Of a DNA stretch of 41,361 nucleotides, positions 1-41,361 are shown in pieces. The notes beneath the pieces were generated by a model. The model did no database searches. It was not told where the DNA came from and saw only the letters and a list, made by a program, of their open reading frames with translations. This DNA is from Anaerolineae bacterium (GTDB lineage: Bacteria > Chloroflexota > Anaerolineae > 4572-78 > J111). The stretch's first letter is position 1, and the number at the start of each line of letters is the position of its first letter. Where the stretch lies: the NCBI GenBank assembly GCA_020433785.1, contig JAGRCC010000400.1, positions 1,024 to 42,384 of the forward strand. The letters run 5' to 3'. Both the position numbers and the translations under genes were made by a program.

Positions 1-272
1 CGGCAAAGAGGGCCATTCAATTCAAACAACAGGGTCCACTTGACAGGGCTCTTTTGCCATAAGATTAAGCCCCAGGAATTCTCGCGATTTCTGGGGCTTT
101 TGTGTTTTCAAAGAAAACATGCATAACCGCCGTCACCAAAAGGCAGTGGCAAATAAGATTTTTGTGACCCTGGTCGGAAATTCCAAGGAGAAGCAACTGG
201 TGACCTGCTCGCTCCGTTTAGAGAGTGTTATGCTTTGATGTCAAGACAGAGGTGCACTGTTATTAGGAGCTA
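1..272. other. Non-coding left flank
   Basis: No convincing gene, tRNA or other RNA was seen here. The stretch holds the hairpin at 67-105 and the imperfect inverted repeat at 2-58. It lies downstream of the last gene of the minus-strand operon and probably downstream of a convergent gene outside the window. Confidence 0.6.
67..105 (+). terminator. Rho-independent-type hairpin
   Basis: AAGCCCCAG at 67-75 pairs with CTGGGGCTT at 91-99. The stem can extend inward (67-80 with 86-99, some wobble) and is followed on the plus strand by TTTTGTGTTTT. The T-rich tail is on the plus side, so it most likely ends a plus-strand gene lying left of the window. On the minus strand the stem is followed by AATCTTATGG, a poor T-tract, so it would end the NRPS operon only weakly. 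A second imperfect inverted repeat (GGCAAAGAG at 2-10, CTCTTTTGCC at 49-58) lies just to the left. Confidence 0.7.
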
Positions 273-1037
273 TTAAATACCACGCCTAAGGGCTAAATCT
301 TGGGTGATGTCTCGGAGTAGGGAGGGTTGAGCGTCACGTAGAAAAAAATGATCGCCGGGGTACACGCGGATATTAAAGTGACTGCTGGTTTGAGTGCGCC
401 AGGCTTCCAAATCGGCAAGCGAAACCAGAGTATCGTCCTGTCCCCCAAAGACCGATATGGGGCAGTCAAGCGGTGGTTTAGGTAGGTAGGTATAGGTCTC
501 GACTAGCGTAAAGTCAGCGCGCAATAGAGGCAATATTAACTGCATCAATTCCGGCTCCTGAAAAACAGCTTTGGGGGTACCGTTGTAATCCTTTAGTTCT
601 TTAACAAAATCGGCTGTTGGTAAATGATGCAATTGTGGCTTTCGATCAGGGACTTGGGGTGCTCTATGGCCCGATACAAATAGATGCATTGGTCCGGGGA
701 GTTGTGCTTTACGGAACCAGTGGGTCAGTTCAAAACTAAGGATGGCTCCCATGCTATGGCCAAACAAAGCAAAAGGTGAGTTTACGTATTGGGATAGAAC
801 TTGGGCCAGAGTCTGTACCAATGGTAACATCTGAGTATACGGTATCTCCGACAAGCGAACTTCGCGACCCGGTAGGCGAATAGCCCAAACTTCTATTTCT
901 GGTGGCAAATGGGCCGGCCAGGTGCGATAGATCGTCGCTCCACCGCCGGCATAAGGCAAGCAGAGCAGCCGCAAGCGGGCCTGAGGGTTTGGTTTAGGTT
1001 TATATATCCAGGTGTCTAAAGGGGTGTTCTTTGCCAT
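273..1037 (-). CDS. Type II thioesterase (editing alpha/beta hydrolase)
   Basis: A stand-alone thioesterase of 254 aa, the usual size for type II TEs of NRPS/PKS clusters. Seen: the nucleophile elbow GHSMG with Ser95, a GGQDD segment near residue 200 carrying the likely catalytic Asp, and GDHFFL with His230, which complete the Ser-Asp-His triad. The N-terminal LRLLCLPYAGGGA is the typical oxyanion-side strand. Known of the family: these enzymes hydrolyse stalled or mis-primed acyl groups from carrier proteins and do not release the final product. The start ATG is 15 nt after the stop of the last NRPS gene, with only a distant AGGA upstream, so translation may depend on the operon. It is the last gene of the minus-strand operon. 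Function is secure at family level. Which carrier proteins it edits is inference. Confidence 0.93.
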   Translation of the reverse strand: MAKNTPLDTWIYKPKPNPQARLRLLCLPYAGGGATIYRTWPAHLPPEIEVWAIRLPGREVRLSEIPYTQMLPLVQTLAQVLSQYVNSPFALFGHSMGAILSFELTHWFRKAQLPGPMHLFVSGHRAPQVPDRKPQLHHLPTADFVKELKDYNGTPKAVFQEPELMQLILPLLRADFTLVETYTYLPKPPLDCPISVFGGQDDTLVSLADLEAWRTQTSSHFNIRVYPGDHFFLRDAQPSLLRDITQDLALRRGI

Positions 1038-1052
1038 AAATCGATTCTTATC

Positions 1053-4000
1053 CTATTTGCTCTTCACATTCGTTTTTGTTAGATAACCGGAAAGCTTTTT
1101 AGCCAGCACCTGTACTTGCGGTTCGGCTAACATAGTGATGTGCGTGCCTGGCACTTCATTGAACGCTACCGGGCCGATTTGAGACCAAGCCCGGATTGCC
1201 CACTCATGTTCAGAGGTCGGTTTATTACCGGCAGCAAATAAAGTTACCGGCACTGGCATGATTTGGCGGGCCGTATAGGCTGCTGTCGCCTGGAGAACAG
1301 CCTTGAAGACTTGTATTTGGCCCCGCAGCAGCTTTACATCGCTCCCATTTGGCAAGAGATCGACTTGTTCCAACCGTTGTTTTAGGGTGTTTAATTGTTC
1401 TGACGGATGAAGAGGGTGGAGGAGCTCATTGGTAACGGCTAAATCCTGTCCGCTAAGCTCTGCAGCCAGTTTCGAAAAATTGACCAGCCACTCCGTTTCG
1501 CTCAGAGATTTTGGTTCAGGCTCATTATCAGCAAAAGGCAGCGCATCGAAAATTGCCAACAGAGCGACCTGCCGGCCCTGCGCTAACAGTTGTTGGGCCA
1601 TTTCAAGGGCGACCATACCGCCGGAAGAATGTCCCCCCAAATAATAAGGCCCCTCCGACTGGAGCTGCTGAATGGCTTCAAGATAATGCTCCGCCATCGC
1701 CTCGACGCTCGTATGGGGTGCCGTGACGCCATCTAGCCCCACGGCTTGGAAACTGTAAAAAGGCTGCTCCTGGCCCAAATGACGGGATAAGTGATAAAGA
1801 TAAAAGGGATTGCTGCCGGCACCGGGCACACAGAAGAAGGGCGGCTTAGCGCCCGTGGGCTGGAGCGCGACCAGTGATGACCATGGTTCTCCGGCAAGGT
1901 CTTGGCGTAGAAACCTGGCCAAATCGGCGATGGTTGGGTATTGGAAAAGGGTTGCCAGCGGCAGGTGTCGATCAAATTGCTGCTGTATAACCGCCATAAG
2001 CCGAACAGCCAGCAAGGAATGACCTCCAATCTCAAAGAAGCTGTCCCGAATACCAATCGATGTCCTGTTCAACACCGTCTGCCAGATATCGACCAACTGT
2101 TGTTCGAGCGAATCGCGGGGTGGAACATAGTCCGGGGCTGCTAACACTGTTGGAGCAGGTAAGGCTCGTCGGTCGATCTTGCCGCTGGTGGTGAAAGGCA
2201 GCGTTTCTTGAACGACAAAAGTAGCCGGGATCATATAGTCGGGTAATTGGCCTTGTAAGAAACGGCGCAGTTCGGCTAGCAGTTCGCGATCATCCATCTC
2301 TTGTTTTTTAACGACATAAGCAACCAGCCGTTTATCGCCTGGTTTGTCCTCGCGAGCCAGAACCACACTTGCTTGCACTGCCGGGTGCTGGTTAAGCGCA
2401 CTCTCAATTTCACCCAATTCGACCCGAAAGCCCCGGATTTTTACCTGATAATCTCTCCGACCTAAAAACTCAATGTTTCCATCCGGGCGGTAGCGGGCCA
2501 GATCGCCTGTTTTATAGAGCCGCCCTTTGCCAAACGGATTAGGTATAAACTTCTCGGCGGTCAACTGTGGTCGATGGAGATACCCTCGGGCCACTTGTAT
2601 GCCGCCGATGGTCAGTTCGCCTGCAACCCCGATAGGCACCGGTTGCAGGTAAGGGTCCAGAACGTAGAGTTCGGTATTCGCAGTGGGTCGTCCGATAGAC
2701 ACGGGCCGGGCTAGATCGATTGTCTCTGTTAGCCGCCATATTGTCACGGCTACGGTTGTCTCGGTTGGGCCGTAGGTGTTGCATAATTGCACATCGGCCC
2801 CGACTCGCTCTTGCCATAGAGCGAGTGACTCCGCTTGAGCCTGTTCGCCGCCGATGATAACCAACCGAACAACTGGGGGCAACGCTAATGCATTGAGTTT
2901 AAGATGATTTGTCAGCTCATGCCAGTAACCGGTTGGGAAATCGAGCACAGTCAGGTGTTGAGTATGGCACTGTCGGAAAAATTCGGCAGGGGTATTAAGC
3001 ATCGTTTCACTCCGCAAGACAAGCGTCGCTCCACGAATAAGACAGGGGTAGATCTCCTCATTACTGGTGTCAAAGCTTATCGAGGCAAACTGTAAGACCC
3101 TATCTTGCGAGGTCAAATCAAATGCCTCCGCCGCTGTCTGCGCAAAGTTGGTCAATGCTCGATGCTCTATGAGGGTGCCTTTGGGTCGGCCTGTTGAACC
3201 GGAGGTATAGATAACATAAGCTAAATTAACAGGCTCGATCTGACTGGGCAGATTTTCGGAACTCAAAGAGGCAATCTGAGGCCAATCTTTATCTACGTGA
3301 ATCGATCGTGTCTCGTGATGAGACAAGTCAGGTGCCAACTGTTCTTGAGTTAATAAAACAGAGAGCTGGCTATCGTTCAAGACAAAAGCCAGACGCTCCG
3401 GCGGGTAGGCCGGATCGAGCGGAATGTAAGCCCCCCCGGTTTTGATGACTCCTAACATACTGATGATCATTTCCAGCGAGCGTTCCAGATAAAGCCCGAC
3501 CAAAGTCTCAGGACCAACTCCCAACGATTGTAAATAGTGAGCCAATTGATTAGCCCGTTGGTTGAGTTGCTGATAAGTAAGGTGTTGATCATGATAAACG
3601 ACAGCGATAGCATCGGGGGTGCGGGCCGCTTGGGTCTCGAATAAATGGTGAACACATTGATGGCTGGCATAGCTGGTCTGAGTGTCATTCCACGCAACCA
3701 AAATGTGATGCTGTTCCGCCTCGGTCAATAGGGGGAGTTGCGCTATCGATTGGGTTGGGTCGGTTACAATACTTGCCAATAAATTCTGAAAATGGCCGAT
3801 CATTTGCTCAATGGTTCTGGCTTCAAATAAATCCGTCAGGTACTCACAACTACCGATCAATCCCTCTTCAACTTCCTGTAGGGTTAGGGTCAAATCGAAT
3901 TTAGCCGTCGGGATGTCGCGTTCGATCAAGTGCATGCTCAGGTCGGGCATCGCAAGTGCCGGTTGGGGGACATTGTGTAAATCAAACATAACTTGGAATA

Positions 4001-7000
4001 GGGGCGTATGGCTCAGGTTGCGCTCCGGCTGTACCGTTTCGACAACCATCTCAAACGGTATGTCTTGATGATCGTAGGCAGCTTGGGTTGTCTCTCGGAC
4101 TTGGTCCAGTAACTCTAAAAAGGAAGGTGTTGCTGACAGATCGGATCGCAGAGCCAGGGTGTTAACAAAGAAGCCAATCAGAGGTTCAATCTCTGGCCGG
4201 TTGCGATTGGCAATGGGTGAGCCAACAACAATATCTGTTTGACCACTGTAGCGATACAACAGCACCTTAAAGGCTGCCAACAACGTCATAAACAAGGTTG
4301 CCTCGGTCTGCTGGCTGAGATTCTGCAATCGTTGGCTCAACTGCTTGGGAATGGTAAAGGACATGCTTGCCCCTCGATGGCTCATTTGGGGTGGACGAGG
4401 CTGGTCGGTGGGTAAGGCTAACAAGCTGGGAGCATGGGCTAATTGTCGCTGCCAATAAGCCAACTGTTCGGCTAATTCATCGCCTTGCAGCCGTTGCCGT
4501 TGCCAAGTGGCAAAATCGGCATATTGGATTAATAAATCAGACAGAGCCGAGGGCGTACCCTGAGTATAGGCTTGATACAGCGCGTTCATCTCTCGAATTA
4601 TAACCCCGGTGGACCAGGCATCCGAGGCGATATGGTGCATCGTAAGGAGAAACACGACCTCGTCATCGTCTAATAAAAGCAGATTGGCCCGCAGCATCAA
4701 ATCTTGGCTGAGGTCAAAGGGAGTCATTGTCTCGGCTTGAATTAAACGTTCCACCTCACCAGCTTGGTTTGGTCCCGATATAAAGCGTAGATCTATGAGA
4801 GGCAGATGCAGCGGGATGGGGGGGTGAATAATTTGCCGGCCTTCGCCGCCTTCCGTCTGAAATGTGGTACGAACTATCTCATGGCGTTTTATAATCTCAT
4901 TGAGACTCCAAATGAGCGCCGGTATATCAAGCGGTCCCTTTATTTTTAGGGCGACCGGTATGTTGTACGTAGCGTTGGGGCCATCCAATTGATCCAGAAA
5001 CCACAGCCGTTGTTGAGCAAAAGAAAGAGGCAAAGCGCTGGTTCGATCAGCGGCTTCAATCGGCGATATGGTGGCCTGGTTGGCGTGCGTCAACGCTTCA
5101 GCTAGACTGGCGACGTCGGTATATTCAAACATCAGATCACGCAGCGTCAGCTCAACTTGAAAGGTTTGTTGTACTCGGGAAATGACTTGGGTCGCCAATA
5201 GGGAATGTCCTCCCAAATCAAAAAAGTTATCGTGAATACCAACCTGATCCAAGCCTAACACCTCACCCCAAATGGTAGCCATAGCTTGCTCAGCCGGGGT
5301 CCGGGGGAGCGCCTGAGTCTTGCTTGAGGTTTGTATTGGCTCCGGCAGAGCTTGGCGGTCTACTTTACCATTGGGCGAAAGCGGTAATTCCTCCAAGATC
5401 ATAAACGTCGCCGGAATCATGTAGTCAGGCAGTTGTCGCTTTACATGTTCTCGTAGATCAGGTATCAGTGTTTGGTCAATTGTCGCTTGATATCTGTTGG
5501 CCGATGACGGTTGGCCGTTGACAAGATAGGCCACCAATCGTTTATCGCCGGGCTGATCCTCACGGGCGATCACAGCACTGGCTTGTATCGCCGGGTGTTG
5601 ATTGAGTACGGCCTCAATTTCACCCAATTCAACGCGAAAGCCGCGTATTTTGATTTGGTGATCCACCCGTCCTCTAAATTCAATCACCGGCCGATCTGAG
5701 CCGTTGGGGATGTAGCGGGCCAGATCACCGGTCCTGTATAATCGCTCTCCGGTAGCGAACGGATGGGGGATAAATCGTTCAGCCGTCAAGCCTGGCTGAT
5801 TCAGGTAGCCTCGGGTCAGTTGCACGCCACCAATATACAATTCGCCGGTGACGCCAACCGGCACCGGCTGGAGACGATGATCCAGGAGATAGATTTGGGT
5901 GTTGGCGACAGGATAGCCAATCGGCAGGTGGGGGCTGTATTGGGCGCAGCCCTCATCAATGCATGCCATAATCGTGGCGGTGATCGTGGTTTCCGCCGGC
6001 CCATACCCATTCACAAACCGTCTCCCTTTTGCCCAACGGCGCACCGTATCTATAGGGCAAACTTCCGCGCCGGTATAGACCGTTTGTAAGTGAGGGTAAC
6101 GTTGGTCAGGGAGGGTTGTTAAAGCCATCGGCGGGATGGCGATGTGCGTTAGCGTTTGCTCATTTATTAACCGGCTCAACCCATTAAAATCGTTCCGGTC
6201 GAGTACCAGGTACAGGGACGCTCCGGAACATAACGCCATAAACAGATCCGAGGTCGCCACATCAAAGCTGAAGGAGACAAATTGAAGCGAGCGGCTATTC
6301 GGTTCGATTCCTAACGCTTGAATATGCTCTCGGGTTACATTGCATAGCCCCCGATGCGGCACTTGAATGCCTTTGGGTTGCCCTGTTGAGCCGGAGGTAT
6401 AAATGACATAAGCCAGATGGTCTGGCGTTGTTCCCGGGTCGGATAGTTGCTCATGCGGCTGAGCGCGTTCGTCCGAACGGACGATAGTCAACCAATCCGT
6501 ATCCAGGCAAATGAGGTTATCGACGGCAGTCGGCAGCCCTCCCACCAAGGTCGATTGGGTCAGGAGTATGGATATCTGGGCATCGGCCAGCATAAAAACC
6601 AGTCGTTCCGGGGGGTAGTCGGGATCAAGCGGCACATAAGCCCCGCCTGCTTTGAGAATAGCCAAGACGCCGACCACCATGTCCAAAGAACGCTCGATGT
6701 AGATGCCAACCAACCTATCCGGACCAACGCCAAGAGATTGCAGATAGGCAGCCAGTTGGTTGGCTTTTTCATTAAGTTGGTTGTAGGTCAGATGTTGGTC
6801 TTTATAGACCACGGCAATAGCATCGGGTCTATGCTGGACCTGGCTCTCAAACAAATGATGGATACATGTGTCGGCAGGATAAGCTGCCTGGTTGTCATTC
6901 CACGTGATGACGAGTTGCTGCCATTCCGTTTCTGTTAGGGGCGATAAATCCGTTATGCGCTGTTGGGGGTCTTGGGTCATCCGCAACAATAATTGTTGGA

Positions 7001-8309
7001 GATGCTTGGCCAGTTGTTCAATCATCTCCTGGCTAAAGTAATGCGTATCATAGCCAATATGCATCCTTATTTTGTCACCTGGCATGATCCCCACGGTTAA
7101 GGGGTAATTGGTTTGCTCAAAGGTTTGGTAATGCTCGATCAATAGATCGTTGAGCGGTTGCTGCATGATTTCTTCAATCGGGTAATTTTCAAAAATCAAG
7201 AGGCTTTCAAACAAGGGCTGGCCGTGTGGGACATCGCTCCAACTTTGAATATCAGCCAAAGTGCTGTCCCCGTAATTCTCGCGTTCTTGCTGGAGCGTTT
7301 GAATGTGCTGAAGCCAGGTTAGCAGGTCCATTTCTTCAGCAACCTGAATACGCACCGGCAAGGTGTTGATGAATAGCCCCACCATCGTTTCTACCCCGAT
7401 CAGGTCAGCCGGACGGCCTGAGACGGTCGCCCCAAAGACAACATCATTATCACCACTATACCGGCTCAATAACAAAGCCCAAGCACCCTGAAAAAGCGTA
7501 TTTAAGGTTAGATGGTGCTGGCGGGCTAGCTTCTGCAATGCTGTACTGATTGAGGTAGGTAGCTGGAACACCCCGTGGCCATAGGTGTCGGCGGTTAAGG
7601 GTGATCGATGCGCAATTTCATGTGATGCCCTGCCTTCGGTTAACGGTAAAGGGGTGGCCGCCCAAAACCCTCGTAACGTATTTCGCCAAAAGGTCTCCGT
7701 CTTAGTTCGATCCCGGCTCTGCAGCCAGCCGATATAATCACGATAGGGTCGGGGTTGAGGCAAGGTTAAGGGTTGAGCCGATGGGGTCCACTCAGGCGAT
7801 AAACGGCTTTTGACAGAGAGAGTTTCGTAAAAGGCGCGTAGTTCATTGAAGAGCAAAGACAAGCACCAGCCATCCAGCAGAATATGATGATAGCTCCATA
7901 AAAAAGAATACCTATCGGAAGCCGTGCGAATAAGGGCCAAACGTATTAACGGTGCCTGATCAAGGGCAAATACCTGGCGTTGATCGTTTCGAATAAAATT
8001 TTGAAGCCGATCAGATTGCTCGGTTTCCGACAGATTACACCAATCCAAGATAGTCCAGGGAGCCTCAACCTGCTGATAGACAACCTGAAGCGGTTTGTCT
8101 AAATCTTCCCAATGAAACGACGTCCGCAAAATGGCATGGCGAGCGATGACCTCTTGCCAGGCCTGCTGCCAAATCGAAACGTTTAAATTACCACGAAGTA
8201 TGACAAGTGCCTGGCGCGTGTAGATACCGGCATCCGGCGCATAGAGGGTTTCAAAGAGCAAGCCTTGCTGCATCGGGGTTAGTTCGTAGATGTCTTCCAG
8301 ATTATCCAT
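1053..8309 (-). CDS. NRPS, two modules plus terminal thioesterase (C-A-PCP-C-A-PCP-TE)
   Basis: This gene adds the last two residues and releases the product. Domains (from M at 8309, 2418 aa): C 1-435 (HHILLDG near 140), A 470-990, PCP 1000-1070 (Ser1036), C 1090-1525 (HHIASDA near 1224), A 1548-2045, PCP 2060-2130 (Ser2098), TE 2145-2410. The first C begins YELTPMQQGLLFET, the form usually found after an epimerase, and matches the E domain ending the previous protein. The second C (LPLSFAQQRLWFLDQL) is the L-type. An upstream in-frame ATG at 8387 would overlap the previous gene by 86 nt and add 26 low-complexity residues. The ATG at 8309 has GGAG 9 nt upstream, overlaps the previous stop by 8 nt and begins directly with the C domain, so it is preferred. 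The operon position suggests translational coupling. Confidence 0.95.
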   Translation of the reverse strand: MDNLEDIYELTPMQQGLLFETLYAPDAGIYTRQALVILRGNLNVSIWQQAWQEVIARHAILRTSFHWEDLDKPLQVVYQQVEAPWTILDWCNLSETEQSDRLQNFIRNDQRQVFALDQAPLIRLALIRTASDRYSFLWSYHHILLDGWCLSLLFNELRAFYETLSVKSRLSPEWTPSAQPLTLPQPRPYRDYIGWLQSRDRTKTETFWRNTLRGFWAATPLPLTEGRASHEIAHRSPLTADTYGHGVFQLPTSISTALQKLARQHHLTLNTLFQGAWALLLSRYSGDNDVVFGATVSGRPADLIGVETMVGLFINTLPVRIQVAEEMDLLTWLQHIQTLQQERENYGDSTLADIQSWSDVPHGQPLFESLLIFENYPIEEIMQQPLNDLLIEHYQTFEQTNYPLTVGIMPGDKIRMHIGYDTHYFSQEMIEQLAKHLQQLLLRMTQDPQQRITDLSPLTETEWQQLVITWNDNQAAYPADTCIHHLFESQVQHRPDAIAVVYKDQHLTYNQLNEKANQLAAYLQSLGVGPDRLVGIYIERSLDMVVGVLAILKAGGAYVPLDPDYPPERLVFMLADAQISILLTQSTLVGGLPTAVDNLICLDTDWLTIVRSDERAQPHEQLSDPGTTPDHLAYVIYTSGSTGQPKGIQVPHRGLCNVTREHIQALGIEPNSRSLQFVSFSFDVATSDLFMALCSGASLYLVLDRNDFNGLSRLINEQTLTHIAIPPMALTTLPDQRYPHLQTVYTGAEVCPIDTVRRWAKGRRFVNGYGPAETTITATIMACIDEGCAQYSPHLPIGYPVANTQIYLLDHRLQPVPVGVTGELYIGGVQLTRGYLNQPGLTAERFIPHPFATGERLYRTGDLARYIPNGSDRPVIEFRGRVDHQIKIRGFRVELGEIEAVLNQHPAIQASAVIAREDQPGDKRLVAYLVNGQPSSANRYQATIDQTLIPDLREHVKRQLPDYMIPATFMILEELPLSPNGKVDRQALPEPIQTSSKTQALPRTPAEQAMATIWGEVLGLDQVGIHDNFFDLGGHSLLATQVISRVQQTFQVELTLRDLMFEYTDVASLAEALTHANQATISPIEAADRTSALPLSFAQQRLWFLDQLDGPNATYNIPVALKIKGPLDIPALIWSLNEIIKRHEIVRTTFQTEGGEGRQIIHPPIPLHLPLIDLRFISGPNQAGEVERLIQAETMTPFDLSQDLMLRANLLLLDDDEVVFLLTMHHIASDAWSTGVIIREMNALYQAYTQGTPSALSDLLIQYADFATWQRQRLQGDELAEQLAYWQRQLAHAPSLLALPTDQPRPPQMSHRGASMSFTIPKQLSQRLQNLSQQTEATLFMTLLAAFKVLLYRYSGQTDIVVGSPIANRNRPEIEPLIGFFVNTLALRSDLSATPSFLELLDQVRETTQAAYDHQDIPFEMVVETVQPERNLSHTPLFQVMFDLHNVPQPALAMPDLSMHLIERDIPTAKFDLTLTLQEVEEGLIGSCEYLTDLFEARTIEQMIGHFQNLLASIVTDPTQSIAQLPLLTEAEQHHILVAWNDTQTSYASHQCVHHLFETQAARTPDAIAVVYHDQHLTYQQLNQRANQLAHYLQSLGVGPETLVGLYLERSLEMIISMLGVIKTGGAYIPLDPAYPPERLAFVLNDSQLSVLLTQEQLAPDLSHHETRSIHVDKDWPQIASLSSENLPSQIEPVNLAYVIYTSGSTGRPKGTLIEHRALTNFAQTAAEAFDLTSQDRVLQFASISFDTSNEEIYPCLIRGATLVLRSETMLNTPAEFFRQCHTQHLTVLDFPTGYWHELTNHLKLNALALPPVVRLVIIGGEQAQAESLALWQERVGADVQLCNTYGPTETTVAVTIWRLTETIDLARPVSIGRPTANTELYVLDPYLQPVPIGVAGELTIGGIQVARGYLHRPQLTAEKFIPNPFGKGRLYKTGDLARYRPDGNIEFLGRRDYQVKIRGFRVELGEIESALNQHPAVQASVVLAREDKPGDKRLVAYVVKKQEMDDRELLAELRRFLQGQLPDYMIPATFVVQETLPFTTSGKIDRRALPAPTVLAAPDYVPPRDSLEQQLVDIWQTVLNRTSIGIRDSFFEIGGHSLLAVRLMAVIQQQFDRHLPLATLFQYPTIADLARFLRQDLAGEPWSSLVALQPTGAKPPFFCVPGAGSNPFYLYHLSRHLGQEQPFYSFQAVGLDGVTAPHTSVEAMAEHYLEAIQQLQSEGPYYLGGHSSGGMVALEMAQQLLAQGRQVALLAIFDALPFADNEPEPKSLSETEWLVNFSKLAAELSGQDLAVTNELLHPLHPSEQLNTLKQRLEQVDLLPNGSDVKLLRGQIQVFKAVLQATAAYTARQIMPVPVTLFAAGNKPTSEHEWAIRAWSQIGPVAFNEVPGTHITMLAEPQVQVLAKKLSGYLTKTNVKSK
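1080..1877 (-). other. Type I thioesterase domain (product release)
   Basis: The C-terminal domain of gene 4 opens with PPFFCVPGAGSNPFYLYHL, has the nucleophile motif GGHSSGG with Ser2228, a FDALP segment with the likely Asp, and GTHITML with His2390. Such domains release the chain by hydrolysis or macrocyclisation. A 3-hydroxyl on the acyl chain, a Thr side chain or an amine on X7 could serve as nucleophile. The sequence cannot decide which. Confidence 0.92.
1905..5057 (-). other. Gene 4 module 2 (C-A-PCP), residue X7
   Basis: The C domain is L-type with HHIASDA. The adenylation pocket, read by alignment, is D-T-E-D-I-G-T-V-A-K, from the segments FDTSNEEIYP, LDFPTGYWHEL, VIIGGE and CNTYGPTETTVA. 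The acidic residues at positions 239 and 278 would suit a basic or amine-bearing side chain, which is inference. The code is not one I can assign. The A10 motif is SGKIDRRAL. Carrier Ser2098 lies in GGHSLLAV. Confidence 0.82.
5085..8309 (-). other. Gene 4 module 1 (C-A-PCP), residue X6
   Basis: The adenylation domain has intact core motifs: YTSGSTGQPKG, YGPAETT, a TGDLARY-type A7, and NGKVDRQAL with the A10 Lys. Reading the ten pocket positions by alignment to GrsA gives D-V-S-A-Y-G-G-I-T-K (FDVATS, the residue before IPP, VYTGAE, NGYG, TTIT). Asp235 and the Lys are present, so an alpha-amino acid is expected. I do not recognise the code and make no substrate call. The carrier motif is GGHSL, the non-epimerising kind, consistent with no E domain here. 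Confidence 0.85.
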
Positions 8310-11300
8310 CGCGCTTATCTCCGCTTTTGATTTTGAGTTTGTTAAGGAGTCGATCAAGCTGCTCTTGGTTGACCCTGGCCTTGGCAAAGTCGCTGGGTGT
8401 ATAGCCGCCGGCTGTAGGCGAGAGGCAGTGATCGATTAGAGTCCGCAGCGCTTCAATATAAGTGTCCGCCAGGTGTTGGATCGTTTTGGTCTGGTGGAAA
8501 TTTTGGCTGTATGTCCAGATAAAGCTGAGTTGACCATCGATGATCAAGCCATCAATCTCTAAGAGATAAAGCCGGATTTGTCGAGGGCTACGGGCCGGCG
8601 CTTGACCGCTCTGATCCAGACCGAGAATGAACGATCCGGCTGGCGTCTTGTCTATCAAATTATCGAATTGACCTAAGTAGTTGAAGCTAATCTGGGCCGT
8701 TGGCAACGTACTCAGTTCTGGTATTTGGGTTAGGTAGCGCAGGAGGCCATACCCGATACCGCCGTGGGGAACGCGCCGCAGTTGTTCTTTGATCGATTTG
8801 ATAGTTGTCCCCAGATGAGCGTTGGTTGGCTGTCCGGCAGATGGTGGTTCTAACTGTAGCAGCACTGGAAAGACACTGGTGAACCAGCCCACTGTACGTG
8901 AGAGATCGAGGTTGTTGGTTGATGTCTCTCGACCGTGGCCTTCCAACTCTAGCCATAGAGTTGACTGGCCTGTCCATGCCACCATCGTCTGGAGTAGTGC
9001 CGCCAGTAGCAGATCGTTGACCTGAGTGTGGTAAGCTGCCGGTGCTTGTTGCAACAACGCTTGCGTTTCTTGTACCGAAAGGCGGCAGGTAAGCGAAGCC
9101 GCTGAAGCAACTCTGTTTTGACTCCTGTCTGCCGGATGATCGACAGGTAAAGGCTGAATAGCAACCGATTGAAGCGAGCTCCAATAAGGGATTTCAGCCG
9201 CCAGTTGTTCCGAACGAGCGTAGTTGCTCAGCCAATCAGCCCAGCCTTTAAAGGTGGTGGTTTTGTCCGGCAAATGGATTTCCTTGCCTTGTTCGATCTG
9301 CTGATAGATGGTGATCAGGTCCATCACCAGTACCCGCCAGGAAACCCCATCGATGACCAAGTGATGGCTGATCCACCATAACACGGCAGGCCGGTTTGGG
9401 CCACAATAGTAAAAGATCAAACGCACCATTGGCCCCTGAGCCAAATCCAAGCTGGTCTGAAGGGACATCGCCCCTTCATCAATCGCCAACCGTTGAAGCG
9501 GGGCAGGTAAATCACTGAGATCAATCGTTATAAAGGGAAGAGACCTCAGCACCTCAGCCGGATCGGCGTACCACTGCTGCAAGCCGGAGTCATTTTCGAC
9601 AAAACGGAGCCGTAGGGCATCGTGATGGCGCAGTAGATATTGAAGTGCGTGAGCTAATCTCTCGGGCTGGGTCGCAGGGCTTACCTCGAAGCGTAATGCT
9701 TGATTGAAATGGTGGGGTTCGCTCAAATGCTGGTCAAAGAAGCGGTGCTGGATCGGCGTCAGCGGAACGAAGCCATCGCTAAGAGACGTTTCAATCCGGT
9801 CGGATGTTTCCTGCACCTGTACTGCCGATGCCAATCCGGCAATCGTCTGGTGTTGAAATATATCTTTTGGAGTCAGATGGAGGCCGGCCTGATGAGATCG
9901 CGCTACGATTTGGATGCTGAGAATGGAGTCGCCGCCTAATTCAAAAAAATTATCGTGAATGCCCACGCGTTCTCGTCTCAAAACATCGGCCCATATCGTT
10001 GCCAATAGCTTTTGCTCCGGGGTAGAGGGCGCAACGAAGGGCATCTTCTGCTTAGGTCTAGCCGTGTCCGGTTCCGGTAAGGCCCGCCGGTTTACTTTGC
10101 CATTGGCGGTCAAGGGGAGTGTCTTCATAAAAACAAAAGCCGCCGGGATCATATAGTGAGGCAACTTCTGGGCCAGATAGGCCCGCAGATCGGTGACATC
10201 AATGTCGATCGTCAGTACAACATAAGCGACCAGAGTCGGTGCTTTGTCATGTTTGGCTCTGGTAATTACCTCGACTTGGGCAATCGCGGGATGAGCCAAT
10301 AGCTGGCTGCGGATCTCGCCCAACTCAATTCTAAAGCCACGAATCTGGACTTGATCGTCGATACGACCCAGGTAGATTACGTCACCGTTGGGCAGTCGCT
10401 TCCCTAAGTCACCAGAGCGATAGAAGGTTGTTTGCGGCTGGTATGGGTTAGGCACAAACTTAGTCGCGGTTAATCCCGCCCGGTTTAGATAACCGCGACT
10501 TAAACCTTCCCCGGCTATGCATAGTTCACCCATGACGCCGATGGGCAGTAACTGTAACCGCTCATCCAAAATGTAGAGTTGCGTTGTCGGGATGGGGCCG
10601 CCGATATTGCTAACCTTGGCCTCAGTTTCTTGATGATCGATTTCCTTAAAGGTGACATGCACCGTTGTTTCGGTGATGCCGTACATATTAATCAGCTTTA
10701 TTTCGGGATAGGCTGTTTTCCAGCGGCGCAACTGTACGGGCTGCAGAAGCTCGCCGCCAAAGATAATGTAACGTAAGGCTAACTTTACATCAGAGCGAGC
10801 CAGCAGTTTCGGCATGAGGTTGAAAAATGCGGTTGGTGTTTGATTGAGAACGGTGACACCGTGTTGGATGAGGAGATCAACAAATTGAGCCGGGTCTTTC
10901 GCCACCTCGGCCGGCACGATGACCAACTTACCCCCATACAGCAGCGCTCCGTACATCTCCCATACGGAAAAGTCAAAGGTATAGGCGTGAAACATCGTCC
11001 AGACATCCGCCTGATCAAAGCTAAAGGGCAATTTATCATTCACCAAGAGGCGAACGATTTGGCGATGTTCGATCAGTACTCCTTTGGGTTGGCCGGTTGA
11101 GCCTGAGGTATAGAGACAGTAAGCCAAGTTATCCGGTGTTGTGGTGGTCGATACAGCGGTCTCCGGCTGCCTGGAAATTTCGACCCCATCGGCATCAAGA
11201 AGCGTGGTTGAGGCGATGGCGACCGGGATGCGGTCGACCAGCGCGGCCGTGGTGATAAGATGGTTGATACCGGCATCTTCAACCATAAAACGCAGCCGCT

Positions 11301-14300
11301 CGGCTGGGTGGGAGGGATCTAAGGGAAGATAGGCCCCTCCCGCTTTTAGGACGGCCAGGAGAGCCACAATCATGGTCGCCGAGCGATCCAGGCAGACGGC
11401 TACCAGTGTTTCTGTGGTTACGCCTTGGGCTTGGAGATGATGCGCTACTTGGTTAGCCCGCTCATCTAACTGGCGATACGTCAAGCGTTCTGTGGTATCG
11501 AGTACAGCCATCTGATGGGGCGTTCGTTGCACTTGTTCCGCAAAAAGTTGAGGGATGGTTTTGTCTTTCGGGGAGTGAGCCTGGGTTGCATTCCAGCGGT
11601 TAAACCGGTCCATTTGCTCTTGAGAACTGAGAAGGTTAACGTCAGCCAGGCGCTGATTGGAGTCGTCCGCCATCGCTTCCAGGATGACAACGAAGTGATG
11701 CATCATCTGTTCAATGGTGGGACGCTCATAAATATCGGCGTTGTAAACGACCTGGCCTTGCCAGCCCTTGGATTGAGCGTGCAACATAATATTGAGATCG
11801 TATTTACCATAACCCAGGTTGGTGTCGATGATGCGCCCGGTTCCGTTTCCAAAATCCAAAGTGGGCGCATCGTCGCGTTCCACCTGGAACAGAACGTCAA
11901 ATAAGGCGGTTCGGCTCATGTCCGGTTCGAGAGCCAATTGTTGCACCAGTTTATCGAAGGGCAGCGCTTGATGGGTTAAGGCTTCATCGACTACGCGACT
12001 CACTCGCTCACAAAAGTTCTTAAAGGTTAAGTTACCGTTCAAATGCGTCCGCAACACGATGAGATTGGCGAGCGGTCCGACAATCTGTTCTATCGCCGGG
12101 GTCTCTCGGCCGGAGACTGTAGTCCCGACCACAATTTCGTTTTGGCGCGTATAGCGATAAAACAGCACCATAAAACCCGTTAATAAGACTTTGAAAAGAT
12201 TATCTTGCCCGGTCGGATTGAGGTTCCGAAGTTGTTCAATCAGGGTTGGGTTGATGTGAAAGGTGGTACTGGCCTGGGTGTATGTATGGACCGCCGGTCG
12301 GGGATGGTCTTCCGGCAACTGGAGCGCCGCCGGCCGGCCGCGTAGCTGCCATCGCCAGTAAAACCATAAAGGCTCCAGCGCCTCAGCCGGCAACGTGCGC
12401 TGCCAAAGCGCGTAATCAGCGTACTGGAGGACAGGCTGGGGTAATTGCTGCTTCTGGGCGGTGGCTTGCGCCCGATACACCGCTGCCACTTCATGGGCGA
12501 TGAGCCTGATGGAATCGCGGTCGGCAATGATATGGTGAACCACAACCAGCAGCGTCATGTCGGTTTGGCTGGTTTGAAAAAGAACGGCTCGAACCAGCAG
12601 GTCGCTATCCAGGGCCAATGGTCGGCGGGCTTCGTCGAGAACTTGGGCCATAACCGCCTCAGGCGAAACGGCTTTGGCCGTCGCGAGATCGACGCGTTCT
12701 AATTTAAGCCTGACCTGAGGCCGGATCACTTGCATGACGTGACCCTTTTGGGACACAATTCGGGTGCGTAAGGCTGAATGGCGGGCGATGATGGCGTTGA
12801 GACTGGCCTCGATGGCATCGGGGTCAAGCTGACCGGTTAGATGCATGATAAGCGGAATATTATGATACGTTGGATGGGTCGCGTATACGGCACCGGTCTC
12901 GAATTGATCGATGAACCACAAGCGTTCCTGATGATAAGAGAGCGGCCAACGATCCGCAACATTGGCCCCAGCTTCGAGCGGCGGAAGGGAGATCGCCTCC
13001 CCCCAAGCTAAATGACTAACCGGTGTTGTCAACTCTTGCCCAAGGGCGGTTAATAGCCTTTGAAATCGGTCAATCATGGTCACAACGGTCGCTCGGTCAA
13101 ACAGATCGATATTATATTCAATGGTTCCCTGTAACCCTGAGTTCTCCGATACGGTTGCCCCCGGCCCTCTTTCTTCCAGGAATAGCGCCAAATCAAATTT
13201 GGCTATGCCGCTGTCGATGGCCAGGGGCGCAATGGTCAAGTGCGGCAGCTCGACCTTGACCGGGGGCAAATTCTGCCAGGCAAAGTAAACCTGAAACAGC
13301 GGCAAATGGCTTGGATCGCGCTCCGGCTGGAGTTCATCCACCAAGAGTTCGAACGGCAGGTCTTGATGGGCGTCGGCTTCCAGAGTCATTCGCTGCAGCC
13401 GCTTGATCAGCTCCAAAAAGGAAGGATCATCCGCTAGATCCGTGCGCAAGACCAGCGTGTTGACGAAGAAGCCGATTAACGGCTCAAATTCCAATCGCGT
13501 TCGATTGGCGATCGACGAGCCGACCACTATATCGGTTTGGCCGCTGTAACGAGCCAACAGAATTTTGAAGGCAGCCAGCACAATCGTAAACAGCGTGGTG
13601 CCGCTCTGTTGACTTAACTGCTGCAATGGCTCGGTCAGCCCGGCGGGTAGGGTAAAGTCCACATTCGCCCCTCGATAGGTTTGAACCGGCGGACGGGGAC
13701 GATCCGTTGGTAGCCTTAAGAGGGGCGGGCTGCCCACGAGTTGGGTTCGCCAATAGGCCAGTTGCTTTTTCAGTCTATCGCCGGCTAACCAACCACGCTG
13801 CCAGAGGGCAAAGTCGGCGTATTGAATCGGTAATTCGGGCAGGGTTGGCGACCGGTTGTCGCTAAAGGCTCGATACAGCGTCATCATCTCTTGGGCCAAC
13901 ACCCTCATCGACCATCCATCAGAGGCAATATGATGCATCGTCAGTAAGAGAACAAAGTTATCGTCACTTGCCTGTAACAGCTTGGCCCGAAGCATGAGAT
14001 CCTGTGTTAAATCAAACGGCTGTTGTGCCTCTGCTCGGGCCAATCGCCGAATTTCAACGGATTGAATGTTGGCCGGCAGGGCCTGCAAATCAACGACCGG
14101 CAAGGCAACGTTTACCTCAGAAGCGATAACTTGATGCGGCTGACCGTCTTCAGCCTGGTATGTCGTGCGCAGAATTGCATGCCGCCTTACAATTTCGATC
14201 AGGCTCCGGTGCAACAGAGAAATTTCTAATTGGCCGCTGAGCTGAAAGGCGCTCGGCATGTTGTAGGCTGGGCTGGAACCATCCAGTTGGTTAATAAACC

Positions 14301-14544
14301 ACAACCGCTGTTGAGCAAATGATAGGGGGATAGGCCCCGTGTACGAGGTAGGCTGAAGAGGCGGCTCAGTGGTTCGTTGAGCCTGACGTAAGAAACTTAA
14401 AAGCTCTGCTTTATGTTGCCCAATGGCTTGTCGTAAATCCGGGGTTAAAGCGCCTTTGGGTGCTTTGTAGCGCAAACGGTCACCGTCTAGCCAAAGTTTA
14501 ATGCCACGGGTATGGAGTTCTATCAAAAGTTGCTCGGTGATCAT
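8302..14544 (-). CDS. NRPS, one module with tandem C-CmodAA and epimerase (docking-C-CmodAA-A-PCP-E)
   Basis: This gene adds a threonine and probably dehydrates or epimerises it. Domains over 2080 aa: TubC-type N-terminal docking domain 1-55, C 70-505 (HHIASDG near 203), a second C-family domain 528-970 with HHIIADR near 668, A 995-1490, PCP 1505-1572 (Ser1540 in LGGDSI), E 1590-2030 (HHLVIDGVSW near 1727, VGWFTS, FNYLGQ). The pocket code D-F-W-N-I-G-M-V-H-K is the well-known threonine signature. The two C domains follow each other with no A or PCP between them, and the second resembles 'modified amino acid' condensation domains. The ATG overlaps the stop of the upstream gene as ATGA, with AAGGAG 4 nt upstream. 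The docking domain pairs in principle with the acidic tail of the upstream protein. Confidence 0.95.
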   Translation of the reverse strand: MITEQLLIELHTRGIKLWLDGDRLRYKAPKGALTPDLRQAIGQHKAELLSFLRQAQRTTEPPLQPTSYTGPIPLSFAQQRLWFINQLDGSSPAYNMPSAFQLSGQLEISLLHRSLIEIVRRHAILRTTYQAEDGQPHQVIASEVNVALPVVDLQALPANIQSVEIRRLARAEAQQPFDLTQDLMLRAKLLQASDDNFVLLLTMHHIASDGWSMRVLAQEMMTLYRAFSDNRSPTLPELPIQYADFALWQRGWLAGDRLKKQLAYWRTQLVGSPPLLRLPTDRPRPPVQTYRGANVDFTLPAGLTEPLQQLSQQSGTTLFTIVLAAFKILLARYSGQTDIVVGSSIANRTRLEFEPLIGFFVNTLVLRTDLADDPSFLELIKRLQRMTLEADAHQDLPFELLVDELQPERDPSHLPLFQVYFAWQNLPPVKVELPHLTIAPLAIDSGIAKFDLALFLEERGPGATVSENSGLQGTIEYNIDLFDRATVVTMIDRFQRLLTALGQELTTPVSHLAWGEAISLPPLEAGANVADRWPLSYHQERLWFIDQFETGAVYATHPTYHNIPLIMHLTGQLDPDAIEASLNAIIARHSALRTRIVSQKGHVMQVIRPQVRLKLERVDLATAKAVSPEAVMAQVLDEARRPLALDSDLLVRAVLFQTSQTDMTLLVVVHHIIADRDSIRLIAHEVAAVYRAQATAQKQQLPQPVLQYADYALWQRTLPAEALEPLWFYWRWQLRGRPAALQLPEDHPRPAVHTYTQASTTFHINPTLIEQLRNLNPTGQDNLFKVLLTGFMVLFYRYTRQNEIVVGTTVSGRETPAIEQIVGPLANLIVLRTHLNGNLTFKNFCERVSRVVDEALTHQALPFDKLVQQLALEPDMSRTALFDVLFQVERDDAPTLDFGNGTGRIIDTNLGYGKYDLNIMLHAQSKGWQGQVVYNADIYERPTIEQMMHHFVVILEAMADDSNQRLADVNLLSSQEQMDRFNRWNATQAHSPKDKTIPQLFAEQVQRTPHQMAVLDTTERLTYRQLDERANQVAHHLQAQGVTTETLVAVCLDRSATMIVALLAVLKAGGAYLPLDPSHPAERLRFMVEDAGINHLITTAALVDRIPVAIASTTLLDADGVEISRQPETAVSTTTTPDNLAYCLYTSGSTGQPKGVLIEHRQIVRLLVNDKLPFSFDQADVWTMFHAYTFDFSVWEMYGALLYGGKLVIVPAEVAKDPAQFVDLLIQHGVTVLNQTPTAFFNLMPKLLARSDVKLALRYIIFGGELLQPVQLRRWKTAYPEIKLINMYGITETTVHVTFKEIDHQETEAKVSNIGGPIPTTQLYILDERLQLLPIGVMGELCIAGEGLSRGYLNRAGLTATKFVPNPYQPQTTFYRSGDLGKRLPNGDVIYLGRIDDQVQIRGFRIELGEIRSQLLAHPAIAQVEVITRAKHDKAPTLVAYVVLTIDIDVTDLRAYLAQKLPHYMIPAAFVFMKTLPLTANGKVNRRALPEPDTARPKQKMPFVAPSTPEQKLLATIWADVLRRERVGIHDNFFELGGDSILSIQIVARSHQAGLHLTPKDIFQHQTIAGLASAVQVQETSDRIETSLSDGFVPLTPIQHRFFDQHLSEPHHFNQALRFEVSPATQPERLAHALQYLLRHHDALRLRFVENDSGLQQWYADPAEVLRSLPFITIDLSDLPAPLQRLAIDEGAMSLQTSLDLAQGPMVRLIFYYCGPNRPAVLWWISHHLVIDGVSWRVLVMDLITIYQQIEQGKEIHLPDKTTTFKGWADWLSNYARSEQLAAEIPYWSSLQSVAIQPLPVDHPADRSQNRVASAASLTCRLSVQETQALLQQAPAAYHTQVNDLLLAALLQTMVAWTGQSTLWLELEGHGRETSTNNLDLSRTVGWFTSVFPVLLQLEPPSAGQPTNAHLGTTIKSIKEQLRRVPHGGIGYGLLRYLTQIPELSTLPTAQISFNYLGQFDNLIDKTPAGSFILGLDQSGQAPARSPRQIRLYLLEIDGLIIDGQLSFIWTYSQNFHQTKTIQHLADTYIEALRTLIDHCLSPTAGGYTPSDFAKARVNQEQLDRLLNKLKIKSGDKRDG
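8319..8322 (-). promoter_or_regulatory. Ribosome binding site deciding the gene 4 start
   Basis: Minus-strand GGAG lies 9 nt upstream of the ATG at 8309. That ATG overlaps the preceding gene's GATGGATAA end by 8 nt. It supports the shorter start over the ATG at 8387. Confidence 0.6.
8425..11577 (-). other. Gene 3 Thr-activating A-PCP-E
   Basis: The pocket residues come from FDFSVW, VLNQTP, IIFGGE, INMYG and TTVH, giving the canonical Thr code D-F-W-N-I-G-M-V-H-K. The PCP carries the LGGDSI motif typical of carriers that feed an E domain. The E domain has HHLVIDGVSW and FNYLGQ and ends with the usual GGYTPSDF linker. The downstream C domain in gene 4 is of the post-epimerase type. D-Thr or D-allo-Thr, or dehydrobutyrine, is the expected output. 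Confidence 0.88.
11635..12963 (-). other. CmodAA-type condensation domain (candidate Thr dehydratase)
   Basis: The second of two adjacent C-family domains, about residues 528-970 of gene 3. It starts WPLSYHQERLWFIDQF. Its active-site motif is HHIIADRDS: both His and the Asp are kept, but the usual Gly after Asp is Arg. Known of the family: CmodAA domains next to Ser- or Thr-activating A domains are linked to dehydroalanine or dehydrobutyrine formation, as studied for AlbB of albopeptide and seen in bleomycin synthetase. Placement directly before a Thr A domain fits. Catalysis here is inference. Confidence 0.72.
14380..14544 (-). other. TubC-type N-terminal docking domain
   Basis: Residues 1-55 (LLIELHTRGIKLWLDGDRL, then APKGALTPDLRQAIG, then HKAELLSFLR) match the TubC_N docking domain of mixed NRPS/PKS lines. 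This domain binds the C-terminal peptide of the upstream subunit. The upstream protein (gene 2) ends in an acidic helix-like tail, LLEQEITLAEDEIEQGEL, a suitable partner. This fixes the order gene 2 to gene 3. Confidence 0.85.
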
Positions 14545-17500
14545 AGCTCTCCTTGTTCGATCTCATCTTCGGCCAGGGTGATCTCTTGTTCTAAAAGCTT
14601 TTGGGCCATAATCACTTGGTCAATGTGTTGCGCAATCTCTAGCAGAGTTGGTTTTTCAAATAGGCTGCGGAGTGGCAAATCAATCCGGTAGGTGTGACGC
14701 ACTCGAGCCATCAACTGGGTTGCCAAGAGCGAGTGACCGCCCAGATCAAAAAAGTTATCCTCAAGCCCCACCTGTTCCAGATTGAGAATTTCCTGCCAGA
14801 TGCCGGCCATGGTGTCTTCCGTGGCGGTTGTGGGAGCCTTATAAAGCGCACCTGATCGATATTCAGGTGCGGGTAAAGCCTTTCGATCCACTTTGCCGCT
14901 GGGTGTTAGTGGCAAAGTCTCCATCACCACAAAAGCAGCCGGGATCATATAATCCGGGAGCTTTTGTTTTAGAAACTCGCGCAGGTCGGTGATCAACGAG
15001 CGCTCATCGATCCCGGCCGGCGCCTCGGCAACGACATAAGCTACCAGCCGCCGATCATTACCATCTTCCTCGCGGGCCAATACAACGGCGCGTTGGATGG
15101 TCTGGTATTGCTCCAGCACCGCCTCGACCTCACCTAGCTCAACCCGCATACCGCGAATTTGCACCTGGTGATCCAGCCGGCCTAGATACTCAAGGATGGG
15201 GCGGCCAGTCTGGTCGATCCGGTAGCGTCCTAAATCTCCGGTTTTGTAGAGTCGCCCGGCCTTTTCCTCACCATTTGTCGATGATGAAGAAGCTGAAAAC
15301 GGGTTAGGAATAAATTTTTCAGCCGTTAGACCGGGCTGATAGAGATAGCCCCTGGCCATACTGAAACCGCCAATGTGGATCTCGCCCATAACATCAATCG
15401 GGCAGATTTGTCCGGCCTGATCCAAGATATAGACCGTGGCGTTGGCCAGCGGCTGCCCCATGGGAATGGATACCGTCTGCGCGTCCGGCTCACGATCGAT
15501 TAGATAATTGGTGACGTAGCTGACCGATTCGGTCATGCCATAGATGTTGGCGATTTTGGCCGCCTTAAACAAACGATACCATTCGCGGGCTACTGGAGCC
15601 GGCAACGCTTCCCCACCACTAAAGACCCATTTCAAGTGGGGTAAAGGGTTCGCCTGACCGCTGGCTCTGACGACCTGAAGGAAAGCAGCGATTAAGGGCG
15701 GAACAAACTGAGTGAGGCTGACTCGATGATCAGCCAGGGCCGCATACAGGCGATGCGGGTCTCGAACTGTGTCGGTATCAATGATGGCCATTTTAGCCCC
15801 CACCATCAAAGGCCAAAAATACTCGCAAACCGAGTCGGTGAAGCTGAGCGGCGTTTTTTGGGCGACAACATCGTCATGGGTTAGCGGGTAACAATCTTGT
15901 AACCAATGAAGCATGTTTAGAATGGCCTGATGCTCAACCATCACCCCTTTGGGGCGGCCGGTTGAGCCGGAGGTGTAAATGACATAAGCCAGATTATCGG
16001 GCTTGATCCGGCTTATTGGGTTATAGGTAGGCTGTTGGTTTAATTCGTCAGTGATGGCATCTAAATCGATGGTGGCCGGCTGTTGGCCGTTTTGGGCTTG
16101 AATTTGGCGATTGATGTTTGCCCAGGCATCGTCGGCTGCCGAAGATTGACGAATAACAAACGACAACTGCGCATCCGCCACCATAAAGGCCAGTCGTTCC
16201 TGCGGATAAGCCGGATCGAGCGGTAGATAAGCGCCCCCGGCTTTGAGAATCGCCAATAAGCTGATGGCGGTCTGCGGTGAGCGATCCAGATAAACGCCAA
16301 CCAACACCTCCGGCCCAACCCCCAGTGATTGCAGATAGTGGGCCAGGCGATTCGCCCGACGATTAACTGCCTGGTAGGTCAAGTGCTCCGTCTCAAAGAC
16401 AACAGCTACGGCCTCAGGTGTCCGTTCCGCCTGGGTTTCAATGCACTGATGCAGCAGTTGGTTTTGGGGATAGTCTGTCTGCGTGTCATTCCACTCAACC
16501 AAAAGTCGATGTCGATCCTGCTCACTCAACAGCGGTAACTGCCGCAGAGGATGGTGTAAATGCGTTACCATTCCCTCCAGCACAACTTGAAAATAGTCTG
16601 CAACGCGCGCAATGGTTTCAGGCTTAAAATAAGTGGTATTGTAGCTAAACCTGACGGTTACAGAGTTATTGTCGGGTATCACCAAGATCGTTAAGGGGTA
16701 GTTGGTTTGCTCAACCGTATGGGTATCTTTAATGTGAAACTGGTCGGATAGTTCGTCAGACATGAGATCGACCGGATAATTTTCAAAGATGAGAACCGTA
16801 TCAAACAATGATCGACCCCGTTGAATCTCGCTCCAGCCCTGAATATCGACGAGCGAACTATAGGCATAGCTCTCTCGTTCCCGTTGTTGAAGTTGTAGTT
16901 GCTGAAGCCAGCGCAACAGTGGCGTATTAGGTGCAATCTGAACGCGAGCCGGCAAGGTGTTGATAAACAAACCCACCATCGCCTCGACCTCGGTTAGCTC
17001 CGGCGGACGCCCCGACACCGTCACCCCGAACAGAACATCTGACGTGCCGCTATACCGGCTCAAAAGCAAAGCCCATGCTCCTTGAAAGAAGGTGTTAAGC
17101 GTGAGGTGATGTTTACGAGCCATTAGGGACAAATTTTGGCTAAGGCGAGTTGGTAAATAACTAACCTGCTCACGATATGAGGTAAGACCGGTCCCGGCGG
17201 CTCGATCAGTTGGGAAAGTCGTGGGACTAACAAAACCCCGGAGAGCCGAGCGCCAAAAGGTTTCGGCTTGAGCGTTGTCCTGCTGTTGTAGCCAGCCGAT
17301 ATAATCTCGATAGGGTCGAGCCGGGGGTAAAGAAACAGGTTGATTGAATAGAGCCGCTTGGTATAGCCGAAATAATTCCTTAAAAAGAAGCGGCATACTC
17401 CAACCATCCAAGAGCAACTGGTGCAGGCTCAATATAAAATGATAATGTTGTTCATCGAGCCGGATCAACGTGCAACGCATTAGGGGCGGTTGGTCTAACC

Positions 17501-20500
17501 GCAATCCCTGCTTGCGATCGGTTTGGAGGTAAGCTGTTAGCTGTTCCTGCTGGATTTGAGGGGCTAAGTTTCGCCAATCGTGTCTGCTCCACGGTAATTG
17601 AACCCCGCGCCGCACAAGTTGGACGGGCTGCGGCAATCCCTCCCAGACAAATGATGTTCGCAGGACGGGCTGTCGCTCCAGCAATGCTTGCCAGGCTACT
17701 TTAAAGGCATCTTCGTGAAGCCGACCTTCAAGACTAAAGCTTAATTGTTGGAAATAAACATCAGCTTCGGGATCGTAGAAACTATGAAAGAGCATGCCCT
17801 GCTGCAACGGCGAGAGGGCATACATATCGTCCACTTGTTGGCTCAATATACCGGCAAGTCGGTCAACGTCCTGCTGAGCCAACAAAGCAAAGGGAAAGTC
17901 AGAAGGGGTGTAGCCCCCGGCCTGCGGCGACCGGCAGTGTTCGATCAACGCGCTGAGGTTGTTCATATACTGGTGCGCCAAATTTTCTATGGTGGCCGCT
18001 CGATGAATATTGCGACTGTAACGCCAGGTTACTTGCAGTTGCTCGTCAACGATCATGCTATTGATTTCCAACACATATCCACGACGCCCTAATGGACTCC
18101 GGCTCGGCCCAGCCTCGATCTGCGTCGGCTTGAATAACCCTGCTTGAGATATCGTCGGGTCAGTTTGACCCAAATAATTAAAAAGGATTTCCGCCGAGGG
18201 CAAAGCGACCAAGCCAGCTCGAATTGTTTTATCTTCATTTAAGTAGCGTAAGACCCCGTAGCCCACCCCTCGATTGGGGATGGCTCGTATCTGTTCTTTG
18301 ATCGATTTGATGACTTTTCCCGGCTGGTTCTGTTCATCTGGTTCAAGGTGTAACACTATCGGAAAGATTGAGGTAAACCAACCTACTGTGCGGGACAGAT
18401 CGATCCCTTCGAATAACTCCTCCCGACCGTGTCCTTCTAAATCAATCAAGACCGTTGGCTGTCCCTGCCAATCGCTCACCGTTTGCCACAGCGCCGCCAA
18501 CAGCAGATCATTGATTTGGGTGTGGTAAACTGAGGGCACAACTTGCAAGAGCATTCGAGTTTGATCTTTGTCTAACACGGTTGAGATGGTAGCGGCGGAG
18601 GCGACGGTGTTGTCGGCCTCTGCGGCTGCTAAATCTGTAGGCAAGGTCGTCACTTTTGCCCAAGGTTGCTCTAGCCAATAGTTTAATTCGGCCTTGAGTG
18701 TTTTCGATTGCGCATAGACACTTAACCGTTCGGCCCATTGCTGAAATGAACTCGACGGTGGGGGCAAGATGACGTCCGCCTGCTGCGTCAGTTGCTGATA
18801 AGCTTGCTGTAAATCTTCCAAAAGAATACGCCAGGATACGCCGTCTACAATGAGGTGATGGATAATCACCAATACCTGATCCGGTGCGGTATCCCCATGT
18901 CGAAATAGGGCGATCCGCAGGAGCGGTCCATCGCTGAGATGTAAGCTGGCTTGTAGTTGACCTGCCGTGGCCTGGAACATCGTCGTCCGTTGGGAGGGGG
19001 TAAGGCTTGCTAAATCCACAATCACGACGGGGAATGATGGGCCGGAATGGCTATATGACTGTTGCCAGCCGTCCTGTTTGAGAAAACGAAGTCGAAACGC
19101 AGCATGATGGCTAAATGTGTAGGATAGTGCTTGAATCAGTAACTTCGGGACTACATCTTTCGCGATGTCAAGTACCACCGCTTGATTGTAGTGGTGTGCC
19201 TCGGGAAGCGTTTGTTCAAAGAACCACTGCTGAATGGGAGTTAGAGGGACTGAACCACGCATCGATCCGGCCCAAGGCTGAGGACCGGTTGTCATTTTAG
19301 CCACCTGCGCTAACCGGGCAATGGTCTGATGTTCAAAAATTTCTTTGACCGAGACATCGATACCTAACTGTTTCGCCTGAGCCACAATCTGAATGCTCAT
19401 GATCGAATCGCCACCTAGCCTGAAGTAGTTGTCGTGGATACTGACCTGTTCTTTACGCAGTACCTTGGTCCAAACATCGGCCAAGGCCTGTTCCGTGGGG
19501 GTACGTGGCGGGACAATATCTCTGGTTTGTTCGGTTTGAAGTTGCTGTAAGGCTTCGCGATCAACTTTACCATTGGGCGTTAAGGGCAGGTGGTCCAACT
19601 GAATAAAATTCACCGGCAGCATATAGTCCGGCAGAAAATCGGCCAGGTATTGTCGGAGGTGAGCATTTTCTAGGCTAGTTGGCGCGCTATAGTAGGCCAC
19701 CAATGGGTTGGCACTCGCAGCCGCATCAGGCCGACGATACCCAATTTTATCTAATATCTTGGATACGTTTGCTTCATTGATATTATCATCCAGCTCCTCA
19801 ATCGCTGCCTGACGATGTTTATGCCCTAGCCGCACATCCCAACTGTACGGCATCGCGTAGTTATGATACCCCCGTTCTTTCTGATGAACATAGATACCTA
19901 CCTCATTAATCAGACAATTGGTTGAACGTCCGGTATCCTGTGGTCTAATCCAGGGAGCTTGCTCGTCCAGATAAGTCAGTATTTCATCCAAAGTTACAGC
20001 GGTATAACGATAAAAATCGACAAATTGAATATCGTCAAAGAGGGCATCGTTTTGAAATATGCCGACATCCAGATGTTGACTGACCGCATCATTGATCCGA
20101 TGATAGGCTTTTCTGGCTGCCAGAATAGTTTGATCAACTTCGTCTGCATCAAACACTTTCTGGTTGAACAGCTCCATCAACCGGGTTTCAAAAATTTGCC
20201 CTCGCGATAAGCCGGTGACGATGACCTTGATGCCATGCCGGCGAGCGAGATGAACGCCCTGGGTATAAATCACCTTAAAACAGCCGTTACAGACGTTGCT
20301 AAAGCGCTGCAAGCTATCAACAAAGATGGTATTCATCGCCGGGGTTGAACCAAAAACGTGATCGACCTTTAGTTCGGTGACGATGCGGTTAATGTTGGCT
20401 TTGGCGCCATCGGAGATATAGCCGTTGTCAAAGCTAAAGGCCAACACGTTTAGGCCCATCTCGACCAATTGGTACAAAACATAAGAGCTATCTTTGCCGC

Positions 20501-23500
20501 CGCTCAACAACATCAAGCAGTCATACGGGCCGGTACGCCTGGATTGAGCCTGGTCAAAAATCAACTGTAAATCATCCATGCTCTTAAAGTAACTTTGAGC
20601 CTGCTCTCGGTACTGTTCAAATTCAAGGCAATAATTGCACACCTTGTTCTCATTGAGGTGGGTTTTAGGGTAATTGGCGGGTAGGCCACAACGGACACAT
20701 TGCTCAGACGTTGGGTGGGCGGGGAGATCGGGGTGGCTGAGATCAACGCTACAATTTTCAATATAAGGATGATTGGCTAATACCGCTTCGATTTCACCCA
20801 GCTCGATCCGAAAACCACGCAATTTAACTTGCCGGTCGATTCGGCCTAAAAATTCGATGATGGGTTGAGCGGCCTCATCAAGCCGGTAACGGGCCAAATC
20901 ACCACTTTTATACAGTCGCCCTCCGATCTGGCCTTCATCACTGGCGAATGGGTTGGGAATAAACTTTTCCGCAGTTAAGCCCGGTCGATTGAGATAACCG
21001 CGTCCCACTTGAAGGCCACCGATATAAAGTTCGCCGGGAACGCCGACCGGCACGGGGCGCAAATGTCGATCCAAAATGTAAAGCTTCGTATTCGCAATGG
21101 GTCGGCCAATGGGGATATCATCGGCCAAATCGGTTCTAGCTGATATTTCGTAGACACAGCAGCCAACGACGGTCTCCGTTGGGCCGTACTCGTTGAAGAC
21201 CCGGGTCTGGGGCGCTTCGTCCAGCCATCGCGTTAAATCAGTTCCGTGCAGAGCCTCTCCTCCCAGGATTAGGGTTTGGGCAACCTGGGTCAGGTTGGAC
21301 ATCTGGTAATGAAGCAGCTTCAGGTGAGCCGGTGTTAGCTTTAACAGATCATAGCTGACCTGGTCGGTCAGATTTTCGACCAACGACTGACCGGTCGGAT
21401 CTTCAAGGATCAAAACCAAACGTTGGCCCGACAACAACGATAAAAAAAGTGAGGTTACGGTCAGGTCGAAGCTGAGAGATGAGTGCAGCGGTACCTTGCC
21501 CCCTTCGCTGCCTTGATCGGTGAGATAGGTCTTTTTGGCCCAGGTTAGGTAATTGACCAACCCACGATGGGGAATCATCGACCCTTTGGGGAGGCCGGTC
21601 GAACCCGACGTATAGATGACATAAGCCAGGTTGTCAGGCATCGTTCGGTTTGGGGGATTATGCGAGGGATATTGATGCAAAAGATGGGCAATGGTATCAA
21701 CCGCAATAACATCTCCCTCTCTATTTTTGAGGAGATGATGTTGATTTTGGTTTGCTAAAGTCGATTGGCTCAAGATTTGTGACAACTGAGCATCTTGAAT
21801 CATAAAGGCCAATCGATCTTGCGGGTAAGTGGGGTCTAAAGGAAGATAAGCCCCTCCGGCTTTAACAATCGCCAATAGACTGACGATCATCTCCGGAGAG
21901 CGTTCAAAATAAAGGCCAACTAAGGTGTCGGGACCAACACCCAAAGATTGCAGGTAGTGGGCTAACCGGTTGGCCTGCGTATTCAATTGGCGAAACGTTA
22001 GTTGTCGGTCTCCATCAACAATCGCGATAGCATCGGGGGTGCGTTCGACTTGAGCCTCGAAAAGTTGGGGCAAACAGGGATCGGTCGGGGAAGGACTGTG
22101 GGTGTCGTTCCACCTAACTAAAAGCTGCTGTCGTTCAGCCTGGCTCAACAGCGATAAGTGACCAAGCGTTTGCTGAGGAGCCTGAACCATACGTTCCAAC
22201 AATCGCCGTAGATGACTAACCAATCGCTGGATCGTAGCCGGTGTAAATCGCCCCGTTTCATAACCAACGTGGATCATCAATTCTGCACCCGGCACAACCC
22301 ACACGGTTAAAAGGTAGTTGGTTTGTTCAAGCGTTCGGACAGATTTTAGGTGAAGATCACTGTTCATCTGCAACATACTGACATCAAGCGGGTAATTCTC
22401 GAAAAGTAACAGGGTGTTAAAGAGCGGCACGCCCTGCGGGAGGTCACTCCATCTCTGAATATCGGTCAAGGCTACGTAACTGTACTGATCGCGCTCTTGT
22501 TGGTCACTTTGTATTTGTTCCAACCACGGTAGCAATACCTTTTTCTCGGCGATCTGAACCCGAACCGGTAAGGTATTGATAAAGAGGCCAACCATCTCCT
22601 CGACACCATTCAAGGTGGCCGGACGCCCCGAGACCGTAGCCCCAAAAAGAACGTCATCTTGATCGCTATACCGGCTCAACAGCAAAGCCCAAGCCCCTTG
22701 AAAAAGCGTATTCAATGTTAAGTTGTGGTCACGGGCAAAACGTTGTAAAGCGGTGGTCGTGGTTGCGGAAAAATGGAATGTCTCTTTGACATATTGGGTT
22801 GTCTTGAGAGCCGAGCGGCGATCGACCCCCACCGGCGTGGCCGACGTAAAACCCTGTAATGTTTTACGCCAAAAGCTTTCGGCCTGAGCCAGATCTTGTT
22901 GTTGTAACCAAGTGATGTAATTCTGATAGGGCCAAGGCACTGATAACGAGACCGGGATATGTTGAACGGTGGCTTTATAAATTACAAAAAGCTCTTTGAA
23001 AAGAGTAGACATCGACCAGCCATCCAGCAGCAGATGATGATGGCTCCAGATAAAATGGAACGCGTCATAAGCGGTCTGGATCAAGGTAAATCGCATCAAG
23101 GGAGCTTGCGTTAGCACAAACCCCTGAGCGCGATCTGCTTCCAGAAACGTCGCGAGTTGCGCCCTTTGCTCGGCATGAGACAAATCACGCCAATCGTGAT
23201 GAGTCCAGTGCAGATCAACCTGCTCATAAACCACCTGAACCGGGGTTTCCTGTCCCTCCCACAGAAACGCCGTCCGCAGCACAGCCTGGCGAGCTACAAG
23301 CTGTTCCCAGGCTTGCTGAAAGGCAGCGACATCCAGAACGCCGGTCAATGTGGCGCATAATTGTTCTATATAAACGCCTGTGTCAGAGGAAACTAAGGTT
23401 TCAAACAGAATACCCTGTTGTAAAGGAGACAAGGAATACCTATCGGCAACATTTTCCAACGGCGAAGGTTGCGTAGAAGACAACGGTGATGCGCCGGTCT

Positions 23501-26500
23501 TCCGAGCTTGTTCGGATTGAACCGAGGCTTGCGGGGTAACAACAGCAACCAGTTCAGCGATGGTTCTATATTGGAACAGATCTCGGGGCGAAAAGTGTAA
23601 ACCGGCTTGGGCGGCTCGGGCCACCACCTGAATAGAAATGATAGAGTCACCGCCCAGTTCAAAAAAGTTGTCATTAATACCAATGCGGTCAACGCCCAAA
23701 ACCGCCTGCCAAATATCGACCAAATGCTTTTCAACAGCGGTGCTCGGCGGCACGTAATGGTCCGACCGTTGCTTAGGGGCAGGTAAGGCTTGCCGATCCA
23801 CTTTGCCGTTGGGGGTCAGAGGTAAAGCATCCAAGATCATAAAGGTGGTCGGAATCATCGGATCGGGTAACTTCTTCCGCAGGAATTGCTGCAACTCTGT
23901 GTACAGCAATCGTTCGTTGATAGGCAGTCCGCCGGAATTGTTGTCGATCGACTCAAGGTTGGCTGATGATCGCTCCTTGAGCACCATATAAGCAACCAGC
24001 CGCTTACGACCAAGGTGATCTTCATGGATTGCCGCCACCGCCTTAGAGACCCCGGGATGTTGGCTGAGAACGCTCTCGATTTCACCTAACTCGATCCGGT
24101 AGCCTCGTATTTTTACTTGGTGGTCACGCCGCCCGATAAATTCGATGACGAGGCGGCCAGTGCTATCAAAGATATAGCGGGCTAAATCGCCGGTTTTGTA
24201 CAGGCGTGTTCCCGCTGCTGAAGATGTAGGCGAGGCAAATGGATGCGGGATAAATCTCTCAGCGGTTAAGCCGGGTTGATCTAAATACCCTCTGGCAAGC
24301 TGCACCCCTCCCACATATAACTCCCCCATGACCCCGGTGGAAACGGGCTGTAACTGCTCATCTAAGATATACAGCTGCATATTGGCAACGGGCCGACCAA
24401 TCGGCACGGCTTCACGGCTGGTAAAATCGCCGGATGCCTCATACACACAGCAGCCAACAACGGTCTCGGTTGGGCCGTATTCATTCACAAGCCTGAGGTT
24501 GGGATAGTGTTGATACCAGTCGGCGAGTTGGTGACTAAACAAAGCTTCCCCGCCGATGATAAAAGCACGTGTTTTTTGGCCCGGATACCCTAATTGCCCC
24601 AAAGCCTGGAGATGAGCCGGGGTGAGTTTGACCAGGGAAAAGTGGCTGTCCCCTTGTAAAGCCTGGGCCAAGGCGTCGATCTCCTCGGCCTCGGGCAGCA
24701 ACCTTACCGGTTGACCTAGCAGCAAGGGGGAAAATAAACTTGTTATCGTGGCATCAAAGCCAAGGGCCGTATTAACGGGAGCGCCGTCGCCTGCCTCGGC
24801 ATAGTAGGCATCGATACACCAAGCGAGATAATTGCTTAATCCTCGATGCGGGATCAATGTTCCTTTGGGTTGGCCGGTTGATCCGGAGGTGTAGATGACA
24901 TAGGCGAGATTGTCAGGCTTTATTTGGCTTATCGGATTATGCGTAGACTGCCGCCCAAGTTCGTTTGCTATGGCCTCGACATCAATGAGGGTTGCTTGCC
25001 CCTCTGCTAAAAATGCGTGGGACGAGTCTGGGCTTTCGAGAACCGATCCTTCCCCATTCGCTATTGTTGATAACGACGAATAACTGATCACATATGACAA
25101 TTGTGCATCTGAAACCATAAAGGCCAATCGATCCGCTGGATAAGTCGTATCGAGCGGAACATACGCCCCCCCGGCTTTGAGGATACCCAATAATCCCACA
25201 ACCATCTCTAGCGAGCGTTCCAGGTGAAGGCCAACCAATGTTTCCGATCCAATGCCAAGAGAGCGTAAATAGTGGGCCAATTGGTTGGCTCGCCGGTTGA
25301 GCTCCTGATAGGTAAGTTGTTGCCCTTCATAAACAACAGCTATGGCTTGCGGCGTGCGTTCGACCTGCTGCTCAAACAACTGGGGGAAACAGTGATCTAC
25401 GGGATAGTTCGTTTGGGTATCATTAAATTCAACCAGCAAACGGGTGTGCTCTTGGGCATCCATCATCGATAGATCACCCAACGGCGTGTCCGGTTGGGCT
25501 GCAACGGCTGCCAATAGGGCGCAAAATTGACGCGCCATGATCCGAATACTATCGCTTAAAAAGAGATGAGCATTATACGCAAGGCGTAAGGTCAGGGTTT
25601 CACCTTGCTCGATAAGGGTCAACTGAATGTTAAAGCGTTCGGTCAGGGTTGCTTGTTCGTCAATCGATAAGGAAATTCCTTCGACTACCTCTGGTAAAGG
25701 AATTTGCTCAAAGTTAAAATTATAGGGAAAGAAGCTGCGCTCGATATTAAACTCGTTTGCCAGAACCTCCCAATCAAAATATTCCTGCCAACCGTAGTTT
25801 TCGTCTAACGTTTCCGCTACTGTGGTCGCCAGGGTATCGAACGCAAGCTGCGCATCGAGACGAGTGTAAACCGGCACATATTTGCTCAAAGGGCCAGGTG
25901 TGGTTTGTAATTCTTCGTAATTTCGACCATCACAGCCTACACCAACGACAATTTCTGTCTGACCGGAGAGACGCCAAAGCTGGATTTGCCAGCAAGCCAG
26001 CACTATAGCGGCCAGAGGGGAGTCAAGCTGCTGGGCCATTCTCCGTAATGGCTGAACAATTTTTGGATCGATCGGAATCGTCAGGCTCTGAGGCTCGAAC
26101 GGCAACGCTGAACTGGTCTTCATCCCAAACTTTTCAAATGAAACCCGCACGGATAGGGCGTTTGACCATCGTTGCTTGTACCAATAGCTTCGACCTTCAG
26201 CCGTCTCTTCCGACTCCAGTAGCTCGTTAAGCCAAGCCGCGACGTCGGTATATTGCAGCATCTCTTCATCTAACTCACCGGTTTGCTCGGTTTCTCTCAA
26301 GGTCGCTGCATAGGCCCGGCCCAGTTCGCTAACAATCGTCTGTAGGGTAGAGATATCGGCACAGAGCGCCGGTAAACTCAACAAAAGACGATACTCATTG
26401 GTGGCTAAGGTGAACAATACTACCCTCACCAAGGGCCCTTTTTCAAGATCAAACGCCTGCGCTTTCGTTTCATCAAACACGTTCCGCAGTTGCGCCTGCT

Positions 26501-26786
26501 GTTGCCGCTCGGTAAGATGGGTCAAATCGATCGTGTTCATTGATGGCTGAACATCGTCGGCTATAAGCTGAAGGGGGATGGTCGTTCCCGGTAGACATTG
26601 AAATAGCGTCCGAAAAATCTCGTAGGTCTCGATAACTTGGTATAGAGCCGTCATTAAGGCCTGCTTGTCAACGGTGCCGGACAGACGGATCATCGCTTGG
26701 CACGGGAAAGAAACGCTGTTTATATCGTTTTGTTGTGATAACCAAATTCGTCTCTGTTGGGGAGAGAGTCGAAAACCCTGCATCAT
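14541..26786 (-). CDS. NRPS, three modules, with a PP-loop ATPase inserted in the second A domain
   Basis: This gene adds residues 2-4. Domains over 4081 aa: degenerate C 1-445; A1 460-1000, PCP1 1010-1080 (Ser1048); C2 1108-1540 (HHLLLDG near 1248), A2 from 1560 to about 2400 including an insert at about 2015-2355, PCP2 2423-2493 (Ser2461), E 2510-2945; C3 2983-3410 (HQLLLDG, His3122-Gln3123), A3 3440-3970, PCP3 3980-4050 (Ser4019); acidic tail to 4081. Pocket codes by alignment: A1 D-A-T-K-I-G-E-V-G-K and A2 D-L-T-K-I-G-E-V-G-K, both asparagine-type; A3 T-D-C-Q-F-G-I-S-Y-K, lacking Asp235. GGAG lies 9 nt before the first of two adjacent ATGs, so the first (26786) is chosen. It starts 74 nt after the stop of gene 1. 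The reading frame is open throughout, including the insert. Confidence 0.95.
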   Translation of the reverse strand: MMQGFRLSPQQRRIWLSQQNDINSVSFPCQAMIRLSGTVDKQALMTALYQVIETYEIFRTLFQCLPGTTIPLQLIADDVQPSMNTIDLTHLTERQQQAQLRNVFDETKAQAFDLEKGPLVRVVLFTLATNEYRLLLSLPALCADISTLQTIVSELGRAYAATLRETEQTGELDEEMLQYTDVAAWLNELLESEETAEGRSYWYKQRWSNALSVRVSFEKFGMKTSSALPFEPQSLTIPIDPKIVQPLRRMAQQLDSPLAAIVLACWQIQLWRLSGQTEIVVGVGCDGRNYEELQTTPGPLSKYVPVYTRLDAQLAFDTLATTVAETLDENYGWQEYFDWEVLANEFNIERSFFPYNFNFEQIPLPEVVEGISLSIDEQATLTERFNIQLTLIEQGETLTLRLAYNAHLFLSDSIRIMARQFCALLAAVAAQPDTPLGDLSMMDAQEHTRLLVEFNDTQTNYPVDHCFPQLFEQQVERTPQAIAVVYEGQQLTYQELNRRANQLAHYLRSLGIGSETLVGLHLERSLEMVVGLLGILKAGGAYVPLDTTYPADRLAFMVSDAQLSYVISYSSLSTIANGEGSVLESPDSSHAFLAEGQATLIDVEAIANELGRQSTHNPISQIKPDNLAYVIYTSGSTGQPKGTLIPHRGLSNYLAWCIDAYYAEAGDGAPVNTALGFDATITSLFSPLLLGQPVRLLPEAEEIDALAQALQGDSHFSLVKLTPAHLQALGQLGYPGQKTRAFIIGGEALFSHQLADWYQHYPNLRLVNEYGPTETVVGCCVYEASGDFTSREAVPIGRPVANMQLYILDEQLQPVSTGVMGELYVGGVQLARGYLDQPGLTAERFIPHPFASPTSSAAGTRLYKTGDLARYIFDSTGRLVIEFIGRRDHQVKIRGYRIELGEIESVLSQHPGVSKAVAAIHEDHLGRKRLVAYMVLKERSSANLESIDNNSGGLPINERLLYTELQQFLRKKLPDPMIPTTFMILDALPLTPNGKVDRQALPAPKQRSDHYVPPSTAVEKHLVDIWQAVLGVDRIGINDNFFELGGDSIISIQVVARAAQAGLHFSPRDLFQYRTIAELVAVVTPQASVQSEQARKTGASPLSSTQPSPLENVADRYSLSPLQQGILFETLVSSDTGVYIEQLCATLTGVLDVAAFQQAWEQLVARQAVLRTAFLWEGQETPVQVVYEQVDLHWTHHDWRDLSHAEQRAQLATFLEADRAQGFVLTQAPLMRFTLIQTAYDAFHFIWSHHHLLLDGWSMSTLFKELFVIYKATVQHIPVSLSVPWPYQNYITWLQQQDLAQAESFWRKTLQGFTSATPVGVDRRSALKTTQYVKETFHFSATTTTALQRFARDHNLTLNTLFQGAWALLLSRYSDQDDVLFGATVSGRPATLNGVEEMVGLFINTLPVRVQIAEKKVLLPWLEQIQSDQQERDQYSYVALTDIQRWSDLPQGVPLFNTLLLFENYPLDVSMLQMNSDLHLKSVRTLEQTNYLLTVWVVPGAELMIHVGYETGRFTPATIQRLVSHLRRLLERMVQAPQQTLGHLSLLSQAERQQLLVRWNDTHSPSPTDPCLPQLFEAQVERTPDAIAIVDGDRQLTFRQLNTQANRLAHYLQSLGVGPDTLVGLYFERSPEMIVSLLAIVKAGGAYLPLDPTYPQDRLAFMIQDAQLSQILSQSTLANQNQHHLLKNREGDVIAVDTIAHLLHQYPSHNPPNRTMPDNLAYVIYTSGSTGLPKGSMIPHRGLVNYLTWAKKTYLTDQGSEGGKVPLHSSLSFDLTVTSLFLSLLSGQRLVLILEDPTGQSLVENLTDQVSYDLLKLTPAHLKLLHYQMSNLTQVAQTLILGGEALHGTDLTRWLDEAPQTRVFNEYGPTETVVGCCVYEISARTDLADDIPIGRPIANTKLYILDRHLRPVPVGVPGELYIGGLQVGRGYLNRPGLTAEKFIPNPFASDEGQIGGRLYKSGDLARYRLDEAAQPIIEFLGRIDRQVKLRGFRIELGEIEAVLANHPYIENCSVDLSHPDLPAHPTSEQCVRCGLPANYPKTHLNENKVCNYCLEFEQYREQAQSYFKSMDDLQLIFDQAQSRRTGPYDCLMLLSGGKDSSYVLYQLVEMGLNVLAFSFDNGYISDGAKANINRIVTELKVDHVFGSTPAMNTIFVDSLQRFSNVCNGCFKVIYTQGVHLARRHGIKVIVTGLSRGQIFETRLMELFNQKVFDADEVDQTILAARKAYHRINDAVSQHLDVGIFQNDALFDDIQFVDFYRYTAVTLDEILTYLDEQAPWIRPQDTGRSTNCLINEVGIYVHQKERGYHNYAMPYSWDVRLGHKHRQAAIEELDDNINEANVSKILDKIGYRRPDAAASANPLVAYYSAPTSLENAHLRQYLADFLPDYMLPVNFIQLDHLPLTPNGKVDREALQQLQTEQTRDIVPPRTPTEQALADVWTKVLRKEQVSIHDNYFRLGGDSIMSIQIVAQAKQLGIDVSVKEIFEHQTIARLAQVAKMTTGPQPWAGSMRGSVPLTPIQQWFFEQTLPEAHHYNQAVVLDIAKDVVPKLLIQALSYTFSHHAAFRLRFLKQDGWQQSYSHSGPSFPVVIVDLASLTPSQRTTMFQATAGQLQASLHLSDGPLLRIALFRHGDTAPDQVLVIIHHLIVDGVSWRILLEDLQQAYQQLTQQADVILPPPSSSFQQWAERLSVYAQSKTLKAELNYWLEQPWAKVTTLPTDLAAAEADNTVASAATISTVLDKDQTRMLLQVVPSVYHTQINDLLLAALWQTVSDWQGQPTVLIDLEGHGREELFEGIDLSRTVGWFTSIFPIVLHLEPDEQNQPGKVIKSIKEQIRAIPNRGVGYGVLRYLNEDKTIRAGLVALPSAEILFNYLGQTDPTISQAGLFKPTQIEAGPSRSPLGRRGYVLEINSMIVDEQLQVTWRYSRNIHRAATIENLAHQYMNNLSALIEHCRSPQAGGYTPSDFPFALLAQQDVDRLAGILSQQVDDMYALSPLQQGMLFHSFYDPEADVYFQQLSFSLEGRLHEDAFKVAWQALLERQPVLRTSFVWEGLPQPVQLVRRGVQLPWSRHDWRNLAPQIQQEQLTAYLQTDRKQGLRLDQPPLMRCTLIRLDEQHYHFILSLHQLLLDGWSMPLLFKELFRLYQAALFNQPVSLPPARPYRDYIGWLQQQDNAQAETFWRSALRGFVSPTTFPTDRAAGTGLTSYREQVSYLPTRLSQNLSLMARKHHLTLNTFFQGAWALLLSRYSGTSDVLFGVTVSGRPPELTEVEAMVGLFINTLPARVQIAPNTPLLRWLQQLQLQQRERESYAYSSLVDIQGWSEIQRGRSLFDTVLIFENYPVDLMSDELSDQFHIKDTHTVEQTNYPLTILVIPDNNSVTVRFSYNTTYFKPETIARVADYFQVVLEGMVTHLHHPLRQLPLLSEQDRHRLLVEWNDTQTDYPQNQLLHQCIETQAERTPEAVAVVFETEHLTYQAVNRRANRLAHYLQSLGVGPEVLVGVYLDRSPQTAISLLAILKAGGAYLPLDPAYPQERLAFMVADAQLSFVIRQSSAADDAWANINRQIQAQNGQQPATIDLDAITDELNQQPTYNPISRIKPDNLAYVIYTSGSTGRPKGVMVEHQAILNMLHWLQDCYPLTHDDVVAQKTPLSFTDSVCEYFWPLMVGAKMAIIDTDTVRDPHRLYAALADHRVSLTQFVPPLIAAFLQVVRASGQANPLPHLKWVFSGGEALPAPVAREWYRLFKAAKIANIYGMTESVSYVTNYLIDREPDAQTVSIPMGQPLANATVYILDQAGQICPIDVMGEIHIGGFSMARGYLYQPGLTAEKFIPNPFSASSSSTNGEEKAGRLYKTGDLGRYRIDQTGRPILEYLGRLDHQVQIRGMRVELGEVEAVLEQYQTIQRAVVLAREEDGNDRRLVAYVVAEAPAGIDERSLITDLREFLKQKLPDYMIPAAFVVMETLPLTPSGKVDRKALPAPEYRSGALYKAPTTATEDTMAGIWQEILNLEQVGLEDNFFDLGGHSLLATQLMARVRHTYRIDLPLRSLFEKPTLLEIAQHIDQVIMAQKLLEQEITLAEDEIEQGEL
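14549..14554 (-). promoter_or_regulatory. Ribosome binding site of gene 3
   Basis: Minus-strand AAGGAG sits 4 nt before the ATG at 14544, inside the end of gene 2. The ATGA overlap of start and stop indicates coupled translation. Confidence 0.6.
14607..17864 (-). other. Gene 2 module 3 (C-A-PCP), residue X4, possible beta-amino acid
   Basis: The C domain is of the post-epimerase type (YALSPLQQGMLFHSF), but its motif is HQLLLDG (CAC CAG codons), with Gln at the second, catalytic His. In the A domain the segment is SFTDSVCEYF, so Asp235 is Thr and Asp is at 236. The full code is T-D-C-Q-F-G-I-S-Y-K. An Asp shifted to 236 is known from beta-amino-acid-activating domains such as the beta-Ala code V-D-W-V-I-S-L-A-D-K, so a beta-amino acid is inferred. 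The PCP (GGHSL) has no E domain after it. Confidence 0.78.
17907..23489 (-). other. Gene 2 module 2: C-A[PP-loop]-PCP-E, D-Asn-type
   Basis: The C domain has intact HHLLLDG. The A domain runs normally through YTSGSTGLPKG, NEYGPTETVVG and RIELGEIEAVL (A8). It is then interrupted and resumes at LVAYYS, FLPDYMLP (A9) and LTPNGKVDREAL (A10, Lys present). The code D-L-T-K-I-G-E-V-G-K predicts Asn. The E domain has HHLIVDGVSW, VGWFTS and FNYLGQ intact, so the residue should be delivered in D form to the next C domain. Confidence 0.88.
19722..20744 (-). other. PP-loop ATP-pyrophosphatase domain inserted between A8 and A9
   Basis: About 340 residues (about 2015-2355 of gene 2) that are not adenylation domain. 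Seen in order: CVRC (Cys2030, 2033) and CNYC (Cys2050, 2053), a zinc-ribbon-like head; LSGGKDSSYVLYQL with the PP-loop at 2095-2101, followed by a LAFSFDNGY strand; VCNGC (Cys2166, 2169); GIKVIVTGLSRGQIFETRL; and a C-terminal part with PWIRPQDTGRSTNCLIN (Cys2291) and YSWDVRLGHKHRQAA. PP-loop enzymes (N-acetyl sugar amidotransferases, tRNA thiolases, asparagine synthetase, GMP synthetase) adenylate a carbonyl oxygen and replace it with N or S. CxxC plus a third Cys after the PP-loop recalls the 4Fe-4S ligands of TtcA/TtuA. The head and general layout also recall WbpG-type amidotransferases. The exact reaction is unknown. Candidates are amidine or thioamide formation on the Asn residue or Asp amidation. 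Confidence 0.85.
23532..25424 (-). other. Gene 2 module 1 A-PCP, Asn-type pocket
   Basis: The pocket residues come from FDATIT, VKLTPAH, IIGGE, NEYG and TVVG, giving D-A-T-K-I-G-E-V-G-K. This is one position away from the A2 code and close to the published Asn code D-L-T-K-L-G-E-V-G-K. Asn is therefore predicted, with Asp as the alternative. The PCP motif LGGDSI is of the E-associated kind, yet no E domain follows. The next domain is a C of the YSLSPLQQG type. Confidence 0.83.
25452..26786 (-). other. Degenerate N-terminal condensation-like domain
   Basis: Residues 1-445 of gene 2 have C-domain fold landmarks (FRLSPQQRRIWLSQQ at the start, a WRLSGQTEIVVG latch-region strand). However, the HHxxxDG motif reads PALCADI (about 139-145). 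Both His are lost and only the Asp remains. The preceding protein already ends with a complete C domain carrying HHIAADA. I infer this domain is non-catalytic for peptide bonds and may help dock or gate. It could also belong to a C subfamily with its own chemistry. Confidence 0.8.
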
Positions 26787-26860
26787 ATCAAGCTACTCCA
26801 ATTTGGCTGATTATTTATATTGACCTGGTCCTTATTCGGTCCACAAATAGAGTGTTGCGA
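26787..26860 (-). other. Gene 1-gene 2 intergenic spacer
   Basis: A 74-nt spacer, the longest gap inside the operon. It holds the minus-strand GGAG of gene 2. I see no clear hairpin terminator, so readthrough is expected. Confidence 0.5.
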
Positions 26861-29800
26861 TTATTTCTTGACAATGGTCTTGAGTTTACGCAGCCCAATC
26901 GCTTTAAGGGCGTTCTTATGGCGTTGATTTTGGAGTTGGTCCATTTGGGCCAACGCGCTATGCAAAAACTCTAATCGAATATCCGGTTGATTGACGACCT
27001 TATGGAGCACCTGTTCATACTGTTCAACCAACATTGCAATGGTTGTCTCCCTAAATAAATGGGCGTCATATTGAATATACCCCTGTAAACCCTGTTTCGA
27101 CTCGGCCAACGTTACCAATAAATCAAACTTAGCAATCTCAACATCAACCTCCATCAGGGATAAGGTGAGATCAGGAAGTGAGAAGGTTGCCTCTTTGAGG
27201 TTGTGGAAGATCAGTCCCGCCTGAAATAACGGAGTTCGACTTAAGTCCTGGTCATGCTCCAAATGGCCGACCAAAACATCAAACGGTAACTCTTGATGAG
27301 TGTAGGCTTCCAGCGTGACGTCACGTACCCGTTGAAGCGTTTCCTGAAATTCAAGATTGCCTCCGATGTCTGTTCGCAGCACAAGTTGATTGACAAAGAA
27401 GCCCACTAATTCTTCCAAATCCGGGTGATGTCGGTTGGCTACCCCTGTCCCTACAACAATGTCGTTTTGTTGGCTGTGATAACTTAACAAGATTTTGAAG
27501 GCCGTCAAAAGAACCATAAAAAGCGTACTGTCATTTTGACGCCCCAGCGTGTTGAGGGCGGTTGCCAGCGATGCGGGCCACGTAAAACGCTTTATCGCCC
27601 CGTAAGCAGCTCGAACTGTGGGGCGGGGATAATCGGTGGGCAAATTTAAACGCGGGGCATGACGTAATTTTTGTTTCCAATAGCTTAAGTGCGTGGCTAA
27701 TTTTTCCTGATCGAACTGTTGACGTTGCCAATAGGCGTAATCGGCATATTGAAGCTTTGGCGTGGGCAAGGGTGAGGGTTTGCCCTGTGCATAAGCTTCG
27801 TATAAAGTGGTAATTTCCCGAATCAACACCCCAATCGACCAGGCATCAGCGGCAATGTGATGGATGGTTACAAGCAAGACATATTCATTATGGTCCAAGA
27901 AAAGTAAATTTGCTCTTAGCATCAAATCGTGACTTAAATCGAAAGGTCGCCGGGCTTCTGCTTCAGCCAATCGCTGGAGTTCAGAGGTTTGAACGTGACT
28001 CGGTACATGCGCCAAGTCAATCAAAGGCAGCTTTAGCTCCGCTTTGGGATAGATAATTTGTCTGGCTTCACCGCCTTCCGCCTGATAGGTGGTACGCAGA
28101 ATCTCGTGTCGTTGCACGATTTCATTGAGACTACGAGCTAGGGCGGCGATGTTAAGTGAACCGCTCAATTTGAGCATTGCCGGCATATTATAGGTGGCCT
28201 GAGGACCTTCCAATTGATCCACCACCCACAGACGTTGTTGGGCAAAGGACAATGGCAAACGCTGATCACGCGGGATCGGTTTGATGGGGGATAAGGTGAT
28301 TTTCTTAGCTTGTGTCACCGCTTCAGCGAGAGTGGCTAAGGTTGGATATTCAAATAAGCTCCGCAGCGGCAGATCGACGCGGCAGATTTGGCGTATTCTG
28401 GCGATAACCCGAGTCGCCAGCAGCGAATGCCCGCCGATCTCAAAAAAGTTATCGTGACGCCCTACCCGATCTAACTCCAAAACCTCTTGCCAAATTGACG
28501 CCAAAATCTCTTCGGTGGGTGTGCGGGGGGGAGCGTAAGTGGTATTTGGCTCATCGGTTGGGATAGGTAGCGCACGGCGATCAAGTTTGCCGTTTGCCGT
28601 CAACGGTAAAGTCGATAAGAAGATGAACCGGCTGGGGATCATCGCGCCGGGTAGCCATTGGGCTAAATAACGCCGAAGCTCATTCGCATCGAGCGGTTGC
28701 GCCTGGTTAGGAACTATATAGGCGATCAGTTCGAGGTTTTGCTCAGTTTTTTGGACACTCACCGCACTGCTCTTGACCGCAGCATGCCGGTCTAATACTG
28801 TTTTGATTTCAGCCGGTTCGATACGGACGCCCCGAATTTTGATTTGGTCATCCAGCCGGCCTAAAATTTCGAGCACAACTTGGCCCGTTCTATCGAGTCG
28901 GTAGCGTCCCAGGTCGCCGCTGTGATAAATTTGGTCGGCGGCATCTTGGTGAAACGGATTGGGGGCAAAACCGGTTTGGGCAGCGTTAAAATAGCCCAAC
29001 GTGCGAAATGGCGTTCTCACGATAATTTCGCCTGGTTCGCTTATGCCGCACAATCGCCCATTTTTCATCACGAAGAGCTGGGTTTCCGGCAGCGGACGAC
29101 CGACGGGTTGGGTGCCGGGTAAGGCCGGTTTAGGAACGTGATAGTAGCACTTGGCCATAGTTGTTTCGGTTGGCCCGTAGAGGTTAACAATCTCGCCGCT
29201 GCGGGGAAAGGCCGTTCGCCACTGCTGAACCAGAGTCTCGGTCAAGGGTTCACCGGCAAAGAAGGCCCAGCGCAAGGTTGATAAAGTTGCGTGCGGAGGA
29301 CGATTGGCCAGCCAGTTTTGGGCCTGGGTAGGCACGGTATGAAGTATCGTGATGTGTTGTTGGTCTAACCACGTTAGCAACTGCTCTGGGGCGAGTAGCT
29401 CGATCTCGTCCGGTAGATACAAAGTCGCACCACTGGTGAGCGGCAAAAAGATGTCGCGCAAGAAAGGATCAAAGGCGGGCGCCATGAGCTGGGCAATCCG
29501 ATCGGTAGGCTCCACGGCAAAGGTCTCCCGCTGCCAACGGATGAAGTGTGACAAGCCTTTGTGCTGACCTAAGACGCCTTTGGGGATGCCGGTTGTACCG
29601 GAGGTAAAGAAGATGTAGGCCGTATCATCTCCGGTTAGCTTCGGGCAATCAAATTCTTCTGTGGCCTGTTCGGCCTTTGCTCGACCCGTGCCGGCATCGA
29701 CATCGATGATTTGGATTGATTGTTTCGACCACGGAGAAGGGAGCGGGTGCAAATTCAACAAAATTTTGACCTTCGCTTCTTGGAGCATCATGTGTTGGCG

Positions 29801-32800
29801 TTGAGGGGGATGATTGGCGTCCAGGGTTAAAAAGACTCCCCCACTCAACAAGCTGCCCCACAAGCTGGCAATCAAACCGAAACTGCGTGGCCCGTCAATA
29901 GCAACAACATCGCCTTTCGTTACGCCGTGCGTTTGGAGAATTTGAGCCAGATTAATCGCTTGCTCTGCTAACTGGGCGTAACTCCAAACGCGATCCTTTT
30001 GATAAATGGCCGGCTGATCCGGGCTAATTTTGACCCAGTCCAAAAAGAGCTTGGTCACAAGTTCGTAATCAGGCTCGGGTAGCGGTATTTGGGGATCGGG
30101 CAGTAGCGCTTGAACCTCCGGCGTGATCAACGAATAGGCAGTAATAGGCTGTTCGGGATTGGTGACAACCTGTTGCAACAAATAACAAAATTGATCCATA
30201 AAACAGGTCATGCGTTCGGCTGCAAACAAGGCTGTTTGATAGACCAAGCTAAGTTGCAAAGTACCGTGCCCTTCTTCGATGTAGAGACTCACGGCAAATT
30301 TGGCTTCAGGTTCGATCAAATCCAGCCGACTCGTCGAAATATCGGGCAGCGTTATGTCATACTTAGGGATACTAATGAAGTTGATAAAGGCATCAAAAAT
30401 AGGGGCGTGGCTCAAAGAACGCTCAGGTTGTAGGTATTCGACAATCTGTTCAAAGGGTATATCTTGATGGGCATACGCCTCCAGCGTAACCTTCTGTACC
30501 CGGCCCAGCAACTCTCGAAACGTAGGGTCTCCCGATAAATCTGTCCGTAGGGCCAAGGTATTGAGAAACAGCCCAATGACGTGTTCTACTTCAGTTCGAT
30601 TACGCCCGGCAATGGGCGTGCCGATAACGATGTCCTCTTGTTCAGTATAGCGATATAGTAGAAGGCTAAAGGCTGCTAGAAGCGGCATAAACAGGGTGAC
30701 TCCTGCTTGTTGGCTAAACGTTTTCAGTGCCTGGCTTAATTCCACCGGCAATAAATAGGTTAGCGATGCCCCCCGCTGATCCTGAATAGCGGGTCGCCGG
30801 TAATCGGTTGGCAGTTGTAGTACCGGTAAAGGACTTCTAAGCTGCTGTTGCCAATAGTTCAGATCAGCACTGAAATCTTGGCGTCGCTGCCACTGGGCAA
30901 AATCGGCATATTGAATGGGGAGGTGGGGTAATGAAATCGGCTGCCGCTCGATAGCCGCCTGGTACCCATGCTTTAGCTCCCGAGCCAATATCCCCAGCGA
31001 CCAGCCATCCGCAGCGATGTGGTGGATGGTGAGCAACAGAACATGCTCTGCCGGACCTAGCCGTAGCAACTTGACTCGTAGCATTAAATCCCGGCTTAAA
31101 TCGAATGGCGTATTGGCCTCTTTACGGGCTAGACGTTCCATCTCTCGGCTCTTCGCCTCGGCAGGCAGATGTTGAAGATCGATGATTGAGAGGGAAAATA
31201 AAGCATCAGATAAAATGACTGCGTGTAATGTATCGCCGGAATTTTGAAACGTAGTACGCAGCGCTTCGTGCCGTTGCACCAACTGATTGAGACTCCACGA
31301 GAGAGCAGCAATGTTGAGTGATCCCCTGAGTTCGAAGGCTGCTGACATGATGTATGTTGCTTTAGAGCCGGTGATTTGATCGAGAAACCAAAAGCGTTGT
31401 TGGGCGAATGAGGGCAGTAAGGTGTCGGTGCGGAGCACAACTTCAATCGGTACTCGGCTGATTTTCTGCTCGCTCAGCTCGATTTGTTCAGGCAGAAATT
31501 CTTCAAGCAGGTGTCTGCTTAACTTTTGAATGGTTGAATATTCAAAACCAATCGTCGCCGGCAAATCCATGTTGAGACCTAACTCCAGCCGCTTCTTTAG
31601 ATCAAGTAGCATCAGAGAGTCCATCCCTAACTCGGCAAAATCTTGCCACGGTTCGGGCAGCCGGTCTTCGGATAGCCCTACCACCCCGGCGACTTTATCT
31701 TGCAGGTAAGTTTGCAAGAGCGTTTGACGATCTTCAGCACGTGCGCGTTGTAGTTCTTGTAAAAATGGTGCGGTTTGGGGTGATGGTAATTGCGATTTTG
31801 ACAGCCTGTTGTTTTCGATTTCAGCTAACAAGGGTTGTTTAGCCCTGGCTTCGTAGACTTCTCGAAATCGCGACCAATCGATCCTGGCGACAGTCATCTG
31901 GGCCGCGCTGGTTAATATCAAATATTCCAGAGCTAACAGCGCTTGCTCGGCTGAAAATGGGGTGAGGCCGATCTGATCAAATCGGGCCTGCATTTCCGGG
32001 GAGACCATTGTGCCGCTAGCCCAAGCTCCCCAATTAACACTTAACCCCGATAACCCTAAACTCTGTCGATAATGGGCCAGGCCGTCCAGAAAATGGTTGG
32101 CAGCCGCATAATGCCCTTGCCCTTTCCCGCCCCAAACTGCGGCCCCCGAGGAGAAATTTACAAAAAAGTCCAGGGGCATTTCTTGGGTTAATTGATGCAG
32201 AAGCCATGTCCCTGTGACCTTGGCTCGCATGACAGTTTGAAGATCGGCCGGTTCTATCTTTTCGATGATTTGATAACCGCCGGAAATCCCGGCAGCGTGT
32301 ATAACGCCACGCAAGGGCAGGTCGGCTTTAATCTTGCTGTCAAAGAGATCGACCATCGCTTTTTCATCCGCTACATCAACGGCAGCGATGTGAACCACCA
32401 CCCCTTGTGTCTCCAGATGGGCTATTGTTTGCCGTTGGATTGGCGTTGTCAGCCCCTGTCGGTTGGTTAAGATTAAATGCTTTGCCCCTTTATTAACCAG
32501 CCATTGAGCCAGGTGTAAACCCAATGCCCCTAGCCCGCCGGTGATCAAATAAGTAGCCTCAGACTCAAGCGTGAGTTTCGGGGGAATTGATACCTGTTCC
32601 GGGGAGGCCGACACAAGTCGGGCTACAAAACGCTGCCCATTCCGCAAAACAATTTGGGATTCAGGATTAGGATTTTTGGCTTCAGCCAGCACCGCTGTCG
32701 CTTCGGTTTGCTGCTGCGAGGCATTGGCTGTAGATAAGTCGATAACGCCACCCCGTATTTCCGGATGTTCCAGAGCGATCACCCGACTCAGCCCCCACAA

Positions 32801-35800
32801 AGGTGACTGTGCTAGCGATGGACTGCCTTTAACGCCACCCGACGACACCACTTGCGCATCACGGGTGATGACCCACAGTAACGGCATGTTCGATGTATGC
32901 ATCCGCTCAGGCATCTTGAGCAGACTCTGCACCAGGTTGAGCAACCCACCACAAACTCGCTGTTGGGCTTCATCAAGATTGGCTATAGTCAGATTGTGGT
33001 TAGACGGAGCATCTAACCCCCATAGATAGATAATTTGCTCGACAACGGGGATGTTCGACAAAAGGCGTCGATAATCTTCCGGCTGTTCAGGTCGAATGGT
33101 AAAAGTTTGTGTATCGTGTTGTTGGAATTGATCGCCGCCATAAACCAAGAAAGGTTGGTCGCCAATTTGTCGTAACTCGGCAGCCAACGTCGCCCCCAGA
33201 CCCGTTTCGTCGGCCAGGAGCAGCCATCTGTCCTGTTGGGGCGGAGACGATTCGCTTGCTTGGGCAACAATAACCGACTGCCCCAACCGGGCGGCCAAAT
33301 GCGTGGGGTCAGCTACAATGGTTGTAGTCTGAAATTCGCTTTCGCCTAATACCTCTTGCCACGCGTCCTCCGTTAATAGCGGATAGTCTCGCCGTGTATC
33401 CGTGAAACGCCACCAGCCTTCAGTCAGGCCAAAGGTCAAATCCAACTTCCGGCGGGGAGTTGTGCCTTCCAGCATGATGAGCCAGCCGCCCGGCGCGAGC
33501 AATTGCCGGATATGGTCTAAACTTACTCGCACATCTCGGGTGGCGTGCAGCACGTTTGCGGCAATAACGAGGTCAAAGTAGCCCGGTTTGAAGCCTTGCT
33601 CGACTGGGGGTTGCTCAAGGTTCAGGGTTTGGTAGGTTATAAAATCATAGCTTGAAAATTTTTCTTTGGCGTTGTTAACAAAATGAGGGCTGACATCGGT
33701 GAAAACATAGTCGGTTTGCCTAGCCGGCAGGTGAGGTAGCAGCCAGGCTGTCGCACCTCCGGTTCCGGCCCCGACCTCCAAAATTCGAATACCCCGATGA
33801 GCCGGCAAGGTGTCAACAGCCGCCAATACCGCCTGCTGCACTAGCTGGTTCAACACCATAGCCGCCGGTGACTCTTGGTAAATCTGGGCGACAGTCTGCA
33901 TGTCACCCCCTGGGAAGAGCAGGTGTAATGGGTCTTGTTGACCGCTTAGCACTTCCGCCAATTTTTGACCACACCGGGCCAAAAGCGTCAGTTCTGCCTC
34001 GGCTACAGTTCCATAACGTTCTTTGAAGGTCTCAATTTGGGCTTGCGGTTGGGGTCTTTCAGGGATTCTGAGGAGTCGCCATGTATGATCATCGGCGCAT
34101 GGTTCTAGGATGTTTTCCTCAACCAACATCGCCAACAGACGAGATAGCAGGCGATGATATTGAGGTATAACTGCTAGTTGCTCAGTAATTTTCTCGAAAT
34201 TCCAAAGTGTAGTGGCCTGAAAGGGCAGTTCTGATTCGTACAACATCTGAACTACATAATCAAGGCTAATCGCTTCCAGATGCGCTAAGACGGTTAGATA
34301 GGTAGCCATATCCACCTGCTCTAATCCGTCTACTGCCAAAGCGGTCTTACGTGACGATAGATGCTCGATAGGCGGGAGATAATCAGGTGGTAAGCCCCAC
34401 CGAGGTTGAGGCTGCCAGACGATCTGATACAGCCACTGAGTCCAATCCTCAGCTTGCTTTGATAGACTCCGCTGATGATAGTGGGTCAGCCGCTCAAGCA
34501 ATTTGGGTAAGAGACGGGTTTCCTCAGCACTGAAATCGTCCATCTGGGTCAACAGCGCGACGAGTTGTGCTGAGTCGCCCTGTTGGATCGCCTCGATGAC
34601 GGCACTGACCGGCATCGCCTGATGGCTAAGACGGGACTGACTCGTAGATACCCAATACCGTTGGCGCTCAAACGGATAGGTAGGTAGCGTTATTCTGCGT
34701 CGGCTGTGATGCCCCTCAGTCTCGCTGTTCGGCGCAACATTGTGCCACTCTATATCCAAACCCTGCACATAAATTTGGCTCAAGCTCGTCAATATCTGTT
34801 GCCAATCATCTTTACCCTGGCGGAGGCTCGGTAGCCAGAGCTTCTTGCGGGTTAGGGGTTGTGTATCGAGAGCAGAGGTATTGGCCAGAGATTGCTGTCC
34901 CAAGGCTAATAAAGTTGGCTTTGCCCCAACTTCAATAAAGGTATCGACGCCGGCTTGCGCCAGGGTCTCCATCCCCTGCGCAAAGCGAACCGTTTGGCGG
35001 ATGTGGTTGACCCAATAGGTAGAGTCATAGACTTCGCTGCTTACGCGCCGCCCCGTCACATTCGAGATAAGCCCAATGTGGGGTGGGCTATAGCTGATTT
35101 CAGCAGCGATTTGTTCAAATTCGGTAAGCACCGGCTCCATCAAAGGCGAGTGGAAAGCGTGGGAAACGGTCAAGGGCGTAGTTTTTATACCGGCAGTAGT
35201 TAAGTGCTCGATCACAACTTGCATCGTTTGTTGTTCGCCGGAAAGGACACTATTCTGTGGGGCGTTGAGCGCCGCAATAGAAATGGTGTCGGAATAAGGG
35301 GCAATGATTTCAGCCAAGCGTCTTTCATCCGCTATGACCGCGACCATCGATCCGTTTTGCGGCAGCGCTTGCATCAGACGGCCGCGAGCAGTAACCAGCT
35401 TCAACCCGTCCTCCAAGCTAAAAACCCCGGCTACACATGCGGCTACATATTCCCCCAAGCTATGCCCCATAACAAAATCTGGTCGGACGCCCCACGATTG
35501 CCACAGTTCAGCCAAAGCGTACTCCAGAGCAAAAAGAGCCGGTTGGGTATAGAGGGTTTGGGAGATTAGAGACTGGAGATTGGAGACTGGAGACTGGGGA
35601 TTGGGGATTGGAGATTGGAGATTGTGTTTTTGCGGATTAGAGAAGAGTAGGTGCAACAGAGGGATATCGAGATAAGCGTCGAGAATTTGAGCGCAGCGAT
35701 CCAGGGTTTGGCGAAATGTGGATTGGGTTTCATAGAGCTTCCGCCCCATATCGACATACTGCGATCCCTGACCGGTGAAGAGAAAGGCAACTTTAGGGCG

Positions 35801-38800
35801 ATGTAAGGGGTGTATTTGCCCACTGCTCCCATCTTGGCTTGGCTGACTGGTGCCGAAGGTGTGCAGTTGGTGGCGTAGTTGCTCGTTTGTTTGGGCGATG
35901 AGGGCCAAGCGATGTTCAAAATGAGAGCGCCCGGTGTTGGCTGTAAAACATATATCGGCTATATCTACCTGAGGCTGATTAGCCAGGTAGTGTTCATAGC
36001 GACTTGCCAAAGCACGCAAAGCAGTCTCCGTTTTTGCTGACAAGGTTAGTAGCTGATGGGGCCGCGCGTCCGACTTTAAAGGATACGTTGCGGCTTCTCC
36101 GGCCTCATTCGGGACTGATTCCACTATGACGTGGACGTTGGTGCCGCTCAAGCCAAAAGAGCTAACTCCGGCGAGGCGGGGTGCTTGATTGTTTGGCCAG
36201 GGCGTTAACTTGGTGGGGGCTTGTAGGTTTATTTGATCCCAGGGAATGTGGGGATTTGGGGTGTCAAGATGCAGATTGCCCGGCACTTGACCATGGTGCA
36301 AGAGCAAAATTGTTTTCAAGAGTCCAGCAATTCCGGCAGCACCTTCCAGATGGCCGATGTTGGTCTTGACCGAGCCGATGAGGAGCGGCGTGTTGCGCTT
36401 TTGCCCCAAGACCGCATTCAAGGCCAAAACCTCTATCGGGTCGCCTAAAACCGTGCCGGTTCCGTGCGTTTCAACGTAATCGATATCTGTCGGCTGGACA
36501 TTGGCTTGGGTCAAGGCTTGATGAATGACTTTTTCCTGCGCCTTACCGTTGGGTGCCGTTAAGCCGTTGCTTTGCCCGTCATGGTTAACCGCCGATCCGC
36601 GAATGAGAGCCAGGATATTGTCACCATCGGCCAGTGCTTGCGCGTACCGCTTTAACACCACTACCCCGCAGCCCTCTCCTCGACCGTAACCGTCAGCAGC
36701 GGCATCAAAGCTCTTGCTCCGACCATCAGGAGATAAAGCTTTCATTTTGCACAAGCCAATGGTTGACTCAGGTGCCAGGATCAAGTTGACGCCCCCGGCC
36801 AAGGCCAAATCACACTCACCGGTTCGCAAACTTTGACAAGCCAGGTGGACAGCCAGCAACGATGAGGAGCAGGCCGTATCGACCTGCATGGTTGGGCCTT
36901 GCAGCCCCAAGACATAAGATAGACGCCCGGCAGCCACGCTATGGGCATTGCCCAGGCTATTGTAGGCATCGATTGTGGCCGGATCGCCAGAGTTGAGGCT
37001 GAGCTTAGCATAATCATCGCTACACAGGCCCATAAAGACGCCGGTTTGACTGCCCCGCAATCGCTCCGGAGATAGTGCGGCGTGCTCCAAAGCCTCCCAA
37101 CTGACCTCTAATAACAGACGTTGTTGAGGATCCATGCCGATGGCTTCGCGAGGAGCGATCCCAAAAAAGTGCGTATCGAACCGATCAACGTTGTCTAAAA
37201 AGCTGCCGTAGCGGGTGTACATCTTGCCCGGCGCTTCCGGATCCGGATCGTAAAACGCATCGACAGCCCAACGCGCGGCAGGAATTTCGGTGACCGTATC
37301 AACACCATCGATAAGTAACTGCCAGAAGGCGGTTGGACTGTCGATACGGCCTGGTAAACGACAGGCCATGCCCACAACCGCAATCGGCTCGTTTAGGGTT
37401 TGTGGTGCCGGATTTTTATCGCGTCGGCTTACTTGAGGAGAAGATGGTAACGTGTTTGGTTCGGCCAGCCGGTGAGGTCCCTTAGCCAGATAGCCGGCCA
37501 AAGCCCTCAGTGTAGGGTAGTTCCAGGCCAACGTCGAGTCAAGATCACTATCCTGCCAATCGAACCGTTCGGCCAGGGCTTGTGCCAATTCGACAGCCAT
37601 GAGCGAATCCAAACCATAATCGGCCAATGCTTTTTTAGGGCTAATTGTTTGTGGGCCAACCCCTAATTTGCGACTCAGCCAATCGATAAGCCATTGCTCA
37701 ACGGTGTCGGTTGTAGTGGGCGATGAGATAGACTCCTGTTGGCGATCTGTGGCTGATGCGGACGGTTGAGCGGATAGCGTGTTCAGATTCAAGACGCTTA
37801 AGGTCTCGTTGAGTAAACTCTCGCGGCAGTCCCGCCGCTGAATTTTGCCGCTTGATGTTTTGGGAATCGTAGCCGGCTTTAGGAGGGCGATGGTGTAAAC
37901 CTGGAGGTCGTGGGTCTCAAATACCGTCCGCCGAATGTGGTCGAACACCTCGTCTGCTTTGAATTTTCGTACCTCACTCCGCTTGATCTCTTGGACCACA
38001 ACTAGCCTCTCCGCACCATCTACCTCTATCGAAAACGCCGCGCCACCACCGGGTTGAAGGGCCGGATGGCACTGTTCCACCGTCAATTCTATATCTTGCG
38101 GGTAGTGATTCTGGCCACGAATGATGATGAGATCTTTAAGCCGACCGGTAACAAACAGCTCTCCCTCTTTCAGAAAACCCAAATCGCCGGTGCGCAAAAA
38201 TGGACCTTCGCCCGTATCGGCCACATAAGCGTGAAAAGTGCGTTCTGTTTCTTGGGGTTGTTGCCAATACCCTTGAGTGACACTAGACCCGGAGACCCAA
38301 ATCTCGCCGACCTGAAGATCCGGGCAGCGGGTTAACGTTTCCGGCTGCACAATCACTATCCGTTGGCCTATCCAACTGTATCCGCAACTAACCAATGCCT
38401 GGGCTTCGGGTCCGCTCTCCGGCACAATCTGGTTTTGGGCCAGGGCCGTTTTGTCAACAGAATAGAGAATCGGCAGTTCCGTATTTAACCCGCTAGAGAC
38501 AACTAATGTCGCCTCGGCCAATCCATAGCCAGGGTGAAAAGTTTGAGGACGAAAGCCGTAAGGAGCAAAGGTATTACTGAAACGCTCTAAGGTTTCAGCT
38601 CTAACCGGTTCGGCTCCGTTAAAGGCGACTTGCCAACGGCTCAAATCGAGATTAGTGCATTGGGCTGGTGTGATTTTTTGGAGACACAATTCATAACCAA
38701 AGTTGGGAGCACCACTTGTCGTCGCCCCATAATCCGAGATGGCCTGGAGCCAGCGAATGGGTTTCTGAAGAAAGGCTACCGGGGCCATAAGCGTACATGG

Positions 38801-39490
38801 AATCCCCAGATACAGCGGCTGCAACACATTGCCGATCAACCCTAGATCGTGAAACAAAGGCAGCCAACCAACGAAGATGGTTTCTGCGGTATGGCAACAA
38901 GTGTCGGCTAACACTTGCTGGTTATGAAGTAAATTCCCATGACTAACCATTACCCCTTTGGGTGTCCCGGTTGAGCCAGAGGTATATTGCAGAAAGGCTG
39001 TCGTCCCGGCGCTCATATGCGGAGAACGCCAGCCATCGACTGGCATTGGGCCAAGTGTATCCGTAGGCAAAGCGATCATCTGCGTCATCGCCGGAATTTG
39101 GCTTAAACGTGGATTGATCTTCTGCCATAGCTTTTGCTGGGTCAAACAGAATTTAGGTTCAGCGTTATTGATGATAGCCTCTAAGCGTGCTAGAGGCCGC
39201 TTGGGGTGAGGCGGATAAGCCGGCACAGCGATCATGCCGGCGTACAAACAAGCAAAATAGGCCGCGATGTAATCTAACCCTGGCTGAAACAGCAGTAAGA
39301 CGCGATCCCCGGCCTGGCCGCGACTTTGTAGATGAGCAGCAATAGTCCGCGCTTGCTGATCGAGGGTTTGGTAGGTTATGCTGGCTTCTTCAACTTCGCC
39401 ATCGCGTAGAAAGGTGTAGGCGGTTTGAGTGGGCTGCTGTTCGGCCCGATATTGTAGTAGATCAACAAGCGTCTGATGCCGACGGTACAT
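26861..39490 (-). CDS. Hybrid PKS-NRPS loading protein (FAAL-ACP-KS-AT-cMT-KR-ACP-C-A-PCP-C)
   Basis: First protein of the line: it activates a fatty acid, extends it by one ketide and adds the first amino acid. Domains over 4209 aa: FAAL 1-575 (YTSGSTGTPKG near 167), ACP1 600-675 (Ser629), KS 700-1125 (Cys874, His1009, His1047), AT 1233-1560 (Ser1344, HAFHS near 1444), C-methyltransferase about 1850-2080 (LEVGAGTGG near 1903), KR 2130-2490 (GGLGALG near 2315, Tyr2461), ACP2 2595-2665 (Ser2625), C1 2690-3120, A 3150-3640, PCP 3650-3720 (Ser3689), C2 3743-4180, basic C-terminal tail. There is no DH or ER. The start is fixed by GGAG 5 nt upstream and by the FAAL beginning at once. It heads the operon and is divergent from the P450 gene. 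A 63-nt heptanucleotide repeat is embedded in the AT coding region. Confidence 0.96.
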   Translation of the reverse strand: MYRRHQTLVDLLQYRAEQQPTQTAYTFLRDGEVEEASITYQTLDQQARTIAAHLQSRGQAGDRVLLLFQPGLDYIAAYFACLYAGMIAVPAYPPHPKRPLARLEAIINNAEPKFCLTQQKLWQKINPRLSQIPAMTQMIALPTDTLGPMPVDGWRSPHMSAGTTAFLQYTSGSTGTPKGVMVSHGNLLHNQQVLADTCCHTAETIFVGWLPLFHDLGLIGNVLQPLYLGIPCTLMAPVAFLQKPIRWLQAISDYGATTSGAPNFGYELCLQKITPAQCTNLDLSRWQVAFNGAEPVRAETLERFSNTFAPYGFRPQTFHPGYGLAEATLVVSSGLNTELPILYSVDKTALAQNQIVPESGPEAQALVSCGYSWIGQRIVIVQPETLTRCPDLQVGEIWVSGSSVTQGYWQQPQETERTFHAYVADTGEGPFLRTGDLGFLKEGELFVTGRLKDLIIIRGQNHYPQDIELTVEQCHPALQPGGGAAFSIEVDGAERLVVVQEIKRSEVRKFKADEVFDHIRRTVFETHDLQVYTIALLKPATIPKTSSGKIQRRDCRESLLNETLSVLNLNTLSAQPSASATDRQQESISSPTTTDTVEQWLIDWLSRKLGVGPQTISPKKALADYGLDSLMAVELAQALAERFDWQDSDLDSTLAWNYPTLRALAGYLAKGPHRLAEPNTLPSSPQVSRRDKNPAPQTLNEPIAVVGMACRLPGRIDSPTAFWQLLIDGVDTVTEIPAARWAVDAFYDPDPEAPGKMYTRYGSFLDNVDRFDTHFFGIAPREAIGMDPQQRLLLEVSWEALEHAALSPERLRGSQTGVFMGLCSDDYAKLSLNSGDPATIDAYNSLGNAHSVAAGRLSYVLGLQGPTMQVDTACSSSLLAVHLACQSLRTGECDLALAGGVNLILAPESTIGLCKMKALSPDGRSKSFDAAADGYGRGEGCGVVVLKRYAQALADGDNILALIRGSAVNHDGQSNGLTAPNGKAQEKVIHQALTQANVQPTDIDYVETHGTGTVLGDPIEVLALNAVLGQKRNTPLLIGSVKTNIGHLEGAAGIAGLLKTILLLHHGQVPGNLHLDTPNPHIPWDQINLQAPTKLTPWPNNQAPRLAGVSSFGLSGTNVHVIVESVPNEAGEAATYPLKSDARPHQLLTLSAKTETALRALASRYEHYLANQPQVDIADICFTANTGRSHFEHRLALIAQTNEQLRHQLHTFGTSQPSQDGSSGQIHPLHRPKVAFLFTGQGSQYVDMGRKLYETQSTFRQTLDRCAQILDAYLDIPLLHLLFSNPQKHNLQSPIPNPQSPVSNLQSLISQTLYTQPALFALEYALAELWQSWGVRPDFVMGHSLGEYVAACVAGVFSLEDGLKLVTARGRLMQALPQNGSMVAVIADERRLAEIIAPYSDTISIAALNAPQNSVLSGEQQTMQVVIEHLTTAGIKTTPLTVSHAFHSPLMEPVLTEFEQIAAEISYSPPHIGLISNVTGRRVSSEVYDSTYWVNHIRQTVRFAQGMETLAQAGVDTFIEVGAKPTLLALGQQSLANTSALDTQPLTRKKLWLPSLRQGKDDWQQILTSLSQIYVQGLDIEWHNVAPNSETEGHHSRRRITLPTYPFERQRYWVSTSQSRLSHQAMPVSAVIEAIQQGDSAQLVALLTQMDDFSAEETRLLPKLLERLTHYHQRSLSKQAEDWTQWLYQIVWQPQPRWGLPPDYLPPIEHLSSRKTALAVDGLEQVDMATYLTVLAHLEAISLDYVVQMLYESELPFQATTLWNFEKITEQLAVIPQYHRLLSRLLAMLVEENILEPCADDHTWRLLRIPERPQPQAQIETFKERYGTVAEAELTLLARCGQKLAEVLSGQQDPLHLLFPGGDMQTVAQIYQESPAAMVLNQLVQQAVLAAVDTLPAHRGIRILEVGAGTGGATAWLLPHLPARQTDYVFTDVSPHFVNNAKEKFSSYDFITYQTLNLEQPPVEQGFKPGYFDLVIAANVLHATRDVRVSLDHIRQLLAPGGWLIMLEGTTPRRKLDLTFGLTEGWWRFTDTRRDYPLLTEDAWQEVLGESEFQTTTIVADPTHLAARLGQSVIVAQASESSPPQQDRWLLLADETGLGATLAAELRQIGDQPFLVYGGDQFQQHDTQTFTIRPEQPEDYRRLLSNIPVVEQIIYLWGLDAPSNHNLTIANLDEAQQRVCGGLLNLVQSLLKMPERMHTSNMPLLWVITRDAQVVSSGGVKGSPSLAQSPLWGLSRVIALEHPEIRGGVIDLSTANASQQQTEATAVLAEAKNPNPESQIVLRNGQRFVARLVSASPEQVSIPPKLTLESEATYLITGGLGALGLHLAQWLVNKGAKHLILTNRQGLTTPIQRQTIAHLETQGVVVHIAAVDVADEKAMVDLFDSKIKADLPLRGVIHAAGISGGYQIIEKIEPADLQTVMRAKVTGTWLLHQLTQEMPLDFFVNFSSGAAVWGGKGQGHYAAANHFLDGLAHYRQSLGLSGLSVNWGAWASGTMVSPEMQARFDQIGLTPFSAEQALLALEYLILTSAAQMTVARIDWSRFREVYEARAKQPLLAEIENNRLSKSQLPSPQTAPFLQELQRARAEDRQTLLQTYLQDKVAGVVGLSEDRLPEPWQDFAELGMDSLMLLDLKKRLELGLNMDLPATIGFEYSTIQKLSRHLLEEFLPEQIELSEQKISRVPIEVVLRTDTLLPSFAQQRFWFLDQITGSKATYIMSAAFELRGSLNIAALSWSLNQLVQRHEALRTTFQNSGDTLHAVILSDALFSLSIIDLQHLPAEAKSREMERLARKEANTPFDLSRDLMLRVKLLRLGPAEHVLLLTIHHIAADGWSLGILARELKHGYQAAIERQPISLPHLPIQYADFAQWQRRQDFSADLNYWQQQLRSPLPVLQLPTDYRRPAIQDQRGASLTYLLPVELSQALKTFSQQAGVTLFMPLLAAFSLLLYRYTEQEDIVIGTPIAGRNRTEVEHVIGLFLNTLALRTDLSGDPTFRELLGRVQKVTLEAYAHQDIPFEQIVEYLQPERSLSHAPIFDAFINFISIPKYDITLPDISTSRLDLIEPEAKFAVSLYIEEGHGTLQLSLVYQTALFAAERMTCFMDQFCYLLQQVVTNPEQPITAYSLITPEVQALLPDPQIPLPEPDYELVTKLFLDWVKISPDQPAIYQKDRVWSYAQLAEQAINLAQILQTHGVTKGDVVAIDGPRSFGLIASLWGSLLSGGVFLTLDANHPPQRQHMMLQEAKVKILLNLHPLPSPWSKQSIQIIDVDAGTGRAKAEQATEEFDCPKLTGDDTAYIFFTSGTTGIPKGVLGQHKGLSHFIRWQRETFAVEPTDRIAQLMAPAFDPFLRDIFLPLTSGATLYLPDEIELLAPEQLLTWLDQQHITILHTVPTQAQNWLANRPPHATLSTLRWAFFAGEPLTETLVQQWRTAFPRSGEIVNLYGPTETTMAKCYYHVPKPALPGTQPVGRPLPETQLFVMKNGRLCGISEPGEIIVRTPFRTLGYFNAAQTGFAPNPFHQDAADQIYHSGDLGRYRLDRTGQVVLEILGRLDDQIKIRGVRIEPAEIKTVLDRHAAVKSSAVSVQKTEQNLELIAYIVPNQAQPLDANELRRYLAQWLPGAMIPSRFIFLSTLPLTANGKLDRRALPIPTDEPNTTYAPPRTPTEEILASIWQEVLELDRVGRHDNFFEIGGHSLLATRVIARIRQICRVDLPLRSLFEYPTLATLAEAVTQAKKITLSPIKPIPRDQRLPLSFAQQRLWVVDQLEGPQATYNMPAMLKLSGSLNIAALARSLNEIVQRHEILRTTYQAEGGEARQIIYPKAELKLPLIDLAHVPSHVQTSELQRLAEAEARRPFDLSHDLMLRANLLFLDHNEYVLLVTIHHIAADAWSIGVLIREITTLYEAYAQGKPSPLPTPKLQYADYAYWQRQQFDQEKLATHLSYWKQKLRHAPRLNLPTDYPRPTVRAAYGAIKRFTWPASLATALNTLGRQNDSTLFMVLLTAFKILLSYHSQQNDIVVGTGVANRHHPDLEELVGFFVNQLVLRTDIGGNLEFQETLQRVRDVTLEAYTHQELPFDVLVGHLEHDQDLSRTPLFQAGLIFHNLKEATFSLPDLTLSLMEVDVEIAKFDLLVTLAESKQGLQGYIQYDAHLFRETTIAMLVEQYEQVLHKVVNQPDIRLEFLHSALAQMDQLQNQRHKNALKAIGLRKLKTIVKK
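26951..28273 (-). other. C-terminal condensation domain of gene 1
   Basis: A complete L-type C domain (LPLSFAQQRLWVVDQL, HHIAADAWS near 3877) with no A domain after it. The protein then ends in a Gln- and Lys-rich tail (QMDQLQNQRHKNALKAIG, then RKLKTIVKK), which may be a docking helix. It probably joins X1 to the Asn loaded on gene 2 in trans, since the N-terminal C-like domain of gene 2 lacks both catalytic His. Confidence 0.85.
28316..31438 (-). other. Gene 1 NRPS module (C-A-PCP), residue X1
   Basis: C1 is L-type with HHIAADG and joins the polyketide chain to the first amino acid. The A domain is diverged from the others: FFTSGTTGIPKG, FDPFLRDIF, RIEPAEIKTVL in place of the usual RIELGEIE, and NGKLDRRAL. 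The pocket code by alignment is D-P-R-H-F-A-L-M-A-K. Asp235 is kept. I do not recognise the code and make no substrate call. PCP Ser3689 is in GGHSLLATR. Confidence 0.85.
31481..37423 (-). other. PKS extension module KS-AT-cMT-KR-ACP
   Basis: The KS has DTACSSS, ETHGTGT and NIGHLEG, a complete Cys-His-His triad. The AT has GHSLGEYV and HAFH, the malonyl-CoA-type signature. The methyltransferase sits between AT and KR, with VGAGTGG and FTDVSPHF. The KR has GGLGALGLHLA, VNFSSG and a catalytic Tyr in GQGHYAAAN. It lacks the LDD motif (HAAGISGGY instead) and has a Trp eight residues before the Tyr, both A-type hallmarks. With no dehydratase, the expected unit is a 2-methyl-3-hydroxyacyl chain. 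Confidence 0.92.
35561..35623. repeat. Heptanucleotide tandem repeat GGRGAYT, nine copies, inside AT coding sequence
   Basis: Plus-strand units are ggagatt, agagact, ggagatt, ggagact, ggagact, ggggatt, ggggatt, ggagatt, ggagatt: nine heptads, 63 nt. They encode about 21 residues (LQSPIPNPQSPVSNLQSLIS) near 1290-1310 of gene 1, just before TLYTQPALFALEYAL of the AT domain. Nine copies keep the frame. Similar heptad repeats are known in cyanobacterial and Chloroflexota genomes, usually between genes. Confidence 0.9.
37451..39490 (-). other. FAAL-ACP loading module
   Basis: Residues 1-680. The AMP-ligase begins HQTLVDLLQYRAEQQPTQTA and carries AGMIAVPAYPPHPKR, LQYTSGSTGTPKGVMV, WLPLFHDLGLIGN and PGYGLAEATLVVS. 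These are hallmarks of long-chain fatty acyl-AMP ligases, which load free fatty acids onto a carrier without CoA. The ACP has GLDSLMAV with Ser629. It sets a lipid starter. Chain length cannot be read from the sequence. Confidence 0.93.
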
Positions 39491-39536
39491 ATTTTCTCCA
39501 CAATCCTGAAAGTCTTCTCTCTGTTGAGGATAGCTG

Positions 39537-39565
39537 TTGCTTAATTGATGATCTCACTTTATGAT
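39537..39565 (+). promoter_or_regulatory. Candidate promoter of the P450 gene
   Basis: TTGCTT (39537-39542), a 17-nt spacer and TATGAT (39560-39565) on the plus strand. Its -10 overlaps the -10 of the divergent operon promoter, so the two would compete for polymerase. The leader to the ATG at 39640 has a small hairpin, AGGGC at 39609-39613 with GCCCT at 39619-39623, and a direct repeat AAAGGATAG at 39602 and 39626. The second copy supplies the ribosome binding AGGA. Confidence 0.45.
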
Positions 39566-39586
39566 AGGGCAATTGTATCGTCTCAA
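39558..39586 (-). promoter_or_regulatory. Candidate promoter of the NRPS/PKS operon
   Basis: On the minus strand TTGAGA (39586-39581), a 17-nt spacer and CATAAA (39563-39558) resemble a sigma-70 promoter. It lies about 70 nt upstream of the gene 1 start. Judged by eye only. Confidence 0.4.
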
Positions 39587-39639
39587 TAATTTAAGCTGTT
39601 GAAAGGATAGGGCCAATCGCCCTCAAAAGGATAGTCGTT

Positions 39640-40863
39640 ATGGTTAACTCTGCGGATTTCAACCTTCCTAACTTGATACGCTCCTATCAAAACCCGCACG
39701 GTCTGTATGCTGCTTTACGGTCTCAAGACCCCCTCTATTACGACTCGATGAGCCAATCTTGGTTAGTAACCGGCCATAAAGCCATAATGGAAATTTTAAG
39801 TGACTCCCGGTTTTCATCAGAGTTAAACTTTGGTCAGCCGAACCCAAAACGGGGCGCAAAACCCCCATTTTGGGAAACGTCGGTCAATAAACAGATAATT
39901 TTTGCCGATGGTGACTTTCATCGACAGGTGCAAAACATTATCCTGCATCAATTAGCCCGGATGAAAAAAGATCTTCCAGCGCATGTACACCGGGTAGTGA
40001 CATCGTTGCTTGAAAATATCCGTGACAAGTCTGAATTCGATTTAGTCGATGACTTCGCCGCGCCGCTTTCGCTTTTGGTCATTGCGCACGTATTAGGGCT
40101 TTCCCCGGCTAACCTCGAAACTTTACGGCAACTGTCAGCCTGGTCTGATACGCATGGGGATGTCACCAGCGGCTATTTGCGCGTTGATATTCGGGATATT
40201 GATCGGTTGGGTGATTATTTTCATAAATTACTTGCCCAAAAGAGACAAACTCCGACAACGGATCTGATCAGCGCTTTTCTTAAGCCCCACGACGTCTTTG
40301 CCAACGACGATGAAATAATCGCCAATTGTATGATGGTTTTCGGAGCCGGTCGAGGGACCACCCGAAAGTTAATCGGCAATGGCATTCCGATGCTCATCCC
40401 CCACTGGCAAACGTGGCGCGAAGCGTTTCAGGCAGACCCCACGATCTCTAAACAGTTGACCGAAGAGCTACTGAGAATGGTTACGCCAACCCGCTACCTG
40501 TTTAGACAGGCTACCCAAGATGTCGATCTGTCCGGGCAGTTTCCCGGCAACCATCGCATTCGACGCGGCGACAAAATTATGCTCTTTTTGGAAGCCGCCA
40601 ATCGCGACCCCGATTATTTTCTCCATCCTGATACGCTCGATCCGCAGCGCCAACCAAATCGACATCTCGCCTTTGGCTTTGGTCCCCACCATTGTCCCGG
40701 CGCTAAATTGGCCCGCTTAGAGATTCAAACGGCTTTGGAAATGCTGTTCACCACCTTTGCCAACCTTCAATCAAAGCGGTCAAGCCCGCCAGCTTGGAAT
40801 CCAAATCCAAACATTGGAGGGTACACCGCTTATGGGGTGTGTCCGGTTCGGCACGCGGCATGA
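39640..40863 (+). CDS. Cytochrome P450 (tailoring monooxygenase)
   Basis: A bacterial class I-type soluble P450 of 407 aa, the normal length, with no membrane segment. Seen: the heme loop FGFGPHHCPGAKLAR with Cys352 as thiolate ligand, the K-helix ExxR (Glu276-Arg279 in EELLRMVTP), and the I-helix segment MVFGAGRGTT near 235. The I-helix normally has an acid-Thr pair (E/D-T). Here the acid position is Gly, which may alter oxygen activation. It stands alone on the plus strand, divergent from the NRPS/PKS operon. The likely role is oxidation of the acyl chain or of an amino acid of the lipopeptide, on the carrier or after release. The target is unknown. No ferredoxin or reductase gene is present here. 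AAAGGATAG upstream of the ATG supplies the ribosome binding site. Confidence 0.93.
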   Translation: MVNSADFNLPNLIRSYQNPHGLYAALRSQDPLYYDSMSQSWLVTGHKAIMEILSDSRFSSELNFGQPNPKRGAKPPFWETSVNKQIIFADGDFHRQVQNIILHQLARMKKDLPAHVHRVVTSLLENIRDKSEFDLVDDFAAPLSLLVIAHVLGLSPANLETLRQLSAWSDTHGDVTSGYLRVDIRDIDRLGDYFHKLLAQKRQTPTTDLISAFLKPHDVFANDDEIIANCMMVFGAGRGTTRKLIGNGIPMLIPHWQTWREAFQADPTISKQLTEELLRMVTPTRYLFRQATQDVDLSGQFPGNHRIRRGDKIMLFLEAANRDPDYFLHPDTLDPQRQPNRHLAFGFGPHHCPGAKLARLEIQTALEMLFTTFANLQSKRSSPPAWNPNPNIGGYTAYGVCPVRHAA

Positions 40864-40910
40864 TAACAATTCAAAAAATGATAAGGTTCTGTTGATATTT
40901 CGGGTTTGCA

Positions 40911-41009
40911 TGTCATTTCGACGAGCTTGCGAGGAGAAATCTCTACCAACTTTCGATTGCAACCGGTCGTTGGCGGGGATTTCTCGCGCATTCCTCGCTC
41001 GAAATGACA
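40911..41009. repeat. Imperfect inverted-repeat element (REP/MITE-like)
   Basis: TGTCATTTCGA at 40911-40921 and its exact complement TCGAAATGACA at 40999-41009 bound a 99-nt element. The similarity of the arms continues inward for about 34 nt on each side (a shared GAGAAATC block). Palindromes of this TGTCATTTCGA type recur in many bacterial genomes. It lies 47 nt after the P450 stop and could form a long hairpin ending that transcript. It has no coding capacity. Confidence 0.75.
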
Positions 41010-41046
41010 TCACCCCTCATCGTTTAGGCAAATGTGAACACAACCG

Positions 41047-41361
41047 AAATCATCGTTCTCCGCTACAAATACCTCTTTTCGGCGGCAAAAATACATTTCT
41101 CGCCGGCGAAATACCCCTCCCGGCAAAAATTCATCGTACTTCGCTAGCGAGATACCCTTTCCAGCAAAAATTTAGTGGTATCCGCTAGCGAGATGCCCTT
41201 TCCGGTAAAAATTTAGTGGTCTCCGCTAGCGAGATGTCCCTTCTGGCAAAAATTCATCGTACTCCGCTAGCGAAATGTCCCTTCTGGCAAAAATTCATCG
41301 TACTCCGCTAGCGAAATGTCCTTTCTGGCAAATCGATCATCGTACTCCGCTAGCGAGATGT
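41047..41361. repeat. 41-bp tandem repeat array, about eight units, cut by the window end
   Basis: Units start at 41047, 41088 (38 nt), 41126, 41167, 41208, 41249, 41290 and 41331 (31 nt, truncated). The core of units 3-8 is CGCTAGCGAGATG or CGCTAGCGAAATG, containing the palindrome CGCTAGCG. It is followed by TCCCTTCTGGCAAAAATT and a CATCGTACTC or TAGTGGTCTC part. Units 5-7 are nearly identical and units 1-2 are diverged, so the array decays toward the P450. There are no unique spacers, hence this is not CRISPR. Confidence 0.88.

Follow-up and report, generated by a model that had tools for sequence, protein, structure and literature searches.

An AMDH-type PP-loop domain inside an asparagine-type adenylation domain of an Anaerolineae peptide synthetase, with a possible iron-sulfur route to a nitrile

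Among domains inserted into adenylation (A) domains of nonribosomal peptide synthetases (NRPSs), the one closest to the domain analyzed here is the aminomutase/amide dehydratase (AMDH) domain, whose biochemistry was established on CysH of cystobactamid (PMC7966384). As a free-standing A-T module, CysH depends on the shuttle protein CysB and meets the hydroxylase CysJ. It loads Asn, refuses L-Asp, and converts carrier-bound Asn into β-cyanoalanine or isoasparagine; bound Asn was shifted by -18 Da, no shift was seen with CysH lacking the AMDH domain of about 38 kDa, and its deletion removed both products (PMC7966384). Every CysH assay contained 1 mM ATP, which serves the A domain and may serve the AMDH domain as well. 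The protein was dark brown and a metal was suspected; the AMDH mechanism was left open in 2021, and a radical iron-sulfur route was put aside for lack of a CxxCxxxC motif (PMC7966384). A second example is AlbIV of albicidin, a stand-alone Asn-activating module with a 342-aa insertion bearing SGGKD, for which phosphorylation and β-cyanoalanine were proposed (PMC12283262, PMC8949500); this insertion and the CysH domain share 69% identity (PMC7966384). In addition, CtaC, the thioamide synthetase of closthioamide, acts on carrier-bound substrates and introduces sulfur into backbone amides; it requires a [4Fe-4S] cluster, loses its activity in air, and still binds iron when its cysteines are mutated (PMC6772006).

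Architecture and kinship of the insert

The window, that is, the whole analyzed stretch of 41,361 nucleotides from an Anaerolineae bacterium, contains a single open frame encoding a large NRPS (Table 1). Module 2 is part of a longer assembly line: a condensation domain precedes it, and a TIGR01720 domain, which we take to be of the epimerization type, follows it. Approximately 337 foreign residues separate A8 from A9, their predicted fold is confident, and the A fold is resumed at A9/A10 in the structure model of the module 2 A domain. The order of A8, PP-loop insert, A9 and A10 within one frame, and the placement of the insert in an Asn-type A domain, were as the original prediction had described them, and its view that the insert acts on the Asn side-chain amide is probably right. 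Its statement that no PP-loop enzyme had been described at this site was mistaken, as shown by CysH (PMC7966384) and AlbIV (PMC12283262, PMC8949500).

Table 1. Features of the NRPS gene and of its second module in the window.
Feature	Position (nt)	Strand	Basis
NRPS gene, 4081 aa	14541..26786	minus	Open frame, start to stop; Pfam Condensation x4, AMP-binding x3, PP-binding x3
Second A domain core, residues 1597-2004, code DLTKIGEVG, Asn type	20775..21998	minus	TIGR01733 stretch 1597-2014 and code
AMDH-type PP-loop insert in the A8-A9 loop, residues ~2022-2358	19713..20723	minus	Motifs and homology; edges by eye
CxxC...CxxC (C2030, C2033, C2050, C2053), zinc-finger-like	20628..20699	minus	4/4 Cys in 172/174 rows spanning all positions, listed homologues
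PP-loop SGGKDS, S2095-S2100, ATP site	20487..20504	minus	Motif and column conservation
CNGC, C2166 and C2169, cysteines 1 and 2 of predicted [4Fe-4S] triad	20280..20291	minus	239/239 rows; align with CtaC C154, C157
C2291, triad cysteine 3	19914..19916	minus	239/239 rows; aligns with CtaC C284
A9 and A10 (FLPDYMLP ... NGKVDREAL), remainder of A domain	19548..19637	minus	Motifs; predicted structure
Module 2 carrier domain, LGGDS	19305..19511	minus	Limits by eye; Pfam PP-binding, three stretches in protein
Epimerization-type domain downstream of module 2	17832..19229	minus	TIGR01720, 158.7 bits against cut-off 74.2

The comparison with CysH was made on CysH-like modules from two cystobactamid-type clusters, in place of CysH of C. 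velatus. The insert is 52% identical to the domain of the first (323 aa, E=3e-121) and 51% identical to that of the second over 331 aa; all seven cysteines are shared, and so, by eye, is the A code. Both modules adjoin a TauD gene, a two-module NRPS and an O-methyltransferase-like gene, and one of the two also a chorismate-binding gene. In the tree, the window insert and the CysH-like domains fell into one clade of 29 rows (support 100/99), whereas CtaC clustered with L099 and L107 (100/100); the outer rows sit on long end branches, where false joins are possible. Judged by its sequence, the insert is thus of the AMDH kind and homologous to the domain of CysH-like modules, although 52% identity does not fix the choice between the two AMDH reactions. 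The window shares with CysH an Asn-type A domain carrying an inserted PP-loop domain with SGGKD, and with AlbIV, as published descriptions have it, a PP-loop insertion in an Asn-activating module; unlike these two stand-alone modules, the window module works in line. The enzymes inserted in methyltransferase-interrupted A domains (e.g., 5wmm) are unrelated to it.

Substrate code and conserved residues

Among the matches listed, DLTK[IV]GE[VI]G was read in all 119 insert-bearing A domains. Of the 128 A domains in these proteins that carry no insert, one has it; this exception, in P0020, was checked for an insert and has none. One genome scan returned at least 313 relatives of the domain across many phyla, of which 80 loci were examined. 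The A code was readable at 75 of the 80: DLTK.GEV was found at 70 of the 72 loci read by script, the remaining two differing by one letter, and three further loci missed by the pattern and read by hand matched as well. Ten rows missed by the motif pattern (L087-L089, L091, L092, L094, L096, L101-L103) were read separately or placed in the tree. Since DLTKIGEVGK has been called compatible with β-cyanoalanine (PMC12283262), the strict pairing of this code with the insert makes β-cyanoalanine the likely product here.

The conservation alignment comprised 239 of 245 proteins, the homologues being the 120 listed of 338 and the 120 listed of 372; outside it stayed five other window proteins, which have no insert, and P0214, whose aligned stretch was under the length limit. 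Five of the six PP-loop columns were unvaried in 231 of 231 rows, and G2096 was kept in 230. Among these listed matches the CxxC...C triad, C-terminal to the PP-loop, was present in every aligned row. At locus L060, the PP-loop and triad are present and the finger was not picked up by the pattern. Three Clostridia inserts of the same clade (L115-L117) have lost the Asp and Ser of the PP-loop (SGGRGA, SGGKGS) and retained the triad, and their host A domains carry the code DPWMxGTIN, which is not of the Asn type. This contrast ties the ATP site to Asn and is silent on the role of a cluster.

A possible iron-sulfur site and the reaction of the insert

The profile of the insert family matched CtaC with a probability of 98.7% (E=1.9e-16, 307 columns), triad aligned on triad. 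CtaC shares with the insert the PP-loop, the CxxC...C triad, a finger-like CxxC...CxxC and a carrier-bound substrate; it is, however, a stand-alone protein outside the clade of A-domain inserts. We consider the chances about even that AMDH domains are iron-sulfur enzymes, with a [4Fe-4S] cluster on the invariant triad beside the PP-loop, which would be the CtaC architecture set in an A domain and dehydrating an Asn amide. The brown colour of CysH is a hint and no more. On the other side, "anaerobic" and "glovebox" have no occurrences in the available text on CysH (PMC7966384), and dehydration of Asn with no mention of anaerobic handling counts against an essential oxygen-labile cluster. The iron binding retained by the CtaC cysteine mutants (PMC6772006) is a further point against. 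The presence of the triad is not proof of a cluster or of thiolation, because L119, which scores above the WbuX cut-off, has it too; the equation of triad with thiolation was dropped for the same reason. The [4Fe-4S] sulfur transferases TtcA, TtuA, NcsA and LarE act on tRNA or cofactor substrates and resemble the insert by fold only. Searches of the open-licence literature, mostly at the title and abstract level, found no paper joining AMDH with an iron-sulfur cluster. The kind of domain is known, and the metal site, with the mechanistic lead it offers, seems to be the new part.

Our analysis suggested that the insert likely dehydrates the side-chain amide of carrier-bound Asn to β-cyanoalanine, using ATP bound at its PP-loop together with a [4Fe-4S] cluster predicted at C2166, C2169 and C2291. 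The A2 core would adenylate L-Asn, as its code indicates, and load it onto the module 2 carrier. A second ATP would then bind at the PP-loop domain and activate the oxygen of the side-chain amide; by analogy with the PP-loop superfamily, the intermediate is probably an AMP ester. Loss of AMP and a proton would give the nitrile, and the iron left open in a cluster held by three cysteines may bind the amide or nitrile nitrogen. The CxxC...CxxC finger presumably binds a structural zinc, and the D form could arise through the epimerization-type domain that follows.

Other reactions have to be weighed against dehydration. The insert might act mainly as an aminomutase that shifts the amino group of Asn (perhaps in hydroxylated form) on the carrier and so yields isoasparagine, a product that the CysH AMDH domain forms in vivo (PMC7966384). 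We regard this as unlikely: prior hydroxylation by CysJ favours the isoasparagine route, none of the window frames was named as a TauD-type gene, and no CysJ-like protein was matched at E<=1e-5 in 782 frames of 80 related loci (of at least 313), although 36 of these loci are shorter than 20 kb and the contig ends about 1 kb past the window. Moreover, no isoasparagine-containing albicidin is known (PMC7966384). The original prediction had offered amidine, thioamide and Asp-to-Asn chemistry, for which the PP-loop is the sole support here, joined in the case of the thioamide by the CtaC-type triad; the documented chemistry is dehydration of the amide to a nitrile or aminomutation, neither of them on that list. 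A CtaC-like synthetase whose carrier-bound product is thioasparagine or a backbone thioamide would agree with the triad, the PP-loop, the profile match and the carrier-bound substrates of CtaC, and was at one point the leading idea, given up on account of the AMDH precedent. It is now rather improbable, since the clade of A-domain inserts holds CysH-like domains and not CtaC, the mass change in CysH is not the +16 Da of thiolation (PMC7966384), and full text searches of the open-licence literature did not find "thioasparagine".

Still less probable is an amidotransferase turning Asn into an amidine, as N-acetyl sugar amidotransferases (WbuX/TIGR03573; 8wex) do with acetamido sugars. The sugar amidotransferase 8wex is the best solved-structure match of the insert, but all three cysteines of the triad are missing from it. 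The PP-loop family search did return TIGR03573 (E=1.5e-33), yet at 116.6 bits, below the family cut-off of 203.2; this score tells little about function, because CtaC, a thioamide synthetase, reaches 123.9 there. Conversion of Asp to Asn was rejected: the code here has GE, versus GH in the Asp code (PMC3207962), and CysH does not accept Asp (PMC7966384). QueC was not among the families listed by the fold searches, an absence that is no exclusion.

Judging by how widely the domain occurs, peptides with a nitrile or isoasparagine may be commoner than the two known compound families suggest. The AMDH reaction is known and its mechanism was open in 2021 (PMC7966384); the triad, the profile link to CtaC and the confident fold provide a concrete candidate mechanism. 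If it is true, these synthetases would hold an iron-sulfur-dependent amide-to-nitrile domain within an assembly line, the dark brown colour of CysH would be accounted for, and the aminomutase reaction may use the same cluster.

The interrupted adenylation domain and its precedent

The second adenylation domain (A2) of the window NRPS is interrupted in the A8-A9 interval, as read from the translated frame. The insert carries the motifs CxxC...CxxC, the PP-loop SGGKDS, CNGC and one later conserved cysteine. It is followed by A9 and A10, then by a carrier, a domain of epimerization type (TIGR01720) and a third module. Modelled alone, the insert gave a confident fold (pLDDT 91.8, pTM 0.86); modelled together with its A domain, the result was fair to good (pLDDT 87.1, pTM 0.67), and the A fold superposed on solved A domains on both flanks of the insert. 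Translation, motifs and modelled A fold bore out a PP-loop insert between A8 and A9 in an uninterrupted frame. Among PP-loop families, matches were obtained to QueC (Pfam, weak) and to the N-acetyl sugar amidotransferase family WbuX (NCBIfam TIGR03573), the latter scoring under the family cut-off.

Features of the window around the interrupted A domain
Feature	Position	Strand	Description
NRPS gene	14541-26786	minus	one stop-free frame, 4081 aa
PP-loop insert	residues about 2022-2358	minus	between A8 and A9
Upstream gene	26861-39490		fatty-acyl-AMP ligase-like start, then PKS and NRPS modules (by eye)
P450	39640-40863	other strand	

The statement that no PP-loop enzyme had been described at this site did not hold. 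In the albicidin module AlbIV, an insertion of 342 aa that probably belongs to the adenosine nucleotide hydrolase superfamily was suggested to convert Asn to beta-cyanoalanine (PMC12283262; PMC8949500), Asn being the favoured substrate (PMC8949500). Its homologue in the cystobactamid module CysH was named AMDH (aminomutase/amide dehydratase); it removes water from Asn held on the carrier (+114 to +96), its deletion abolishes both the nitrile and the isoasparagine products, and its homologues are described as numerous, every one in an A domain with predicted Asn specificity (PMC7966384). The general finding had thus been published by 2021.

Spread, specificity code and CysH-like modules

The insert is real and widespread. 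The search for other NRPSs with the same insertion returned 338 matches among NRPS-sized proteins, and 372 were found among short proteins (the best 120 of each examined). A genome-contig scan yielded at least 313 relatives, whose titles mention Bacteroidota, cyanobacteria, Chloroflexi-type Anaerolineae, Actinomycetes, Acidobacteria, Gammaproteobacteria and others; 80 of these served for the neighbour and code counts.

All 119 codes read from A domains directly before an insert were DLTKIGEVG (58), DLTKVGEVG (58) or DLTKIGEIG (3), and the same code occurred in only one of 128 insert-free A domains of the same proteins, a domain of protein P0020 confirmed to lack the insert. Among genome loci, 70 of 72 showed DLTK.GEV, while a single letter was changed in the other two (DMTK, DLSK); a further three loci, missed by the first pattern, also matched. 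The insert-free A1 of the window NRPS reads DATKIGEVG. We take the DLTK-type code to specify Asn. This reading draws on the same code in CysH-like modules and on the preference of CysH for Asn (PMC7966384).

Of 195 genomes searched from the phylum to which the myxobacterial relative G062 belongs, 4 had a match at E<=1e-30. In two of the four, a ~1000-aa module adjoins a TauD gene, a two-module NRPS and an O-methyltransferase-like gene (assigned by eye in the second locus), with a chorismate-binding gene also beside one of them; these neighbours fit cystobactamid clusters. The window insert is 52% and 51% identical to the two CysH-like inserts; by eye, all seven cysteines are shared, as are the A motifs. 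In a tree of 49 rows, A-domain inserts, including the CysH-like ones, formed one clade (29 rows, 100/99), whereas the closthioamide thioamide synthetase CtaC and the WbuX kind fell outside it.

Gene neighbourhoods and likely product

Four genes adjoining the NRPS-PKS genes, scanned or read, were a thioesterase, a P450 and NRPS/PKS proteins (the latter by eye); neither a TauD-type hydroxylase nor a CysQ-like methyltransferase was seen among them, within a contig of 42384 bases beyond which partners are possible. Likewise, neither the CysJ-like (TauD-type hydroxylase) nor the O-methyltransferase protein of locus L143 had a match at E<=1e-5 in 782 frames of 80 related loci, only 44 of which reach 20 kb. 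Since no hydroxylase was seen and CysH dehydration mainly occurs without it (PMC7966384), beta-cyanoalanine is the likeliest unit made here, perhaps afterwards in its D form. A minority of AMDH modules are directly followed by a domain of epimerization type (7 of 120 long proteins, the best 120 of 338; 13 of 78 loci). The start of the upstream gene, together with the P450, suggests that the window product may be a lipopeptide.

A recurrent cluster is common to many AMDH modules among L001-L080 (e.g., L066, L023, L016, L062). The 80 loci include a solo A-domain gene in 46, a HupE/UreJ_2 membrane protein in 40, an acyl-CoA dehydrogenase in 38, an ornithine-cyclodeaminase-like gene in 19 and a free carrier in 18. 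One dehydrogenase scanned was PigA/RedW-like (prolyl-carrier dehydrogenase) and a TonB receptor in L066 matched siderophore receptors, both under cut-offs. The cluster looks like a pyrrole-type starter, and its product is perhaps a metallophore. At 11 Flavobacteria-type loci (L042-L080; e.g., L073:11498-11938), a His-rich protein of ~150 aa directly follows the AMDH module; the one scanned had no Pfam match, and the protein is possibly metal-binding. Five Microvirga and Bradyrhizobium loci (L029, L034, L040, L047, L057) carry a module of ~990 aa made up of A domain, insert and carrier. It lacks a condensation domain, stands alone in the manner of CysH and AlbIV, and adjoins genes for a phosphopantetheinyl transferase and for an acyl-CoA dehydrogenase.

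A predicted metal site

Three cysteines, C2166, C2169 and C2291 (the CxxC...C triad), are jointly invariant in 239 of 239 aligned rows among the relatives listed. CtaC, whose ATP-site residues include D77 and S78, relies on C154, C157 and C284 and requires an Fe-S cluster (PMC6772006). L110 (genome G021) was taken as CtaC because all five residues are exactly in place when numbered from its MIECEVK start and its neighbours, by eye, are consistent with the closthioamide cluster. It matched the window insert at E=3.8e-12 with 22% identity, and the insert family profile matched it over 307 columns (probability 98.7%, E=1.9e-16), triad aligned on triad. We conclude that a [4Fe-4S] cluster is probably present in AMDH domains; any chemical role of the cluster is inferred. 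Counting against a cluster, CtaC fails in air (PMC6772006), whereas the text of PMC7966384 names no anaerobic handling of CysH. The same source describes CysH protein as dark brown and the CxxCxxxC motif as absent, its authors leaving the mechanism open; the spacing of the CtaC-type triad differs from CxxCxxxC, so a search for that motif would miss it.

Three Clostridia NRPSs of ~2150 aa (L115, L116, L117) have an AMDH-like insert with the triad kept and the PP-loop ruined (SGGRGA, SGGKGS), in A domains of a different code, DPWMxGTIN, that carry a further extra stretch early on, B12-binding-like by eye. The triad is missing from 8wex, a sugar amidotransferase of solved structure, and from its close relative L118. 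Both L118, very close to 8wex, and L119, in which the triad is present, score above the TIGR03573 cut-off, so this family name may cover two chemistries.
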